From Clostridia bacterium (GTDB lineage Bacteria > Bacillota > Clostridia > Lachnospirales > Lachnospiraceae), in assembly GCA_910574835.1 (NCBI GenBank), contig CAJTDE010000019.1, positions 1-64,000 on the forward strand: a DNA stretch of 64,000 nucleotides. The letters are read 5' to 3'. Of the stretch, positions 1 to 64,000 are shown piece after piece (within the stretch, counting starts at the first letter, position 1; each line of letters begins with the position of its first letter). The position numbers were made by a program, and so were the translations under genes. Under the pieces are notes generated by a model that was given only the letters and a program-made list of their open reading frames with translations, did not search any database and had not been told where the DNA came from.

Positions 1-82
1 AGATTTTTACTAACCGTCCAAAAGTCAGTAATCTTATTTTACTCTGAGGTATCTTTTTATCAACCACCCTTCTTGGAATTCC

Positions 83-1111
83 TTATATTTGAATTATACA
101 GGAAGCTCCTAAAACTGCTCCAGCGATACTTCCCGTAAGTCCTATTTTTAGCATCTCACGATTCATGACTTTAATATTCTGCTTTTGTTCCACACCAATT
201 ACTTGTAAAAGACCATAACGTTGTAAATCTTTTTCCAGCGAAATATTTAGGATATTGTAAATAAACAAAAACATAGAAAGTAAAACCATAACCGAAAAAA
301 AGACTGCAAATCCATAACTTCCCATCATTTCACTTATTGCCCGATATTCTGCTGGGTTCATACTTACAATTCTCTGTCCCTCATTCAACTTTATGTTATT
401 TGTCAGCATATGTTCTATTTGCGAACCACTGGAATATTTCTTTGTATGATCTATTAAAATCCTACATGGCTCCCATTGAAGTCCGTTCTTCTCCATTGAT
501 TTCTCTGATAAAAAAGCCACAGAAGCACCGGAGGTTTGATTTTGATACTCTGTAAAATACCCAGAAAGTAAAAAGTTCTGCATACCGGTTCCACTGGTAT
601 TGAAAATGTCATTCCAATAAAAATCCAGTTCAATTTCCATGCCCACTTCGGGATTCTTGATTCCAAGATATTGCAGAGTTTTCGTAGAAAGCATAATTTC
701 ATTTTCTTTTTCTGGATAAGTCCCTACCACATTTGTAAATGCAGGACGTATCATTTTTTCAAATCCGGTCACATCTGTAATGACGCAATCACAATATTTT
801 ATGGAATCATCTAATAATTTTCCTGCAAACTTTTCTTTCCCAATGCTTTCTATGCATGGTAGCTGTGTAAGCTGTTGTGTCATATCCGCTGTACCATTTT
901 CAATATAGGTCGATACAGCCATACCATCGGCTTTCATATTTTTCTGAATATCAATCTCCATCTTCCCATAGATTAAAGAGAACACACTAAAAATCACGCC
1001 TACAGTAATTGTAATTACGATAAACAGTAGACGATTTCTGTTTTGATTCTTTTTCCTGGAAGCATCCATAAGCACTCTTTCAGCCGACTGATTACAATCG
1101 TAATTCTCCAT
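83..1111 (-). CDS. ABC transporter permease, FtsX/MacB type, broken near its C-terminus
   Basis: This is the membrane subunit of an ABC exporter; the ATPase lies immediately upstream. A first membrane helix lies at about residues 28-47, followed by a long extracytoplasmic domain (about 48-260) and a second helix near 267-290. A third helix is just beginning when the frame ends at residue 342. MacB-type permeases normally have four helices or more, so this one is short. After the TAA the same frame stays open for about 27 codons to the window edge, which suggests a nonsense change rather than a natural end. I chose the ATG at 1111 because GGGAGGG lies 9 nt before it; a longer start at 1129 would remove that site. 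It begins one base after the ATPase stop codon, so the two are probably translated together. The substrate is unknown. Confidence 0.75.
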   Translation of the reverse strand: MENYDCNQSAERVLMDASRKKNQNRNRLLFIVITITVGVIFSVFSLIYGKMEIDIQKNMKADGMAVSTYIENGTADMTQQLTQLPCIESIGKEKFAGKLLDDSIKYCDCVITDVTGFEKMIRPAFTNVVGTYPEKENEIMLSTKTLQYLGIKNPEVGMEIELDFYWNDIFNTSGTGMQNFLLSGYFTEYQNQTSGASVAFLSEKSMEKNGLQWEPCRILIDHTKKYSSGSQIEHMLTNNIKLNEGQRIVSMNPAEYRAISEMMGSYGFAVFFSVMVLLSMFLFIYNILNISLEKDLQRYGLLQVIGVEQKQNIKVMNREMLKIGLTGSIAGAVLGASCIIQI

Positions 1112-1112
1112 C

Positions 1113-1775
1113 CTATACAACCCTCCCATCTTTCATCTGAATAATCCGATCTGCCATAGCTGCTATTCTTTCATCATGTGTAACGATAATCATTGTCTGG
1201 CTATATTTTTTACACATCTTTTTCAAAAATTTCATAACGGATATACTGGTTGTAGAATCTAAATTTCCTGTCAACTCGTCTCCCAAAAGTATGGTAGGAT
1301 GTGTATAAATAGCTCTGGCGATTGCGACCCGCTGCTGTTGTCCACCAGATAAAGTCATAGGATTTTGTAATAGTTTTTCCTCAATTTCCAGTTCTTCAGC
1401 TATCCGCATTACTTCTTTTTTACTGATATTTCTTTCCATAAGTTTGGCAGGTAAAACTATATTTTCAAATACATTCATCTCTGGGATTAAATTAAAATTT
1501 TGAAAAATAAACCCAATATGCCATCTTCTGAAGGAACTCCTTTCCTCCATAGATAACTGTGTAATATCTACATCATTGATATAGACACATCCGTGTGTGG
1601 GATTTTCCAAACCACCTAGTAAATTGAGCAACGTGGTCTTTCCGCAACCTGAACTTCCCATAATAGCTACAAATTCATTTTCTTCAACTGTGAAAGATAT
1701 ATCATCAACTGCTCTTAAATAGTGTTCTCCATTAGAATATTCTTTTGTTAAAGATACTGTCTTTACTGCTGCCAT
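1113..1775 (-). CDS. ABC transporter ATP-binding protein, MacB/LolD type
   Basis: This 220-residue nucleotide-binding subunit powers the adjacent FtsX-type permease. Walker A is GSSGCGKTT (about residues 40-48), the Q-loop is in FIFQNFNL, the signature is LSGGQQQR and the H-loop is in IVTHDER. The Walker B region reads ILLGDELTGNLD, where the family usually has LLADEPTGxLD; the catalytic Glu is kept but the usual Pro is Leu. Length fits the family. A GGGGGA ribosome site precedes the ATG. The pair resembles exporters of antimicrobial peptides, lipoproteins or signals, but nothing here fixes the substrate. Confidence 0.9.
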   Translation of the reverse strand: MAAVKTVSLTKEYSNGEHYLRAVDDISFTVEENEFVAIMGSSGCGKTTLLNLLGGLENPTHGCVYINDVDITQLSMEERSSFRRWHIGFIFQNFNLIPEMNVFENIVLPAKLMERNISKKEVMRIAEELEIEEKLLQNPMTLSGGQQQRVAIARAIYTHPTILLGDELTGNLDSTTSISVMKFLKKMCKKYSQTMIIVTHDERIAAMADRIIQMKDGRVV

Positions 1776-2403
1776 ATCAATCCCCCTTATCTTTTTCAGA
1801 TAGTATAACAGGCAAATGTCCGCGAAATGTTACAACGAGCAAAAAAATTTATTTTTTTCATTCATTTCTCTGTTATAGTAGCTCAAAATAATGATTTTAT
1901 TATAGGCAGTTATCAAAGGTTTCTCAATGCGGCAACTGTAAACAGATTCTCTGCCAAAGACTCTTAAAACTACTGGCAAGCAATGCATCTTTACGTAAAA
2001 GATGCCTACCAGGCAGAAATTTCGTTCCCGTAATTCCTGCCTGTTGCTTGTTGGTGATATGTCCCCAAACCCCTAAGATCATTGCCGCTGGCAATGGCTG
2101 CGCGTTCCGTTGGAACGCTGAAAAATCGAAAGTTAATATCTTACCAAAATAAAAAATGCTATGCAATCAGTGAACCTTTTGCATAGCATTTTCTATTTTT
2201 CCGTTTACCTGGCGTAAGTCATAAGTTTTGTAATGTTTCCTTATGGGCTACTGCCATTTTACGGCCCCCTCTTTTTTTGGCGCCTTTTTATTCCTTAAAA
2301 GCCCCCTTTTCGTTCCTGACAGCAAATCAAACCGGCCGTTTTGCCGATATATAAGATAACAGGGTATCACATATTTTAAGAATTTCCAAATGAGGTGAAA
2401 AGC
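1776..2403. other. Gap of 628 bases with clustered hairpins
   Basis: No convincing gene is seen. Four palindromes lie close together: an imperfect one at about 1985-2006 (GCATCTTTACG with CGTAAAAGATGC), CAGGCAG with CTGCCTG at about 2010-2042, CATTGCC-gct-GGCAATG near 2082-2098, and GCGTTCC-gtt-GGAACGC near 2101-2118. They look like intergenic palindromic repeats rather than coding sequence. The terminator at 2153-2192 is listed separately. The last 200 bases before the response regulator are T- and C-rich and show no clear promoter. Confidence 0.5.
2153..2192. terminator. Strong bidirectional terminator
   Basis: A perfect 14-bp inverted repeat (AAAATGCTATGCAA and its complement) encloses a 12-nt loop. 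T-rich tracts follow on both strands. It separates the minus-strand ABC operon region from the plus-strand two-component genes. Confidence 0.75.
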
Positions 2404-3108
2404 TTGCGCATAGCAATCGTGGATGATGAGAAGATCATCTGTGAGCAGATAAAGGATTTCATACAAAAGGAACATGGGGACTGCCAGATAGACAGCTACT
2501 TTTCCGGTCAGGCATTTCTGGAAGCGGGAAAGCAGTTTGACTTGGTATTTTTGGATATTCAGATGGGGGGAATGGACGGCATGGACACGGCCAGAGCTCT
2601 TCGGAAGACACAGCCGGAAGCAGTTCTCATTTTTGTCACAGGGTCAAAAGAATATGTATTTGAGGCCTTTGATGTGTCGGCCTTTCATTATCTGCTAAAG
2701 CCCCTTGAGGAAACAAAATTTAAGGAGGTGCTGGCCAGGGCGCTCTTGGAAAGCCAAAGGCACAGGGCGGGAAGACAGGAACGGCTTTTCATCCGCACCA
2801 AAAACCTGACGATAGACCAAAAAGACATTCTCTACATTGAGAGCAGGGGAAAGAAAGTAGACATACACACCCTAAAGGAGACTTTCTCGATCTATGGAGC
2901 CATGAATGAGCTGGAGACACAATTAAGCAAAAGCTTTTACCGCTGTCACAGAGGATATCTGGTGAACATGGCTTATATTACGGAGTACGGTGCCGACAGC
3001 ATCACGCTCACGGGAGGGGCCAGGGTTTATCTGACAAAAAAGAAGCATGGTGAGTTTGTCAAAGCCTATATGTGGTATCTCCAGAATGGAGGAGTGTCTT
3101 GTGTCTAA
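2404..3108 (+). CDS. LytTR-family response regulator (AgrA-like)
   Basis: This DNA-binding response regulator has a receiver domain (residues 1 to about 115) with the acidic pair in IVDDEK, the phosphorylated Asp in LVFLDIQMGG and the conserved Lys in LLKPLEE. A LytTR DNA-binding domain follows (about 125-230), with LYIESRGKKV and FYRCHRGYLVNM as typical blocks. I take the TTG at 2404, because GAGGTG lies 6 nt upstream and the protein then begins at the receiver core; an in-frame GTG at 2395 overlaps that site. It overlaps the sensor gene by 8 nt. Such regulators often answer secreted peptides, but no peptide or processing gene is visible nearby. Confidence 0.9.
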   Translation: MRIAIVDDEKIICEQIKDFIQKEHGDCQIDSYFSGQAFLEAGKQFDLVFLDIQMGGMDGMDTARALRKTQPEAVLIFVTGSKEYVFEAFDVSAFHYLLKPLEETKFKEVLARALLESQRHRAGRQERLFIRTKNLTIDQKDILYIESRGKKVDIHTLKETFSIYGAMNELETQLSKSFYRCHRGYLVNMAYITEYGADSITLTGGARVYLTKKKHGEFVKAYMWYLQNGGVSCV

Positions 3109-4588
3109 CTCCGTAACAATCATTTTTGAACTTTTGGATGTGGTCTTTGTCCTGTTTCAGGGATATTTTTTGCAGTATTACATGGGAAGCTTTCTGGAAC
3201 CAAGGGGCAGGAGGCATCAAATGGGGGTGTGTCTGGCAGTGGTGTATACCCTCTTTCGAAAAGGGCTGGACGCCATATGGCCCCCAGGCTATGAGGGGAT
3301 AAATCTTCTGGGAAAGCAGATGGTTTCATTTGCGCTTCTTATAGTTTTCGTTCTGTGCTTTTATAAGGCCCTTTGCAGTATTACGATTTTCCTGACCGTG
3401 TCTTTTCAGGCAGTGAGGGATATCAGCGTTTACATCGCCGTTATCCTGCTGGACAAACCGGCAGATCTGATATTTGCCCTGTGGGAGTGGGGTACGGGGA
3501 AAGAATCCGGCGGCGATATTTTGAAATGGCTTGGAGCAATGAATATAAGTATAGTGGGGCTTCAGATCTTTCGTATTTTGTTTGCGCTTCTGGTGATGGG
3601 GATTTCCCTGAGAAAAATTGTAAAAGATTTTCGGGAAAAGGATTATAGAATGCACAAAAGCGAGCTGAAGTTCATTCTGATTCCGGCACTGACGGGTCTG
3701 ATGCTCTGTATGCTGCTGCGGGCTGTTATGGTTACGGTGGAGCAGGATGCTACGATCTTTTTATACCAGAAATACCCGTTCCTTGTTCTTCTGCTTCCGG
3801 GGGTATTGTTCTTATCCCTGTTGTCTATTCTCCAGGGGGTAAAATCTCTTCAAGAAATAGCCGGCCTGAACAGGGAGAAAAACAGCCGGGTGATATTGGA
3901 AAAACAGGTGGAGAGCATGCAGGAGCACATGGGGGAGCTGGAACGGGTTTATTCCGGTGTGCGGAGCATGAAGCACGACATGAGAAATACCCTTGCGGTG
4001 ATTTCGGGACTTATTTCTGCGAGCGATTCGATGCCCCCAAAAGAGCTGCAGGGAAATAAGGAACTGACGGCTTATCTGTCTGATTTAATGGAAACCATGA
4101 ATCAACTGGAGCTTCCTTTTCACACGGGAAATTCCATTGTAGATGCTTTGCTTCATATGAAATATTACGAAGCTCTTCAAAGCATTCCGGATCTAAGGCT
4201 TAGCGCAGAGCAGCTGCTCTTCCCAAAGGATTTGCCCATCCGGGGCTATGACATTGGTATTATTCTGGGAAATGCTCTGGACAATGCCCTGGAAGCCTGT
4301 GTGAGACTGAAAAAGCAGGAGCCGGAGGCGGAAGCGTTTATCCGTCTGATTTCCTTTCAAAAGGGAAAGCTTTTGTTTCTTCGGATAGAAAACAGCTTTA
4401 ACGGAAGCCTGATCCGAAAACCTCAGTCAGAATTTCCTGTTACGGCAAAGAAAGACAGAGAGCTTCACGGAATTGGCCTTGTGAATATCAAGCATGTGGC
4501 GGAAAGCTATGAGGGAGCTGTGGATTGGGATGTGGCAGAGCGGATGTTTATTCTGGCTGTGATGCTGAAAGTTCCATCTACAGATTAG
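3101..4588 (+). CDS. GHKL sensor histidine kinase (AgrC-like)
   Basis: This is the membrane sensor partner of the LytTR regulator. Several hydrophobic helices fill the first 240 residues. A coiled region and the phospho-acceptor His follow in MKHDMRNTLAV. The C-terminal ATPase is of the GHKL class: the N-box is in ILGNALDNALEAC and the G-box in HGIGLVNIKHV. The GTG at 3101 is chosen because GGAGGAG ends 6 nt before it; the start lies inside the last codons of the regulator, so translation is likely coupled. An AgrC-like fold suggests a peptide or small-molecule signal. The ligand is not evident. Confidence 0.88.
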   Translation: MSNSVTIIFELLDVVFVLFQGYFLQYYMGSFLEPRGRRHQMGVCLAVVYTLFRKGLDAIWPPGYEGINLLGKQMVSFALLIVFVLCFYKALCSITIFLTVSFQAVRDISVYIAVILLDKPADLIFALWEWGTGKESGGDILKWLGAMNISIVGLQIFRILFALLVMGISLRKIVKDFREKDYRMHKSELKFILIPALTGLMLCMLLRAVMVTVEQDATIFLYQKYPFLVLLLPGVLFLSLLSILQGVKSLQEIAGLNREKNSRVILEKQVESMQEHMGELERVYSGVRSMKHDMRNTLAVISGLISASDSMPPKELQGNKELTAYLSDLMETMNQLELPFHTGNSIVDALLHMKYYEALQSIPDLRLSAEQLLFPKDLPIRGYDIGIILGNALDNALEACVRLKKQEPEAEAFIRLISFQKGKLLFLRIENSFNGSLIRKPQSEFPVTAKKDRELHGIGLVNIKHVAESYEGAVDWDVAERMFILAVMLKVPSTD

Positions 4589-4649
4589 GGGGGAAGGGTA
4601 TCCCTTTATGTCCAAAAAGCATGGACAAATTAAGGAAAGGAGAATAGAG

Positions 4650-5447
4650 ATGGCATATTATCAGAACACGATTCAAGACCTGTATTCCGGGCATTTTAAA
4701 AATTCCTATGGCGTAGAGGGAATGTGTGTTACCGGAAGAAGCGATTACAAGAAAATCATTGATGTGTCGGATGACATGAAAAATCATGTGCTGGAGGAGG
4801 TAAAAAAGTCCTATTACAAGTACAACGGCATGTCCGGCGGGAACGAGAGGGAGGACGAGGCTTATTCCCGGGGCCTGAATGAATATTATAAAACCCTGGA
4901 CAGAGAAGATCGGCTTTCCGCCGCATGGACATTGGGACAGCTTAGCCAGGAGTTGTCGGGAGCAGTGATAAGCGCAATTCGGGAAAAGATTCCCGGCTGG
5001 CAGGCAGGACAGCAGATTCCTTCCGACATACTGGATGAAATATTCTCAAGCAAAGCCATTGAAGACATCATGACAAGAAAGGCAGACGGAAAAGAGGCGG
5101 CAAAGGAGACAAAAGAAGATCAGCTCGTCCTGTCATCCGAAGCCCCGGAAGCAGAGCCGGACAATGAAAAGCGTTCCGGCAAGGTGGCCGTTAATGAGGG
5201 AAAGAGAGCCAGACAGATAGCGTCCGCAAAGACGCCGGCGCAGATACAGATTGTAATCAGCCTTTTGAAAAAGGATGTCTCTGACTGTGAAAGCGGTCTT
5301 TCCAATGACATGTGTGATGAAAATGAAGTAAAAAAGGCAAAAGCGTTGCTGCAAAAAGCGATGGAACGGTTAAGTGAGGTTTCAGGAAAGGAGCAGGAAC
5401 AAGAGGAAGAGAGCCAGAGCAGCTTTTTAATTAATATGCTGATGTAA
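4650..5447 (+). CDS. Conserved-looking hypothetical protein, 265 residues
   Basis: I do not recognise this protein. It has no signal peptide or membrane helix. The N-terminal half (1 to about 130) is mixed alpha/beta with several Tyr-rich stretches. The middle (about 140-190) is acidic and low in complexity. The C-terminal part is helical, with the block ARQIASAKTPAQIQIVISL and a Cys pair in DCESGLSNDMCDE. AAAGGAG precedes the ATG at 4650. It follows the two-component pair by about 60 bp in the same direction and may be co-transcribed with it; any link in function is guesswork. Confidence 0.6.
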   Translation: MAYYQNTIQDLYSGHFKNSYGVEGMCVTGRSDYKKIIDVSDDMKNHVLEEVKKSYYKYNGMSGGNEREDEAYSRGLNEYYKTLDREDRLSAAWTLGQLSQELSGAVISAIREKIPGWQAGQQIPSDILDEIFSSKAIEDIMTRKADGKEAAKETKEDQLVLSSEAPEAEPDNEKRSGKVAVNEGKRARQIASAKTPAQIQIVISLLKKDVSDCESGLSNDMCDENEVKKAKALLQKAMERLSEVSGKEQEQEEESQSSFLINMLM

Positions 5448-5494
5448 ACAAAATTTAAAGGAAGAGAGAAAAACAAAAAAAGAATAGTGCCAGG

Positions 5495-5535
5495 CAATGC
5501 CGATATGTGATAAAATAAATCATATACCGGCATTG
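5495..5535. promoter_or_regulatory. Imperfect 17-bp inverted repeat upstream of glnA
   Basis: CAATGCCGATATGTGAT and ATCATATACCGGCATTG are inverted repeats with two mismatches around a 7-nt AT-rich loop. There is no T tract after it, so it is a poor terminator. Its place about 100 bp before glutamine synthetase suggests an operator or leader hairpin. A second, smaller palindrome, TATCC-TGTA-GGATA, lies near 5550-5565. Confidence 0.4.
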
Positions 5536-5632
5536 TCTGATCCTGTGGAACAATATCCTGTAGGATACTGCTCTTTAGGACAGATGAAAAGGGAGAGAAC
5601 AAAAAACAATGCCAAGGGAAAGGGGAAAACAT

Positions 5633-7060
5633 ATGAAAAGCGAAGCAATCAAAAAATTATGTGAAGAAAACCAGATCCGCATGATTGATTTTAAAATGAC
5701 AGACATTGACGGACGCTGGCGCCACATCACCATTCCGGTAGAGCGGTTCGGGGAAAATACATTTACCCAGGGAATCGGTTTTGACGGCTCTAACTACGGC
5801 TACGCACCCATTGAAAAAAGCGACATGGTATTTCTGCCGGACCCGGATACAGCCTACATAGATCCATTTGCAGAGGTCCCCACACTGACCATGTGCGGCA
5901 ACGTCTGCACCATCGGAAAGGGAGAAAATAAGCCCTTCGACCAATATCCAAAAAATGTAAGCCTTCGGGCCATAGAATACATGAAAGAAACCGGCATTGC
6001 AGACCGCATGGTCATCGGACCAGAATTTGAATTTTACCTCTTTGACAGCGCCCGGTTTGAAGTATCCCCCCACCAGTGCGGCTACCGCATTGACGCCAGA
6101 CAGGCCGACTGGAACTGCAGCTTAGATACAAGAGGCAACAACGGCTACGAGGTGCCCTACAAGGGCGGCTACCATGTGGCGGCGCCCCAGGACGTAGGCT
6201 GCGATCTCCGCAGCCGCATGTGCATGATGATTGAAGACTGGGGCATTCAGGTAAAATACCACCATCACGAGGTAGGCGGTCCCGGCCAGATGGAGATCGA
6301 GGTAGAGCTTGACGACATGCCCAGTATGGCAGACAATACCATGATCATCAAATACATCATTAAGAATCTGGCCGCAGAGGAGGGAAAGACAGCTACCTTC
6401 CTGCCCAAGCCTATTTACCAGGAGGCCGGAAGCGGTATGCATGTACATATGCTGCTCCTGAAAGACGGACAGCCCCTTTTCTATGATGAAAACGGCTACT
6501 CCGGCCTGAGCCGCACAGCCCACTACTTCATAGGAGGGCTGCTAAAACACATCGCATCCCTGTGTGCCTTCACCAACCCCTCCACCAATTCCTTCAAGCG
6601 CCTGGTGCCGGGTTATGAGGCTCCCGTAACCATCGGGTATGCCACCTCCAACCGCAGCGCCGTTATCCGGATTCCGGCTTATGCGAAAACCCCGGAAACC
6701 AAGCGTTTCGAGCTTCGGAATCCTGACGCCACAGCCAACCCCTACTATGCCTACGCCGCAATCCTTATGGCTGGCTTGGACGGAATCGAGAACAAGATCG
6801 ATCCATCCGAACAGGGCTGGGGCCCCTACGACTTCAACCTGTACACCTTGTCCGAAGAAGAACAGAAAAAAATCAAGGGTCTGCCGAAATCTTTAGGCGA
6901 AGCTCTGGATGCCCTGGAAACGGATCACGACTACCTCACCAAAGGCGGCGTATTCCCGGAACATCTCATTCATGTATGGATTTCCAGAAAACGGGCAGAA
7001 CTAAAGAAGCTGGACCAGATTCCAAATCCGGCGGAGTTTAAGATGTACTTTGACCTGTAA
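5633..7060 (+). CDS. glnA: Glutamine synthetase, type I
   Basis: The enzyme makes glutamine from glutamate, ammonia and ATP in the cytoplasm. At 475 residues it fits type I. The N-terminal beta-grasp domain is followed by the catalytic domain. Visible landmarks are GPEFEFYLFD (metal-binding Glu), the His-rich YHHHEVGGPGQ, KPIYQEAGSGMHVHM (ATP and metal site), NSFKRLVPGYEAP (the flexible loop) and NRSAVIRIP (glutamate site). The Tyr region NLYTLSEEE resembles the adenylylation loop of the beta subtype, but no adenylyltransferase gene is in the window. Start: AAGGGGA lies 7-8 nt before the ATG at 5633; an ATG at 5609 has no good ribosome site. It appears monocistronic. Confidence 0.95.
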   Translation: MKSEAIKKLCEENQIRMIDFKMTDIDGRWRHITIPVERFGENTFTQGIGFDGSNYGYAPIEKSDMVFLPDPDTAYIDPFAEVPTLTMCGNVCTIGKGENKPFDQYPKNVSLRAIEYMKETGIADRMVIGPEFEFYLFDSARFEVSPHQCGYRIDARQADWNCSLDTRGNNGYEVPYKGGYHVAAPQDVGCDLRSRMCMMIEDWGIQVKYHHHEVGGPGQMEIEVELDDMPSMADNTMIIKYIIKNLAAEEGKTATFLPKPIYQEAGSGMHVHMLLLKDGQPLFYDENGYSGLSRTAHYFIGGLLKHIASLCAFTNPSTNSFKRLVPGYEAPVTIGYATSNRSAVIRIPAYAKTPETKRFELRNPDATANPYYAYAAILMAGLDGIENKIDPSEQGWGPYDFNLYTLSEEEQKKIKGLPKSLGEALDALETDHDYLTKGGVFPEHLIHVWISRKRAELKKLDQIPNPAEFKMYFDL

Positions 7061-7175
7061 ACGCAAACCCACTCCACCCAACAATCTACAATCATATCAC
7101 TAATCAAACAACATAAGCATCATTGTTAATTTAGAAAAAACTGACCTCACACCAATAAAATTTTGCCAACAAACA

Positions 7176-7200
7176 GGGCTGGCCCCACCGCCGCTAGCCC
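7176..7200 (+). terminator. Possible weak terminator after glnA
   Basis: GGGCTGGC and GCTAGCCC pair with one wobble around a 9-nt C-rich loop. Only A-rich sequence follows, with no T tract, so termination is doubtful. Confidence 0.3.
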
Positions 7201-7297
7201 GTCCACTCCCAAAAAATTTATTCCTCACGCATCCAAACCCCATCTTACCAGGTCTAATAAGTGAATGTACATTCAAGCAACCCTAAGGAGGTAAGGA

Positions 7298-7819
7298 ATG
7301 AAAAGAGACAAAACAGAAGAACTGCTTTTGAAAGCCAGAGCCTGTGACGGGGATGCGTTTGTGGAACTGATGGAGCTGCACAAGCAGTCCATGTACAAAG
7401 TAGCAAAGGCATATCTGAAACGGGAAGAAGATGTGGCGGACGCCATATCAGAGACCATACTGGACTGCTTCGAACATCTGGAAAGCTTACGTGAAACACG
7501 TTATTTCGGAACATGGCTGGTAAGGATTTTGATCAATAACTGCAACAATATAAGAAAATCCAACCAACGCACCGAATACACGGATCAAATAGAAATCCTG
7601 TCGGGAGACGGCAGAACCGACGAGAGGACCAGGGCCTTTCTGGATTATCTGGAACCCTTGGAAGAGCAGGATCGGCTCCTGATGATTCTATATTACGTGT
7701 GGGGCTTCCGAACGAGAGAGATATCGGAAATCCTTCACATAAAAGAAGCAACGATAAAATCCCGGATGCAGCGCGGCAGACAGAAAATCAAGCAGGCATT
7801 TTTCCCAATGGTGGTGTAG
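7298..7819 (+). CDS. ECF-type RNA polymerase sigma factor
   Basis: This 173-residue protein has the two-domain form of an extracytoplasmic-function sigma factor. Region 2 spans about residues 20-90, with DVADAISETILDCFEHLE and FGTWLVRILINNCNN. Region 4 is at about 115-170, with a helix-turn-helix around TREISEILHIKEATIKSRMQ that reads the -35 element. A near-perfect AAGGAGG lies 7 nt before the ATG. The anti-sigma gene starts 14 nt after its stop, the usual pairing in which release of the sigma factor follows an envelope signal. The target promoters are unknown. Confidence 0.92.
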   Translation: MKRDKTEELLLKARACDGDAFVELMELHKQSMYKVAKAYLKREEDVADAISETILDCFEHLESLRETRYFGTWLVRILINNCNNIRKSNQRTEYTDQIEILSGDGRTDERTRAFLDYLEPLEEQDRLLMILYYVWGFRTREISEILHIKEATIKSRMQRGRQKIKQAFFPMVV

Positions 7820-7833
7820 AGGAGGCAAAGATT

Positions 7834-9273
7834 ATGAGTGAGGATAGAAAAAGATTAGAAGAGCAGGTATTAAAGCAGAGTATCCCCGTATCCAAGATAA
7901 CCGAGGATAAGATTCAGGCAGCCTATGGCATTGTACGGGCCAAGAGCCGTCAGAAAGCGAAGGTAACGCCTATGCGCAGCAGACGTTCCCTCCGCCATGT
8001 TTGGGCGGCCGGCCTGGCAGCGGCTCTCATAGCCGTTTCCGGCCTGGGCGTTATGGCGTCTATGGGATATTTTACAAAGAATGTACAGGAGGCAGACGGC
8101 AAAGTGTCCTACTCCTTTGAGGTAAATTACGAATTAAAGCCGGTGGAAGTCAAAGCAGAGCCAACTTACCTGCCGGAAGGCATGATCAAGCAGGAGGAAG
8201 GAAAATACTTCTTTGAAGGCAATTATGGTCATGGTATTTCCATTATGCCGATGAACATGGTAAATATTGACGCACAAAAGGAAATGCTGGACTTCAGCCA
8301 TGTGGATCAGGTGGAAAAAACCACCATCGGGAACATGGAGGCCCATATTATTACCTATCAGGAGCCGGACAAATACTTAGCAGGTGAGGATTTGTTCCTC
8401 TTCAACCCGGAGGACGGCTATGTAATCCGCATTTTCGCAGATTATGGAGTTCCGGCAGAGGAAGTAAAGAAAGTGGCCGAGGGATTAAAAATCACTGTTA
8501 CGGAAAGTGAGGATTTGACTTACGGTCTGACCCCGGAAGAGCAGCAGAAGCAGGCGGCGGCAGAAGCTGGCGATGCACAGTGGGAGAGTCTGGTAGAAAA
8601 AGGCGTTACTATAGATCAGATTACCAAGCCGGGCGAAACCTTGAAATGTGAAGGCTACGGCGCCAGCTATACCGTAAATGACGTAAAGATTTACGACAGC
8701 CTCTTTGATGTTCCCGGATACACGGAGCAGGGTGTCTACGACCTGGAGAGACTAAGTCCCTGGCTGAATGCCGACGGAACTCATAAGCCTTATCAGCGCA
8801 TGCATCTTGATCAAGAGGGTGAAATTTTGGAAGAAACGACGGCAACACCCAAGTTCCTGGCAGTACAGGTTACGGCGGAGCAGTATATCGGTTATGATGA
8901 ATTTAGCGACGGAAGCACCCAGGATTCTACTGCTTTGGATGCACGTCTGGTCTATGTGGAAAAGCGTGCCGACGGAACCTGGAACTTTAGGAAGGATACC
9001 TACGAGGCAGTTCCCGGCGAACGTTATGAGCTCCAGATGGATGCTTCCGCCTTCTACCTAAGCTGTCCGAAGAATATAAATGGTGAAGAGAGGCTTCATT
9101 CCTTCTTCTATCGTTCGATGGCAAAGGGCGAGAGTATAGACTACACCCTAATCTTTGCAGTAGATGCGGACCGTATGCCAAGTGACAGCCTTGCGAATAT
9201 CGTTCTTTGCTTCAACGGCACGGGCAATGATGAGACAAATCCAATGTGGAGCGCACTGACAGAGATGAAATAA
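7834..9273 (+). CDS. Membrane-anchored anti-sigma factor with an extracytoplasmic sensor region
   Basis: This 479-residue protein has a short cytoplasmic N-terminus (residues 1 to about 50) that should bind the sigma factor. A single membrane helix follows at about 51-75 (WAAGLAAALIAVSGLGVMAS), then a large extracytoplasmic part. That part shows two regions: about 100-230 resembles DUF4367-like sensor domains (PTYLPEGM), and about 255-475 is a second beta-rich domain I do not recognise. There is no zinc-finger anti-sigma motif. GAGGAGG lies before the ATG at 7834; a longer frame from 7699 overlaps the sigma gene and is unlikely. The signal is unknown. Confidence 0.8.
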   Translation: MSEDRKRLEEQVLKQSIPVSKITEDKIQAAYGIVRAKSRQKAKVTPMRSRRSLRHVWAAGLAAALIAVSGLGVMASMGYFTKNVQEADGKVSYSFEVNYELKPVEVKAEPTYLPEGMIKQEEGKYFFEGNYGHGISIMPMNMVNIDAQKEMLDFSHVDQVEKTTIGNMEAHIITYQEPDKYLAGEDLFLFNPEDGYVIRIFADYGVPAEEVKKVAEGLKITVTESEDLTYGLTPEEQQKQAAAEAGDAQWESLVEKGVTIDQITKPGETLKCEGYGASYTVNDVKIYDSLFDVPGYTEQGVYDLERLSPWLNADGTHKPYQRMHLDQEGEILEETTATPKFLAVQVTAEQYIGYDEFSDGSTQDSTALDARLVYVEKRADGTWNFRKDTYEAVPGERYELQMDASAFYLSCPKNINGEERLHSFFYRSMAKGESIDYTLIFAVDADRMPSDSLANIVLCFNGTGNDETNPMWSALTEMK

Positions 9274-9314
9274 AGAGATGCGCCTGTAATCTTGCACATC
9301 TCCTCATTATTTTA

Positions 9315-9336
9315 GGCTGCCGGAAAACCGGCAGCC
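9315..9336. terminator. Hairpin after the sigma/anti-sigma pair
   Basis: GGCTGCCGG-AAAA-CCGGCAGCC is a perfect 9-bp stem with a 4-nt loop, placed 42 bp after the anti-sigma stop. The T tract is poor. A related sequence, CACCGGCAGCC, recurs about 60 bp downstream. Confidence 0.5.
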
Positions 9337-9534
9337 CATCTTATGTAAAAGGCATTTGCCTGTTGTTGTTTGCCGAAGCTGGTCAGCACCCATAAGCACC
9401 GGCAGCCTCTTTCTTTGTTAGTTCTATCATATAAAAAGATTATGTCAAATATGTGTCTGAATTCTGAAAAAATGGTGAGAAGATTCTAAATTATTTCTAA
9501 ATTTTATTCCTCTGATGTTAAGAAAGAAAATTCA

Positions 9535-9563
9535 TTGACGCATTTATTTCAACAACGTATAAT
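9535..9563 (+). promoter_or_regulatory. Sigma-A-type promoter for rnhA
   Basis: TTGACG and TATAAT are separated by exactly 17 bp. It lies about 240 bp before the rnhA start, so the transcript would carry a long leader containing the nested palindromes at 9633-9774. Confidence 0.75.
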
Positions 9564-9632
9564 GTAGGTCAAAGCTCTCATAAACACAGAGAATCCCCGG
9601 CCATTCCGGTTCATCATAGGGGAGGCGAAAGG

Positions 9633-9774
9633 GTTACTGTTCACATACCACTGTTCCGCGAGGTGTTTCCGCACAATTTGTGCGGAAATCCCGAGTTTTT
9701 CAGCGCGAAATCGCATCTTTTTGCGATTTCTGTGCATCGCGAAGCGTGTTACTGGTCACGGAGTGAACAGTAAC
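9633..9774 (+). repeat. Nested palindromic block in the rnhA leader
   Basis: GTTACTGTTCAC (9633-9644) is complementary to GTGAACAGTAAC (9763-9774). A second near-copy, GTTACTGGTCAC (9749-9760), can pair with the same 3' arm. Between them are two hairpins: TTTCCGCAC with GTGCGGAAA (9666-9688) and GAAATCGCA with TGCGATTTC (9707-9730). The GTTACTG module recurs at 11814-11848, and the CGCACAATTT-TGCGGAAA module recurs near 60019-60044. Confidence 0.6.
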
Positions 9775-9801
9775 GCGAAAGGAGAGCGGCAGGGAGGATT
9801 T

Positions 9802-10506
9802 ATGAGTCAGAAGAAGGTTTATGCCGTAAAAAAGGGAAAGGCAATAGGACTGTTCTATTCCTGGGACGAGTGCAGCGATGCGGTCAACGGATATCCCGGT
9901 GCGGAATTTAAGGGATTTGCAAAAGAAGCGGAGGCAAGGGCATACTTAGGTGAAATGCTTCCAAAAAAGAAAGAGGAACCCAAACAGTCAAAAGCAAGGG
10001 AAAAGGCAGAAACTCACACGGAAAAAATGGCGGAGAATCAAGTGATCGCATATGTGGACGGAAGCTTTGACAAATCAATTGGCAAATACTCCTTTGGCTG
10101 TCTGCTCCTTCTTCCGGGCGGCAGAATTATCAAAGAATTTGGGAATGGAAACGAACCTGATTCTTTAGCTATCCGAAATGTGGCGGGAGAAATGCTAGGG
10201 GCCATGTATGCGGCTCAGTGGGCGCTTGTAAACGGCTATGAAATCATAGAGATTCGTTATGACTACGAGGGAATTGAAAAATGGGCTACAAACGCCTGGA
10301 AAGCCAACAATACGCTTACAAAGAAGTATGCGGAATTTATGCGCCGAAAGCAGACCCAGATCCGCATTTCCTTCCGGAAGGTAAAGTCCCACTCCGGTGA
10401 TTACTACAACGAGAAGGTGGATAAGCTGGCGAAATCCGCATTAACAGAGGCAAATGGAGTTCCCAAAATTCAGAAGCGGGAGCCTAAGGACCAGACAATG
10501 CATTGA
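9802..10506 (+). CDS. rnhA: Ribonuclease HI with N-terminal hybrid-binding domain
   Basis: The enzyme cuts RNA in RNA-DNA hybrids. An N-terminal hybrid-binding (viroplasmin-like) domain lies at residues 1 to about 50 (VYAVKKGKAIGLFYSWDEC). A charged linker follows, and the catalytic domain spans about 75-225. The acidic residues are visible: Asp in AYVDGSFD, Glu in VAGEMLGA, Asp in IRYDYEGIEKW and Asp in KVDKLAK, next to the conserved His of VKSHSGD. GGGAGG lies before the ATG at 9802; the upstream extension to 9721 runs through the palindromic leader. It appears to be a single-gene unit with a long 5' leader. Confidence 0.93.
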   Translation: MSQKKVYAVKKGKAIGLFYSWDECSDAVNGYPGAEFKGFAKEAEARAYLGEMLPKKKEEPKQSKAREKAETHTEKMAENQVIAYVDGSFDKSIGKYSFGCLLLLPGGRIIKEFGNGNEPDSLAIRNVAGEMLGAMYAAQWALVNGYEIIEIRYDYEGIEKWATNAWKANNTLTKKYAEFMRRKQTQIRISFRKVKSHSGDYYNEKVDKLAKSALTEANGVPKIQKREPKDQTMH

Positions 10507-10546
10507 GCTGGAAAATGAGATGGTATAGCGGCAGGAAAAGATAAAA

Positions 10547-10574
10547 GGAAGATCCAAAGAAAACAGGATCTTCC
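10547..10574. terminator. Terminator shared by rnhA and the tRNA gene
   Basis: GGAAGATCC and GGATCTTCC form a 9-bp stem with a 10-nt loop. On the minus strand a T-rich tract follows, which fits termination of the tRNA transcript. On the plus strand it lies about 40 bp after rnhA with a poor T tract. Confidence 0.65.
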
Positions 10575-10598
10575 TAAAATATTTACCTAAAATAAAAA

Positions 10599-10671
10599 AG
10601 CTGGAAAAGAGACTTGAACTCTCGACCCCTTCATTACGAGTGAAGTGCTCTACCGACTGAGCTATTCCAGC
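10599..10671 (-). tRNA. tRNA-Thr (anticodon CGU)
   Basis: The reverse complement folds into a full cloverleaf. The acceptor stem is GCTGGAA with TTCCAGC, the D arm is GCTC-AGTCGGTA-GAGC, the anticodon stem is CTTCA with TGAAG around CTCGTAA, and the T loop is TTCAAGT. The anticodon is CGT, which reads ACG threonine codons. CCA is not encoded. It stands alone, facing the rnhA terminator. Confidence 0.93.
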
Positions 10672-10834
10672 TTGTGCTTTTCAGCATTTGATATTATAAT
10701 CCAAAAAGAGCATTTTGTAAAGGGGTAAATTTAAAATGATTAAGAAACAATTGCGAAGGCTGCGAAAAATCAGTAAAAACAGCAAAAACAGGGACAAGCT
10801 TTACGCGAAAGGGGAATTGGAAGCGGGGAAGGAT

Positions 10835-11800
10835 ATGATTCACAGCCTAAGAAGCGGCCTGCGGTACGGTCTGCTTGGACTGGCAGTTGTGCTGTGCGTC
10901 TTCCTCTCCGCCTGTGTGAAGGAAGGTATGTCAGATAATTCCGGAATACTCCGGGCCGGTTCAGCGGGAATAGAGACGGCCAGCCGGGAGGTCCGGTTGG
11001 AGATTGAGCAGAAGGCGGAAGAAGAGAGAAAAGCTGCCGAGGAAGCCAGACAGGCGGAAGAAGCGGAAAAGATTCGTGCGGAGCAGGAGAAGGCCGAAGA
11101 GGAAGCCCGGCTGGCCGAAGAGCAAAAGGCCGCCGCAGGCACATATCTGGTAGCCATCGACCCGGGCCATCAGGCAAAGGGCAATTCCGAAAAGGAGCCT
11201 ATAGGCCCGGGAGCTTCCGAGATGAAGGCCAAGGTGGCGGGAGGGACCTCTGGAACAGCCAGCGGATTAAGAGAATACGAACTGACGTTACAGGTGGCAT
11301 TAAAACTGAAGGAGGAGCTGACAGCCCGTGGATATGAGGTGCTGATGATCCGGGAAACCAATGATGTAAATATCAGCAATGCGGAGCGCGCTCAGATGGC
11401 AAACGAAGCTCAGGCGGACGCATTTATCCGAATCCACGCCGACGGCTCGGAGAACAGTTCAGCCAGCGGCATTATGACTATCTGCCTCACGGCAAACAAT
11501 CCCTACACGCCGGGAATCTATGAAAACAGCCGGGCCTTATCAAAAGCGGTTTTAAATCATATGGTCGACGCTACAGGAGCAAAAGCAAGAAAGGTCTGGG
11601 AGACAGACACCATGAGCGGCATCAACTGGTGCCAGGTGCCGGTTACGATTGTAGAGATGGGCTTTATGACCAACCCGGAGGAGGATGTTAAGATGGCTTC
11701 GGAGGATTACCAGCAAAAACTCGCCCAGGGCATGGCGGACGGCCTGGACGAGTATTTCGGAATTGCGGCTGTTCAAGATCTGACGGAAGGTGAAGAATAA
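10835..11800 (+). CDS. N-acetylmuramoyl-L-alanine amidase (amidase_3), lipoprotein
   Basis: This is a zinc amidase that cuts between muramic acid and the stem peptide in peptidoglycan. The N-terminus has a lipoprotein signal ([13 protein letters not shown], about residues 15-27). A long Glu/Ala/Arg-rich coiled region follows (about 50-100), then the amidase_3 domain (about 103-310). The zinc ligands and catalytic Glu are visible: His in IDPGHQ, Glu in LREYELT, His in IRIHADGS, and Glu in [10 protein letters not shown] place the start at 10835, where the signal peptide has normal length; an in-frame ATG at 10736 would add 33 basic residues and cannot be excluded. The coiled region may reach through the wall. 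Confidence 0.88.
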
Positions 11801-11813
11801 GAATGATGTCTTT

Positions 11814-11848
11814 CAAGCGTTACTGGTCACAGAGAGAACAGTAACCTT
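11814..11848. repeat. GTTACTG palindrome after the amidase
   Basis: CAAGCGTTACTG and CAGTAACCTTG pair around a loop of about 12 nt. It is the same module as in the rnhA leader at 9633-9774, so it belongs to a dispersed palindromic family. It begins about 15 bp after the amidase stop. Confidence 0.55.
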
Positions 11849-11880
11849 GAAACAGCCGGTATGGATTGCAGTCGGCAGGA

Positions 11881-11932
11881 CTAGTAGTCCGTACCGGAAA
11901 TCCTTGTGCATATTTCCGATACGGACTACTAG
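11881..11932. terminator. Long hairpin between convergent genes
   Basis: Two 21-nt arms (11881-11901 and 11912-11932), beginning CTAGTAGTCCG and ending CGGACTACTAG, pair with one mismatch around a 10-nt loop. It separates the amidase and nicotinamidase genes, which converge. The right arm contains the TAG stop of the nicotinamidase. No T tract is present, so it may act as a barrier or RNA-end structure rather than a classic terminator. Confidence 0.55.
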
Positions 11933-12453
11933 AGAACGGCAATCTGACACATTTTCATGGCATTCAAAGCGTTCTCGTGGCTTTCCGGCGTTACACCCGC
12001 GCAGCAGGAGGCGGTGACGCTTACGGGAAGCTCCGGGAAAAATGCCTTTAATACCATAGCATTGGAAATGACACAGATATCCGTACAGAGGCCGATAAGC
12101 TCCACGCACTCAAGCCCGCCCGGATAGCGCGCCTCCAGATAAGCAGGCAGATCCTTAGCTCCGAAGGTCACTTTGTCCAGCACCGGGGAGTTGTCGGCAT
12201 CCCGCAGAGCCTTGAGATCTGGGCAAAGCTCCCAGCCGGGCGTGCCCTTGATACAGTGGGGAACAGGCAGATTGCGTCCCTCCTGGGTTTCCATATAATT
12301 ATCCGAATGGGTGTCTCTGGTATAGAGGATATCACCCTCAAACTCCTGAATGTGCTTCACTACATTCGGAACAATAGCCGCGGCCTCCTTGGTTCCCAGA
12401 GCGCCGTCAATAAAATCATTTTGCATGTCGATAACAAGAAGAAGCTTTTTCAT
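11929..12453 (-). CDS. pncA: Nicotinamidase / isochorismatase-family hydrolase
   Basis: The enzyme converts nicotinamide to nicotinate for NAD salvage. The cysteine-hydrolase triad is visible: Asp in LLVIDMQNDF (about residue 9), Lys in VLDKVTFGA, and Cys in GLCTDICV. Metal-site residues are present in TRDTHSDNY and PHCIKGT. At 174 residues it is at the short end for the family. GGAGG precedes the ATG. The stop codon lies in the arm of the long hairpin at 11881-11932. Other isochorismatase-like substrates are possible, but the length and motifs fit nicotinamidase best. Confidence 0.88.
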   Translation of the reverse strand: MKKLLLVIDMQNDFIDGALGTKEAAAIVPNVVKHIQEFEGDILYTRDTHSDNYMETQEGRNLPVPHCIKGTPGWELCPDLKALRDADNSPVLDKVTFGAKDLPAYLEARYPGGLECVELIGLCTDICVISNAMVLKAFFPELPVSVTASCCAGVTPESHENALNAMKMCQIAVL

Positions 12454-12586
12454 ATGGATACCTCCGTATTCTATTCATGTGAGAAATCAGCTGCTTATTC
12501 ATTTGTATTATAATTCTGAAAAGAATTTCTGTAAAGCAAAGATCTGTGTCTGATAATCAAAATCACAAAAAGATTACAAAAATACA

Positions 12587-12615
12587 TTGACAAATCCTGG
12601 AAAATGCTTTATAGT
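12587..12615 (+). promoter_or_regulatory. Sigma-A-type promoter for the thioester adhesin gene
   Basis: TTGACA and TATAGT are separated by 17 bp, about 190 bp before the TTG start at 12804. The leader between them is A-rich and has no obvious strong fold. Nothing else notable is seen in the 12454-12803 gap. Confidence 0.75.
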
Positions 12616-12803
12616 ACAGGTCAGGACGCAGCTAGTCATTGGAAGATTCGGGAAATTCCTTCCTGCTTCAAGTGAGATTCGTCCAAGATTCTTTTTTATT
12701 CCACAACATTTGAATGAAAACAGAAAGAAAGGAGTGAGCAGAAAAATATACAATAGATAAAATGAAAGAATCTGGAATGTTTTATTGATGGAGGTTATAT
12801 TGT

Positions 12804-15800
12804 TTGAAAAGAAAATGGAAAGATCTGCTGAAAAAAGCAGGTTTGATGCTGCTTTTGACGGCGATGCTTGCACAGACAGCAGGCGTATATGCTTATGCAG
12901 GAGCAGAGATTTATGAGACTGAATACCAAGGAGAAGAATATCAAAAACAGGAAAAGCAAACAAAAGATGCTCAGAGCTTACGGAATATAAAGAATATTAA
13001 GAATATTGAAAGTACTAAAAATACAAATAATACTAAGAGTATTAAAAATATTAAGAATACGCAGGATACGGAGAACACCGAAAACATAGAAAACACTGAA
13101 AACACAGAGGACACAGGGACTGCCGAGAATACGGAGAATACAAACAATACAAACAATACAGATAATACAGATAATACAGACAACGATTCTCCGGCAGAGG
13201 ATAAAGAGGTTGCAAACACAGAGAAAAAAGAATCGGAAAAATCTGAGGATGAAAATAACAAGACAGCCCCTGACGAGAAAACAGAAGAAAAGTCATCGGA
13301 TACAGAAAATACGGAAACACCGGAAAATGCGGAAACACCGGAACAAAGAGAACAATTTCACTTCCGGGACGGAGATGTGGAAAGTGTGCAGGAGTGGATG
13401 AGGCTCTACCTGCCAGGCGGATATGAGGATATTCTTTTGTTGGATCAGGACTGGTGGGATGCGCTTTATGATTATGAGAAGGATCTGGCAGACTTTATTC
13501 GAAGTTCGCTTGTAGAGTTGGATCCCCAAATATATAGCGGGCAGGACTTGGATGAGATTATATCGATTCTGGAGCAGGGAGCTTCGCCGGCTGCATTTTT
13601 TGAGGGAACCGTATTTCAATCACTGGAGCTTTCCGATCTCTATGCACTTCGAGACAATGGCCGGACTTTGGATCAGGTATATGAATTTCTGGCGGCTTAT
13701 CCGGAAGAGGCTACAGCACATGAATTAGATAACGAATGGATGGCGGAATACCAAAGCCTTTATAGTGCGGCCGAAAAGATTATGACAGACATGGGTATGA
13801 TGCAGACCTACTCTGCCGCTGCCGGAACCCTGGAAGCCGGAGATAGAGTAGCCAATCTGTCAGTATCAGCCAGCGGATATTCCGGCACAGGCCACGGCAC
13901 CATCTATAAGCTGACCTTGGGCGGCGAGCCGGCGCTGTGTTTGAATATGGGGAGGAGCGCCCGGAATGGGTATAAATATTTTGCAGGAGAAGGTGAAAAT
14001 GAAAGGCGGCAAAATGGGATCGGCTACCTTCTAAACTATGCCTCCTTGTCAGGAAAATATTACGCAACGGTTCAAATAGCAGCATGGCTGTATCTGGAGT
14101 CCGGTTCACTTTCCCAATCACAGGTTATGAGCAGGGCGGCATCTATGCTCAATACCTCCACAGAGGAGGCGGAGGATATGGCGAAGCTGGTCTGGGGTTA
14201 CTATCAGGGAGCTTGCAGCCATTCCATTCCCTACTATGTTTATCGCTCTGCCAACGGCAATGCACAGACCTTGGGAGTAAGGAACCAGCCTTCCACATCG
14301 ATCTATCAGCCGGGAACCGGCGGAGGCGGTGAGGAACCGGAACTTCCGGTGGTGGAGCCGGAATTTTCTTCCATAGAGGATTCGATTGCGGTATCCTATG
14401 AGGTCCGGGTACGAAAAACCGATTGGCAGACAGGTGTGGGCTTGAAAGGCTGTGTGGTAGATATCTTTGAAAATGGAAAAAAGATAGCCTCTGTTACCAC
14501 AGACGCCAATGGGGAAGCCTCCTACAGCACAAGCAAATCCGCTTCCTTCCAGGCAGATTACTGCAGCAACTATGGAGATTTGACGCCGGAGCAGCAGGCA
14601 GCAGTAGGCGGATATACCTCTCGGGAAGAAGCCCAGGCAAATATCGAGTCCCAGAAGCAGGATTTTGCCTCCGTAAGTTATACCTACGGCACGCGGGAGG
14701 TGACGGCCCCTACCGGCTATGTGTGGCAGGCAAATGAAAAATCGGGTTCCGTATCCGGAAATGGTTCCGTGACACTCGATCTAACCAATGAGAGGACCTT
14801 AGGCAGTGTGGAGCTTATAAAATATGATACGGAGAGCGAGAGCGGAACGGCTCAGGGCGAGGCAGAGCTGGACGGCGCCGTCTACGGCATCTATGCGGCG
14901 GAAAATATCAGCCACAGAGACGGAAAAACGGGCCGGCTGCTTCGAAAGGATGAATTGGCCGCCACAGCCACGGTGGGAAGAACGCCAAGACGAAATGCTG
15001 ACGGTTACATTCTGAATACGGACGGCAGCCGCCATATAGAAAATCCCAGAGGCGCTATTGCCTATGAGAATACACCCGGAAGGACCGCCTTTGGAGATCT
15101 GGAGCTGGGCAGTTACTATATAAAAGAGATTACGCCGGCGCCCGGATATATGCTGGACGAAGCCATTTACTCCGTAACCTTTACTTATAAGAATCAGATG
15201 ACAAAGGTAGAGGTTCGTAATGAGAGAGCCAGCGATGCAAATAATGAACTGACCGTAGACGACAGAGATACGTCTCATACCGTATATTCCGGAGATTATG
15301 TGATAAAGCAGGGAATCAAGCTTGTAAAAACCTCCGACAATGGCCACGACACAGAGCTGTCCGCCCTGGAAGGAGCCGGATTCTCCATCTATCTTATTCA
15401 AGATCTTTTGGGAGTAAAAAACGGAACCCTTACGCCCTTGAACGGCGTCTGGGGCAGCGATGATATCAAAGCCTTCTACGATTATGATTTCACAAAAGAA
15501 TCCAAAGCAATTGTATATAAGCGCACCAACCATGAACAATGGACCGCAGGCGATGAAAAATGGCTGACAGGGACAGGTATAGCCAATCAATATCAGGTGG
15601 CGGAAATGTTTACGGATAAAGATGGATGCATTGAGACGCCGGAGCTTCCATTTGGAACTTATGTGGTTGTGGAAACCACAACGCCGGAGAATCATGTGAT
15701 GGCCAGGCCCTTTATCGTTCATATCACGCAGGATGGAGGTGTGCTTTACACAGATGCAGGCAGGCGAACGATAGAAAAAACTTATACGTCAAAGGAAGGA

Positions 15801-18248
15801 ATCCGCTATGGCGATCACAAAGCCGCAAAGGAGCGGGAGGGCCGCTTACCTCAGAAGCAGAGAATTATCAACAATACTGTTACCAAAGCTTATCTTCGTA
15901 TTATAAAAGCGGACGAGGAATTTTTGGTGCCGCCCGGAACCTATGTGAAGGCGGAGGAATTAGTGCGCGGAACGGTTCTCAAGGAGGGAGCGCAATACCG
16001 CCTGCGCTGCCTGTCGCCGGAGGAAGAAAGTCTGAAGGCTTTGAACTGGATGGTAGATGCTCAAGGGTATCTCAGCTACTATTATCCGGGAGGAAAGCTG
16101 TTGACCGGAACGAAGGAGCATCCCTATGAAACCTCATTTTTGAAAAAGGATGGGAAAATTGCAGACTGTTATATCACCCTGCCCCAGAAGCTTCCGGTTG
16201 GGACCTATGAGCTGACAGAGCTGACCGCCCCGGAAGGGTATGTGATAAATGGGGCCGAACAGGCAGTAAATGACACAAGCACAGAAAACAGGAACAGCTA
16301 TGAACTTGTGGAAACTCCCAAGGGGAAAACCGTATTTACCATTGAAAACGGTTCCGTATATCCGAATGGGCAAATGGGAATCAGCAAATACGCCTTGTGC
16401 GACGCCTATGGAAATCTCACGGTAACCGTACTGCAAAAGAATCAGGAGCAGAAGGGGATTCTTGAGATCTATAAGCATGGAGAACAGGTATCCGGTGCAA
16501 ATGCCAGTGAGGAAACGCTTCTTGATAAGCTGGCAGACGAGCCGTTCCGTTATCTCAAGCTTCAGGAGGTGGCGAGGCACCAGGATGCCGTGTTTACTTA
16601 CGAGGATGCGCCTGTAGAGGGAGCAAGCTTTCAAATCGTGGCTGCGGAGGATATCTACAGTCAGGAACTGGACATAAAGCTGCTGGAGGAATATGGAATT
16701 GATACGGCGCCTTACCGCATTTGGAGGCAAGGCGATGTGGTGGCGGAGATTACGACGGATCGAAGCGGCTTTGCCTATGCGGCAGGACTTTATATCGGAA
16801 AATATAAGATTCGGGAAACGGTCGCGGGCAGCGGCTTTGTGCTGAATACTGAGGAGAAAGAATTTGCCATTTCCCCGCAGAAGCAGACAGTCAGCTTTGA
16901 TATCCGGAACGCGGATTATAAAAATGAGCGCCAGCGCTTGAACCTGAACGTGGTAAAGAAGGATAAGGAATCGGGAGAAAACCTTGCAGGAGCCGTTTAT
17001 GGTCTGTATGCGGGAGAGGATATTTGTACCGGAATCCTGTATGATGAGGAAAAGAAGGCTTGGATCATTCGTGAAAAGCCGGAAGTTCTGTTTGCAGAGG
17101 GAACCTTGATTGCCACTTGCATTACGGATTCGGAAGGAAAGGCTGTCTTTGATGAGGACTTGCCGTTGGGGCAGTATGAGATAAGGGAGTTAGAGGCGCC
17201 TCTTGGCTATCTTTTGTCCGAGGAAGTATTCGAAGTAGACGGAAGCTATGAGGGAGAAAAAGGAGGACAGGATGTAAAAAATCAGGAACATGTTATTGTT
17301 TTGGAAAATCAGATTACCAGGGTTCGTTTTCAAAAGCTGGATATGACCAACGGCCGGGAGCTTGCCGGAGCTTTGCTTGAGGTATGGGAGCTGCCGTTTG
17401 CAAAAGAGCCTGGCTCCAGGAGCAGCTCGGACAGCGCAGAGGTGAAGAAGGATTCCTGGATCTCCACAGGGCCGAGCCGAATGGTACATATGACGGAAGG
17501 ACTGCAGTTAGGCCGGACCTATGCGTTCCGGGAGGCCAGGCCGGCGCCGGGGTACGTGACGGCCGAGGATATTTATTTTCGGTTGGAGCAGCTTGCGGAC
17601 GAGGAGGGGAGATTGACAGATGAGATAGGCGTCTATGTGGTAGAACAGCCGGGAGAAGAACCGAAGGGGAAGAAAGCCTTGGCGGAGGAAGAGGAATCCG
17701 ATGAAGAACCTGTGAACCAGGAGGTATTGATTATGGAGGATGATATAACCAAGGTACAGATCAGCAAAAAGGATATAGCCACCAATGAGGAGCTTCCGGG
17801 TGCGCTCTTGGAGCTGTATGATGAAAAGGGTGCGCTTTTGGAAACCTGGGTGAGTACGGATACTCCGCATTATATAGAAAGACTTCCGATTGGAACTTAT
17901 CGGTTGGTAGAGAAGCAGGCGCCGGAGGGCTTTGGCTATGCGGAAGATGTGATTTTCCGGGTTTTGGATACGGATGAGATCCAGACTGTGGAAATGAAGG
18001 ATGGCGTGGATACGGAACCGGACAAGCCGGACACACCGGAAGAGACGCCGAAGGAGACGCCAAAGCCAAAAGGAGATAAGCCGGAGTCCCATTTTGAAGG
18101 TCCCGCACCGGAGGCCAGCCCTCAGGAAGTAAATGCACCGGAACTTGGCGACAGAAATGCAGTAAAAGGTTATGTTTTCATTCTTGTTTTATTCCTGGCA
18201 GCGATCGCAGCCGTTATTTTCCAGTATAAAAGAGATGTGGAAGAATAA
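12804..18248 (+). CDS. Giant surface adhesin: thioester domain plus SpaA/Cna-B repeats
   Basis: This is a secreted, membrane-tethered protein of 1814 residues. A signal peptide ends near residue 30. Residues about 55-125 are a low-complexity Asn/Thr/Glu/Lys tract made of short repeats. At about 347-475 lies a thioester domain: the Cys is in ALCLNMG (about 379) and the Gln in TVQIAAW (about 424), which in this family form a bond that can react with host surfaces. About eight SpaA/Cna-B-like beta domains follow, near 533, 668, 838, 1030, 1218, 1381, 1506 and 1650, many with the E-x-x-A-P-x-G-Y ending that goes with isopeptide bonds. A Pro-rich tract, a helix and a short basic/acidic tail close the protein. 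No LPXTG is present; PELGD may replace it. The start is TTG, with GGAGG 9 nt upstream. Confidence 0.85.
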   Translation: MKRKWKDLLKKAGLMLLLTAMLAQTAGVYAYAGAEIYETEYQGEEYQKQEKQTKDAQSLRNIKNIKNIESTKNTNNTKSIKNIKNTQDTENTENIENTENTEDTGTAENTENTNNTNNTDNTDNTDNDSPAEDKEVANTEKKESEKSEDENNKTAPDEKTEEKSSDTENTETPENAETPEQREQFHFRDGDVESVQEWMRLYLPGGYEDILLLDQDWWDALYDYEKDLADFIRSSLVELDPQIYSGQDLDEIISILEQGASPAAFFEGTVFQSLELSDLYALRDNGRTLDQVYEFLAAYPEEATAHELDNEWMAEYQSLYSAAEKIMTDMGMMQTYSAAAGTLEAGDRVANLSVSASGYSGTGHGTIYKLTLGGEPALCLNMGRSARNGYKYFAGEGENERRQNGIGYLLNYASLSGKYYATVQIAAWLYLESGSLSQSQVMSRAASMLNTSTEEAEDMAKLVWGYYQGACSHSIPYYVYRSANGNAQTLGVRNQPSTSIYQPGTGGGGEEPELPVVEPEFSSIEDSIAVSYEVRVRKTDWQTGVGLKGCVVDIFENGKKIASVTTDANGEASYSTSKSASFQADYCSNYGDLTPEQQAAVGGYTSREEAQANIESQKQDFASVSYTYGTREVTAPTGYVWQANEKSGSVSGNGSVTLDLTNERTLGSVELIKYDTESESGTAQGEAELDGAVYGIYAAENISHRDGKTGRLLRKDELAATATVGRTPRRNADGYILNTDGSRHIENPRGAIAYENTPGRTAFGDLELGSYYIKEITPAPGYMLDEAIYSVTFTYKNQMTKVEVRNERASDANNELTVDDRDTSHTVYSGDYVIKQGIKLVKTSDNGHDTELSALEGAGFSIYLIQDLLGVKNGTLTPLNGVWGSDDIKAFYDYDFTKESKAIVYKRTNHEQWTAGDEKWLTGTGIANQYQVAEMFTDKDGCIETPELPFGTYVVVETTTPENHVMARPFIVHITQDGGVLYTDAGRRTIEKTYTSKEGIRYGDHKAAKEREGRLPQKQRIINNTVTKAYLRIIKADEEFLVPPGTYVKAEELVRGTVLKEGAQYRLRCLSPEEESLKALNWMVDAQGYLSYYYPGGKLLTGTKEHPYETSFLKKDGKIADCYITLPQKLPVGTYELTELTAPEGYVINGAEQAVNDTSTENRNSYELVETPKGKTVFTIENGSVYPNGQMGISKYALCDAYGNLTVTVLQKNQEQKGILEIYKHGEQVSGANASEETLLDKLADEPFRYLKLQEVARHQDAVFTYEDAPVEGASFQIVAAEDIYSQELDIKLLEEYGIDTAPYRIWRQGDVVAEITTDRSGFAYAAGLYIGKYKIRETVAGSGFVLNTEEKEFAISPQKQTVSFDIRNADYKNERQRLNLNVVKKDKESGENLAGAVYGLYAGEDICTGILYDEEKKAWIIREKPEVLFAEGTLIATCITDSEGKAVFDEDLPLGQYEIRELEAPLGYLLSEEVFEVDGSYEGEKGGQDVKNQEHVIVLENQITRVRFQKLDMTNGRELAGALLEVWELPFAKEPGSRSSSDSAEVKKDSWISTGPSRMVHMTEGLQLGRTYAFREARPAPGYVTAEDIYFRLEQLADEEGRLTDEIGVYVVEQPGEEPKGKKALAEEEESDEEPVNQEVLIMEDDITKVQISKKDIATNEELPGALLELYDEKGALLETWVSTDTPHYIERLPIGTYRLVEKQAPEGFGYAEDVIFRVLDTDEIQTVEMKDGVDTEPDKPDTPEETPKETPKPKGDKPESHFEGPAPEASPQEVNAPELGDRNAVKGYVFILVLFLAAIAAVIFQYKRDVEE

Positions 18249-18312
18249 AAACGGTGGCTTTATGCGGCGGGAAGAGATTCTGAAAAAATAAAAGAATAAG
18301 GAAAAAAAGCAC

Positions 18313-18360
18313 AATATCACACAACATGTATTGGCATAATACGTGTTGTGTGATATTTTA
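18313..18360 (+). terminator. Strong terminator after the adhesin gene
   Basis: A 20-bp stem (18313-18332 with 18338-18357, containing ATATCACACAACA and its complement) has one wobble pair and a 5-nt loop, and ends in ATTTTA. Confidence 0.75.
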
Positions 18361-18413
18361 GAAAGTGATAAATATAAAGCAAACACCAAAAAGGCGGCAG
18401 CCGGGAGGGCGGC

Positions 18414-18704
18414 ATGGGAAGACAACTGGGTGAGGCGGTTTTGAGTCTGAGCGGGGATGAGTTATGGAAACTACTGGAGTATCATCAGGGGGAGACCTTT
18501 TACACAGCCAAGGGTCTTCCGTTTGCTTATGAGATACGAGGCGGGGAAATGTTCGTGGACCGCAGATCTAAGTCCATCACCAAAGCGACTTTCCAGCGAG
18601 CCTTGGAACGTGTGAAGGAGAACCCGGAGAAGGTGACGGGGCCGAAGTCTTTGAATGTATTTGGGGCGCCTTATATCTTTGCTTTGCTGCTGAGTTTAAC
18701 ATGA
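18414..18704 (+). CDS. Small conserved-looking protein, 96 residues
   Basis: I cannot assign a function. The protein is compact and basic. Visible blocks are FYTAKGLPFAYEIRGGEMFVD, then RRSKSITKATFQRALERV, then GPKSLNVFGAPYIFALL. From memory, small Lachnospiraceae proteins with a similar ending are common, but I could not check this. GGGAGGG lies just before the ATG. It sits alone between the two giant surface-protein genes, after a strong terminator and before a hairpin, so it is probably its own unit. Confidence 0.65.
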   Translation: MGRQLGEAVLSLSGDELWKLLEYHQGETFYTAKGLPFAYEIRGGEMFVDRRSKSITKATFQRALERVKENPEKVTGPKSLNVFGAPYIFALLLSLT

Positions 18705-18731
18705 GCAATAGAAAGCGATAAGGACAATAAT

Positions 18732-18766
18732 ATGAGGTTGCTGTACTGGAAATGCGGCAGCCTCAT
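18732..18766 (+). terminator. Hairpin after the 96-residue gene
   Basis: ATGAGGTTGCTG and CGGCAGCCTCAT pair with two wobbles around an 11-nt loop. No clear T tract follows. Confidence 0.45.
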
Positions 18767-19147
18767 AATAGTTTACATAAGCATACCGCCCCATTGTAAG
18801 GAGTTGACTATATGGCTTGAAAATGTGGCATATTTTTTATCAGTAAGTATAATGATTGTAAGGGTATCTGCCGATATACATAGTAGATACGGAATACTGT
18901 CTGTGTAATGAGTATTGAAACAGGTTCCAGTCATTCATTTTTGATGCATATATTCCTCAAAATGACAAAAAAGTTGTTCAATTCAATACTTTTCATTTGT
19001 CAAAATTTTTGGTAAAATGAGAGTAATGGCAATTAAATTGTAGACAGCTTTCAAAAAAAGAAGAAAATTGTCGATTAGGAATATAGCAGTACATGCCTGG
19101 AATAGTTTAAAACAAGTGTCAGATACATAAAAGGAGTGAATGGATTC
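18767..19147. other. AT-rich gap before the second surface protein
   Basis: These 381 bases are AT-rich. TTGACT near 18803 and TATAAT near 18848 are too far apart to form one promoter. TTGTCA and TAAAAT near 19000-19020 are too close together. A promoter is likely here but I cannot fix it. No gene or strong repeat is seen. Confidence 0.35.
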
Positions 19148-22100
19148 ATGAAAGAATGGGGAACATGGTTAAAAAGATCCACATTGGTAGTACTGGGGGC
19201 TGTTCTGATTGGAAGTTCGGCAGGGATTTCTGCGCTGGCAGCGAATACGCCTGAGCCGGAAAAACCCACAGAAAGCACGGAACCAGTAGATAACGGTACA
19301 GGAAATGAGGAGAGCAGTGCGTCTAAGACAGACACGACACTCATTATTACAGATTTTGCCACATTAGATCAAGATGTAAGGCTTCAGGAATTGGAAGAGG
19401 GAGAAGAGCCAAACCTTCCGGATAAGCTGGATGTGACAGTTGCTATCAAAGAGAATAAGGAAGGGGAAGAATCAACTACAACCGGAGCAGGTATATCAAA
19501 TGTAGTCCAGGCTGTGGGTGAAATAGTTCAGCTTCCTAAAGGCAATACCACGATTAGCGGCTTGACTTGGGATACCGCATCTTCTTCTCAATCAAATAAC
19601 CGCATTACCGATACTTATGTGCCCGTGCTGCCGGAGACAGACGAGTATGGAAATACTCTGGTGCTTATGAATGCTATGACACAGGTGCCGGTGATTCAGA
19701 CTACAAGAAGTGTTGTACAAAATGACCAAGATAATACCACGGATGATACTGGTAGTGCTGGAAGTGAAAATGATATTGTGACTTATGCAGATCCGCCTGA
19801 TGGAAATCCAGTGCTTGTTAACTACGGGATATATGCGATTGGACCGGAAGATGGTATAATATGGTCTTCAATTAGTAAGCGTATTCAAATTACAAAACCA
19901 GGAAAGTATCGCATTACAGGTACTTTGACAGACATACCTAAGGAACTCCAATCAACCAATGAACTTATTGAATTAATGGAGCCAGGTACCTATGAAATTA
20001 TTTTAACAGATTTAAATATTGATATTAGTGATAAAGGATATAGTGCGATTTTTTCTATCCCATCAGAAGCAACTGTGAATTTGTCAACGGTGGCTACTAC
20101 GATAGATGAAATAAATCTAACGAACTCTGTTGGAGGGTTTGACAGGGTTATTGAGAATAAGGGAACATTAAACATTAATAAAGATGTTAAAATGACCTGT
20201 ACAGGTGAATTTGAAAATTCAGGAACTATGACAATGAAGGGGGCTAGTGAAATTATCAATAATGGCCCGTTTACGAATACTGGAGCAATGACGATATCAG
20301 AATCCAGCAAATTAGGAACCTTTGATTTTGCTAATGACGGAAAAGTGGAAATTGGAGGAAAATGGGAAGGTCATAATTCAAATGTATGTACTTTGACTGC
20401 TCAGGGACGGTTTAAAAATGGTAGTGGTAAGACTGTTATTATTAACGAAGGTGGATTGTATGTCAATGAAGGGACTGTTATAAAAGACGATAATACAAAA
20501 GACTGGTTGATAGATAATAGTGGAAAAATAGAGTTGATTAATGGAGGTAGTGCGGAAGCAAAGGATATTAAAAATAAGAATGGTGGAATAATATCTGTTA
20601 CAGGACAAAATAGTCTCCTGAAGGCTGATAAAGATGGCCAAGTGGGAATTTTAACAAATGAAGGAGACGTGTCAATTGATGATGGGGCAAAAGCGCAGGT
20701 AGGGATGCTTCAGAATAAAAATAAGTTAATTATAGGAAGCAGCTCAGAGAGTTCTGGTGCAGTAACAATTAAGCGTTCTCCAAAACCGGACGATCCGGAT
20801 AATTACAATTTAAATACAGGAACAATTGTAATTGAATCTGGAAGTGTTCTGGAAAAAGAAGAGACAGCTTCTGTAACACTTACAAATGATGGCTCCTTGA
20901 CTATAAAAAACAAAAATTGTTTAGGAACAGGCAATAGACAGATCAATTTAGCAGGAGAAGGTGAGTTTATTCTTGCTGGCCTTAGTGATAATATGTTGCA
21001 TATTCCTACTGGATATGAGCTTGCATATAATGGTGATGTTCGTACACAAGATGTGGCTGGTAATACACGTACAGTTGATAGCACGGTAGAGGTTGACGAT
21101 ACGGAAGGGACAGACGATACGGATATTACGGACAATACAAAAGGAGTAGTTACTATTGACAAAGAATGGTCTTATGAACCACTAAACCCAGATATTAAAT
21201 TTGAAATTAAGGTTATTGCAAAACTTACAGAGATTAGTCTATTTAGAAAAGGAGAACCTGTAGAACAGACTGGAAGTAGCTGGAAACCAGGAATAGAGGA
21301 TGCAGACCCCATTCCAGGTAGTACTAGTCATACAGCTATTGTGACAGATATAGGAATCAGAGATCCAGGAGATTATACACTTGTTTATACAGATACAAAA
21401 ACCGGTGAGACGGCTTCTGTTGGATTTACAATGACTCCTTGGAGTATGACGATTAATACAGATAGAGGTGATGATGAAGCATCAAAAGAACTATATGGGC
21501 CGGATGCATCCGCAGTGTATGAAAATAAGGAGCGGATTACAGGTAAAGTTCAGGTTGCTATATTTAATGAGAAAGCTGCTACTGGCGGCAAAACAAATGG
21601 AACAGTAACATTGTATTGGAATGCTGTTGATGCAAAAAATCTTGATGATGACACTGTAAAGGTGACAAAACCTCTTGCAATAGAATTAGACGACAGAGGG
21701 GTAGGTACAGTACCTTTTACAATTGAGACAGCGGATCAGACTTATATTTTACCGCCGCAGCTCAATGAGAATGATAAAGATTCATGGGATAATGAGGACT
21801 GGGCTTATAATCATCCATATTGCTTAACTGGAGTATATGAGACAGCAGGAGGAAACGTATATTATTCTGGTAATGCAGCCACAGAAAATCATCATATTAC
21901 AGCCGGCGTTACTAAGAAACTGGATGGCTGGTATGCAGATAAAAAATTAATTATTATTAGGCGAATATCTACGATTAATTTTACAAGTGAATACTATAGT
22001 CTGCCCCATATTTATGACGGCGAACCCTTACAGATGCCAGTAAAGCTGAAAGACGTTATGATTGGGAATACCAATGAAGATGAGCCGGGATATTTATGGT

Positions 22101-23695
22101 ATAAAGGCACGGAAGCAGCGGTCAATGAGGCATATGATAAAAAGTCCGTTACAGGGGTTTCAGGCTTAGAGCCGATAGCAGATCAATTGCAGGCAGAAGG
22201 CTTAGAGGCTCCGATAGATGCAGGCTGGTATATTATTGAGGGTACATTGCCTTCAACGAAGGAATATATGGGTTCAAAGCAGCTTAAGATTATAAGAATT
22301 GAACCGAGAAATGTTACTGTGTCTGTAAAGGATCAGCATAAAGCTTATGGAGCGGATGATCCGGATTCTTGGCGGGCATTTGATTTGACCAGCGAAGCAA
22401 ATGAACTCTATGTTGTTGAGGGCGGTATTTTGCCCAGAGATGAGAATAAAATAAAAGGTGATATAGCAAGACAGGACGATAAAGGTGAAGCATGCGGCAG
22501 GTATGAGATTAAGATTGAAACATATGATGCTGACAGCACCAAGCCTGCAAGGGATAATTACAAATTTACACAGCGTTCAGGTTATTTGACCATTGACAAA
22601 CGAGAATTGGATTGGGATACTGACAAGATGTTCATGGTAATTACAGATGATAATACGGTTTCTGTAGTAGGCGGTTTGAAAACAGAATATCATCTGAATG
22701 AAGGCGAAGACTTGGCAGCAATTGAGAAAAACCTTGAAAATGATGATGTGCTTGTAGTTTATGATAAACTTGATTTAAGTGCAGATCAATCAAAGGTAAC
22801 CATTGATAAGCCGAGACTGAGCGGCAGCGCATGTGATAATTATGTGATCCAGAGTAAAGGAATACCAGTATCTGTCAGCAATCTATATAAGGTATCTGTG
22901 AAAGCAGGCGGTGTTGATTCTACTACATTAGAGAAGCTGAAAGATTCGGGATTTGATACGGAAAATCAGGTTATAAGCGAGATAGAATCAAAGCTTATAG
23001 GCCAGGGAGTTCCCAAAGGAAATGTTGCTGTATATGATATTCTGCTTACAAAAGCGGATGGAAGTCAGTTGAGTGATGAGGAGATAAGAGACTTCCCCTG
23101 GGGAGCTTTGACGGTTACGGTTCCTTATCCTGCCGGAACTTCAAGAAGAACCTCCTTTATGGCGGCTCATATGTTTACGGAGGACATTGCATTAGATGGT
23201 CCTGGCATGAAGCGAGGCAATGTTGAGACCCGAAATTGGAGTGAAGTAGCGGCGATGGAAGAAGGCGTCCGTTTCCAGGTAACCAGCTTATCGCCAATTG
23301 CCATTGGCTGGTCAGCAACAACTAATAATCCGAATAATCCGGATAACCCGAATAATCCAAATGACCCAAATAACCCTAGTAATGGGAACAATGGGAATAA
23401 CAACGGGACGAATAACGGCACAAATAATGGCACGAATAATTCCGGTGATGGAAATAACAACGGGACGAATAACGGTACAAATAACGGTACAAATAACGGG
23501 AACACTACTGATAAGAAAGATGATACGAATAAGGCAACCACTACAAATAAATCATCTACAACAACAAAGACAACAGGCGTAAAGACCGGCGACCAAGCAC
23601 AGATTGCATTCTATATGATAACAACTTTAATAGCATGTCTTTTGTTGATTCTTATCATTTTCCTGATAAGAGCGCAGTTTCGTAAAAAAGATTAG
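19148..23695 (+). CDS. Large secreted surface protein with MBG-like domain and variant cell-wall anchor
   Basis: This protein of 1515 residues has a signal peptide ending near residue 32 (ISALAAN). Residues about 300-560 are rich in short beta motifs such as NKGTLNINKDV and NSGTMTMKGAS, which resemble a solenoid adhesin. An Ig-like stretch lies near 665-760. An MBG-like block at about 1050-1145 holds the typical AYGADDPD motif. Residues about 1390-1475 are Asn/Gly/Pro/Thr tandem repeats, probably a wall-spanning stalk. The end is GVKTGD, a hydrophobic helix and RAQFRKKD, which fits a sorting signal with KTGD in place of LPXTG. No sortase is in the window. The ATG at 19148 is preceded by AAGGAG, at the long spacing of 11 nt. 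Confidence 0.8.
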   Translation: MKEWGTWLKRSTLVVLGAVLIGSSAGISALAANTPEPEKPTESTEPVDNGTGNEESSASKTDTTLIITDFATLDQDVRLQELEEGEEPNLPDKLDVTVAIKENKEGEESTTTGAGISNVVQAVGEIVQLPKGNTTISGLTWDTASSSQSNNRITDTYVPVLPETDEYGNTLVLMNAMTQVPVIQTTRSVVQNDQDNTTDDTGSAGSENDIVTYADPPDGNPVLVNYGIYAIGPEDGIIWSSISKRIQITKPGKYRITGTLTDIPKELQSTNELIELMEPGTYEIILTDLNIDISDKGYSAIFSIPSEATVNLSTVATTIDEINLTNSVGGFDRVIENKGTLNINKDVKMTCTGEFENSGTMTMKGASEIINNGPFTNTGAMTISESSKLGTFDFANDGKVEIGGKWEGHNSNVCTLTAQGRFKNGSGKTVIINEGGLYVNEGTVIKDDNTKDWLIDNSGKIELINGGSAEAKDIKNKNGGIISVTGQNSLLKADKDGQVGILTNEGDVSIDDGAKAQVGMLQNKNKLIIGSSSESSGAVTIKRSPKPDDPDNYNLNTGTIVIESGSVLEKEETASVTLTNDGSLTIKNKNCLGTGNRQINLAGEGEFILAGLSDNMLHIPTGYELAYNGDVRTQDVAGNTRTVDSTVEVDDTEGTDDTDITDNTKGVVTIDKEWSYEPLNPDIKFEIKVIAKLTEISLFRKGEPVEQTGSSWKPGIEDADPIPGSTSHTAIVTDIGIRDPGDYTLVYTDTKTGETASVGFTMTPWSMTINTDRGDDEASKELYGPDASAVYENKERITGKVQVAIFNEKAATGGKTNGTVTLYWNAVDAKNLDDDTVKVTKPLAIELDDRGVGTVPFTIETADQTYILPPQLNENDKDSWDNEDWAYNHPYCLTGVYETAGGNVYYSGNAATENHHITAGVTKKLDGWYADKKLIIIRRISTINFTSEYYSLPHIYDGEPLQMPVKLKDVMIGNTNEDEPGYLWYKGTEAAVNEAYDKKSVTGVSGLEPIADQLQAEGLEAPIDAGWYIIEGTLPSTKEYMGSKQLKIIRIEPRNVTVSVKDQHKAYGADDPDSWRAFDLTSEANELYVVEGGILPRDENKIKGDIARQDDKGEACGRYEIKIETYDADSTKPARDNYKFTQRSGYLTIDKRELDWDTDKMFMVITDDNTVSVVGGLKTEYHLNEGEDLAAIEKNLENDDVLVVYDKLDLSADQSKVTIDKPRLSGSACDNYVIQSKGIPVSVSNLYKVSVKAGGVDSTTLEKLKDSGFDTENQVISEIESKLIGQGVPKGNVAVYDILLTKADGSQLSDEEIRDFPWGALTVTVPYPAGTSRRTSFMAAHMFTEDIALDGPGMKRGNVETRNWSEVAAMEEGVRFQVTSLSPIAIGWSATTNNPNNPDNPNNPNDPNNPSNGNNGNNNGTNNGTNNGTNNSGDGNNNGTNNGTNNGTNNGNTTDKKDDTNKATTTNKSSTTTKTTGVKTGDQAQIAFYMITTLIACLLLILIIFLIRAQFRKKD

Positions 23696-23704
23696 CAATT
23701 AGTA

Positions 23705-23737
23705 ATACCTGCCAGAGCATGATTCTCTGGCAGGTAT
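23705..23737 (+). terminator. Strong terminator after the second surface protein
   Basis: ATACCTGCCAGAG and CTCTGGCAGGTAT form a perfect 13-bp stem with a 7-nt loop, followed by TGTTAT. It lies 10 bp after the stop codon. Confidence 0.7.
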
Positions 23738-23841
23738 TGTTATAATATGACATATTTTGTTCCGGGATAGCGGCAAAGATGCTGGATACTGTCTTGCAGT
23801 TATGATAATATAAAAATATGATGTCAGAAGGAAAGTGCCAA

Positions 23842-23907
23842 TTCGGCAAGAGCAGGAAGCAGTATAGTGGCTTTATCAAGGCGCTGATGGGGAATTATAT
23901 TAAATAG
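23842..23907 (+). pseudogene. Relic of a third AAA/PD-(D/E)XK paralog
   Basis: In one frame this stretch reads FGKSRKQYSGFIKALMG and then NYIK and a TAG stop. It matches the region FGKSRREYNEFIKALIA of the gene at 25640 and RKSGKEYNGFIKALLED of the gene at 23920. The DNA also shares the run GGCTTTATCAAGGCGCTG with the first gene. The rest of the gene is gone, and its TAG overlaps the ribosome site of the next intact copy. This indicates that the family was once larger here and lost a member by deletion. Confidence 0.65.
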
Positions 23908-23919
23908 GAGGTGCAAGGC

Positions 23920-25626
23920 GTGGCAAGAACGGTAGGGATTGGGCTGCAAAGCTTTGAGGTCATAAGAGAAGATAATTGTTTTTATGTAGACAAGACAAAA
24001 TTTATTAAGGAATGGTGGGAAAATAAAGATAGTGTAACATTAATAGCTCGTCCCAGGCGTTTTGGGAAGACATTAACTATGAGTATGACAGAGCAGTTCT
24101 TTTCCGTAAAATATGCCGGACGAGGGGATTTGTTTGAGGGACTTTCTATTTGGGAGCAGGAGGAATACAGGAAGCTTCAGGGGACCTGCCCGGTGATCAG
24201 CCTTTCTTTCGCAGGCGTAAAGGAGAAGGATTACAAGGCAGCGGTTTATAGAATTAACCAGATTTTGACAAATCTGTATTATGATTTTAGTTTCTTAGCC
24301 GAAGGAGATACCCTGCTTCCGGGAGAAAAGCAGTATTTTCAAAGCATCTGCGCGGAAATGCCTGAGGTTACGGCAACGATGGCTCTGCATCAGTTGTCAA
24401 GATTTTTGTATAAATATTATGGAAAAAAGGTGATCCTCCTTCTGGATGAGTATGATACCCCTATGCAGGAAGCTTATGTAAACGGATATTGGGAAGAGCT
24501 GGTTTCCTTTACCAGAAGTCTGTTTAATTCGGCTTTTAAAACGAATCCCTATCTGAACAGGGCTATTATGACAGGGATTACAAGAGTGAGCAGGGAATCT
24601 ATTTTTTCTGATTTGAATAATCTGGAGGTGGTGACAACTACCTCGGAAAAGTACGCGGATTGCTTTGGGTTTACGGAAGAAGAAGTATTCGCCGCACTGG
24701 ATGAATTTGGAATGTCGGACAGAAAACAAGAGGTGAAAAGCTGGTATGATGGATTTACCTTTGGAAACCATACGGATATTTATAATCCCTGGTCTGTTTT
24801 AAACTATTTGGATAAAAGAAAGGTGGGAGCGTATTGGGCTAATTCCAGCTCTAACAGCCTGGCAGGAAAGCTGATTCAGGAAGGAAATGCGGATATAAAG
24901 CAGGACTTTGAACGGCTTATTTCGGAACAGTCCATTGTAGCGCCGATTGACGAACAGATTGTGTATGGAGAGCTGGACGGAAGCTCGGAAGGCGTCTGGA
25001 GCCTGTTACTGGCGAGCGGTTATCTGAAGGTTCTGCAATATGGAGAATACGGCGATGACGAAAATGAGGATACCATAGATTATGAGCTGTGCCTGACAAA
25101 CCGGGAGGTCAGGAAGATGTTCCGCACTATGATAAAGGGGTGGTTTCGCAAGAGCGGAAAGGAGTACAATGGCTTTATCAAGGCGCTGCTGGAAGATGAT
25201 ATCAAGAGCATGAACTACTATATGAACCAAGTAGCCCTGGCAACCTTCAGCAGCTTCGACACAGGAAACAAGCCTTCAAAGGAAGCGGAGCCGGAGCGGT
25301 TTTACCACGGTTTTGTGCTGGGCCTGCTGGTAGAATTGTCCGACCGCTATACCGTAACCTCTAACCGCGAAAGCGGTTTCGGCCGTTATGACGTGATGTT
25401 GGAGCCAAAGGAGAGAGACGACGGAATGATATTGGAGTTCAAGGTACAGGACCCCGAGGAGGAGAAGGAGCTGTCCGACACAGTACAGGCCGCGCTGCAG
25501 CAGATAGAGAAGAAAAGGTACGAAGCAGCCCTTATGGAAAAAGGAGTTCCCAGGGAAAAAATACGCAAGTACGGCTTTGCTTTTTGCGGAAAAAAGGTTT
25601 TAATCGGAAAACAGACCGAAAAATGA
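23920..25626 (+). CDS. AAA-ATPase-like protein with C-terminal PD-(D/E)XK nuclease fold, copy 1
   Basis: The protein has an N-terminal P-loop domain of the AAA-ATPase-like (DUF1703) group. The P-loop is RPRRFGKTLTMSM (about residues 44-56) and Walker B is VILLLDEYDTPM (about 173-184). A helical middle follows. The C-terminus has a PD-(D/E)XK-like core, with RYDVMLEP and ILEFKV carrying the Asp and the Glu-x-Lys. The family's role is not established; the fold suggests nucleic acid cleavage or defence. The GTG at 23920 follows AGGAGGTG. The next gene is a tandem paralog whose ribosome site and first 12 or so codons are nearly identical. No signal peptide. Confidence 0.85.
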   Translation: MARTVGIGLQSFEVIREDNCFYVDKTKFIKEWWENKDSVTLIARPRRFGKTLTMSMTEQFFSVKYAGRGDLFEGLSIWEQEEYRKLQGTCPVISLSFAGVKEKDYKAAVYRINQILTNLYYDFSFLAEGDTLLPGEKQYFQSICAEMPEVTATMALHQLSRFLYKYYGKKVILLLDEYDTPMQEAYVNGYWEELVSFTRSLFNSAFKTNPYLNRAIMTGITRVSRESIFSDLNNLEVVTTTSEKYADCFGFTEEEVFAALDEFGMSDRKQEVKSWYDGFTFGNHTDIYNPWSVLNYLDKRKVGAYWANSSSNSLAGKLIQEGNADIKQDFERLISEQSIVAPIDEQIVYGELDGSSEGVWSLLLASGYLKVLQYGEYGDDENEDTIDYELCLTNREVRKMFRTMIKGWFRKSGKEYNGFIKALLEDDIKSMNYYMNQVALATFSSFDTGNKPSKEAEPERFYHGFVLGLLVELSDRYTVTSNRESGFGRYDVMLEPKERDDGMILEFKVQDPEEEKELSDTVQAALQQIEKKRYEAALMEKGVPREKIRKYGFAFCGKKVLIGKQTEK

Positions 25627-25639
25627 GGAGGTGCAAGGC

Positions 25640-27334
25640 GTGGCAAGAACGGTAGGGATTGGGCTGCAAAGCTTTGAAAAAATACAAGAAAGACAATGCT
25701 TTTATGTTGATAAAACAAAGTTTATAAAAGAATGGTGGGAAAATCTGGATGATGTTACCCTGATTACCCGTCCCAGGCGTTTTGGAAAGACGTTAACTAT
25801 GAGTATGACAGAACAGTTCTTTTCCCTAAAATATGCCGGACGGGGAGATCTCTTTGAGGGACTCTCTATCTGGGAAGATGATAAGTACAGAAAGCTGCAG
25901 GGAACATACCCTGTCATCAGCCTGTCTTTTGCTAATGTTAAGGAAAACGGCTATGAAAAGGTTCGCTATCGAATCTGTCAGATACTTCGGGATTTATATG
26001 TGCAGAATTATTTTCTGCTGGATGGAGATCTGCTGACCTCAGGGGAAAAGGACTATTTCAACAGGATATCAGAGACGATGAATGAGGAAGACGCCACCAT
26101 GAGCCTTCATTATTTATCTTCTTTTCTATCCCGTTATTACAATAAAAAGGTGATTATTCTTTTGGATGAATATGATACTCCTATGCAGGAAGCCTATGTG
26201 AATGGATATTGGGAGGAACTGGTATCCTTTACCAGAAGTCTGTTCAACTCAACCTTTAAGACGAATCCCTATCTGAACAGGGCTATTATGACAGGAATTA
26301 CAAGGGTGAGCAGGGAATCTATTTTTTCGGATTTGAATAATCTGGAGGTGGTGACAACTACCTCAGAGAAGTATGCGGACAGCTTTGGTTTTACAGAGAA
26401 AGAGGTATTTGCCGCATTAGATGAATTTGGAATGTCGGACAGAAAGCAAGAGGTTAAAAACTGGTACGATGGATTTACCTTTGGGAATCATACGGATATT
26501 TATAATCCCTGGTCTGTTTTAAACTATTTGGATAAAAGAAAAGCGGGAGCATATTGGGCCAATTCCAGCTCCAACAGCTTGGCAGGAAAGCTGATCCGAG
26601 AGGGAAACGCAGATATCAAGCAGGAATTTGAAGATTTGATTTCGGGTAAATCAATTATAAAACCAATAGATGAGCAGATTGTATATGGAGAGCTGGATGG
26701 AAATGAAGAAGGAATCTGGAGTCTTTTATTGGCCAGCGGATATTTGAAAGTGCTTCATTACGAAGAGGATTGGGAATCAGTGGATGCGCCGGACTATGAG
26801 CTGGCACTTACCAATCGTGAAGTAAGGCGGATGTTCTGCGTTATGGTGCGGGATTGGTTTGGCAAGAGCAGAAGGGAGTACAATGAATTTATCAAGGCCC
26901 TGATAGCGGACGATTTGAAAGCCATGAATTATTATATGAATAAGGTGGCTCTCGCTACCTTTAGCAGCTTTGACGTCGGAAGTAAACCCTCGGAGACAGC
27001 GGAGCCGGAGCGATTTTATCATGGCTTCGTATTAGGGCTGTTGGTAGAGCTTTCTGACCGTTATATGATAATCTCCAATCGTGAAAGCGGCTTTGGAAGA
27101 TATGATGTGATGCTGGAGCCTAAAAAGGATGATGACGGAATCATACTGGAATTTAAAGTACAGGATATGGAGGATGAGAAGGAGCTTGCGGATACCGTGA
27201 AGGCGGCACTGCAGCAGATAGAAAAGAAAAAATATGCGGCCATTCTGATGGAAAAGGGAATATCCGGAGAAAAAATACGCAAGTACGGCTTTGCTTTTTG
27301 CGGGAAAAAGGTTCTGATAGGCACAGAGAAGTAA
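25640..27334 (+). CDS. AAA-ATPase-like protein with C-terminal PD-(D/E)XK nuclease fold, copy 2
   Basis: This is the tandem paralog of the preceding gene, starting 13 bp after its stop. The same P-loop (RPRRFGKTLTMSM), Walker B (VIILLDEYDTPM) and C-terminal RYDVML/ILEFKV core are present, so both copies look intact. The similarity is uneven. The stretch from Walker B to about residue 330 differs at only a handful of positions, while residues about 100-170 and parts of the C-terminal half differ widely. This suggests gene conversion or selection for different targets. GTG start with AGGAGGTG. Confidence 0.85.
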   Translation: MARTVGIGLQSFEKIQERQCFYVDKTKFIKEWWENLDDVTLITRPRRFGKTLTMSMTEQFFSLKYAGRGDLFEGLSIWEDDKYRKLQGTYPVISLSFANVKENGYEKVRYRICQILRDLYVQNYFLLDGDLLTSGEKDYFNRISETMNEEDATMSLHYLSSFLSRYYNKKVIILLDEYDTPMQEAYVNGYWEELVSFTRSLFNSTFKTNPYLNRAIMTGITRVSRESIFSDLNNLEVVTTTSEKYADSFGFTEKEVFAALDEFGMSDRKQEVKNWYDGFTFGNHTDIYNPWSVLNYLDKRKAGAYWANSSSNSLAGKLIREGNADIKQEFEDLISGKSIIKPIDEQIVYGELDGNEEGIWSLLLASGYLKVLHYEEDWESVDAPDYELALTNREVRRMFCVMVRDWFGKSRREYNEFIKALIADDLKAMNYYMNKVALATFSSFDVGSKPSETAEPERFYHGFVLGLLVELSDRYMIISNRESGFGRYDVMLEPKKDDDGIILEFKVQDMEDEKELADTVKAALQQIEKKKYAAILMEKGISGEKIRKYGFAFCGKKVLIGTEK

Positions 27335-27387
27335 AAATACGGATACTAAAAAATTTTTTACATTTTTAACAATAGAAATATGTATTC

Positions 27388-27417
27388 CAGGAGGTGCTTT
27401 CCGCATCTCCTGATTTT
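27388..27417. terminator. Terminator between converging units
   Basis: CAGGAGGTGC and GCATCTCCTG pair with one mismatch around a 5-nt loop, followed by ATTTTG. It lies between the second paralog and the minus-strand ABC genes. Confidence 0.55.
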
Positions 27418-27466
27418 GAATATAACGGCAGAAAATAGCAAGATACATATCAGAGTACTAAGGTTA

Positions 27467-28264
27467 TCAAAACCGCTTCAAACAATGCTTTTCCACAAGG
27501 TTAATTCCCTGGTAAAGAATCATAGCCATCACACAGAGAATCACAATTGACATCAGCACCATATCAAGCTGGAACACCTGGCTTCCATAGATAATCAGAT
27601 ACCCAAGCCCCTGCCGGCTGCCGATAAATTCCCCAATCACAACACCCACCAAACAAAGGCCGATGTTCACCTTCATTGTATTAATAAAAATCGGAATAGA
27701 GCTTGGAAGAACTACCTTCCGAAGCACATCCTTCTTATTTCCACCCAGAGTATAAATCAGCTTTACTTTCTCCGGGTCCACCTCGGAAAATCCCGTGTAA
27801 ATAGTCAAAATACTTCCAAATACGGCCACAGACATGCCTGCCACAATAATCGTTTTCATATTAGCCCCCAGCCATACAATGAGAAGAGGCGCCAAAGCAG
27901 ATTTAGGCAGGCTGTTGAGAACCACAAGGTAAGGCTCCAGAATCCGGGAAAGGCTGTGGAAGAGCCATAGCAAAACGGCAATCAACAGACTGAACAGAAA
28001 CACCAGGAAAAAGCTCAGCAGGGTTTCTGTCAAGGTCGTACCCATGTGCAGAAAAATAGACCGGTCGGATATCATAGAAACAAACATATTGTATACCCGA
28101 CTGGGACTGCTGAAAATAAAGGCGTCAATCAAATGAAGCCTTGCGCTCATTTCCCAGATAAGCAGAAAGACAAGAAAAATAAAAATGCGGGCAAGGGTAA
28201 TTGCCCGAAGCCTTCTCCTCCGCTGTTCCAGAAAGCTTTGCTGAGCAAGAGACGGTTCAGCCAC
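27467..28264 (-). CDS. ABC importer permease, SsuC/TauC/ThiX-like
   Basis: This membrane subunit of 265 residues belongs to the binding-protein-dependent family that takes up sulfonates, taurine or pyrimidine precursors. Six helices are seen from about residue 25 to 255. The EAA-type coupling loop is in the block YTLGGNKKDVLRKVVLPSS. The first codons overlap the ATPase gene by 8 nt, so the two are coupled. No substrate-binding protein gene is in this window, so the ligand cannot be assigned. Confidence 0.87.
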   Translation of the reverse strand: MAEPSLAQQSFLEQRRRRLRAITLARIFIFLVFLLIWEMSARLHLIDAFIFSSPSRVYNMFVSMISDRSIFLHMGTTLTETLLSFFLVFLFSLLIAVLLWLFHSLSRILEPYLVVLNSLPKSALAPLLIVWLGANMKTIIVAGMSVAVFGSILTIYTGFSEVDPEKVKLIYTLGGNKKDVLRKVVLPSSIPIFINTMKVNIGLCLVGVVIGEFIGSRQGLGYLIIYGSQVFQLDMVLMSIVILCVMAMILYQGINLVEKHCLKRF

Positions 28265-29024
28265 TTATATTCAACTCCTTCCAGATAAGATTAAAATAGT
28301 CCTTAAATTCCGGTGCGTTTCTGGAACGCATGGGCGTGCGCTCCTCCATAGAAAAAGCTACCGGAACCAGTCTTTGCACCCGTCCGGGACGCTTGGAAAG
28401 CACCAGTACCTGATCCGCCATACTGATAGCCTCAGACAGATCATGAGTGACCAGAATAGCCGTTTTTTCTTCTTTTTTAATAATAGCCGCAATATCGTCA
28501 CAGACAGAAAGCCTTGTCTGATAATCCAGAGCGGAAAACGGTTCATCCAAAAGCAGAAGATCCGGCTCCAGAGCCAGAGTGCGTATAAGAGCCGCCCGTT
28601 GGCGCATACCGCCGGAGAGCTGTGACGGCCTGGCATCCTTAAAAGAGGAAAGTCCATAGGTTTCCAGCATGGCATCTACGGAGGAAATGTGCTCCGGGGT
28701 CAGTTTTTTCTGTATCTCCAGCCCAAGGGTCACATTGCTGTAGACGGTGCGCCATTCAAACAAATGATCCTTTTGCAGCATATATCCGATGTTAGCGCCT
28801 GCCTCCCTAAGAGGCTTTCCCCGGAAGGCAATTGAGCCGTCCTCGGGCTTAAGAAGGCCGCAGATCAGTGATAAAAGCGTGGATTTTCCACAACCGGAGG
28901 GTCCCACAATGGCAAGGAAGCTGCCGCTCTCCAAGGTAAAAGAAATATCGGACAGGGCGAGCGTTTCACCATTCACTTCGTGGTAGGAATAGCTGACGTG
29001 CGAAAGCTCCAGTAAGGGGTTCAT
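28257..29024 (-). CDS. ABC importer ATP-binding protein, SsuB/TauB-like
   Basis: This ATPase pairs with the overlapping permease. Walker A is GPSGCGKST, the signature is LSGGMRQRAALIRTLA, Walker B is LLLLDEPFSALD and the switch His is in LVTHDLSEA. The C-terminal extension (PVAFSMEERTPMRSR) is typical of the nitrate/sulfonate/taurine group. I chose the ATG at 29024, 7 nt after AGGAGG; an ATG at 29030 is too close to it. The binding protein is absent or lies elsewhere. Confidence 0.88.
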   Translation of the reverse strand: MNPLLELSHVSYSYHEVNGETLALSDISFTLESGSFLAIVGPSGCGKSTLLSLICGLLKPEDGSIAFRGKPLREAGANIGYMLQKDHLFEWRTVYSNVTLGLEIQKKLTPEHISSVDAMLETYGLSSFKDARPSQLSGGMRQRAALIRTLALEPDLLLLDEPFSALDYQTRLSVCDDIAAIIKKEEKTAILVTHDLSEAISMADQVLVLSKRPGRVQRLVPVAFSMEERTPMRSRNAPEFKDYFNLIWKELNISG

Positions 29025-29243
29025 AAGCATGCCTCCTATTGTAATATATAGCTATTTTATGAGAGCATCAGGAAATGGTGCTTTTACACATGTATGCTCA
29101 TTCGATTAAAATTTAGAGACATTTTTGATGCAACTATGATACACTAATGATGTAAATTTTTAATCATAGTTTTTATGCCCTGTTTTCATTTGGGAAAATA
29201 ACCCCGGACAGCACATGGTAATTTGACAAGAAGAGGAAACAAA

Positions 29244-29897
29244 ATGATACAGATTTTAGTAGTCGAGGATGAAAGACCCATTTCCAATCTCATAGCCGTA
29301 AACTTAAGAAAAGCAGGCTACTCCTGCCACTGTGTCTTTGACGGCATGGCTGCGGCGGATGCCCTGGATAAAACCAGATACGATCTGATTCTCCTGGATG
29401 TAATGCTCCCCAAGGTGGACGGCTATGAGCTGATGAACTATATAACACCCCTGGAGATTCCCGTGATTTTTCTCACGGCCAAGGCGTCTGTCACCGACCG
29501 GGTGAAGGGCCTGAAGCTGGGAGCGGACGATTATCTCACCAAGCCCTTTGAGATCATAGAGCTTTTGGCAAGAGTGGAAACCGTGCTTCGGCGTTACCAC
29601 AAAACGGAAAATATTCTGACCGTGCACGATCTGGTCATAGACACCTCCTCCCGGATTGTAAAACGGGACGGGGACCCCATTAACCTCACCAAAAAGGAAT
29701 ATGAGCTTTTGCTCTTGTTTGTCCGCAACAAAAACGTAGCCCTTTATCGGGAAACCATCTACGAACGGATCTGGGGAGGGGAATACATGGGAGACAGCCG
29801 CACCGTGGATCTTCACGTGCAGCGGATGCGCAAAAAGATAGGCTGGGAGGATAAGATTGTCACGGTCTACAAGGTTGGATACCGTTTGGAGGGATAG
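29244..29897 (+). CDS. OmpR/PhoB-type response regulator (VanR-like)
   Basis: This DNA-binding regulator of 217 residues has a receiver domain with the acidic pair in VVEDERP, the phosphorylated Asp in LILLDVMLPK and the Lys in DYLTKPFE. A winged helix follows, with LTKKEYELLLLFVRN and RTVDLHVQRMRKKIG. The ATG at 29244 follows AAGAGGAA. The sensor kinase begins at the next base after the stop codon, so they form one unit. Cell-wall genes downstream (VanY type) make an envelope signal plausible, but that is inference. Confidence 0.92.
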   Translation: MIQILVVEDERPISNLIAVNLRKAGYSCHCVFDGMAAADALDKTRYDLILLDVMLPKVDGYELMNYITPLEIPVIFLTAKASVTDRVKGLKLGADDYLTKPFEIIELLARVETVLRRYHKTENILTVHDLVIDTSSRIVKRDGDPINLTKKEYELLLLFVRNKNVALYRETIYERIWGGEYMGDSRTVDLHVQRMRKKIGWEDKIVTVYKVGYRLEG

Positions 29898-31319
29898 ATG
29901 AAATTTTCCTGGAAAATATGCTTTTCAACCATTATGTTAAGTCTTTTGATTTTTACCATCGGCGGATATGTACTGATATCCGCCTTGTTTCAGTCCACCT
30001 ATGAGCGGGAGGCTGCCAATGCCGGGGAGGAGAACCGGATGCTTCAGTATTCCTTTGCGGCCTATTGGAGCGCCACCATACAGGATATGGAGCCGAGCCT
30101 GGAAAATGTGCGGCGCACGGCGGACGCTATGGTGGATGGAATGGCGGGAAGCGATCTGCGGATACGGATTTCCGACGGGGACGGCAATGTGCTTTATGAC
30201 AATGCAAAGACAGAACCGGACACGGGACTTCTGGAAGCCATTACAAGGACCAGCCGGGGACATATGCTGCGCAGGAACGACAGCGGCTATGAGCTTCAGA
30301 CGGCAAGCATGGTCTGTCTGGGGGAGGAAGCGTTTCTGTATCTGGAAAGTATCCGGGATGTGACGGAGCTGTTTGAGGAGCGGGAGTCCCAGTATCGGAT
30401 CTACGGTCAGTGGCTTGCGGGACTTCTGGCGGTTCAGAGTATACTCTGCTATGGAATGGCCTCCTGGCTTCTGCGTCCCCTCAGACGTCTTTCCAGAGCC
30501 ACCCGGCGGATTGCGGGAGGAAACCTGAGCGTCCGCGCCAGAATGGAAAGTAAGGATGAGATCGGAGATCTGGCGGCGGATTTTAACCATATGGCGGATA
30601 ACCTGGAACAGCAGTTTCAGGAGCTTGAGGATGCGGCCAGGCGTCAGGAGGATTTTATCGGAAGCTTTGCTCATGAGCTGAAAACGCCGCTGACCTCTAT
30701 GATAGGGTATGCGGACATGCTTCGCACTACGGAGGTGACGCAGGAAGAGCAGTTTCAGGCGGCAAACTATATTTTTAAGGAGGGGAAGCGCCTGGAATCT
30801 CTCTCCTTTAAGCTGCTGGATCTGATGGTGGTGAAGAATCAGGAACTGGAGCTTCGGCCGGTGAAAATCCGCTGGATGGCGGAGGACATCAAGGGGATGC
30901 TGCAGCCTTCGCTGAAAAAGCTGGGGATTGTGCTGAAGGTGATCGTGGAGGACGCAAGCTTGATGCTGGAGCCGGATTTGATGAAAACGGTGCTGTTAAA
31001 CCTTCTGGACAACGGGCGGAAGGCCATAGAGGGGGAGGGAACCCTCTATCTGCTCGGACGCAGGGAGGAGGACGGCTTTGCCCTCTATGTCAGAGATACG
31101 GGCAAGGGGATTCCTAAGGAGGAGCTTTCCCAGATCACGGAGGCATTTTATATGGTAGACAAGTCCCGGGCCAGGCAGCAGGGGGGAGCCGGACTTGGCT
31201 TATCCATCTGTCAGGAGATTGTGAAGCGGCACGGAGGGACCATGACCTTTAAGAGCATTCCGGGCAAGGGAACTATGGTGCGGATTTTCCTGGAGATGCC
31301 GGAAATTGATTTGGACTGA
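29898..31319 (+). CDS. Sensor histidine kinase with HAMP domain (VanS-like)
   Basis: This is the membrane sensor partner of the preceding regulator. The first helix is at about residues 10-30, the extracytoplasmic sensor at 31-160 and the second helix near 168-190. HAMP follows at 190-245 (LRPLRRLSRATRRIAGGNL). The phospho-acceptor block is FAHELKTPLTSMIGYADML, and the ATPase has NLLDNGRKA, DTGKGIP and GAGLGLSICQEI. The last codons (MPEIDLD and the TGA) are read from sequence that matches the 3' half of a family A palindrome, GGAAATTGATTT-GACTGA, so the element seems to have supplied the end of this gene. Confidence 0.92.
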   Translation: MKFSWKICFSTIMLSLLIFTIGGYVLISALFQSTYEREAANAGEENRMLQYSFAAYWSATIQDMEPSLENVRRTADAMVDGMAGSDLRIRISDGDGNVLYDNAKTEPDTGLLEAITRTSRGHMLRRNDSGYELQTASMVCLGEEAFLYLESIRDVTELFEERESQYRIYGQWLAGLLAVQSILCYGMASWLLRPLRRLSRATRRIAGGNLSVRARMESKDEIGDLAADFNHMADNLEQQFQELEDAARRQEDFIGSFAHELKTPLTSMIGYADMLRTTEVTQEEQFQAANYIFKEGKRLESLSFKLLDLMVVKNQELELRPVKIRWMAEDIKGMLQPSLKKLGIVLKVIVEDASLMLEPDLMKTVLLNLLDNGRKAIEGEGTLYLLGRREEDGFALYVRDTGKGIPKEELSQITEAFYMVDKSRARQQGGAGLGLSICQEIVKRHGGTMTFKSIPGKGTMVRIFLEMPEIDLD

Positions 31320-31469
31320 GGCTGAGGTGTACTGTGAGAGATATTACGGAACTGGAACCAGTAATATCTCTCGAAGTGCACAAATCGATTTGCGGACACA
31401 TGCATTTGTGGCCGGAAATTGATTTAGACTGAGTGTACTGCGAGAGATATTACGGAACTGGAATAGGAG
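31302..31469 (+). repeat. Family A palindromic repeat, one full unit plus partial units
   Basis: The full 93-nt unit is 31361-31453. Its outer arms are 31361-31381 and 31433-31453, with TCTCTCGAAG opposite the complementary CTGCGAGAGA. The inner hairpin at 31382-31425 runs from AAATCGATTT to AAATTGATTT. On each side lies the constant spacer GGAACTGGAA. Upstream, 31302-31347 is the 3' half of another unit and overlaps the end of the kinase gene. Downstream, the spacer continues as GGAACTGGAATAGGAG, whose AGGAG is the ribosome site of the next gene, 7 nt before its ATG. Confidence 0.8.
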
Positions 31470-31476
31470 ACCGATT

Positions 31477-32361
31477 ATGAAAAATTATGTAATTGCCGGA
31501 TTGCTTCTGTTTCTTCTGGCTGCGGCAAGTCTCTTTCTGCCTTCCCGGGTTTTGAAGTGGCAGGACAGGCAGCGGACCGGCAAAAGTGAAATTGAGGAAG
31601 TGCAGGAGGTTGTATTAAAGGAGCAAATTTCCATGACACTGTCGGAGAAGCTTAAGCTTCGAAGTCAGGATACGGTCAACACACTGACCTTGGTCAACGG
31701 AAAAAACTACAATAAGGATACCATAGAGGAGCAAATAAAAAAGGAAATCAAGATCCTTGCGGACCGGAACATTCTTATTGATTTTGATACGGGTGAGCTG
31801 ACGCTCAAAGAAGCTGCGGTTACATTTTATGTGGATATGGAGGACAGTGAAAAGTCCATTATGCTCTGGCAGGGATTTGTGGAAACATCGAAATACCAGC
31901 TGCTGTTTTTCCTGGACGATGAGACAGGAAAAATCGTGAGCTTTTCTCAATATGCCGCCAGACCTGTTGTGGATTATGAGGCGGCAGCGGATGCATCTGC
32001 GGAGACGGACCAGGCTATTTACGTGGAAAAGTATTTTGCAGATATGGATGCGGAGGAACAAAAAGAACTGGCTGTCCGATGGGGTGAATATCTGGGCTGC
32101 GAGATGGTGAGCAGCCAATCTTACCCTAATGGAATCATGCCGGGTGCGGAGGAAGAGTTATTTCAGCAAGAGATTGATAACTTTGTAAGCAAGGGCTACA
32201 GCTACGAAGAGGCGAAGATTAAGACAGCGCTTTCCTGGGGAATAGACCCTTTGCTGGGGGAGACATTTCGGGTAACTTTTGAAGACAGCGGCGGTCAGAT
32301 TGTCTATACAATGGGAGTCACAGACAGAGTTTTCCAGATAGATGTTTATATGTCTAGGTAA
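31477..32361 (+). CDS. Membrane-anchored hypothetical protein, 294 residues
   Basis: I do not recognise this protein. One N-terminal helix (about residues 4-22, YVIAGLLLFLLAAASLFL) should anchor it with the rest outside. The body is acidic, with several beta-like stretches (AAVTFYVDMED, YQLLFFLDDETGKIVSF) and no catalytic motif I can name. It lies downstream of the VanRS-like pair and upstream of the VanY gene on the same strand, so a role in the same envelope response is possible. Its ribosome site comes directly after a family A palindrome. It may serve as an accessory sensor protein, but this is a guess. Confidence 0.65.
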   Translation: MKNYVIAGLLLFLLAAASLFLPSRVLKWQDRQRTGKSEIEEVQEVVLKEQISMTLSEKLKLRSQDTVNTLTLVNGKNYNKDTIEEQIKKEIKILADRNILIDFDTGELTLKEAAVTFYVDMEDSEKSIMLWQGFVETSKYQLLFFLDDETGKIVSFSQYAARPVVDYEAAADASAETDQAIYVEKYFADMDAEEQKELAVRWGEYLGCEMVSSQSYPNGIMPGAEEELFQQEIDNFVSKGYSYEEAKIKTALSWGIDPLLGETFRVTFEDSGGQIVYTMGVTDRVFQIDVYMSR

Positions 32362-32451
32362 GACAGGAAGAAAAGATTGGCGAAAATGTTTATATTTTGA
32401 TGCGTTTTTGATGCAAGGCGCCTCTATGATTAACATACGAGGTGATGAAAA

Positions 32452-33318
32452 ATGCGTAGATACGAAGAATATGAACAGGAAAGCAGAGGAGCAAGGAGAA
32501 GAAAACGCAAGCAGGCCATGCAGAGGAAGATTTTAGGCTTCTGCCTGTTTACCTTTTTGCTGGGGGTATTGTGCGGAAGAATTGTATTTGCGAAGAGTGC
32601 GGAGGAAGATTACGTACAGGACATGGAAGAATATGCGCAGCAGGCGGAATACGGCATGGAAGAAGAGGAATGGGATCAGGAGCCTTCTAAAGCGGAAGGG
32701 ATCTCAGGAAAACTTCTGACAGAGGGAACGGAAGCCGGTGAGGAAGAAGCCTGGATGCTGACCCTGGTAAATAAATGGAATCCTATGGAGAGCGGCTATA
32801 AGCCGGCTGTTGCGGAGATTGAAAATAATTACTACTTTGATGCGAGGGCCGTGGGGTATTTACAGGAAATGCTTGCGGCAGGCCGGAGAGAAGGACTTGA
32901 CTTTTGGGTTTGTTCGGCGTATCGTACCATAGAGAAGCAGACGGATTTGTTTGAGGATAAGGTGCGCAGAGTGACGGCGGAGACGGGCCTTACCGGGGAA
33001 GCGGCCAGAGAAAAGGCGGGCACGGAAGTAGCTTTTCCGGGCACCAGCGAGCACAATCTGGGGCTGGCCGTGGATATTGTGGCAAGAGATTATCAGATTC
33101 TTGATGAAAAGCAGGCCCGGACGGAGGAAGCCCGGTGGCTTAAGGAAAATTGCTGGAAATATGGGTTTATTCTGCGGTATCCGACGGATAAGACGGAGGA
33201 GACGGGAATTATCTTTGAGCCGTGGCATTATCGGTATGTGGGTGAGAAAGCGGCTAAGGAGATTATGGAACAGGGGATTTGTCTGGAGGAGTATTTGGAC
33301 GAGACAGGCGGCCGGTGA
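32452..33318 (+). CDS. vanY: D-alanyl-D-alanine carboxypeptidase, VanY/M15B type
   Basis: This zinc peptidase trims the terminal D-Ala from peptidoglycan stem peptides. A basic N-terminus and one helix (about residues 26-48) anchor it. The M15 domain spans about 115-280, with substrate-site VCSAYRTIEKQ, zinc ligands in GTSEHNLGLAVD and the final His in EPWHYRYVG. GAGGTGA lies before the ATG. The gene follows a VanRS-like system, but no VanA/H/X genes are present, so it is probably housekeeping wall trimming rather than glycopeptide resistance. Confidence 0.88.
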   Translation: MRRYEEYEQESRGARRRKRKQAMQRKILGFCLFTFLLGVLCGRIVFAKSAEEDYVQDMEEYAQQAEYGMEEEEWDQEPSKAEGISGKLLTEGTEAGEEEAWMLTLVNKWNPMESGYKPAVAEIENNYYFDARAVGYLQEMLAAGRREGLDFWVCSAYRTIEKQTDLFEDKVRRVTAETGLTGEAAREKAGTEVAFPGTSEHNLGLAVDIVARDYQILDEKQARTEEARWLKENCWKYGFILRYPTDKTEETGIIFEPWHYRYVGEKAAKEIMEQGICLEEYLDETGGR

Positions 33319-33353
33319 TGCAGGCAGAATGAAAGACAGGATGTGTGGACACA

Positions 33354-34010
33354 ATGAATCAGAGAAATTACCAGAAGGAACTGAACGGAACTATAGAAAA
33401 GCTTGTAGAAGCAGGGCGTACACCCAGGCTTTTGCTGCATAGCTGCTGCGCTCCATGCAGCAGCTATGTGCTGGAATATCTTTCGGAGTATTTTTCCATT
33501 ACGGTATTTTATTACAATCCGAATATATTTCCGGCCAAGGAGTATGAGAAACGGGTGAAGGAGCAGGAAGCGCTGATCGAACGGATGCCGGCGAAGCACA
33601 GGATTTCATTTCTGGAGGGACCCTATGAGCAGGAGCGGTTTTACGAGACGGCAAAGGGGCTTGAGCTTGAGCCGGAAGGGGGAGAGAGGTGTTTCCGCTG
33701 TTATCACCTGCGGCTTTTGGAGGCGGCGCAGATGGCGCGGGCCGGCGGGTTTGATTATTTTACGACGACGCTTTCCATCAGTCCTTTGAAGGATGCGGGG
33801 AAGCTGAATGAGATTGGGGAAAAGCTGGCCCGGGAATATGGGGTTGCTTATCTGAACAGTGATTTTAAAAAGCGGGACGGGTATAAGAGGTCGATTGAGC
33901 TGTCGCGGGAGTATGGGCTTTATCGGCAGGATTATTGCGGGTGTGTGTATTCTCTGCGGGAAAGAGGCGGAGATGGGGTTGCTCTCTTAACGGGACAAAA
34001 TACCCAATAG
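33354..34010 (+). CDS. queH: Epoxyqueuosine reductase QueH
   Basis: The enzyme carries out the last step of queuosine synthesis in tRNA and is the non-cobalamin alternative to QueG. The Cys-rich sites for iron-sulfur and metal binding are visible: HSCCAPCSS near the start, CFRCYHLRL in the middle and YCGCVYSLRER near the end. About 218 residues, as expected. I favour the ATG at 33354 (MNQRNYQKEL) from recalled family starts. A GTG at 33345 has the closer ribosome site (AGGA), so the start is uncertain by three codons. No other queuosine genes are nearby. Confidence 0.9.
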   Translation: MNQRNYQKELNGTIEKLVEAGRTPRLLLHSCCAPCSSYVLEYLSEYFSITVFYYNPNIFPAKEYEKRVKEQEALIERMPAKHRISFLEGPYEQERFYETAKGLELEPEGGERCFRCYHLRLLEAAQMARAGGFDYFTTTLSISPLKDAGKLNEIGEKLAREYGVAYLNSDFKKRDGYKRSIELSREYGLYRQDYCGCVYSLRERGGDGVALLTGQNTQ

Positions 34011-34065
34011 ATGCAAGAAAAAATAATAGAATAATGAAAAAATAACGGAAAATATAAAAAAGTGA

Positions 34066-34094
34066 TTGACATATTTGTCTAAAGTGATTATAAT
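34066..34094 (+). promoter_or_regulatory. Sigma-A-type promoter of the LacI-family regulator
   Basis: TTGACA and TATAAT are perfect consensus boxes with a 17-bp spacer. The operator at 34098-34117 covers the expected start site, which indicates repression by a bound regulator. Confidence 0.85.
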
Positions 34095-34097
34095 AAA

Positions 34098-34117
34098 TTC
34101 TGTAAACGTTTACAGAA
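34098..34117. promoter_or_regulatory. LacI-type operator 1 (autoregulatory)
   Basis: TTCTGTAAACGTTTACAGAA is a perfect 20-bp palindrome at the transcription start of the regulator gene. The central TGTAAACGTTTACA fits both a LacI/GalR-family operator and the cre consensus for CcpA. The same 20-bp core recurs at the heart of the palindrome at 35413-35452, which favours the local regulator. Confidence 0.8.
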
Positions 34118-34129
34118 TGGAGCGGACAG

Positions 34130-35155
34130 ATGGGGACGAGCACAGTAAAGGACATTGCGGAAAAATTGAATTTATCCGTGGCAACAGTTTCTAGAGCTAT
34201 CAACAATAAGGAATATGTGAAGGAGGAGACACGTCAGAGGGTTCTCCAGGCGCTTAAGGAATACAATTATGTTCCCAATGAGATTGCCCGTTCTTTGAAG
34301 CTTCAATCTACCAAAACAGTTGCCGTGATTGTTCCGGACATATGCGAGGCTTTTTTCGGAAAGATTATCAAGGGGATTGAACGGACTATCGCTTACAGAG
34401 AATATAGCATCATAGTGGCAGATACGGATGAAAAGAAAGAGAATGAGAAAAGATATCTGGATATGCTGTTTCAGAAGCGGATTGATGCTCTGGTATTTGC
34501 TACGGTAGATTTGTCGGGGGATTATGTGAAGAATTATTTTTCGTCTTTTCCCATTGTCTTTATTGACAATATTCCGGAGCTTGAGGATGTGGACTGCGTG
34601 GTGATTGACAATGCGAAAGCAAGCCGCATGGCAGTGGAATATTTGATTGAAAGAGGGCACAGGGAGATTGCGGTTATTATCGGTTCCGTGAAGGAAACTA
34701 CCGGATATGCCAGAAGAGAGGGATATCTGGATACGCTGAAGCAATATGAGATTCCTGTAGATCCGGACTTGATTCAGTATGGAAATTATAAGGAGGATGC
34801 AGGCTATCGGTGTATGGAGACTTTGCTTAAGCAGAGGAAAGAGCATCCCTTTACAGCGGTATATGTAACGTGTGAGATGATGACCTTTGGAGCTATTAAA
34901 GCGATTCATGCCAGGGGGCTTCGGATTCCGGAGGATATTTCTCTGGTGGGATTTGATATTCAGGACAGGGCAAAGCTGATATTTCCCAGTATCACGACGG
35001 TGCGCCAGCCGGAGAGCGTGATAGGGCGGAAGGTCGGAGAGCTTTTGCTGAAACGTTTAGATGAGAAGGACTCCGGGAAACATACCTCGGAGAAGATATT
35101 GCTGGAGCCGTATATGGAGGAGGGCGAAAGTGTTAAACCAATCAATGGAAGGTAG
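34130..35155 (+). CDS. LacI-family transcriptional regulator
   Basis: This repressor of 341 residues has an N-terminal helix-turn-helix and hinge (STVKDIAEKLNLSVATVSRA, about residues 3-22). A periplasmic-binding-protein-like sugar domain follows (about 60-335), with AVIVPDICEAFFGKIIKGIE and VGFDIQDRAKLIFPSITTVRQ. It is the first gene of the catabolic block and probably represses itself and the ABC importer downstream through two matching palindromes. The effector is unknown; the rhamnose-type mutarotase and GH20-like gene suggest a deoxysugar or aminosugar derivative. Confidence 0.9.
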   Translation: MGTSTVKDIAEKLNLSVATVSRAINNKEYVKEETRQRVLQALKEYNYVPNEIARSLKLQSTKTVAVIVPDICEAFFGKIIKGIERTIAYREYSIIVADTDEKKENEKRYLDMLFQKRIDALVFATVDLSGDYVKNYFSSFPIVFIDNIPELEDVDCVVIDNAKASRMAVEYLIERGHREIAVIIGSVKETTGYARREGYLDTLKQYEIPVDPDLIQYGNYKEDAGYRCMETLLKQRKEHPFTAVYVTCEMMTFGAIKAIHARGLRIPEDISLVGFDIQDRAKLIFPSITTVRQPESVIGRKVGELLLKRLDEKDSGKHTSEKILLEPYMEEGESVKPINGR

Positions 35156-35489
35156 TCATCTGCCGGGTACATATCTTATGCTCGGACGGTTTGGGCATAC
35201 GCTGTCTGTGCTTACTGAACGAAAGTCCGCCCGCTTGGCCGGGAATGGCCGTGCGGGCCGAATATCCCGCTGGCTTACTGTGCTGTAAGCAGGATGCCCC
35301 ACTGTCCTGCTGAAAAACACTTGACTTAAGACAGATGTATGGAAAGGGAGGAAGTCCTATGTGTGTACAGAAAATTATAAAAGGGAAAATACGGTAAAGC
35401 AATAATTCATTTTTTTACCTGTTTCTGTAAACGTTTACAGAAACAGGTAAAAGGAGGAGCGCTCTTGAAAAAGAAAGAGGTGAGACAAT
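35156..35489. other. Gap with hairpins, a possible 12-codon ORF and the large operator
   Basis: GCCCGCTTGGCC and GGCCGTGCGGGC form a GC-rich hairpin at 35229-35258. A second stem uses CTTACTG and related sequence near 35274-35290. At 35359-35397 a 12-codon frame (MCVQKIIKGKIR) follows GGGAGG; it may be a leader peptide or chance. The 40-bp palindrome is listed separately. I cannot fix a promoter for the importer genes here. Confidence 0.4.
35413..35452. promoter_or_regulatory. LacI-type operator 2: perfect 40-bp palindrome
   Basis: The left half, TTTTACCTGTTTCTGTAAAC, is the exact complement of the right half. The centre repeats the 20-bp operator seen at 34098-34117, extended by 10 bp on each side. 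It lies about 37 bp before the TTG start of the importer ATPase and is directly followed by AGGAGG. In RNA it would fold into a long perfect hairpin. Confidence 0.8.
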
Positions 35490-36989
35490 TTGCAGGAGTA
35501 TTTACTGAAAATGGAAGGGATTTGCAAAACCTTTCCTGGTGTCAAAGCTTTGGATGAGGCATGCATTCTTGTGAAGAAGGGTGAGGTTCATGCTCTGATG
35601 GGAGAAAACGGCGCCGGAAAATCAACGCTTATGAAGGTACTGAATGGCTTGCTGCAGCCGGACAAAGGCAGAATTTGTCTGGAGGGAGAAGAGATCAAGG
35701 TTGAAAATCCGGCTGCTGCACTGAAAAAGGGCATTGCCATGATTTATCAAGAGTTAAACCCTATTCGGGATATGACGGTTGCGGAGAATATTTTTATCGG
35801 CAGAGAATTTATGAAGGGATTGTTTGTAGATAAGAAAAAGAGTGAGGCGGAGGCGGAAGCGCTTTTGAAACGGTTTGGTCTTGCCATAGATCCAAGAGCC
35901 CGAATGAGAACCCTCTCCATTGCCCAAATGCAGATGATTGAGATAATGAAGGCGATTTCTTCCGGTGCAAAGCTGATTGTTATGGATGAGCCTACTTCTT
36001 CTCTTACAGACGAAGAAATCAAGGTTTTATTTCAGAAAATAGAGGAATTGAAGAAGGCACAGGTATCCGTTATCTACATTTCCCATCGATTGGAAGAGAC
36101 CTTTACTATTGCTGATGCGGTAACCGTTATGCGGGACGGACGGTACATTGCCACGCGGGATGTAGAAGAGCTTGACAAAAATACATTGATTCAAATGATG
36201 GTAGGCCGTGAGCTTTCCAATATATATCCTAAGGAGGAAGCAGAGATTGGGAAGACAGTTTTGGAGGTAAAGAACCTTTGCGGAGATCGCTTTTGGGATA
36301 TATCCTTTCAGGTACGCAGGGGGGAAATTCTTGGTTTTTATGGCTTGGTGGGTGCAGGACGCAGTGAAGTATTCCGCAGAATCTTTGGTATGGATTCCGG
36401 CAGCGGCGGAGAAATCTGCCTGGATGGAAAAGCACTATCCATCAGTCGCCCTTATCATGCTATTCGTTCCGGAATTGTGATGGTAACAGAAGACCGAAAA
36501 GAGGATGGGCTGGTTCTGTGCAGGTCCATTCAGGAAAATATTGCCTTGCCCAATCTGAAAAGATATCAAAAAGGGCCGTTTCTGAATGGGGAAAGAGAAA
36601 AAAAGGAATGTCGGGAAATCGCAGGTAAGATGTCTGTGAAGATGAGTGGTCTTCATCAGCTTGCAGGACAGCTTTCCGGAGGAAATCAGCAGAAGGTAGT
36701 GCTTTCTAAATGGCTCATGGAACAGCCGAAGGTTCTTATATTAGATGAACCTACCAGGGGGATTGATGTGGGGGCAAAGGCGGAAATTTACGCTCTCATG
36801 TGCGAGTTTGCAAAGCAAGGGCTGGCGATAGTGATGATTTCTTCGGAGCTTCCGGAGGTAATGGGTATGAGCGACCGTATGATCATTATGGGAGAGGGCA
36901 GGATTCGCGGAGAGTTTCGGCGTGAGGAGTATGCCCAGGACGAGATCTTGAAAAGCGCACTGGGAGGAAAGGAGAAGGAGGAAGGATGA
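35490..36989 (+). CDS. Sugar ABC importer ATPase, RbsA/MglA type
   Basis: This protein of 499 residues has two fused ATPase halves, as in ribose and galactose importers. The first half has GENGAGKSTLMK and VMDEPTSSLTDEE. The second has GLVGAGRSEVFRRIFG, LSGGNQQKVVLSKWL and ILDEPTRGIDVGAK. TTG start, with GAGGTGA 6-7 nt upstream. Its last codons overlap the permease start (ATGA). It is the first enzyme of the operon after the palindromic operator. Confidence 0.92.
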   Translation: MQEYLLKMEGICKTFPGVKALDEACILVKKGEVHALMGENGAGKSTLMKVLNGLLQPDKGRICLEGEEIKVENPAAALKKGIAMIYQELNPIRDMTVAENIFIGREFMKGLFVDKKKSEAEAEALLKRFGLAIDPRARMRTLSIAQMQMIEIMKAISSGAKLIVMDEPTSSLTDEEIKVLFQKIEELKKAQVSVIYISHRLEETFTIADAVTVMRDGRYIATRDVEELDKNTLIQMMVGRELSNIYPKEEAEIGKTVLEVKNLCGDRFWDISFQVRRGEILGFYGLVGAGRSEVFRRIFGMDSGSGGEICLDGKALSISRPYHAIRSGIVMVTEDRKEDGLVLCRSIQENIALPNLKRYQKGPFLNGEREKKECREIAGKMSVKMSGLHQLAGQLSGGNQQKVVLSKWLMEQPKVLILDEPTRGIDVGAKAEIYALMCEFAKQGLAIVMISSELPEVMGMSDRMIIMGEGRIRGEFRREEYAQDEILKSALGGKEKEEG

Positions 36990-37972
36990 AAACAGAGGGA
37001 AAATTTTTAAAGCGGGAAAATGTGGCATTGTATGTGAGAAATTATGCATTGGCGGTAATTTTTATCTTTGTCTGTATGGTATTTGCCATTGCCTCCCCTA
37101 CGTTTCTTACCATGACCAATATCATAGGCGTGCTGCGTCAGGTGTCAGTAAATGGGATTCTGGCTGTAGGAATGATGATGGTGATTATAACTGGGGGAAT
37201 TGATTTGTCTATCGGACCATTGGCAGCTACGGCAGGTGTAGTGTCAGCCTTGCTTTTGGAGAAAAATGAGGGCATCTTGGTTCCGGCTGTTTTAGCAGGC
37301 ATCCTGTCAGCAGCAATTATCAGTATGTGGACTGGTATGCTGGTGGCAAAAATGCGGATCGCTCCTTTTATTGCATCCCTGTCTACCATGTCCATAGCCA
37401 AAGGCGTCGTACTTGTGATTGCCGACGGCGTTCCTCATACAATTAAAGATAAAACCTATACCAATATTGGAAACGGCTTTTTGTGGGACCCGTCCAAAAC
37501 AGGGGGGCTTAGTATTCCGATTCCCATTCTGGTATTTACAGCTGTAGCCATTGTGGTAGGCGTGACGCTTTACAAGACAAGATATGGACGTCATATCTAT
37601 GCGGTAGGAGGGAATGAAAATGCAGCTATCGCGTCAGGTGTTAATACTGTAAGGGTAAAATTCTGCACTTATGTGTTCAATGGTATTCTGTGCGGAATTG
37701 CCGGCATTGTGCTTGCAGGCAGAATCACATCCGGCCAGCCTACGGCAGCAAGCGGATACGAGATGGACGCCATCACTGCGGTTATAGTGGGCGGAACCAG
37801 TATGACCGGCGGTGTGGGCAGAATCAGCGGAACAATTATTGGCGTATTGATAATCGGAGTCCTGAATAATGGGCTGGTTCTTATGGGAGTGTCATCTTAT
37901 TATCAGCAGATTATCAAAGGCGTCATTATTGCAGCAGCGGTGTTGTTAGATATGAAAACCAAAAAAAATTAG
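36986..37972 (+). CDS. Sugar ABC importer permease, RbsC type
   Basis: This 328-residue membrane protein has about eight to ten helices. The typical RbsC blocks are present: GILAVGMMMVIITGGIDLSIGP, YAVGGNENAAIASGVN, and GTSMTGGVGRISGTIIG. It overlaps the ATPase gene by 4 nt and is followed by the binding protein after 17 bp, the usual arrangement of one importer. The substrate is probably a monosaccharide or a similar polar compound. Confidence 0.93.
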   Translation: MKTEGKFLKRENVALYVRNYALAVIFIFVCMVFAIASPTFLTMTNIIGVLRQVSVNGILAVGMMMVIITGGIDLSIGPLAATAGVVSALLLEKNEGILVPAVLAGILSAAIISMWTGMLVAKMRIAPFIASLSTMSIAKGVVLVIADGVPHTIKDKTYTNIGNGFLWDPSKTGGLSIPIPILVFTAVAIVVGVTLYKTRYGRHIYAVGGNENAAIASGVNTVRVKFCTYVFNGILCGIAGIVLAGRITSGQPTAASGYEMDAITAVIVGGTSMTGGVGRISGTIIGVLIIGVLNNGLVLMGVSSYYQQIIKGVIIAAAVLLDMKTKKN

Positions 37973-37989
37973 CAAAGGAGAAGTTTATT

Positions 37990-39027
37990 ATGAAGAAGAG
38001 ATTATTGGGTTTGTTACTTAGTTTAAGCTTGGCAGCAGGTATGTTCACCGGATGTGGTTCCAAAGCAGAAGAGCCGGCGGCGCCGGCAGAAAGCGAACCG
38101 GCGGCGGAAGACTCCGCCGAACCGTCTGAGACCCCGGAGGAAACGCAGGCAGAAGGCAAGGTGTACCGCATCGGAGTATCCACACAGGCGTGGAAGTATG
38201 AATTTATCAAGAATATGGTGAACGCACTCAATGCATTGGACGATGAAATGGACAATATCGAACTGATTTTGGTGGACAGCGAAGATTCTGTGGAGAAGCA
38301 GCTGAGTGATGTGGATACCATGATCGCCCAGAAGGTGGACGGTATTCTTCTGAACTGCCTGAGCCTGGAGGGAAGCTCCGCCGCAGTAGAAGCGTGTAAG
38401 GCAGCCGGTATTCCTCTGGTAGAATTTATTTCTTATACGGAAAATGAAGACTATGCGACCTTTGTAGGAACGGATGTGAAGTCCTCCGGTATTATGGCTA
38501 TGGATCTGGCGGCGGAGGCAATTGGAGAGTCCGGCAGAGTGTTTGAGCTTCAGGGAATCGTGGGACATACGGCCCAGATTAACCGGGGAGCCGGAATTGC
38601 GGAGGCGTTGGAAAACTACCCGGATATTGAGCTTGTGGAAACCCAGAGCGGTGAATTTGATAAGAACAAGTCTATGGAGGTTGTGGATGCATGGCTGGCA
38701 AAATATCCGGCAGGTCAGATTGACGCTATTGTAGCGCACAATGATCAGATGGCATTGGGGGCAATGAATGCATGCAAGGCAGCCAACAGGACAGAAATTA
38801 AGATTGTGGGAATTGACGGGGACGGAGAAGCTCTCCAGGCTGTAATTGACGGAGAGATGGCGGGAACGGTTCTGGATTATTGTGAGGAAGAGTGCAGGCT
38901 GGCGGTAGAAGAGATGGTAAGTATTCTTGATGGAAATGAACCGAAGAAAGAGATTCTTGCAGATTACGTTGCAATTAACACAGTAGAAAAGGCACAGGAG
39001 TTCCTGACCTTGCGTTCCGGAGAATAA
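37990..39027 (+). CDS. Sugar-binding lipoprotein, RbsB type
   Basis: This is the extracellular substrate-binding protein of the importer. A lipoprotein signal ends at the Cys in AGMFTGCGSKA (about residue 21). An Ala/Pro/Glu-rich linker follows to about residue 50, then a two-lobe periplasmic-binding fold (about 55-335), with VYRIGVSTQAWKYEFIKNM and IDAIVAHNDQMALGAMNACK. AAAGGAG precedes the ATG. RbsB relatives bind ribose, other sugars or autoinducer-2; the linker length is ordinary. Confidence 0.92.
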   Translation: MKKRLLGLLLSLSLAAGMFTGCGSKAEEPAAPAESEPAAEDSAEPSETPEETQAEGKVYRIGVSTQAWKYEFIKNMVNALNALDDEMDNIELILVDSEDSVEKQLSDVDTMIAQKVDGILLNCLSLEGSSAAVEACKAAGIPLVEFISYTENEDYATFVGTDVKSSGIMAMDLAAEAIGESGRVFELQGIVGHTAQINRGAGIAEALENYPDIELVETQSGEFDKNKSMEVVDAWLAKYPAGQIDAIVAHNDQMALGAMNACKAANRTEIKIVGIDGDGEALQAVIDGEMAGTVLDYCEEECRLAVEEMVSILDGNEPKKEILADYVAINTVEKAQEFLTLRSGE

Positions 39028-39090
39028 TGGTTATTTTGACACTCCCATAAGACAAGCTGAGAGGCTTTCGGTAATGAAAGGAATTTAAAA

Positions 39091-40545
39091 ATGAAAATAT
39101 TAGAAGGCTCCTTTCAATGTGAAGCAAATACATTTTGCGGCCAGCGAGCCGGCATAGAGGACTTTGAAAGGTATGAAGGAGAAGAATTACTGAATAAGAT
39201 GGCCGCAACACCCATATTCCGTGAGGCAGGGGCGAAGGTAGTACCGCTGCTCTACGTCAGTGCCTTGCCCAGCGGAATGGTGACTTTAGAAGCATTTGAG
39301 TATTACAAAAATTTATTTGTAGATTTAATAAAACAAGAGAAGGATATGGATGGTATCTATCTGTATCTCCACGGGTCGATGTATGTAGAGGGCTTGGGAA
39401 GCGGAGAAGAGTGGCTTTTAAAAGCGATCCGTCAGGTAGTGGGAGAGCGGATACCAATCGCGGTGGCTTTGGATTATCATGCCAATCTGTCAGACGGTTT
39501 TCTGAAGCAGGTAAATGCAGTTCAGGGGTTCCGCACTGCGCCCCACATCGATCAGGATGATACGGAGCGCCGGGCGGCGAAATCCTTGCTTGCATGTATA
39601 CGTAGTCATGTTTGTCCAAAACCGGCAGTATTCCGCGTTCCGTTTTTAGGCGGCGATGCATCTACCACAGATAAAGAACCTTTTGTCAGCATTACAAAGC
39701 GTTTGGAGGAATTGGATGGAGAAGAAGGGGTGGTCTCCTGTGCATTTTTTAACGGACAGCCCTGGTATGATTCGCCCTATACGGGGAACTGTGCAGTAGT
39801 TTCCTGTACAGATGCAGTCCGAGGACGAAGAGAGGCCCTAGAGCTGGCAAAAATGTTTTGGGCTGCAAGGGACAATTTAACTCTTGAACATGCTATGCCG
39901 GTGGATGAGGCAGTGGCAGCTTCTCTGGAGCCAAGGGACGGAATTGTGTTTGTCACAGATTCTGGTGATAATACGACGGCAGGGGCAGACGGAGAAGGAA
40001 CATTGCTGCTTCGGGAATATTTAAAAAGAAATGTAAAGGGGGTGCTGGTCTGCGGTATTCTTGCCAAGGATATTGTAAATGAGCTGCTTAAGGAAGAGTT
40101 GGGAGTTCAGAAAGAGATTTGTCTAAGCAAAGGATATCAGGAGAAGCAGAGAATAGAAACTGTCTGCCGGGTAACGCTGAAAAAGAAAGGGACGGTCTAT
40201 GGATGGGCAGGGGATGAGGTAGGAGAAGGTGTTTTAGTTTCCTGCGGCAACACGGATATTGTTTTGACGAATGCCAGGGCAGCATTTACAACACCGGAGC
40301 ATTTTTCCAGGATGGGAGTCTGCCCAGAGGATTATCAGGTGATTGCCATCAAGATGGGCTATCTTTTCCCAAAACTGAAAACGATTACAGAAAATTTTAT
40401 TTTCGCATTGACTCCCGGGGTAAGCAGTAATGACTTTGGACAGTTGGGGTATCGGAACTTAAAGAAACAGATGTATCCCATTAATAAAAGCATTACCTGG
40501 GAGGATGTTATGACACAAATGGAACTGGAATCAGTATTTGCCTGA
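39091..40545 (+). CDS. M81-family (MlrC-type) metallopeptidase-like protein
   Basis: This protein of 484 residues belongs to the MlrC family, named for an enzyme that degrades linearised microcystin. The predicted zinc ligands are Asp and His in ALDYHANLS and His in RTAPHIDQDD. An N-terminal block FQCEANTF and a C-terminal MlrC domain with AFTTPEHFSRMGV are present. No signal peptide, so it acts inside the cell. It follows an RbsB-type importer, a setting in which M81 proteins probably act on small imported amide or amino-acid conjugates. The real substrate is unknown. Confidence 0.85.
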   Translation: MKILEGSFQCEANTFCGQRAGIEDFERYEGEELLNKMAATPIFREAGAKVVPLLYVSALPSGMVTLEAFEYYKNLFVDLIKQEKDMDGIYLYLHGSMYVEGLGSGEEWLLKAIRQVVGERIPIAVALDYHANLSDGFLKQVNAVQGFRTAPHIDQDDTERRAAKSLLACIRSHVCPKPAVFRVPFLGGDASTTDKEPFVSITKRLEELDGEEGVVSCAFFNGQPWYDSPYTGNCAVVSCTDAVRGRREALELAKMFWAARDNLTLEHAMPVDEAVAASLEPRDGIVFVTDSGDNTTAGADGEGTLLLREYLKRNVKGVLVCGILAKDIVNELLKEELGVQKEICLSKGYQEKQRIETVCRVTLKKKGTVYGWAGDEVGEGVLVSCGNTDIVLTNARAAFTTPEHFSRMGVCPEDYQVIAIKMGYLFPKLKTITENFIFALTPGVSSNDFGQLGYRNLKKQMYPINKSITWEDVMTQMELESVFA

Positions 40546-40645
40546 CAGTGCCCAGATGGATCTACAGGCACATGCTGTGACTGGAAATCCATCTCAATTA
40601 GTGGGTACTGGAAGGCAAATACAAAACTGGAATAGAGGTGAAGCT

Positions 40646-42724
40646 ATGAGATTGCTTTTGCCAGAGGTAAAGCAAATAGACTATAAAGGAGGATATACAA
40701 AGCCTTTTGGAAGCCTGGCCCTTTACGGGGAGGTGCCGTTTTTTAAAGAGGCTCAGGAAATCTTTCCGTGGAAGCTTTGGAACTATCAGGAGCTTACAGG
40801 GAAGAAGGAGTGCATGAAAATCAAGCTTGGAATGCTTGAAGATGCACCTTGTAAACCGGACCCACTTCCGGATCTATTTAAGAAGCAGGGCTATGTTATG
40901 GAGATCCGGAAAGAAAAGATCTATATATATACAGATACGGCAGAGGGATTTTCCTATGCCCTGTCAACAATGAAGCAGCTTTTGGAAGAGGCCTTCCGTC
41001 TGCCGCTGGCCTTGATTGCAGATTGGCCTGTCATTGAGTACCGAAGCTTATCCACCACCTTTGCCTGGTATGCGGGATATGGACGCCTGGGATTTGATAT
41101 GCAGCTATGGGGGCTTCCGGAATGGAAGCAGTTTCTTACAATCTGCTCAGACTATAAGGTGAATCAGTTAAATCTGTGTCTTTATGGTTATTGGCCCTTC
41201 CGGTTTGAGGAATACCCGGAAACAGAGCTTCGGGGCATACGAATGAGACTTTGGAATCCGGAGAGTGAAAATTGGATGGAAGTGGAATATATGCATCCCA
41301 ATCTGGCAGATGAGTTTTTGCCAGAGCTGATTGCCTGGGGCCATAAGCTGGGTATCCGCTTCTATGCTTATATCGGCCTGAACAGCTACAGCGGCGGGTA
41401 TGCCAATGCACACAAGGAAAAACGCATGAAGAAGCCAGAGAATAGCCGTTTTATCAATGATTTTGACAGTCTTTGTCTAAGCGATGAGACAACTATCGCA
41501 TATCTGAAAAGGAGTATGCGAAGGATTGTAGAGCAAGGCTTTGACGGCATTGATTTTGAGGAAAGTGAGGAAGCCTACTGGTACTGCGGATGTGAGAAAT
41601 GTCAAAAAACCTTTTGGAACGGAGCTAAGACACCGGAAGAAACATTGCATGCGGCGAATACCTATCTTTTGAAAATTCTTTATAAGGAGCTTAAGGAAGC
41701 CAATCCAGAGCTTGTCATTGGAATCCGGGCCTGGAGACAGCCGCCTCTTGTGCGCTCGGAGGAATTGATCGCAGAGATGAAGGCCAGTGTTCCGGAGGAT
41801 GTGGTGCTGTTCTGGGCTCCCGGGCAGTACGTGGAGGACAGTGAATTTGATAAATGGATAGTAGCATTTGGCAGAGAGCGGATTCGGGCAAGGGATACGG
41901 AGGCTATAGGATTTGCATCATGCCTGGGCAGACTGATCCGGCCCTTAAGATGCAATGGGCTTCGCAGTGCCGAAGAGCCGATCACACAGTATTTGGAAGA
42001 GGATATACGACAGCATAGGGGTTCAGCAGCCAGAAGAGTGGCAGGAATTAATGGATATCTGTTTGAATGGTATGGTTTCTTTATGGCATTTTTTGCTCAT
42101 GCATATTATGGGTGGGGTGGAAACAAGGAGACGGATGATTTTTACCGCTATACGCTGCAGGCAGTGTTTGGGGAGCTGGCAGAGGATATTTATTTTGTGA
42201 TGACCCATATGCTAACCATTCATGAGAGTCAATTGAATATTTTTGAACTGGAATTTCCTATGACCAGGAACAAGGTGGAAAAACGGGATATACCAAGGAT
42301 TCAAGAGGCGATTTCAGATTATCCGGATCTGATGGAGAAGCTGGAACGGGTGACGGAAGCTTTGAAAAAAGATAAACGGCGTGAAGCTTATGTACCTCAT
42401 TTTAAGAAATGGAAGGTTTCTTTGGAGCGGAGCCGGATTATCTATGATATGGCGCTTAAGTCCTTGGAATATGAAGAAGCCGGGACCGAGGAAGAAAAAC
42501 GGGAGCTTTTGATGGGAATGTATTTGGATAATGAGCGGGAATTTGCAATTATCCGGGAGAATTATTTTGATGTAAATCCCATTACGGAAACAGGCGTTGC
42601 CACCTGTATGATTCCTTATCATGAGCTGAAAAGGTGTATTTTAAATCGCCTTGATCCGCATCATCCTCAGAAGGAACCGATTTATTTGGGGGTAGAAGCA
42701 TTAGGATGGATGTGGTGCGAATGA
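40646..42724 (+). CDS. GH20-like glycoside hydrolase family protein
   Basis: This protein of 692 residues has no signal peptide. Residues about 75-150 resemble the GH20b domain of hexosaminidases (EIRKEKIYIYTDTAEGFSYALSTM). A TIM-barrel-like part follows, about 165-560. The block GFDGIDFEESEEAYWYC carries several acidic residues and is followed by the Cys pair CGCEKC. The usual GH20 catalytic Asp-Glu pair cannot be placed with certainty. GAGGTGA lies before the ATG at 40646; the frame is open from 40538 but overlaps the previous gene. It is probably a cytoplasmic enzyme for an imported glycoside. Relation to GH67-like or DUF4838 proteins is also possible. Confidence 0.7.
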   Translation: MRLLLPEVKQIDYKGGYTKPFGSLALYGEVPFFKEAQEIFPWKLWNYQELTGKKECMKIKLGMLEDAPCKPDPLPDLFKKQGYVMEIRKEKIYIYTDTAEGFSYALSTMKQLLEEAFRLPLALIADWPVIEYRSLSTTFAWYAGYGRLGFDMQLWGLPEWKQFLTICSDYKVNQLNLCLYGYWPFRFEEYPETELRGIRMRLWNPESENWMEVEYMHPNLADEFLPELIAWGHKLGIRFYAYIGLNSYSGGYANAHKEKRMKKPENSRFINDFDSLCLSDETTIAYLKRSMRRIVEQGFDGIDFEESEEAYWYCGCEKCQKTFWNGAKTPEETLHAANTYLLKILYKELKEANPELVIGIRAWRQPPLVRSEELIAEMKASVPEDVVLFWAPGQYVEDSEFDKWIVAFGRERIRARDTEAIGFASCLGRLIRPLRCNGLRSAEEPITQYLEEDIRQHRGSAARRVAGINGYLFEWYGFFMAFFAHAYYGWGGNKETDDFYRYTLQAVFGELAEDIYFVMTHMLTIHESQLNIFELEFPMTRNKVEKRDIPRIQEAISDYPDLMEKLERVTEALKKDKRREAYVPHFKKWKVSLERSRIIYDMALKSLEYEEAGTEEEKRELLMGMYLDNEREFAIIRENYFDVNPITETGVATCMIPYHELKRCILNRLDPHHPQKEPIYLGVEALGWMWCE

Positions 42725-43032
42725 AACGGGTAGGGATTTATTTTAAGATAAAGAAAGGATGCCGAGAGGACTATATCCGGGCCCATGAAGAGATCTGGCC
42801 GCAGATGCGTGAGGTCCTTACGGAAGCTGGGATACAAAATTATTCGATTTGGAATCTTGGAGAGATGCTTTTTGCTTACTACGAGGTAGAGGATGAAGAG
42901 CATATGAACCAAGTTCTTTCAGAAAGTGAGATTTATAGTAAATGGCGTGTATTCATGGAGAATTTTGTGTATATAGAGGAGGGCACAGGGCAGAAGGAAT
43001 GGCCGATGGAGATGGTATTTTTTCATCCATAA
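42721..43032 (+). CDS. rhaM: L-rhamnose mutarotase family protein
   Basis: This small protein of 103 residues interconverts sugar anomers. The family features are visible: GIYFKIKKGCREDYIRAHEEIWP with His22 at the catalytic position of the known enzyme, then NYSIWNLGEMLFAYYEVED, and a Trp in EWPMEM. It overlaps the GH20-like gene by 4 nt (ATGA), so it is translationally coupled. In this operon it suggests a rhamnose-like or fucose-like sugar, but no rhamnose isomerase, kinase or aldolase is nearby. Confidence 0.85.
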   Translation: MKRVGIYFKIKKGCREDYIRAHEEIWPQMREVLTEAGIQNYSIWNLGEMLFAYYEVEDEEHMNQVLSESEIYSKWRVFMENFVYIEEGTGQKEWPMEMVFFHP

Positions 43033-43122
43033 AAAGGTAAGAAATAGGTTGCTGCCACTAAGTAAACAGCAGCAGAAATATGATTTGTATTAGAGAAACA
43101 TAAAAAAGAAAGGGGAATAAGC

Positions 43123-44298
43123 ATGTCGTATTTTAATCAGGAGGAAACAAATAAAAGAATCGGAAAAGTCAGAGAGATTTTGACGAAAAAAGGGCTGGAT
43201 GCGGCGCTTATCTATTATGATGAGCTGAACATTGCAAATGGCTGGTATTTGACTGGCTGGTGCCCGCAGTTTGAGAAGGGAGCGGTTTTACTGCCTCTTT
43301 CAGGCGAGCCTCTGCTTCTAGGCGGGCCGGAGAGCGAACCGTTTGCCAAAATGAGCAGTGCTATTCGGGAGACGCGGAATTTCAGTGTTTTTATGGTGCC
43401 GGATGAGGAATATCCCAATGCAACAATTATGGATTTTGAGAAGCTTTATGAGGAGCTTAGCGGCAAGGGAGTTTCTTTAAAGAAAATCGGAATTGTAGGA
43501 ACTACTATTATTCCTCATGCTGTGTATACACAGTTTGAGGCAGGCTTTGCCAACGTTGAACTGGTGGATATTACAGATGCCTATGAAGAGCTGCGTTCCC
43601 ATAAGTCTGAGTGGGAGCAGGAAAATGTGAAGAAGGCGGTTCATCTGTCCTATCAGGCATATCTGGCCATGAAGGACATGGTAAAGCCAGGCGTATACGA
43701 GCATGAAATTGCGGCTGTGGGAGAATTTGAATGTAGAAAGAACGGAGCTAATAGTTTTGCTTATGCAACCATTGTGGGAAGCGGCGAACGGTCAAATGCG
43801 GTAGTGCCTACCGGCATTAACAAAAAGCTGGAAGATGGGGAATGGGTGATGCTGGGAATTGCACCCAGAGTAAACGGTTATGCCGGAACCTTTGGGGAGA
43901 CCCTTCCGGTATCCGGTACTTACTCGGATGAGCAGAAATGGGCAATTAATGTGCTGAGGAAGGTACTGCGTGCGACGCGGGATATGTTAAAGCCCGGTGT
44001 GTCAGGAAAGGAGATCGATGTTCCCGGACGGGAGATTTTCAAGGAAGAAGGATTGCTTCAATATCTGGTGTGTCCTTTTGCACATACCATTGGGCTTATG
44101 GAGGCAGAGGGTCCCTTCTACGGGCCGAACTCTGAGGATGTTCTGGAGCCGGGGATGACGGTATGCGTGGATATCAGCTTCTTTGGACATCCTACACTGC
44201 ACGGAGCAAGAATTGAGACAGGCTACCTGATAACAGAAGACGGCTGCGAGCCTATGTGCCCGGAACTGGATGCATTGTTTGAGGAAGATGTTGTATAG
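43123..44298 (+). CDS. M24-fold (creatinase/Xaa-Pro-peptidase-like) protein lacking most metal ligands
   Basis: This protein of 391 residues has the N-terminal creatinase domain (1 to about 140) and a C-terminal pita-bread domain (about 150-385). In metal-dependent relatives the motif is D-x-G-x-x-x-x-G-Y-x-x-D; here it reads GIAPRVNGYAGT, so both Asp ligands are lost. The His in CPFAHTIGL and the Glu in ARIETGYL are kept, while the other Glu position appears to be Asp in VCVDIS. Creatinase, a metal-free amidinohydrolase, also lacks these ligands. It may therefore cleave a C-N bond without metal. AAAGGGG precedes the ATG. It fits with the M81 gene in an amide-conjugate pathway. Confidence 0.8.
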   Translation: MSYFNQEETNKRIGKVREILTKKGLDAALIYYDELNIANGWYLTGWCPQFEKGAVLLPLSGEPLLLGGPESEPFAKMSSAIRETRNFSVFMVPDEEYPNATIMDFEKLYEELSGKGVSLKKIGIVGTTIIPHAVYTQFEAGFANVELVDITDAYEELRSHKSEWEQENVKKAVHLSYQAYLAMKDMVKPGVYEHEIAAVGEFECRKNGANSFAYATIVGSGERSNAVVPTGINKKLEDGEWVMLGIAPRVNGYAGTFGETLPVSGTYSDEQKWAINVLRKVLRATRDMLKPGVSGKEIDVPGREIFKEEGLLQYLVCPFAHTIGLMEAEGPFYGPNSEDVLEPGMTVCVDISFFGHPTLHGARIETGYLITEDGCEPMCPELDALFEEDVV

Positions 44299-44316
44299 AA
44301 TTTAAAAACAAGGGTA

Positions 44317-44537
44317 TTACGGAACTTACCCTTTAGTGCTGCCGCGCAGCGACTACAAATAGTCCAGCTAAGAAATGTCAAGTGTTTATAAGAAATACTT
44401 TTGGCTGGACGGTAAAGTCGCAAAGGCGCACGAGAGGAACTTTTATGAGTGCTTTTCGAATAAAAGTTTCTCTCATTACAGGTGTGCCGAAGTGACTTTA
44501 CCCTTTAGTGCCGTCGCGCAGTGACTTTTAATAGGAG
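44317..44537 (+). repeat. Family B palindromic repeat, one full unit with extra hairpin
   Basis: The full 92-nt unit is 44411-44502. Its arms are GGTAAAGTCGC with GTGACTTTACC, GGCGCAC with GTGTGCC, and GAGAGGAACTTTTAT with ATAAAAGTTTCTCTC. Before it, GTCCAGC and GCTGGAC (44362-44368 and 44404-44410) frame another stem. The constant spacer TAGTGCCGTCGCGCAGTGAC follows, and then TTTTAATAGGAGG, the ribosome site of the ASRT gene. The left end, ATTACGGAAC, matches the arm and spacer of family A. Confidence 0.75.
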
Positions 44538-44546
44538 GATTGTGAA

Positions 44547-44906
44547 ATGGAACTTGGTAAGATGACATGGGTTTTTGCCGACGGTGATTTGCCGCCGCAG
44601 GGAAATGAAGAGCCTTTCGGACATGAGGCGCTGATGGTTGTAAACTATGGCGATACGGATGCAGAGCTGACCTTAGATTTGCTTTTTGAGGATAAAGAGC
44701 CCAAGGAGGGGATCAAGCTTTGCGTACCGGCAAAGAGAGTAAATTGTTTCCGCATGGATTATCCGCTGGGTGAAGAGGGGTATCAGATTCAACCGGGGCA
44801 GTTTGCAGTTATTCTCAAAAGCAGCGTGCCGGTGGTTGCGGTGTACGGGCGGCTGGATAGAAGAAAAGATATGGCTTATTATCCGGTAGCTGGGTACAGC
44901 GTATAA
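44547..44906 (+). CDS. ASRT-family protein (sensory rhodopsin transducer-like)
   Basis: This 119-residue protein matches the family of the Anabaena sensory rhodopsin transducer: WVFADGDLPPQG near the start, FGHEALMVVNYGDTDAELTLDLLFEDKEP, and VPVVAVYGRLDRR near the end. There is no rhodopsin gene nearby. Members outside cyanobacteria often lie with sugar genes and have been proposed to bind carbohydrate. Here it is the last gene of the LacI/importer block, which supports a sugar-linked role. Its ribosome site (AGGAGG) comes at the end of a family B palindrome. A strong terminator follows. Confidence 0.82.
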   Translation: MELGKMTWVFADGDLPPQGNEEPFGHEALMVVNYGDTDAELTLDLLFEDKEPKEGIKLCVPAKRVNCFRMDYPLGEEGYQIQPGQFAVILKSSVPVVAVYGRLDRRKDMAYYPVAGYSV

Positions 44907-44923
44907 GAAAACAAATTTTATAA

Positions 44924-44972
44924 GAGCGCTGTAAAACAGATAGATATTATCTGTGTAACAGCGCTCCTTTTT
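44924..44972 (+). terminator. Strong terminator closing the catabolic operon
   Basis: GAGCGCTGT and ACAGCGCTC pair, with an inner ACAGATA/TATCTGT stem, followed by CTTTTT. It lies 18 bp after the ASRT stop. Confidence 0.85.
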
Positions 44973-45073
44973 AGATTATGGAGGCATAGATTTGCGGATA
45001 GCGGATGCACATTGTTTTCATCTGCCTGGCGCATAAATCCGGAAAGGAGCGGAGAAAGGAATTTACGGAAATC

Positions 45074-45102
45074 TTGAATGGAAAGGAAAATTGTGCTATA
45101 TT
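45074..45102 (+). promoter_or_regulatory. Putative promoter of argH
   Basis: TTGAAT and TATATT with a 17-bp spacer lie about 80 bp before the argH start. No arginine-type operator could be recognised by eye. Confidence 0.5.
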
Positions 45103-45178
45103 GGGAGAAGTTAAATTACGGGAAGCTTATTTATAGAGGAATATAAAATTGGCTTCCGGGAAAGATGAGGAAATAACA

Positions 45179-46570
45179 ATGGCACAGCTTTGGGGAGGGC
45201 GCTTTACGAAGGAAACGAATCAACTGGTCTACAACTTCAACGCGTCAATTTCATTTGATAAGAAGTTTTACAAACAGGATATGAAGGGCAGCATGGCCCA
45301 TGTGCGGATGCTGGCAAAGCAGGGGATTCTGAGCGAGGAAGAGCGGGACGTAATTCTGGCCGGAATCGAGGGGATACTTAAGGATGTGGAGAGCGGGAAG
45401 CTTGAGATCAGCGACGAATATGAAGACATCCACAGCTTTGTGGAGGCGACTCTGATTGACCGCATAGGCGATCCGGGAAAGAAGCTTCACACAGGGCGCA
45501 GCCGGAATGATCAGGTGGCTCTGGACATGAAGCTTTATACCAGAGATGAGATTTGCGGGATTGACGGTCTGGTGCGGAAGCTTCTTACGGTACTGCAAAG
45601 GCTGATGGAAGAGCACACGCAGACCATTATGCCGGGCTTTACCCATCTGCAGAAGGCGCAGCCGATTACGCTGGCTCATCATCTGGGGGCATATTTTGAA
45701 ATGTTTAAGCGGGATCGGGGGAGGCTTGCCGATATCTATGAGCGGATGAATTACTGCCCTCTTGGATCAGGGGCTTTGGCGGGAACGACTTATCCTCTGG
45801 ATCGGGAATATACGGCGGAGCTTCTCGCATTTGCAGGGCCGACGCTTAACAGCATGGATTCCGTGTCGGATCGGGATTATCTGATTGAACTGCTTTCGGC
45901 GCTTTCCACAATTATGATGCATCTGAGCCGGTTTTCCGAGGAGATTATTATCTGGAATACCAATGAGTATCGGTTTGTGGAGATTGATGACGCCTACAGC
46001 ACGGGAAGCAGCATTATGCCCCAGAAAAAGAACCCGGATATTGCGGAACTGGTTCGGGGAAAGACAGGCCGGGTGTATGGTGCGCTGATTTCGCTGCTTA
46101 CGACTATGAAGGGACTGCCGCTTGCTTATAATAAGGATATGCAGGAGGATAAGGAGCTGACCTTTGATGCGTTTGATACGGTGAAGGGATGCCTGGCCCT
46201 CTTTACCGGGATGCTGGATACCATGAAGTTCAATAAGTCTCAGATGGCCGCAAGCGCTAGAAATGGTTTTACCAACGCCACGGACGCCGCAGATTATCTG
46301 GTAAATCACGGCGTGCCCTTCCGGGATGCTCATGGGGTGATTGGCCGTCTGGTGCTTTACTGCATTGAGCAGGGGAAGGCGATTGAGGAATTAAGCCTTG
46401 AGGAGCTTAAGGAAATCAGTCCCGTATTTGAGGAGGATATTTATGAGGCGGTCAGCATGGATACCTGTGTGAATAAGCGGCTGACCTTGGGAGCACCGGG
46501 GGAGAAGGCTATGGAACAGGTGATTTGCAAAAACCGGGAGTGGCTGGAAAGTCATGGGAGCTTGGGATAA
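45179..46570 (+). CDS. argH: Argininosuccinate lyase
   Basis: The enzyme splits argininosuccinate into arginine and fumarate, the last step of arginine synthesis. The family signature GSSIMPQKKNPD (catalytic Ser loop) is complete; TGRSRNDQVALD and FTHLQKAQPITLAHH are also present. About 463 residues, as expected. The start at 45179 (MAQLWGGRFT) fits the family; an upstream TTG at 45149 also has a ribosome site (AGAGGA) and would add ten residues. No argG is adjacent, so the gene stands alone between two terminators. Confidence 0.95.
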   Translation: MAQLWGGRFTKETNQLVYNFNASISFDKKFYKQDMKGSMAHVRMLAKQGILSEEERDVILAGIEGILKDVESGKLEISDEYEDIHSFVEATLIDRIGDPGKKLHTGRSRNDQVALDMKLYTRDEICGIDGLVRKLLTVLQRLMEEHTQTIMPGFTHLQKAQPITLAHHLGAYFEMFKRDRGRLADIYERMNYCPLGSGALAGTTYPLDREYTAELLAFAGPTLNSMDSVSDRDYLIELLSALSTIMMHLSRFSEEIIIWNTNEYRFVEIDDAYSTGSSIMPQKKNPDIAELVRGKTGRVYGALISLLTTMKGLPLAYNKDMQEDKELTFDAFDTVKGCLALFTGMLDTMKFNKSQMAASARNGFTNATDAADYLVNHGVPFRDAHGVIGRLVLYCIEQGKAIEELSLEELKEISPVFEEDIYEAVSMDTCVNKRLTLGAPGEKAMEQVICKNREWLESHGSLG

Positions 46571-46589
46571 AAATTTTTATATGAGAAAA

Positions 46590-46627
46590 GCAGATCTTGC
46601 GTGTTAAAACGCAGGGTCTGTTTTTTT
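46590..46627 (+). terminator. Terminator of argH
   Basis: CAGATCTTGCGT and ACGCAGGGTCTG form a stem with mismatches and a short loop, followed by seven T. Confidence 0.8.
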
Positions 46628-46727
46628 GGCTGAAAAGCTTGTCTAAGTATGTCAAAATATTGGAAAGAAATTTGACAAATTATAGATTTTTTTACTTGGA
46701 TATGGTAAAGTGTTAAATAAATGAAAT

Positions 46728-46966
46728 GACAGGGATATTACGGAACTGGAATCAGTAATGTGCTTTACGGTTCACAAATCGATTTACAGACACATGCACT
46801 TGTGGCTGGAAATTGATTTAGATAAGGTGAACAGTAAGGGATATTACGGAACTGGAATCAGTAATATTCTTAACCATGCACAAATCAATTTACAGTTACA
46901 TGACTTTGTGACTGGAAATTGATTTTAAACCGGTGTATGGTGAAGAATATTACGGAACTGGAATAG
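46728..46966 (+). repeat. Family A palindromic repeats before rnfC, two full units
   Basis: Unit 1 is 46755-46847 and unit 2 is 46861-46953, both exactly 93 nt, separated by the 13-nt spacer GGAACTGGAATCA. Outer arms differ between the units but stay complementary: CTTTACGGTTCAC with GTGAACAGTAAG in unit 1, and TTCTTAACCAT with ATGGTGAAGAA in unit 2. Inner hairpins run from AAATCRATTT to AAATTGATTT. A partial arm (46728-46741) precedes. The last spacer, GGAACTGGAATAGAAAGGG, runs into the rnfC ribosome site. Confidence 0.8.
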
Positions 46967-46978
46967 AAAGGGAAACGA

Positions 46979-48319
46979 GTGCTTATGTTAAGAAAAACTT
47001 TTCAGGGAGGCGTGCACCCGGCGGACGGAAAGGAATTTGCCAGAAACATACCCTACCGCGTCTATCTCCCCAAAGGAGATCTGGTCTTTCCGCTGAATCA
47101 GCATATCGGCAAGCCGGCCAGACCGGTTGTGCAAAAAGGGGATCTGGTTCTTACGGGCCAGCTTTTGGCAGAGGCGGACGGTTTCGTATCCGCCAACATT
47201 GTCAGCTCATGCTCCGGCAAGGTAAAGGCTGTTGAAAACCGCAAAACCGTAGCAGGCCCGTCCGTCCCCTGCATCGTAGTGGAAAACGACGGAAATTACA
47301 CCTTGGCCGAGGGCATCGGAACAGAAAATGACGCAACCAATCTCACAAGCCAGGAGATTCTGGAAAAAATCAAAGCCGCAGGTATCATCGGCCTGGGAGG
47401 AGCAGGCTTCCCCACCCATGTCAAGCTTGCGCCGAAAAATCCCCGGGAGATTGAATACGTCATAGCCAACGGCGCCGAGTGCGAGCCTTACATTACCTGC
47501 GACGATCAATTGATGCGGACAAAAGGCAGCGAAATTGTGGAAGGGCTGAAAATTATGCTGCGCCTATTCCCAAATGCCGGGGGCGTGATCTTAATTGAGG
47601 AAAATAAACCGGAAGCCATCAAAGCGATGGAACAAGCCTGTGCCGGACAGGAAAAGATTCACATCCGGGCCGTACATACAAAATACCCCCAGGGCGGCGA
47701 GCGTTCCGTTATCAGCGTAATAGCCGGAAAGCATCTGAAGCTTGGCATGCTTCCGGCAGACGCAGGCTGTGTGGTGGATAACGTAGCTACGGTCCACGCC
47801 ATTTACCGGGCCGTGTGCAAATCGGAGCCGGTGATGGAGCGCGGCTTTACCGTATCGGGAGACGGGGTCAAAAGTCCCTGCAATCTGATGGTGCGGATAG
47901 GAACCAGCTTTGCGGAAGTACTCGAGGAGGCCGGAGGCATCCGGGAGGGTGTAAAAGCCCGGAAGATGCTCTGCGGCGGTCCCATGATGGGAATAGCTCT
48001 TGTTTCCCCGGATGTTCCCATTTGCAAAAATAACAATGCGCTGACTGTTCTAACTACGGACCCGGTGGAGGAGGCGGAAAAGACCCGGACTGCCTGCCTG
48101 CGCTGCGGACGCTGCAATCAGGTCTGCCCTCTGGGACTGACGCCGCAGATGATGGCCGTTGCCGCGGAAAAGAAGAATTATGAGCGTTATGAGAAGAAGC
48201 TGTATGGCCTGGAGTGTATCGCCTGCGGCTCCTGCACCTATATCTGCCCGGCAAAACGGCCCTTGATGCAGCTCTTTAAGCAGGCGAAGGCCGAGATTAT
48301 GGCAGCGAAGAGAAGATAG
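46979..48319 (+). CDS. rnfC: Rnf electron transport complex, subunit C
   Basis: This peripheral subunit takes electrons from NADH or passes them to NAD in the ion-pumping ferredoxin:NAD oxidoreductase. The N-terminal part has FQGGVHPADGKEFA and the nucleotide-binding GLGGAGFPTHVKL. Two 4Fe-4S motifs lie near the C-terminus: CLRCGRCNQVCP and CIACGSCTYICP. It is 446 residues long. GTG at 46979 lies 5 nt after AAAGGGA; an ATG at 46985 is possible. It opens the operon rnfC, D-G fusion, E, A, B. Confidence 0.93.
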   Translation: MLMLRKTFQGGVHPADGKEFARNIPYRVYLPKGDLVFPLNQHIGKPARPVVQKGDLVLTGQLLAEADGFVSANIVSSCSGKVKAVENRKTVAGPSVPCIVVENDGNYTLAEGIGTENDATNLTSQEILEKIKAAGIIGLGGAGFPTHVKLAPKNPREIEYVIANGAECEPYITCDDQLMRTKGSEIVEGLKIMLRLFPNAGGVILIEENKPEAIKAMEQACAGQEKIHIRAVHTKYPQGGERSVISVIAGKHLKLGMLPADAGCVVDNVATVHAIYRAVCKSEPVMERGFTVSGDGVKSPCNLMVRIGTSFAEVLEEAGGIREGVKARKMLCGGPMMGIALVSPDVPICKNNNALTVLTTDPVEEAEKTRTACLRCGRCNQVCPLGLTPQMMAVAAEKKNYERYEKKLYGLECIACGSCTYICPAKRPLMQLFKQAKAEIMAAKRR

Positions 48320-48332
48320 GGGGGCTTTAATA

Positions 48333-49871
48333 ATGGACAAATTATACAATGTTTCTTCCAGTCCGCATGCAAGAAACAGACTGACTACAGGCAAAGTCAT
48401 GTACCAGGTGATTCTTTCCCTGATGCCGGCCACAGTATTTGGTATCTACCGCTTCGGAACAGGGGCCTTTCTGGTGATTGCAGCCTCCGTTTTGTCTGCG
48501 GTTCTGACAGAATATATATTTGACCGGATCACCGGGCGGCCCAACACGGTAAAAGATGGAAGCGCAGTTGTCACAGGACTTCTTCTGGCGCTTTGCCTCC
48601 CGGCCTATGAGCCGCTTTACGTGCCTTGTCTGGGAAGCATTTTTGCCATTTTATTTGTAAAATGCTTCTTCGGCGGTATCGGACACAATTTTATGAACCC
48701 GGCCCTGGCAGGAAGGTGCTTTCTGCTGATATCCTTCAGCGGCGTGGTGGCTGATTTTTCTCTGGACGGAATGAGTTCGGCAACGCCTCTGGAGGCTCTT
48801 GCTTCCGGGCAGACGGTAAATGTGACGGATGCCTTTCTGGGCTTTGGAAACGGCGTAATCGGAAGTTCCATTCTGGCCCTGTGCATCGGCGGAATCTACC
48901 TGCTGGCAGTTCGGGCCATTACCTATGAAATTCCTCTGGCAACTCTGGTGTCATTTTCCGTGTTCCTGGCGTTGTTCGGCGGACATGGTTTGGACCTGGA
49001 ATTTATTATACTTCATCTGGTATCCGGGGGAATTATGATGGGCGCCCTGTTTATGGCAACAGATCCGGTGACTAGTCCGGTGACGTCCAAGGGACAGTTT
49101 ATTTTCGGCGGATTGATTGGCATCTTAAGCGGAATCTTCCGGGTATACGGAAGCGCGCCGGATTCCGCAAGCTACGCCATTATCATTGCAAATATGGCAG
49201 TTCCCCTTATTGATGAGATTTCCGTGCCCGTGCCCTTTGGCCTCAGAAAGCCTAGGGAGGGGAAGAGGGGGATACCCAAATCGGCTGTGATTCTCTGTGT
49301 GATTACATTGATTGCCGGGGCGGCCTTAAGCAGCGTGTATGTGATGACAGAGGATCAGATTGCGGTACAAAAGGCAGAGGCAAAGGCGGCTTCCTATCGT
49401 GAGGTATGTCCCGACGCGGCTGATTTTACCTTGGATGAGAAGATTAACGGCGCTATCGAAGCTCTGGAGGGCGAGGTTTACGGCACGGACTTTGGCAAAG
49501 CCTACATCAATGAGGCAGCCGTGGGAGTGGATGGAAGCGGCGTTCCCGTTGGGTATGTGCTCAGTGTCACAAGCGGCGACGGCTTTGAGGGAAATATCAC
49601 CATGTCCGTGTGTATTCTGCCGGACGGAACAGTTGGCGGCATTGCCTTTACGGAGCTGAATGAGACGGCAGGTATGGGAATGCTCTGCGGCGAAGATGCA
49701 TTTAAGGGTCAGTTTGCAGGAGTGAATGCAGAGCGGTTTACCCTGAATAAAGCAGGAGATTCCACGGCGGACAATGAGATTGACACGGTGTCCGGAGCCT
49801 CCACTTCTTCGGGAGCGGTGGTCAACGCGGTCAATGCGGCCTTGGATTTCTTTGGCACATACATCAAGTAA
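48333..49871 (+). CDS. rnfD: Fused Rnf subunits D and G in one polypeptide
   Basis: The frame is open for 512 codons and holds two known subunits. Residues 1 to about 305 are RnfD, a membrane protein with about nine helices and the flavin-attachment motif MSSATPLEAL (about residue 150). After a short basic linker (GLRKPREGKRGIPK) comes RnfG (about 318-512), with one helix (VILCVITLIAGAALSSVYV), the FMN-binding domain and the motif DTVSGASTSSGA, in which Ser takes the place of the usual flavin-bearing Thr. RnfD and RnfG are normally separate genes. RnfG lacks its own Met and ribosome site here. The gene follows rnfC by 13 bp. Confidence 0.92.
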   Translation: MDKLYNVSSSPHARNRLTTGKVMYQVILSLMPATVFGIYRFGTGAFLVIAASVLSAVLTEYIFDRITGRPNTVKDGSAVVTGLLLALCLPAYEPLYVPCLGSIFAILFVKCFFGGIGHNFMNPALAGRCFLLISFSGVVADFSLDGMSSATPLEALASGQTVNVTDAFLGFGNGVIGSSILALCIGGIYLLAVRAITYEIPLATLVSFSVFLALFGGHGLDLEFIILHLVSGGIMMGALFMATDPVTSPVTSKGQFIFGGLIGILSGIFRVYGSAPDSASYAIIIANMAVPLIDEISVPVPFGLRKPREGKRGIPKSAVILCVITLIAGAALSSVYVMTEDQIAVQKAEAKAASYREVCPDAADFTLDEKINGAIEALEGEVYGTDFGKAYINEAAVGVDGSGVPVGYVLSVTSGDGFEGNITMSVCILPDGTVGGIAFTELNETAGMGMLCGEDAFKGQFAGVNAERFTLNKAGDSTADNEIDTVSGASTSSGAVVNAVNAALDFFGTYIK

Positions 49872-49883
49872 GGGGGGAACGAA

Positions 49884-50564
49884 ATGAAACCATGTATGGA
49901 GCGTATTTATAATGGGATATTAAAGGAAAATCCGGCGCTGGTGCTGATGCTCGGCATGTGTCCCACCCTGGCGGTTACTACCTCGGCGGTGAATGGGTTC
50001 GGTATGGGAGTGTCTACCCTGGCGGTGCTGGTGGTGTCCAATTTGGTGATTTCCCTTCTTAGGAAGGTGATTCCCGACGAGGTTCGGCTTCCGGCTTATA
50101 TTGTAATTGTGGCTTCCCTGGTTACGGTGGTGGAGCTTTTGACAGAGGCTTATGTTCCGGCGCTTTACAGCGCTCTTGGAATCTACATTCCTCTGATTGT
50201 GGTGAATTGTATTATTCTGGGAAGGGCGGAGGCGTTTGCCTCTAAGAATCCGCCTGTGCTCTCTGCTATGGACGGCGTGGGAATGGGGCTTGGCTTTACC
50301 ATTGCTCTGACGGTGATTGGGCTTGTCCGGGAGCTTTTGGGGGCGGGGACGGCCTTTGGCTTTGAAGTGATGCCAAAGTCCTTTCCTCCGATTGCCATCT
50401 TTATCAAAGCGCCGGGGGCGTTTCTGGTGCTGATGATGATTATTATGATCATGAATGCGATACATATCAATACACGGGCAAATAAGGTGGTGGAGGGCTG
50501 TGACGGCTGCTGCGCGTCATGTGCAAAGTCCTGTGATACAGAGGAAGGGGGAGAGGAAAAATGA
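49884..50564 (+). CDS. rnfE: Rnf electron transport complex, subunit E
   Basis: This membrane subunit of 226 residues has six helices, with the family blocks NPALVLMLGMCPTLAVTTSA and GIYIPLIVVNCIILGRAEAF. Together with RnfA it forms the ion-moving core and shares a membrane 2Fe-2S site through the Cys in MCP and NC. The C-terminal tail CDGCCASCAKSCD holds five Cys and is an extra not seen in the core family as I know it. AAGGGGGG precedes the ATG. It overlaps rnfA by 4 nt. Confidence 0.92.
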   Translation: MKPCMERIYNGILKENPALVLMLGMCPTLAVTTSAVNGFGMGVSTLAVLVVSNLVISLLRKVIPDEVRLPAYIVIVASLVTVVELLTEAYVPALYSALGIYIPLIVVNCIILGRAEAFASKNPPVLSAMDGVGMGLGFTIALTVIGLVRELLGAGTAFGFEVMPKSFPPIAIFIKAPGAFLVLMMIIMIMNAIHINTRANKVVEGCDGCCASCAKSCDTEEGGEEK

Positions 50565-51136
50565 CTTCGCTGATTATGATTGTGATTTCTACGGCGCTGA
50601 TTAACAATGTGGTGCTGAACCAGTTTTTGGGCATCTGTTCCTTCCTGGGAGTATCCAGACAGATTAAGACCTCCGCAAGCCTGGGGGGAGCGGTTATTTT
50701 TGTCATTACGATTTCCTCTGCGGTGGCGAGCCTTTTGTATGACTTTGTTCTGGTTCCGCTGAACCTTACATATCTTAAGACTATTGTATTTATTCTGGTG
50801 ATTGCGGCGCTGGTGCAGCTGGTGGAGATGTTTTTGAAAAAGACTTCGCGGGCCGTTTACCAGGCTTTGGGTATTTATCTGCCTTTGATTACGACCAACT
50901 GTGCGGTCCTTGGCGTGGCTTTAACCAATGTGCAGAATGGATTTAATCTGTTGGAGAGTGTTTTGGCCGGCTTTGGAACGGCGGTTGGATATACGGTTGC
51001 CATTGTGCTTCTGGCCGGTATCCGGGAGCGGATTGACGAGGACGCGATTCCGGCGCCCTTGCGGGGAGCGCCCATAGTACTGCTGTGCGCTGTGCTGATG
51101 GCGATTGCGTTTATGGGATTCGGGGGATTGTCGTAG
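50561..51136 (+). CDS. rnfA: Rnf electron transport complex, subunit A
   Basis: This 191-residue membrane subunit has six helices and is the partner of RnfE. The family blocks are INNVVLNQFLGICSFLGVS and LGIYLPLITTNCAVLGVAL, in which Cys residues match those of RnfE. The first codon overlaps the rnfE stop. After it come two family B palindromes and then rnfB, so this is the only long gap inside the operon. Confidence 0.94.
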   Translation: MTSLIMIVISTALINNVVLNQFLGICSFLGVSRQIKTSASLGGAVIFVITISSAVASLLYDFVLVPLNLTYLKTIVFILVIAALVQLVEMFLKKTSRAVYQALGIYLPLITTNCAVLGVALTNVQNGFNLLESVLAGFGTAVGYTVAIVLLAGIRERIDEDAIPAPLRGAPIVLLCAVLMAIAFMGFGGLS

Positions 51137-51142
51137 CGGCTT

Positions 51143-51417
51143 TGCCCTTTCGTGCCGTCGCGCAGCGATAAGGCAAAGTCGCAAAGACGCACGAGAGGAA
51201 CTTTCATGAGGTCCTTTCGAATGAAAGTTTCTCTCAATACCAGTGCGTCGAAGCGACTTTGCCCTTTAGTGCCGTCGCGCAGCGACCAGGCAAAGTCGCA
51301 AAGACGCACGAGAGGAACTTTTATGAGTGCTTTTCGAATAAAAGTTTCTCTCAATACCAGTGTGTCGAAGCGACTTTGCCCTTTCGTGCCGTCGCGCAGC
51401 GACTTTAAATAGGAGGA
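51143..51417 (+). repeat. Family B palindromic repeats between rnfA and rnfB, two full units
   Basis: Unit 1 is 51172-51263 and unit 2 is 51289-51380, both 92 nt, with a 25-nt spacer that begins CTTTAGTGCCGTCGCGCAGC. The outer arms are GGCAAAGTCGC and GCGACTTTGCC. The middle arms are GACGCAC and GTGYGTC. The inner arms change together: CTTTCAT with ATGAAAG in unit 1, CTTTTAT with ATAAAAG in unit 2. A partial arm precedes at 51143-51150. The final spacer ends in TTTAAATAGGAGG, the rnfB ribosome site. Open frames in this stretch are read-through of the repeat. Confidence 0.82.
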
Positions 51418-51422
51418 TAAGG

Positions 51423-52211
51423 ATGCAGGGAATTGTAATAGCTACTCTCATTGTGGGAGTGATCGGGCTTTTGATAGGCGCCGCTTTAGTGGCCGCCGGG
51501 AAAAAGTTTTATGTGGAGGTTGACGAGAGAGAAGCGCTTGTACGGGAATGTCTGCCGGGGAACAACTGCGGCGGCTGCGGTCAGGCCGGTTGTGACGCGG
51601 CTGCGGCTGCTATTGTAAATGGAGAGGCGGAAGTAAATGTATGTCCCGTCTGCAATGAAAAGGCCATTCAGGAAATCAGTGCGATTATGGGAGTGGACGG
51701 CGTTCAGACCGTGAAGAAGAGAGCTTTTGTCCGCTGCGCCGGGACTTGTGAGAAGACTTCTGTGAAATGTAATTATGTGGGAATCCGCGACTGCCGGTCA
51801 GCAGTTATGTCCGGTTTGCCCGTCTGGGAATGTGATTATGGCTGTCTCGGCTTTGGTTCTTGTGTGGAAGCCTGTGCCTTTGACGCCATTCATGTAAGGG
51901 ACGGCGCTGCAGTTGTGGACCCGGATAAATGCACGGGCTGCGGTCGCTGTGCCTCCGTTTGCCCTAAAAATCTGATTGAGCTGCTCCCCGGCGATGCAAA
52001 AGCGGCCGTTGCCTGCTCCAGCAAGGCAAGAGGGCCGGAGGTTAAAAAGGCATGTTCTGCCGGCTGCATCGGCTGTAAGCTCTGTACAAAACAGTGTGAG
52101 GCGGAAGCGATTCAGGTGGAGAATAACCTGGCCGGCATTGATTATGATAAATGCGTGGGCTGTGAGAAATGTATGGAGAAGTGTCCGGCAAAGGCCATTG
52201 TGCGGCCGTAG
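51423..52211 (+). CDS. rnfB: Rnf electron transport complex, subunit B (ferredoxin-type)
   Basis: This subunit of 262 residues accepts electrons from reduced ferredoxin. One N-terminal helix (about residues 4-25) is followed by the NCGGCGQAGCDAAA motif for a 4Fe-4S cluster. Further Cys-rich ferredoxin modules include CTGCGRCASVCPK, CIGCKLCTKQC and CVGCEKCMEKCP, so five or six clusters are likely, as in clostridial RnfB. The ATG at 51423 lies 6-7 nt after AGGAGG, which comes from the tail of the family B repeat. It is the last gene of the operon. Confidence 0.94.
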   Translation: MQGIVIATLIVGVIGLLIGAALVAAGKKFYVEVDEREALVRECLPGNNCGGCGQAGCDAAAAAIVNGEAEVNVCPVCNEKAIQEISAIMGVDGVQTVKKRAFVRCAGTCEKTSVKCNYVGIRDCRSAVMSGLPVWECDYGCLGFGSCVEACAFDAIHVRDGAAVVDPDKCTGCGRCASVCPKNLIELLPGDAKAAVACSSKARGPEVKKACSAGCIGCKLCTKQCEAEAIQVENNLAGIDYDKCVGCEKCMEKCPAKAIVRP

Positions 52212-52411
52212 TTATTTACGCAATTGTACTGACTGTGGGGCGAAAAGAAGCCGAGTACGCCTTGCACAAGTACTTACAGGTTTATAACCATGCTGATAGC
52301 TGATAGAGGCCGATGTTTGTGCATTGGTGTATAAAGCTTTATTGTGGTGCTTATGTAGGGGATGCTTGATTAAAATATCTTTAATAAAGCATGAAAGGAG
52401 AAAACTATTTT

Positions 52412-52897
52412 ATGGGTAAAAATTTTCAATATACGAAACAATTCGTTTTTTATACTGACAAAGAAATTGAAGAACGGTTAGATAAGTCTGATTATAAAGA
52501 TTCGTATAAATGGTTTGATACTGACATACCAGCTGATAACCCAGAGTTAATTAGACCTAGTAATAGTTTTGAAAATAAGCTTGCTGAAGCACAAATATTT
52601 TATTTTGCATATATAAAATTTTTCAAAAAGAATAATCAATTATATGGGATTGTTGCAGGTAAAACAAAGTCTAAATTGGTTAATAGAACTTCTGATGTGA
52701 ATTTTACGAAAAATTTAAAATATGCACCTAAAACCAAATGGAATGCAAAAGAATTTCTTGTTTTGAGTAATCTTGAGTGGGAAAAAAATAAAATTTTAAT
52801 AATTATTCCAAAACAAATCGAAGTTGGATTAAAAGAGAAAGAAGCAAAACAAGTAGAAAATTGGTTGCAAAAAGAATTTAATTTATTCGGCAGTTGA
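52412..52897 (+). CDS. AT-rich hypothetical protein, 161 residues
   Basis: I do not recognise this protein. It is Lys/Asn-rich with no signal or membrane helix. The middle block LYGIVAGKTKSKLVNRTSDVNF loosely recalls GIY-YIG-like starts, but the catalytic pattern is not convincing. The base content is far more AT-rich than its neighbours, which suggests recent transfer. AAAGGAG lies 11 nt before the ATG at 52412; an ATG at 52391 has no ribosome site. It sits between the rnf operon and a toxin-antitoxin pair. Confidence 0.55.
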   Translation: MGKNFQYTKQFVFYTDKEIEERLDKSDYKDSYKWFDTDIPADNPELIRPSNSFENKLAEAQIFYFAYIKFFKKNNQLYGIVAGKTKSKLVNRTSDVNFTKNLKYAPKTKWNAKEFLVLSNLEWEKNKILIIIPKQIEVGLKEKEAKQVENWLQKEFNLFGS

Positions 52898-52963
52898 TAT
52901 TGAAAGCGGTTAGTTTTAGAATTAGCTGTTTTCTTTCTGAAAAATATAAGGTTAATGCAGTAC

Positions 52964-52991
52964 TTGATATTTGCCAAAAACAGCATATAAT
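52964..52991 (+). promoter_or_regulatory. Promoter of the toxin-antitoxin pair
   Basis: TTGATA and TATAAT with a 16-bp spacer lie about 50 bp before the antitoxin start, inside AT-rich sequence. Confidence 0.6.
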
Positions 52992-53040
52992 AAACTTAGC
53001 TAAGATAGCTAAAGGCGCTGACTGGAATGGAGGTATCATT

Positions 53041-53283
53041 TTGACACAGGTAAATATGCTAGAAGCCAAGACGGATTTATCAAAACTGGTAAGAATGCTT
53101 GAAACAAAAGAAGAGGATGTTATTTATCTGGCAAGGAACGGAACGGCTGTTGTGCAGATGACGCTGATCCCAAAGGCTTCCTGTCAGAAGCGCATCGGCG
53201 CGGCAGAGGGAAAATTCAAGATTCCGGACGAGTTTGATGCATGGGATAAAGAGATTGAAGAGATGTTTGGAGGAGAGATATGA
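53041..53283 (+). CDS. Phd/YefM-type antitoxin
   Basis: This 80-residue protein has the typical N-terminal DNA-binding fold of the Phd/YefM family: VNMLEAKTDLSKLVRMLE followed by DVIYLARNGTAVVQMTLI. The C-terminal tail (FDAWDKEIEEMFGGEI) should wrap the toxin. The TTG at 53041 follows GGAGGTAT. It overlaps the toxin gene by 4 nt. It likely represses its own promoter together with the toxin. Confidence 0.85.
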   Translation: MTQVNMLEAKTDLSKLVRMLETKEEDVIYLARNGTAVVQMTLIPKASCQKRIGAAEGKFKIPDEFDAWDKEIEEMFGGEI

Positions 53284-53684
53284 ATATTTTATTAGATACA
53301 CATATTCTTCTCTGGGCGCTTTCCAATGATGACAGACTGCCGGAAAAAGCGAGAGAGCTGATTGAAAACACCGAAAACAGAATTTACTATAGCCTTATTT
53401 CTTTGTGGGAGGTAGAATTAAAGCACCTGGCACACCCGGATGCTATGCCGGTTTGCGCAAAAGAACTTTCGGAGTACTGCGGACAGTCGGGGTATCAGAA
53501 GCTGTTGGTCAGAGAGAATCATATTTTTGCTTTGGCAGGATTAAAACGAAAGGAAACTGCTCCGCCTCACAAAGATCTCTTTGATCGGATGCTTATATGT
53601 CAGGCATCCGTGGAAAATATGGTTTTTATGACCCATGATTCCCTTATTCCGGATTATGATGACCCATGTATTTTGGCCGTATAA
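53280..53684 (+). CDS. vapC: PIN-domain toxin, VapC type
   Basis: This 134-residue putative ribonuclease has the acidic PIN residues: Asp6 in LLDTHILLWAL, Glu in SLWEVELKHL, Asp in HKDLFDRMLI and a last Asp near HDSLIPDYD. It belongs to the subgroup with the PHKDLFDRML block, often paired with Phd-type antitoxins. Translation is coupled to the antitoxin through the ATGA overlap. The targets of such toxins are RNAs, often tRNA or rRNA. Confidence 0.88.
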   Translation: MNILLDTHILLWALSNDDRLPEKARELIENTENRIYYSLISLWEVELKHLAHPDAMPVCAKELSEYCGQSGYQKLLVRENHIFALAGLKRKETAPPHKDLFDRMLICQASVENMVFMTHDSLIPDYDDPCILAV

Positions 53685-53723
53685 TTTTGCGGTTCATTTT
53701 GTGATTTCTGAGAAAATAAATAC

Positions 53724-53752
53724 TTGCATTTTCCCTAAAAATGCGATAGGAT
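53724..53752 (+). promoter_or_regulatory. Putative promoter of asd
   Basis: TTGCAT and TAGGAT with a 17-bp spacer lie 110 bp before the asd start. No lysine riboswitch was recognised in the leader. Confidence 0.5.
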
Positions 53753-53861
53753 ACATAGAAAAAAGGCGGTTATGCAGGGAAGCTCAGGCGGATTTCATGA
53801 TCCGGGCTGCCGCGGATTCCGGATACCGCACATCAGAGGAATTAAGAGGAGAATATGAAAA

Positions 53862-54950
53862 ATGAGTGACAGATTGAGAGTTGGAATCTTAGGAGGCACC
53901 GGAATGGTGGGACAGCGTTTTATTTCCCTGCTGGAGAATCATCCCTGGTTTGAGGTTGTTGTGATTGCGGCAAGTCCGAGAAGCGCCGGAAAGACCTACG
54001 AGGAGGCCGTAGGAGGACGCTGGAAGATGGATACCCCTATGCCGGAGTCCGTAAAGAAGCTTATTGTTATGAATGTAAATGAGGTGGAAAAGGTCGCCGC
54101 AGAGGTAGACTTTGTATTCAGCGCCGTTGATATGACCAAGGATGAGATCAAAGCCATTGAGGAGGCATACGCAAAAACCGAGACACCGGTGGTTTCCAAC
54201 AACAGCGCTCACCGCTGGACGCCGGATGTACCTATGATCATTCCCGAGATCAATCCTGAGCATGTGAAGATTATCGAGGAGCAGAAGAAGCGTCTGGGAA
54301 CAAAGAGAGGCTTTATAGCCGTGAAGCCCAATTGCTCCATTCAGTCTTATACTCCGGCATTGAAGGCATGGGAGGAGTTCGAGCCTTATGAGGTGGTGGC
54401 AACTACATATCAGGCGATTTCCGGAGCCGGAAAGACCTTTAAGGATTGGCCGGAAATGGTCGAAAACGTGATTCCCTATATCGGCGGAGAGGAAGAGAAG
54501 AGCGAGAAAGAGCCTTTGCGTGTTCTTGGAACCTGTGAGGACGGCGAGATCAAGCTTGCCAAGGAGCCGGTTATCACCTGTCAGTGCATCCGTGTTCCCG
54601 TGCTGAACGGCCATACGGCGGCTGTATTTGTAAAGTTCCGCAAAAAGGTGACAAAGGAGCAGTTGATTGAGAAGCTTACGAGCTACCGCGGACTGCCCCA
54701 GGAGCTTGAGCTGCCCAGCGCTCCGAAGCAATTTATTCAGTATATGGAAGAGGATAACCGTCCCCAGGTGAAGCTGGATGTGGACTTTGAGAAAGGCATG
54801 GGCATATCCATCGGAAGAATCCGGGAGGATCATGTCTATGACTGGAAGTTTGTGGGTCTTTCCCACAACACCGTCCGCGGCGCGGCCGGCGGCTCCGTGC
54901 TCTGTGCGGAATTTCTGAAGGCACAGGGGTATATTGGGGCGAAAGGCTAG
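53862..54950 (+). CDS. asd: Aspartate-semialdehyde dehydrogenase, archaeal/fungal type
   Basis: The enzyme reduces aspartyl phosphate to the semialdehyde, the branch point for lysine, threonine, methionine and diaminopimelate. The NADP-binding start is GILGGTGMVGQRF; the active Cys is in KPNCSIQSY and the His in VLNGHTAAVF. At 362 residues and with the NSAHRW block it belongs to the subtype known from archaea and fungi, which also occurs in some Firmicutes. The ATG at 53862 is preceded by AGAGGAGAA. The long antisense frame opposite is a shadow. Confidence 0.94.
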   Translation: MSDRLRVGILGGTGMVGQRFISLLENHPWFEVVVIAASPRSAGKTYEEAVGGRWKMDTPMPESVKKLIVMNVNEVEKVAAEVDFVFSAVDMTKDEIKAIEEAYAKTETPVVSNNSAHRWTPDVPMIIPEINPEHVKIIEEQKKRLGTKRGFIAVKPNCSIQSYTPALKAWEEFEPYEVVATTYQAISGAGKTFKDWPEMVENVIPYIGGEEEKSEKEPLRVLGTCEDGEIKLAKEPVITCQCIRVPVLNGHTAAVFVKFRKKVTKEQLIEKLTSYRGLPQELELPSAPKQFIQYMEEDNRPQVKLDVDFEKGMGISIGRIREDHVYDWKFVGLSHNTVRGAAGGSVLCAEFLKAQGYIGAKG

Positions 54951-54972
54951 AACCGGAAATTGGAGAATAATT

Positions 54973-55899
54973 GTGAAACAGTTAAAGTGGGATTCTATGA
55001 AAATGGTCATTTCCGTTGCAGGAATGACCATTTGCCTGTTATGCGGATGCTTGCAGGATAAAAATGAAGAGAAAAGACAGCCGGAGCAGGAAACAGATCA
55101 GGAATATGCCGAATCGGGAAATGCCGGACCGGAGGAGTTGGAAACCTGGAGAGCGGCAGAGCAGCAGGAACAGGAAGAACTGCCGGGCGGGGAGGATTCC
55201 GAAAGCGTCCCCCGGCCGGAGCCGGCGGAAACGGAAGAGGAAGAGAATGAGCCGGACTACCGCACCTGCATGTCCGGAACGGTTGTGGAGCAGGAACTGA
55301 CCCAGGAAGAGGTTTCGTCCCTTTTTTATGCGCAGGAGATACCGGAGGAGGTATTTGCCCGGATGGATGGTGTTTCCTATGTGGAAAATGAGGATATCGC
55401 CTTAGAAGATCTGCGTTACCTGCGGCTTTTGTATGTGGGCTTTGATGAGCAGACTCACGTAGGGGAGCTGATCGTTCATGTATCCATTGCGGATACGATT
55501 CTGGAGATTTTTCAAACCCTTTATGAAAGCGGCTACCAGATTGAAAAGATGCGCCTGATTGATGATTATGACGGAGATGATCACGCCTCCCTTCTGGACA
55601 ATAATACATCGGCCTTTAATTATCGGGTAGTGGAGGGGAGTAAGAAGCTTTCCCGTCATGCATACGGCCTTGCCATTGATATTAATCCTTTTTACAATCC
55701 TTATGTGACTTATCCCGGCGGTGTGGAGCATATTTCTCCCGAAGGAAGCGAGCCTTACGCGGATCGGGAGGCGGATTTTCCTCACAAGATTGGAAAGGAC
55801 GGGGATCTGTGCTGGCAGCTCTTTTCCGAGCGTGGCTTTACCTGGGGAGGAGATTGGAAGAGCTTGAAGGATTATCAGCATTTTCAGATTTCGGAGTAA
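54973..55899 (+). CDS. M15-family peptidase, lipoprotein
   Basis: A lipoprotein signal ends at the Cys in MTICLLCGCLQ (about residue 24-26). A long Glu/Pro-rich linker follows to about residue 95. The catalytic domain lies about 180-308, with RHAYGLAIDINPFYNPY (zinc His and Asp) and DYQHFQISE (third His). This pattern fits the M15 D-Ala-D-Ala or L-Ala-D-Glu peptidases related to phage endolysins. It should be anchored outside and cut peptidoglycan stems. GTG at 54973 has GGAGA upstream. It lies 22 bp after asd and may share its transcript. Confidence 0.82.
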   Translation: MKQLKWDSMKMVISVAGMTICLLCGCLQDKNEEKRQPEQETDQEYAESGNAGPEELETWRAAEQQEQEELPGGEDSESVPRPEPAETEEEENEPDYRTCMSGTVVEQELTQEEVSSLFYAQEIPEEVFARMDGVSYVENEDIALEDLRYLRLLYVGFDEQTHVGELIVHVSIADTILEIFQTLYESGYQIEKMRLIDDYDGDDHASLLDNNTSAFNYRVVEGSKKLSRHAYGLAIDINPFYNPYVTYPGGVEHISPEGSEPYADREADFPHKIGKDGDLCWQLFSERGFTWGGDWKSLKDYQHFQISE

Positions 55900-55945
55900 A
55901 GAGATGGAAAACAGTGTGTAAGGGTTTTTGAGGAAGGAGGGGCCG

Positions 55946-56794
55946 GTGAAGAAAAAAATTGTTTTTGTATCCGTGCTTTTGGGGTTGCTGCTGATATTGC
56001 TGGCAGCATTTGATACAAGACTTAAGGTCAGAAGTTATACCGTTTGTTCGGATAAAATAAGCGCTTCGATTCGTATAGTTCTGATAACGGATCTGCATTC
56101 CTGCAAATACGGGGAGGAGCAAAGAACGCTTATTGAAGCCATTGACAGGCAGAAGCCGGATGTCATTTTGCTGGGCGGCGATATCTGTGATGATAAGATT
56201 CCGAATGATAATACGGAAGCTCTTTTAAAAGGAATTGCAGATCATTATCCCTGCTATTATGTGACAGGAAATCATGAGTATTGGAGCAATCGGATTGAGG
56301 ATATTCTGGATTTGTTTCGTGCCTATGGAGTGACTGTTTTGAGCGGGACGAGTGATATCATAGAGCTTCGCGGCCAGCACATAAATATCTGCGGGATTTC
56401 CGATCCGGATGTTATAAGATATACGGATTCGGATGTGGGATCGGAGGAGCAGCTTCAAGCTTTGGAGCGTGTGTCCGGCAACGGGCTTTATACAATTTTG
56501 CTGGCCCATCGGCCGGAATGGATAGATGTTTATGGAGATTATGATTTTGATCTGGTTCTGTCCGGCCATGCACACGGAGGACAATGGCGGCTTCCGGGGC
56601 TTATCAACGGTGTGTTTGCTCCGGATCAGGGCGTCTTTCCAAAGTATGCCGGAGGAAGCTATACGGCTGAGAATTTGACTATGATTGTAAGCCGCGGACT
56701 GGCAAGGGAGAGTACGTCTGTTCCGAGGATTTTCAACCGGCCGGAGCTGGTTGTGGTGGATTTGGAGCCGATAGAGTCAGATGTCGTAAAATAG
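55946..56794 (+). CDS. Membrane-anchored metallophosphoesterase, YkuE/YaeI-like
   Basis: This 282-residue protein has one N-terminal helix (about residues 4-24) followed by a calcineurin-like domain. The metal-binding blocks are complete: ITDLHSCKYG, LLGGDICDD, VTGNHEYW, LLAHRPEW and LSGHAHGGQW. Relatives act on UDP-sugar lipids or unknown phosphoesters at the membrane. GTG at 55946 follows GGAGG; a TTG at 55928 would add six residues. It is the third gene after asd in the same direction. Confidence 0.87.
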   Translation: MKKKIVFVSVLLGLLLILLAAFDTRLKVRSYTVCSDKISASIRIVLITDLHSCKYGEEQRTLIEAIDRQKPDVILLGGDICDDKIPNDNTEALLKGIADHYPCYYVTGNHEYWSNRIEDILDLFRAYGVTVLSGTSDIIELRGQHINICGISDPDVIRYTDSDVGSEEQLQALERVSGNGLYTILLAHRPEWIDVYGDYDFDLVLSGHAHGGQWRLPGLINGVFAPDQGVFPKYAGGSYTAENLTMIVSRGLARESTSVPRIFNRPELVVVDLEPIESDVVK

Positions 56795-56845
56795 CTAAGA
56801 TGTGCGGATAAAACCTGTTGAAATTTTGAAAAATTGCTTGCAGGG

Positions 56846-56906
56846 CTGCCCTAACGTATGATAGGATAAACCTATCCGTTAGGGCAGTTCGCCGTTTTCC
56901 CATTTT
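56846..56906. repeat. Family C repeat, copy 1
   Basis: A 50-bp stretch (56857-56906) beginning TATGATAGGATAA and ending AGTTCGCCGTTTTCCCATTT matches 57836-57885 at all but about five positions. In this copy a stem CTGCCCTAACG (56846-56856) and CGTTAGGGCAG (56877-56887) is also formed. Copies 1 and 2 flank the two-gene protease cassette in the same orientation. TATAAT at 56932-56937 follows. Confidence 0.75.
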
Positions 56907-57002
56907 ACCAATTAAGTGTTGTGGAAAAGAGTATAATATTTATTCATTCAATTCAGGGGTAGGAATTAAGTGAAGAATCATGTGAGGAAGGAGAAAGGAT
57001 AT

Positions 57003-57263
57003 ATGGCAACAGAGGAAAGGAAGGTATTCTGCAATATCAGTGAGATTCAGATGGGTATGTTGGTCAATCAAAAGCAGTTAAGAAATATTTATGGGTATCA
57101 TATCGTTTTAACGGGCGTAAAAATAACTCAAAATATAATCACAGGCATTGTTTCGTTTATAGGTAAGGAATTGAATGTGGAATCAAACAGATTGGAAAAA
57201 CCTGTCTTTGATTTTTATCAGGATCTTACGGAAATGGAGGAAGGTGTGCACTATGACGAATAG
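57003..57263 (+). CDS. Small hypothetical protein upstream of the retropepsin-like gene
   Basis: I do not recognise this 86-residue protein. It starts MATEERKVFCNISEIQMGM and has a central beta-rich part (YGYHIVLTGVKITQNIITG). No signal peptide. AAGGAG lies 9 nt before the ATG at 57003; a GTG at 56970 with AGGAA upstream would add eleven residues. Its last codons overlap the start of the next gene by 10 nt, so the two proteins are probably made together and may act as a pair, for example inhibitor and protease. Confidence 0.6.
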   Translation: MATEERKVFCNISEIQMGMLVNQKQLRNIYGYHIVLTGVKITQNIITGIVSFIGKELNVESNRLEKPVFDFYQDLTEMEEGVHYDE

Positions 57264-57807
57264 CTATATAAAAAGTGTTTTGGAGAAGGGAACATTTAAT
57301 GTATCATCAAGTTTTCGGCTTTTTGGCGAAATGAAAACCTGTGAGTTTAAAATTGATACCGGATGCAGCAAGACTTGTGTTCCTATAAAAAGATTAGGTG
57401 TGGACAATAACATGGCATTGGAATTAAAGCAGCAGGCATTGCGAAATGGCGTAAGGTATGTGAGAAGTTATGGAATAAGTGATACATCAGAAACAAGAGA
57501 AAAGGACAGTTGGTTAATAAAGAATGACAAAGCTATAGATTGTAAAGCGCTGAAATTTTATCATTTAGTCGAGGACTGGGAATTAAGCCAATTTCATATC
57601 GGAAATGCTATAATTGGGATAAACTATGATGGAACAAGCAATATTTTACTGGGGATGGATATTTTGAAGGATTGGGACATCCATATTGGAAAATCAGCTG
57701 TTACAGGCGTAATAACCTTTCTTGGCTGCCCGAAAAATGAAATAAATCCGGGATACATTCAGGCGTTGGAGGAAGAATTTTTGCTTTATACGAAAAAAGC
57801 GTGTTAA
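57254..57807 (+). CDS. Retropepsin-like aspartic protease candidate
   Basis: This 184-residue protein carries the motif FKIDTGCSKTCVPI near residue 35, which matches the D-T-G-x-S-x-T pattern of retroviral-type aspartic proteases. A second typical block, NILLGMDILKDWDIHIG, lies near residue 135 and matches the I-L-G-x-D-x-L strand of that fold. Such single-domain enzymes act as dimers. There is no signal peptide, so it is probably cytoplasmic. The partner gene overlaps upstream. A nearly identical 50-bp repeat lies on both sides of the pair. Proteolytic activity is inferred only from the motifs. Confidence 0.7.
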
Positions 57808-57888
57808 TCTTAGTTTTTGTATAATTACACATACATATGATAGGATAATCCTGTCTGTCAGGGCAGTTCGCCGTTTTCCCATTTTTAC
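57808..57888. repeat. Family C repeat, copy 2, abutting the recA promoter
   Basis: Positions 57836-57885 match copy 1 (56857-56906) in the same orientation. It ends directly before the TTGACA of the recA promoter. The left stem partner present in copy 1 is missing here. Confidence 0.7.
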
Positions 57889-57917
57889 TTGACAGAAGAA
57901 GAAAAATATAATAGTAT
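57889..57917 (+). promoter_or_regulatory. Putative recA promoter
   Basis: TTGACA and TAGTAT have a 17-bp spacer; an alternative TATAAT at 57907 is only 12 bp away. It lies about 380 bp before recA, so the message would carry the three family A palindromes in its leader. Confidence 0.6.
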
Positions 57918-57930
57918 AGTAACCAGAAAA

Positions 57931-57944
57931 CGAACAAACATTCG
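57931..57944. promoter_or_regulatory. LexA-box-like site (SOS operator)
   Basis: CGAACAAACATTCG matches the Firmicute LexA consensus CGAAC-N4-GTTCG with one change. It lies just downstream of the putative recA promoter, where a bound repressor would block transcription. Confidence 0.55.
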
Positions 57945-57971
57945 GAAAATGTATGTTTGGTGCAGGAATCA

Positions 57972-58292
57972 ATAATATTCTTCACAATGCACAGATCGAT
58001 TTACAGGCATACGATTCTGCGACTGGAAATTGATTTAGTCAAAGTGCATTGGGAGGGATAATACGGAACTGGAAACAGTAATATCCCTCCCAATACACAA
58101 ATCGATTTACAGGCGCATGATCCTGCGACTGGAAATTGATTTAGTCAAAGTGCATTGGGAGGGGTAATACGGAACTGGAAACAGTAATATCCCTCCCAAT
58201 ACACAAATCGATTTACAGGCGCATGATCCTGCGACTGGAAATTGATTTAGTCAAAGTGCATTGGGAGGGATAATACGGAACTGGAATAGGAG
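57972..58292 (+). repeat. Family A palindromic repeats before recA, three full units
   Basis: Units are 57972-58064, 58078-58170 and 58184-58276, each 93 nt, separated by the 13-nt spacer GGAACTGGAAACA (period 106). Units 2 and 3 are nearly identical, with arms CCCTCCCAAT and ATTGGGAGGG; unit 1 has a diverged left arm. Inner hairpins contain CAGGCGCA with TGCGACTG. The last spacer reads GGAACTGGAATAGGAG, and its AGGAG is the recA ribosome site, 6 nt before the ATG. Confidence 0.88.
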
Positions 58293-58298
58293 ATTAAG

Positions 58299-59366
58299 AT
58301 GGTAAAAGAAGAAAAATTAAAAGCATTGGATGCAGCATTGGGACAGATTGAGAAGCAGTTTGGCAAAGGCTCCGTGATGAAGCTGGGAGACAAGGGAGCA
58401 CACATGCAGATAGAGACGACCCCCACCGGCTGCCTGAGCCTTGATATGGCACTGGGACTTGGCGGAGTTCCCAAAGGAAGAATTATCGAGGTCTACGGAC
58501 CGGAATCCAGCGGTAAGACCACAGTTGCCCTGCATATGGTAGCGGAGGTCCAGAAGCGTGGCGGAATCGCAGGCTTTATTGATGCGGAGCACGCTCTGGA
58601 CCCCGTCTACGCCAAGAATATCGGAGTGGACATAGACAATCTGTACATATCTCAGCCGGACAACGGAGAGCAGGCCCTTGAGATAACGGAGACTATGGTG
58701 CGTTCCGGGGCCGTAGATATCATCATTGTGGACTCCGTGGCGGCGCTGGTGCCAAAAGCGGAGATAGAGGGAGACATGGGAGATTCCCATGTGGGCCTGC
58801 AGGCGCGGCTGATGTCCCAGGCATTGAGAAAGCTGACGGCCGTAACCAGCAAGTCTAATTGTACCGTGATCTTTATCAACCAGCTTCGTGAGAAGATAGG
58901 CGTGATGTTCGGCAATCCGGAGACGACTACGGGAGGCCGGGCGCTGAAATTCTACTCCTCTATCCGTCTGGACGTGCGCCGCGTGGAAACCCTAAAGCAA
59001 GGCGGAGAGATGGTAGGCAACCGTACCAAGATCAAAGTGGTAAAGAATAAGATTGCGCCGCCGTTTAAGGAAGCGGAGTTTGATATTATGTTCGGCGAGG
59101 GTATTTCCCGGGAAGGTGATATTCTGGATTTGGCCGTGAATACGGGCGTGGTCAATAAGAGCGGCGCCTGGTACGCTTACAACGGCGACAAGATTGGCCA
59201 GGGGCGTGAGAATGCCAAGACCTATCTTCGGCAGAATGCGGCTGTTTGTCAGGAGATCGAAGAGCGGGTACGGGAAGGCTTTGGCCTGGAATCCGCAGTG
59301 ATTTCCGAGGAAAAGCCGACAGCGGAATCCAAAGAAAAGAAATCCAAGGCGGCTGCTGAAAAATAA
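58299..59366 (+). CDS. recA: Recombinase RecA
   Basis: This is the strand-exchange and SOS co-protease protein, 355 residues. Walker A is [27 protein letters not shown] and [21 protein letters not shown] (loop L2) are all present. The C-terminus is Lys/Glu-rich, as usual. AGGAG lies at the end of a family A palindrome array. The stop overlaps the recX start (TAATG). A LexA-like site lies about 360 bp upstream. Confidence 0.97.
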
Positions 59367-59806
59367 TGGATGAGTTAAAGCGTGCAAAGCATCGGGCACT
59401 TTATCTTCTGGAACGGTGCGATCGGACAGAACAGGAGCTGCGTACCAAATTGAGCCGTAATTACGAACCGGAGATTGTGGAGGAGGCCATTCGCTACGTG
59501 AAGCAGTACGGCTACATTGACGATAAGCGGTATGCCGTCAACTATCTGAAAAGCCGCTGCCAGATAAAGAGCCGCCGGCAGGTGGAGCAGGAGCTTCTTT
59601 ACAAAAAAGGAATTTCCAGAGACATATTAGAGGAGGCAGGCGAGGAGACAGAAACCCCGGATGAAAGTCTTCTGATTCGCAGATGGATGGAGAAAAAGCA
59701 TTATTCCGCTGAAACCGCCACCAGGGAGGAGCAGCGCAGATTCTATCAGTTTTTGATGCGCAGAGGCTTTCAAAGTGAGGACATATTGCGGGAACTCAAG
59801 GGATGA
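59366..59806 (+). CDS. recX: RecA regulator RecX
   Basis: RecX limits RecA filaments. This copy has 146 residues, short for the family, with three helical repeats: ALYLLERCDRTEQELRTKL, YVKQYGYIDDKRYAVNYL, and the C-terminal RRFYQFLMRRGFQSEDILREL. The ATG overlaps the recA stop, so it is coupled to recA. A long structured gap follows before rny. Confidence 0.88.
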   Translation: MDELKRAKHRALYLLERCDRTEQELRTKLSRNYEPEIVEEAIRYVKQYGYIDDKRYAVNYLKSRCQIKSRRQVEQELLYKKGISRDILEEAGEETETPDESLLIRRWMEKKHYSAETATREEQRRFYQFLMRRGFQSEDILRELKG

Positions 59807-59814
59807 CGTGAATC

Positions 59815-60045
59815 TAAAAGGCAGCCTGTTTCGCACCTTTCGGTTACAATTTACACCCACGCCAGTTTTTGTAAAGTTTTTATTTGATAAGGGTGCAAAT
59901 TGTAACGGGGACTGCCCATTTAAAGTCGCCTTCGGCGAGGGGCAGTCCCTTCGGCCCCATAACTGTATCGGCTCCACGCCAATCAGCGGAGTGATTGGCG
60001 TGGGTGTGAAAAGTAACACCTTTCGCACAATTTTTGCGGAAAAAA
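59815..60045 (+). other. Complex structured region between recX and rny
   Basis: This gap of 326 bases (59807-60132) holds several long complements. GTTACAATTT (59843) pairs with AAATTGTAAC (59897). ACACCCACGCCA (59853) pairs with TGGCGTGGGTGT (59996). GGGACTGCCC (59908) pairs with GGGCAGTCCC (59940), enclosing TCGCC-TTC-GGCGA. ACGCCAATCA (59976) pairs with TGATTGGCGT (59992). The last two bases before 60001 take part in two of these pairs, so alternative folds compete. A CGCACAATTT-TGCGG module, also present at 9669, follows near 60019-60044. Confidence 0.65.
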
Positions 60046-60132
60046 ACCAAGTTTACTTGACACAATGCAAAAAACAGTATAGAATTTAAATGTTGTATTT
60101 GTACAATGAAAACTAAATAAGGAGGTGCTCCT

Positions 60133-61674
60133 GTGCCGGTTGTTTTAATAATGGCAACTGCACTGGTGTGTTGTGTAGGAACGGCCCTTGTGACGGTATA
60201 TGTGCGTAAGACCACTATAGAGAAAAAGGTGGGAAATGCGGAGGAAAAAGCAAGGGAAATCATAGATGATGCACTAAAGGTTGCGGAACGTTCCAAGCGG
60301 GAGGCTTTGTTGGAAGCAAAGGAAGAATCGCTGAAGACAAAGAACGAGCTGGAAAAAGAAACGAAGGAACGCAGGGCGGAGCTTCAGCGTTATGAGCGCA
60401 GAGTTTTATCCAAGGAAGAAGCATTGGATAAAAAGTCGGAAGCGTTAGAACGACGGGAAGCAAGCTATGCGGCAAAGGAAGAGAAGCTGGCGAAGCAGTC
60501 TGCTGAGATAGAACAGCTTCATTCAAAAAGAGTACAGGAACTGGAAAGAATCTCTGGGTTAACCTCCGAGCAAGCAAAAGATTATTTATTGAAGACTGTT
60601 GAAGACGAAGTAAAGCATGAAACCGCTGTGCTGGTCAAGGAGCTTGAGAGCAGAGCAAAGGAAGAAGCCGATAAAAAGGCAAAGGAATATGTTGTAACGG
60701 CAATTCAGAAGTGTGCCGCAGATCACGTGGCGGAGACGACCATATCGGTTGTTCAGCTTCCGAATGATGAGATGAAGGGAAGAATCATTGGCCGAGAGGG
60801 ACGGAATATCCGGACTTTGGAGACCATGACCGGTATTGATTTGATTATTGATGATACACCGGAGGCAGTTATTTTGTCGGGCTTTGATCCCATCCGCCGT
60901 GAAGTGGCGAGGATTGCGCTGGAAAAATTGATTGTAGACGGCCGGATACATCCGGCACGCATCGAGGAGATGGTCGAAAAAGCGCAAAAAGAAGTGGAAG
61001 TGATGATCCGCGAGGAAGGAGAGGCCGCAACTCTTGAAGTAGGGGTTCATGGTATCCATCCGGAGCTGGTGAGACTTTTGGGAAGAATGAAATTCCGGAC
61101 CAGCTATGGTCAGAATGCGTTGAAACATTCCATTGAGGTAGCTCATCTGGCAGGCTTGCTGGCAGGAGAGATCGGAGTGGACGTTCGCATGGCGAAGAGA
61201 GCCGGACTTTTACATGACATCGGAAAATCCATCGACCACGAAGTAGAGGGATCACATATTCAGATAGGCGCTGATTTATGTAAGAAATACAAAGAATCGG
61301 CAACTGTCATCAATGCGGTAGAGTCACATCATGGTGATACGGAACCAACTTCTTTGATATCTTGTCTGGTACAGGCTGCCGATACGATTTCAGCAGCAAG
61401 GCCGGGTGCAAGAAGAGAAACCCTGGAGACGTATACCAATCGATTAAAACAGTTAGAGGATATCGCCAATGGATTTAAGGGCGTAGACAAGTCTTTTGCG
61501 ATTCAGGCAGGTAGAGAGATTCGTATTATGGTAGTTCCGGAGCAGGTAGATGATGCTGCTATGGTATTGCTGGCAAGAGATATTTCCAAGCAGGTTGAGG
61601 CTGAGCTGGAATACCCAGGCCAGATTAAGGTAAATGTCATCCGCGAAAGCAGGGTGACGGACTACGCAAAGTAG
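60133..61674 (+). CDS. rny: Ribonuclease Y
   Basis: This membrane-anchored endoribonuclease starts mRNA decay. It has 513 residues. An N-terminal helix (about residues 3-22) is followed by a long charged coiled coil (about 25-200), a KH domain ([15 protein letters not shown], about 215-280) and an HD domain with the metal pair in [10 protein letters not shown] (about 358-368). AAGGAGGTG precedes the GTG at 60133. The neighbours recA-recX upstream are a common arrangement in Firmicutes. Confidence 0.95.
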
Positions 61675-61682
61675 AAAGCCAG

Positions 61683-61715
61683 AAGGAGGCTGTCGCAAAA
61701 TGTGGCAGCCTCCTT
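61683..61715 (+). terminator. Terminator of rny
   Basis: AAGGAGGCTGTC and GGCAGCCTCCTT pair with one wobble or mismatch around a 9-nt loop, followed by TGTGATTTT. Confidence 0.75.
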
Positions 61716-61744
61716 TGTGATTTTATATATAAAACTGTAAACAG

Positions 61745-61848
61745 TGAAATCGCTCACAGTGTATAAATTGATTTGCAGACACAGCATCTATGGCTGGAAA
61801 TAGTTTTTATAAAAATGTACGGTGAGAAATATTACAAAACTGGAATGG
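61745..61848 (+). repeat. Degenerate family A repeat before proC
   Basis: The inner hairpin (AAATTGATTT at about 61766, GCAGACACA with the near-complement TATGGCTG, then GGAAATAGTTTTT) and the right arm GGTGAGAAATATTAC match family A, but the outer left arm is decayed. The spacer is AAAACTGGAATGGAGG, in which GGAGG is the proC ribosome site, as in the intact copies. Confidence 0.65.
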
Positions 61849-61856
61849 AGGCTCAA

Positions 61857-62654
61857 ATGGCAGAGATAGGTTTTATTGGAATGGGGAACATGGGATATGC
61901 AATTTTAAAAGGAGCATTAAAGCAATTTCCGGCAGACGCTTTTGTATTTACGGCAAAAACGGCAAAGACCCGGCAGAAAGTACACATGGAAACACAGGCA
62001 GCCTATGTGGAATCCAATGCGGAGTGCGCCAATTCCTGCAAGTATGTGGTGCTTGCGGTGAAACCTCAGTACTATCCGACTGTTTTAAAGCAGATTCGCT
62101 ATGCGGTTACACCGGATCATGTAGTGATTTCATTGGCTCCCGGTATTACCATAGCATCCTTAAAGGAGGTTCTTGGTTCGGACCGGAGAATCATCCGCGC
62201 CATGCCTAACACACCGGCCCTTATCAGCGAAGGAATGACCGGCCTAAGCTTTCATGAAGAGGAATTTTCGCAGGAAGAATTGGACTTGGTACATAAGCTT
62301 TTCGGAGCGGTAGGAACCTGTGCGGATATAGAGGAACGCTTAATGGGTGCGGTAATCTGTGCAAGCGGAAGCTCTCCCGCCTTTGTGTATCAATTTATAG
62401 AAGCCCTGGCGGACGGAGCGGTAAAATATGGTATGCCAAGAGAACAGGCGTATCTTTTTGCCGCTCAGGCGGTGGCGGGCGCGGCTAAGATGGTACTCGA
62501 GACAGGAGAGCATCCGGCAGCCTTAAAGGATAAGGTGTGCTCTCCCGGCGGGACAACCATAGCGGGCGTTGCGGCATTGGAGGAATACGGCTTGAGAAAT
62601 GCGGTGCTGAAAGCCTGTGATGCCTGCTACGAAAAGTCCGAATCCATGAAGTAG
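61857..62654 (+). CDS. proC: Pyrroline-5-carboxylate reductase
   Basis: The enzyme makes proline in the last step of its synthesis, using NAD(P)H. The nucleotide fold starts IGFIGMGNMGYAILKG. The blocks VVLAVKPQYY, IRAMPNTPALISEGMTG and SPGGTTIAGVAALEEYGLR are family hallmarks. About 265 residues. The ATG at 61857 follows GGAGG, 5-6 nt upstream; the frame continues upstream through the decayed repeat but that part is unlikely to be translated. Confidence 0.95.
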   Translation: MAEIGFIGMGNMGYAILKGALKQFPADAFVFTAKTAKTRQKVHMETQAAYVESNAECANSCKYVVLAVKPQYYPTVLKQIRYAVTPDHVVISLAPGITIASLKEVLGSDRRIIRAMPNTPALISEGMTGLSFHEEEFSQEELDLVHKLFGAVGTCADIEERLMGAVICASGSSPAFVYQFIEALADGAVKYGMPREQAYLFAAQAVAGAAKMVLETGEHPAALKDKVCSPGGTTIAGVAALEEYGLRNAVLKACDACYEKSESMK

Positions 62655-62747
62655 CCTTCCATGCACAAAGTAGTCAAATGGACATGCTGGCATGTCCGCT
62701 TGGCTCGTTGCTCGCGGGAATAAAGCGATTGGAATGGAAGCGGAGAG

Positions 62748-62783
62748 CCTCTCATACACTGAATAGTGTATGGGAGGTTTTTT
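62748..62783 (+). terminator. Terminator hairpin containing the spoIIM ribosome site
   Basis: CCTCTCATACACT and AGTGTATGGGAGG form a 13-bp stem with one wobble pair around a 4-nt loop, followed by six T. It is a good terminator for proC. The GGGAGG in its 3' arm is also placed 8 nt before the spoIIM start, so folding would hide the ribosome site. Confidence 0.75.
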
Positions 62784-62785
62784 GC

Positions 62786-63508
62786 ATGAAGATCAAAGGT
62801 GTGGAGCTGAAAAACATAACCCTTCGGCCGCTTCCGCTGAAGGCTTTAAGAATCAATCCGATTAAGCCGATAAAGCATGGAAATTCGTATATGAAAAAAA
62901 GCAGCGCGGTAAAAAGCACAAAAGGAATCCGGTTTAAGGAAAAGGATTTTTTCCTGACATTGTTTTTATCTGGCTTTGTCCTTGGCGTGCTGTATATTTC
63001 CGTATTTGGAAAGGAAGCGGTGCACAATACCTCTCTCTTAAGTCCATACTTTTTTTCAAAATATGAACGTCTGGAATTTGCACCGGAGGAATTGTTTCTT
63101 TATATCCTGAAAGCCCGCCTTTCCACCTTTTTCATTCTGTGGCTGACAGGACTGACGGTGCTTGGCTCCCTGGCGTCCTATGGATATCTGCTTTGGGTGG
63201 GGGCGGCTCTTGGCATAACCATGACAACAGCGGCTATGAAAATGGGGCTGATGGGGATTGTGCTGTGCATTGCCGGCGGACTTCCTCATTTTGTCCTATA
63301 TGTTCCGGCTGTATATTGGATCTTAAAAAAAATCTGCGAGATGTCAGCAAAGCAGGACTACAAATTCCGCCAGTGGAGCAATGGCAAGAAGCAGATTCTT
63401 CCTTATCTTCTGGTAGGAGTAACAGGGATTGCCCTTTTGTTTGCGGGCGCATTTTTGGAAAGCTATGTGAATCCGATTTTTTTGAGGCCCTTTTTAAAAA
63501 AGCTTTAA
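62786..63508 (+). CDS. spoIIM: Stage II sporulation protein M
   Basis: This membrane protein of the engulfment complex (SpoIIDMP) is needed when the mother cell surrounds the forespore. It has 240 residues with a basic N-terminus and about five helices. The family blocks are DFFLTLFLSGFVLGVLY, LKARLSTFFILWLTGLTVLG and LPHFVLYVPAVYWIL. The ATG at 62786 follows the hairpin at 62748-62783; an earlier start at 62678 would lie inside the terminator. Its presence indicates an endospore former. A mother-cell sigma-E promoter was not recognised. Confidence 0.88.
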   Translation: MKIKGVELKNITLRPLPLKALRINPIKPIKHGNSYMKKSSAVKSTKGIRFKEKDFFLTLFLSGFVLGVLYISVFGKEAVHNTSLLSPYFFSKYERLEFAPEELFLYILKARLSTFFILWLTGLTVLGSLASYGYLLWVGAALGITMTTAAMKMGLMGIVLCIAGGLPHFVLYVPAVYWILKKICEMSAKQDYKFRQWSNGKKQILPYLLVGVTGIALLFAGAFLESYVNPIFLRPFLKKL

Positions 63509-63580
63509 ACTGCTGTGAGCGTTTTGACGTTTATAAGGGATAAAAACGCACATTTGTGCAAAAATATCAAGTAAAATGTA

Positions 63581-63617
63581 ATTGACAGACGTTTTTTCTA
63601 CGCCTGTCAATTTTTTT
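63581..63617 (+). terminator. Terminator of spoIIM
   Basis: ATTGACAG and CTGTCAAT form an 8-bp stem with a 15-nt loop, followed by seven T. The overlap with a TTGACA-like word should not be read as a promoter. Confidence 0.75.
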
Positions 63618-63719
63618 AGTGTCAAAGGTGCGATTTTAGTTATAATATGCAAAAAATAGATTTGTTTACTATAATTTAATTATGAAATGCATAAAAAATC
63701 AAAAAAAGGAGAAGGAAAT

Positions 63720-64000
63720 ATGGCTGAAAATTACAAAGAACCCAAAATTATTTTTGGCGGATGGACTGACAAGCCCGGAACAGGAATTATAGTAACAGGA
63801 GCGGCAAGCGGAATTGGTGCGGCGACAGCAATTCTGGCGGCAAAGAGTGGGCTTAAGGTGGCGGCTTGGGACATGTTTGCGGAGGGAATAAAGGAGACCA
63901 TTGACAGGGCGGAAGAATTCGGTATAAATATCAAACCGATCCAGGCGGATTTGTCTTCTGATGAAGATGTGGACAGAGCCATGAAAGAGACATTGAAATT
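63720..64000 (+). CDS. Short-chain dehydrogenase/reductase, cut by the window end
   Basis: Only the first 93 codons are present. The Rossmann motif is TGAASGIG (residues about 24-31), followed by AAWDMFAEGIKE (cofactor-selecting acidic residue) and ADLSSDEDVDRAM. A 19-residue N-terminal extension (IIFGGWTDKPGTG) precedes the usual start of the fold. GAAGGA lies before the ATG at 63720. TATAAT boxes occur at 63641 and 63670, but no clear -35 matches. The substrate cannot be guessed from this part. Confidence 0.85.
   Translation, partial: MAENYKEPKIIFGGWTDKPGTGIIVTGAASGIGAATAILAAKSGLKVAAWDMFAEGIKETIDRAEEFGINIKPIQADLSSDEDVDRAMKETLK

Follow-up and report, generated by a model that had tools for sequence, protein, structure and literature searches.

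Tandem hairpin units with a covarying fold before Shine-Dalgarno sites in a Lachnospiraceae genome resemble a movable mRNA leader module

Three hairpin units stand directly before recA in the stretch of a Lachnospiraceae genome analyzed here (the window, i.e., the whole stretch of 64,000 nt). They belong to a repeat family, termed family A, whose copies share a covarying fold, lie in a single orientation directly before Shine-Dalgarno (SD) sites, change in copy number, and turn over between species. Family A looks like a movable mRNA leader module, not ordinary repeat DNA, and we assign a probability of about 0.5 to the reading that it is a mobile sense-strand RNA leader module which insulates, and perhaps protects, its own cistron. 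The recA array, first noticed in an initial annotation of the window, is confirmed; the analysis adds to it that the copies are mobile, that they turn over between species, and that their site is common to two other repeat families.

The recA array and other family A units in the window

The array before recA consists of three units of exactly 93 nt and two 13-nt spacers with a period of 106 nt, as the initial annotation had described, and both the coordinates and TRF (score 560) confirm this. Unit 1 (57972..58064) scores 90.5 bits under covariance model R1, whose 34 training units include 29 taken from loci outside the window entries; unit 1 is the most diverged of the three and has another 5' arm, ATTCTTCACAAT. 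It is followed by the spacer GGAACTGGAAACA (58065..58077), unit 2 (58078..58170, 108.1 bits), a second GGAACTGGAAACA (58171..58183), and the SD-proximal unit 3 (58184..58276, 110.8 bits). A terminal spacer, GGAACTGGAAT (58277-58287), leads into the Shine-Dalgarno AGGAG (58288-58292), and recA (58299..59366; RecA PF00154, E 9e-144) starts 22 nt past unit 3. The spacer preceding unit 1 is degenerate (GGTGCAGGAATCA), and the arms quoted for this locus, CCCTCCCAAT/ATTGGGAGGG, are restricted to units 2 and 3. On the 5' side lies CGAACAAACATTCG (57931..57944), which we take to be a candidate LexA/SOS box given its resemblance to one, and the array sits between this box and the SD. The CGAACAAACATTCG stretch also precedes recA in relatives, whether the element is present or absent. 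All of these features are on the + strand.

A family A unit has outer arms of 21+21 nt with 51 nt between them, namely a 44-nt inner hairpin and a 7-nt one-sided 3' bulge. The arms that the initial annotation quoted for rnfC and the 31.5-kb gene do occur in the sequence, but most of its inner stems contain a purine-purine mismatch instead of pairing fully. Its estimate of about six units is too low, since the window holds eight full units in five arrays (at 31348, 40521, 46742, 57959, and 61731).

The remaining four arrays are also on the + strand. A two-unit array (46742..46953) precedes rnfC (RnfC PF13375, E 1e-33), and the 31.5-kb gene (at 31477), which has no Pfam match, is preceded by one unit (31348..31453) plus a partial one (31298-31347) that overlaps the upstream gene's end. 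A shorter unit (40521..40622) lies before the ATG at 40646, and a diverged unit (61731..61835) lies before proC (ATG 61857; ProC TIGR00112, E 1e-82). In the unit at 40521, ACGG has changed to ATGG, hence a chance nine-codon frame, ATGGAACTGGAATCAGTATTTGCCTGA, at the element's 5' end (40540-40566). Runs of 9-nt repeats are also present in the window, at 12983-13343 and 23324-23501, within the large ORFs 12804-18248 and 19136-23695; these are likely low-complexity protein segments.

The family had been reported as unrecognized, and in agreement with this, an Rfam search with cmscan at the gathering score yielded only a tRNA in the window and zero matches for seven loci of other genera. With relaxed thresholds, the recA array yielded microRNA and snoRNA models far below gathering, scattered on both strands, and these were rejected as chance hits. 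No published description of family A was found in open-licence papers, although a human-microbiome survey reportedly presents thousands of candidate RNAs, which could include this motif. The sole match to family A in a named record is the mouse-catalogue metagenome assembly CAJTFE010000001.

Fold, covariation, and strand

The folding energies of seven sense-strand window units are 6.5 to 9.9 sd below those of dinucleotide shuffles, and the stems hold about 35 pairs. For the covariation test, the best 150 units of the home clade (138 distinct rows) were aligned by fitting to the covariance model. In this alignment 96.7% of the 4,815 cells are paired, 29 of 35 pairs present two-sided change, and double-change cells number 506, compared with 112 in shuffles; none of 500 shuffles reaches any of the five measures. 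When the partners are slid by 1-3 columns, 25-51% of cells pair. When 20 units from six genera were aligned with MAFFT, blind to structure, 94.4% of cells were paired and double-change cells numbered 135, compared with 43. The initial annotation had set against its own reading the case of covariation no greater than that of a palindrome evolving by copying; in the home clade, the values obtained are beyond every one of the 500 shuffles and every slid control, and they likewise exceed their controls in other genera. A fold conserved while its sequence changes is what that annotation took as the mark of a functional structure, and these values are consistent with such a structure.

The departures from pairing point to the sense strand as the one that carries the fold. 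In the home clade, one-sided departures are G.U in 102 cases and A.C in 27 (p 2e-11, two G.U-consensus pairs dropped), and with one unit per array in genome G000 they are 53 and 18 (p 4e-5). Changes from consensus in unpaired columns are G>A in 100 cases and C>T in 14 (raw counts, composition uncorrected), so mutation bias does not explain the G.U excess. In other genera, the excess is gone once the G.U-consensus pairs are removed (16 vs 13, p 0.71), and two positions are mostly G.U, as in the home clade. By computed energy, unit 3 of the recA array folds slightly better in antisense (-44.8 vs -43 kcal/mol in sense), and two other units favor sense strongly. Between G000 and G007, 10 of 14 stem changes keep the pairing; change rates are similar in paired columns (15 letters in 70) and unpaired ones (13 in 53). 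Of 24 arrays, 13 have a higher-scoring SD-proximal than distal unit, 8 show the reverse, and 3 a tie (p 0.03).

The units share a conserved core, ATTTAC(A/G)G...C(T/C)GGAAAT, with purine-purine mismatches. Column pair 53.70 is G.A in 60 units and A.G in 56, versus G.G in 11 and A.A in 6, and we infer that the purine mismatches form sheared G.A pairs. A bulge of 6-9 nt on the 3' side only is present in 17 of 17 units from other genera, in which the 5' side of the 3x3 loop always reads GNA (17 of 17) and the 3' side mostly does (14 of 17). Because the bulge, the purine mismatches, and the 3x3 loop are kept, the element is not a simple palindrome; template-switch repair would erase them.

Placement, neighboring families, and turnover

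Applied to 61 stretches that together cover 1.16 Mb of the 5.0-Mb window genome, R1 found 110 sense units in 80 arrays, of which 56 are single, 18 double, and 6 triple, with one array, split at a tile border, counted twice. The stretches on contigs C1, C9, and C11 plus the window contain 43 arrays in 761 kb. Extrapolation yields from about 190 (C1 rate) to 280 arrays per genome, an estimate that leans upward given the contigs were picked for having matches. These array counts come from tiles; the genome-wide lists cover 150 scored candidates per genome, including antisense matches, which overlap sense units and are mirror matches.

Random placement relative to genes, the other outcome the initial annotation had set against itself, is not what was found. 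In six genomes, a start codon with an SD follows 106 of 116 arrays, at a median of 24 nt, and lies within 45 nt in 104 of the 116, compared with 9.4% of random positions and 9.0% of random intergenic positions. The ten arrays without a scored SD and start belong to G000 (6), G013 (2), G002 (1), and G012 (1). Inspected by eye, three of those in G000 run into a copy of family B, described below (L141, L164, and L153), one adjoins B-like sequence (L171), one is cut at a tile border (L139), and one has an SD-like AGGAG with a possible TTG start (L126). According to a crude ORF map, the next gene is on the same strand for 73 arrays and on the opposite strand for 4, and the previous gene is on the same strand for 68 and divergent for 10 of the 78 arrays mapped; 46 of the 68 begin no more than 60 nt past that gene's end, in line with intercistronic leaders. 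Empty orthologous leaders retain AAGGAG, which marks the SD as part of the host leader.

De novo clustering of 573 sampled SD-upstream stretches produced groups of 32 (family A, i.e., about one gene in twenty), 28 (family B), 4 (family C), and 2. Family B is a tandem hairpin repeat, GTCGCAAAGRCGCACGAGAGGAACTTT..CTTTAGTGCCGTCGCGCAGCGACTT, with a period of 117-124 nt, ending in AATAGGAGG before start codons. One family B array (51130..51403, + strand, period 117) lies in the window before the gene at 51423, whose G013 ortholog has family A there; further loci are L113:18108, L125:12355, L136:2245-2611, and others. Ends of family B are followed by SD and start in fewer than 68 of 78 cases, as at least 9 of the 60 listed are the next tandem copy's own AGAGG..ATG. 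The internal AGAGGAAC..ATG frame of family B was rejected as a leader ORF, its 3' ends varying in frame and stop by eye. Family C, of UUCG type, consists of short tandem repeats with ACACCC-TTCG-GGGT-like hairpins ending in CAAGGAAAGGAG before start codons (L134:1496, L145:2664, and, on the minus strand, L145 at 8755 and L127 at 3063; L246 in G013). The same clustering recovered family A in G007, G005, and G013, family B in these three and G002, and family C in G013. None of the three turned up among the 46 G012 genes clustered; G015, a sister-clade genome represented by 274 genes, yielded one pair only, unlike A, B, or C. Family A precedes B at L141, L164, and L153, and B precedes A at L159 and L244, so that both orders occur before SDs.

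Within the genus, family A is present in 8 of 16 genomes (150 candidates scored per genome). The carriers are the group whose RecA is at least 96% identical to the window RecA; the other eight are at 89%. Elsewhere in the bacterial family, own genus included, model R1 (298 genera searched) has matches in 6 and R2 (334 searched) in 8, and an order-wide sample of 392 genomes (those listed are all of the same family) yielded the own genome only. At 18 loci from five other genera, which are the best-scoring matches and a non-random sample, the stem sequences are nearly unrelated, while the core and the trailing GGAACT are mostly kept. An SD and start lie within 45 nt at 15 of the 18, the exceptions being L286 (+136, with a further diverged unit between, by eye), L295 (+55), and L303 (contig end). 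An exact-pattern search of viral contigs yielded zero matches for A or B, and blastn against plasmids also yielded zero. G013 has, in addition, a second RecA-like gene (G013:C5:359179-360117), 51% identical to the window RecA over residues 11-325.

G007 allows turnover to be followed, as its flanks at orthologous arrays are about 98-99% identical. The recA array is common to G007 and the window genome; in G007 a single unit precedes rnfC (two in the window genome) and the L147 array has three (two in the window genome), the L144:3970 palindrome is mostly lost, and L165:8508 is empty. Protein matches that still have a model match are 11 of 15 in G007, 1 of 6 in each of G002 and G005, and 1 of 5 in each of G012 and G013. 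Among those lacking a model match, two per genome are paralogs (73-76% identity), and several more correspond to remnants or diverged units, not clean empty sites. Clean empty recA leaders are present in G005, G004, G013, and four non-carriers examined. Since sites are not conserved between species, no single gene seems dependent on its own copy. Lone spacers (ATTACGGAACTGGAAT before an SD) make up about nine or ten of 29 motif matches by eye, and are what recombination between spacers would leave after loss. In the G005 ortholog of the proC leader (L244, about 2109) there is a spacer-centered mini-hairpin, TTCTGC-GGAACTGGAAACA-GCAGAA, without a full unit, which is apparently a remnant after the hairpins on both sides were lost.

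Proposed role and alternatives

In the leader-module reading, a unit would be transcribed in the same direction as the gene it precedes, within an mRNA leader or intercistronic stretch, as its position suggests. Its RNA would form one long hairpin made of outer stem, 6-9-nt one-sided bulge, inner stem, and conserved core. Given the footprint of a starting ribosome, the end of the hairpin, about 24 nt before the start codon, would fall just outside the ribosome's place. As the hairpin pairs with itself, the SD is computed to be more open than in the same leader without the element: over 70 arrays, the SD is unpaired at 0.582 with the element, 0.506 with it removed, and 0.507 with it shuffled (p 0.001 and 8e-5). 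Among leaders as such, the values are 0.66 for 31 with family A and 0.46 for 504 others (p 7e-6), although their upstream lengths differ. The opening is modest; it is absent from family B (p 0.48), and p is 0.07 for family C, with four genes. Also against the leader-module reading are the turnover of individual sites, the G.U excess that vanishes in other genera, the similar change rates of paired and unpaired columns, the antisense fold of unit 3, and an SD-proximal unit that scores higher in only 13 of 24 arrays. The most likely job of the module would be a translation start independent of upstream sequence, along with a protected downstream mRNA end, and a protein on the conserved core is likely. 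Copies would land beside an SD, multiply in tandem, and be lost via recombination between the repeated spacers.

Next in rank comes a selfish, non-autonomous hairpin element of MITE or REP kind, which we consider possible yet less probable than the leader module. A strand-specific enzyme acting on single-stranded DNA hairpins would insert it beside SD-like purine motifs, the fold would be selected for mobility, other insertions would be purged, and effects on host genes would be incidental. The changes between genomes about 98-99% alike (L165:8508, L144:3970, rnfC, and L147), the high turnover between species, and the two orders of A and B before SDs all fit this account, and the strand bias and single orientation also fit an enzyme acting on one DNA strand. 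Simple targeting of AGGAG is compatible with the counts as well: 24 of 604 AGGAG used as SD have the element, compared with 1 of 121 intergenic non-SD ones (p 0.10, counting elements outside coding sequence). However, the flanks of 27 arrays without an upstream spacer match at 2.96 of 6 positions, compared with 2.86 when permuted (p 0.29), so that these flanks show no significant target-site duplication signal; one empty site is compatible with a short A-rich duplication. The 90 arrays with upstream GGAAC do present an excess (4.12 vs 3.81 permuted, 0/2000), which the repeated spacer itself explains.

Two enzyme families were considered as mobilizers of a selfish element and rejected, in genomes that are partly incomplete. 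The Y1/HUH transposase (PF01797) is absent from G004, G006, and G007, where the element is present, and present in G001, G008, and G015, where the element is absent (the genomes of this check are 82-98% complete); reverse transcriptase (RVT_1) is absent from carriers G006 and G012. Hence, the presence of neither tracks the element. Moreover, a single shared mechanism would be needed to bring two or three unrelated families to exactly the same site.

A third account, which we regard as improbable, is that the units process or stabilize intercistronic RNA, with a cut by a double-strand RNase or a block to exonucleases letting the cistrons of one operon differ in half-life, a role proposed for REP and Correia elements. 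In its favor, 46 of 68 arrays start at most 60 nt past the end of a same-strand upstream gene (raw count), the stem length is suitable, and PMC3049150 mentions as background that RNase III cleaves Correia elements and that ERIC and BIME repeats affect transcripts. Yet 10 of 78 arrays follow a divergent gene and the recA array follows its own promoter region, which suggests cistron separation is not general, and a cut in mid-stem leaves the conserved internal loops unexplained.

Far less credible is a riboswitch or another ligand- or protein-sensing switch whose 5' arm would pair with the SD in one state. Such a switch would likewise be a structured 5' leader, placed before start codons, whose core is conserved and whose stems vary, but the genes that follow family A are functionally mixed (recA, rnfC, and proC in the window). 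The 20 downstream proteins scanned include fructose-6-phosphate aldolase, CobI, NagB, CutC-like, ScpA, ProC, CheR, transketolase, CobS, and RnfB; no pathway common to the 20 was seen, and three have no NCBIfam match. Furthermore, 5' arms pair with their own SD no better than with the SDs of other arrays (60 arrays, p 0.83), and tandem copies up to three with loss inside a species do not suit a switch. Finally, a neutral palindrome, its arms kept complementary by template switching during replication with the structure unselected, would fit the many near-perfect palindromic units and homogenized tandem copies, but is very unlikely given the one-sided bulge, G.A/A.G swaps, and 3x3 loop that survive across genera, the sense-strand G.U excess over A.C in the home clade, and the sense-only placement before SDs.

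Among known systems, REP/BIME elements with RAYT transposases form over 100 intergenic palindromes per genome, in tandem arrays of alternating orientation. Family A units are instead head to tail, although multi-unit arrays were defined as same-strand; and while REP/BIME pair with a Y1 enzyme (RAYT), Y1 does not track the element in family A carriers. As in Rfam-type cis-regulatory RNAs, family A is a covarying leader before start codons, but it is mobile, tandem, functionally unspecific, and below every gathering score. Among open-licence papers, the nearest placement precedent is the TAACTGA direct repeats of marine Beggiatoaceae (PMC4679880). These form about 169 dispersed tandem sets per genome, mostly forward and just 5' of start codons, with no functional theme, and a translational role was proposed. 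Most family A copies also point toward a start codon and are close to it; however, TAACTGA is a 7-nt unstructured repeat, mostly without an SD, whereas family A consists of covarying hairpins of about 106 nt directly before the SD. The nearest repeat precedent is BOX, RUP, and SPRITE of Streptococcus pneumoniae (PMC3049150), small dispersed elements with predicted RNA folds and nested insertions that are thought parasitic. Table 1 of that paper shows an excess of them between convergent genes (for BOX, 16 convergent and 70 upstream of a gene), in contrast with the sense-only position of family A before SDs.

With its fold covarying in several genera, family A is a candidate for a new RNA family. 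The usual view of dispersed bacterial repeats is that they are parasites surviving where they are least harmful. Family A, in one orientation, occupies the most sensitive spot of the leader, and three families converge there. A broader proposal, which we advance tentatively and with less confidence than the leader-module reading, is that one clade has mobile leader cassettes, belonging to three or more unrelated families, which are delivered in the sense direction right before SDs; if true, a genome could provide many of its genes anew with insulated translation-start leaders that are interchangeable. Either an insertion machinery recognizes translation-start regions or selection keeps RNA modules there, and both would be new. 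Studies of how translation and decay depend on structure 5' of the SD would also find a natural tool in the element.
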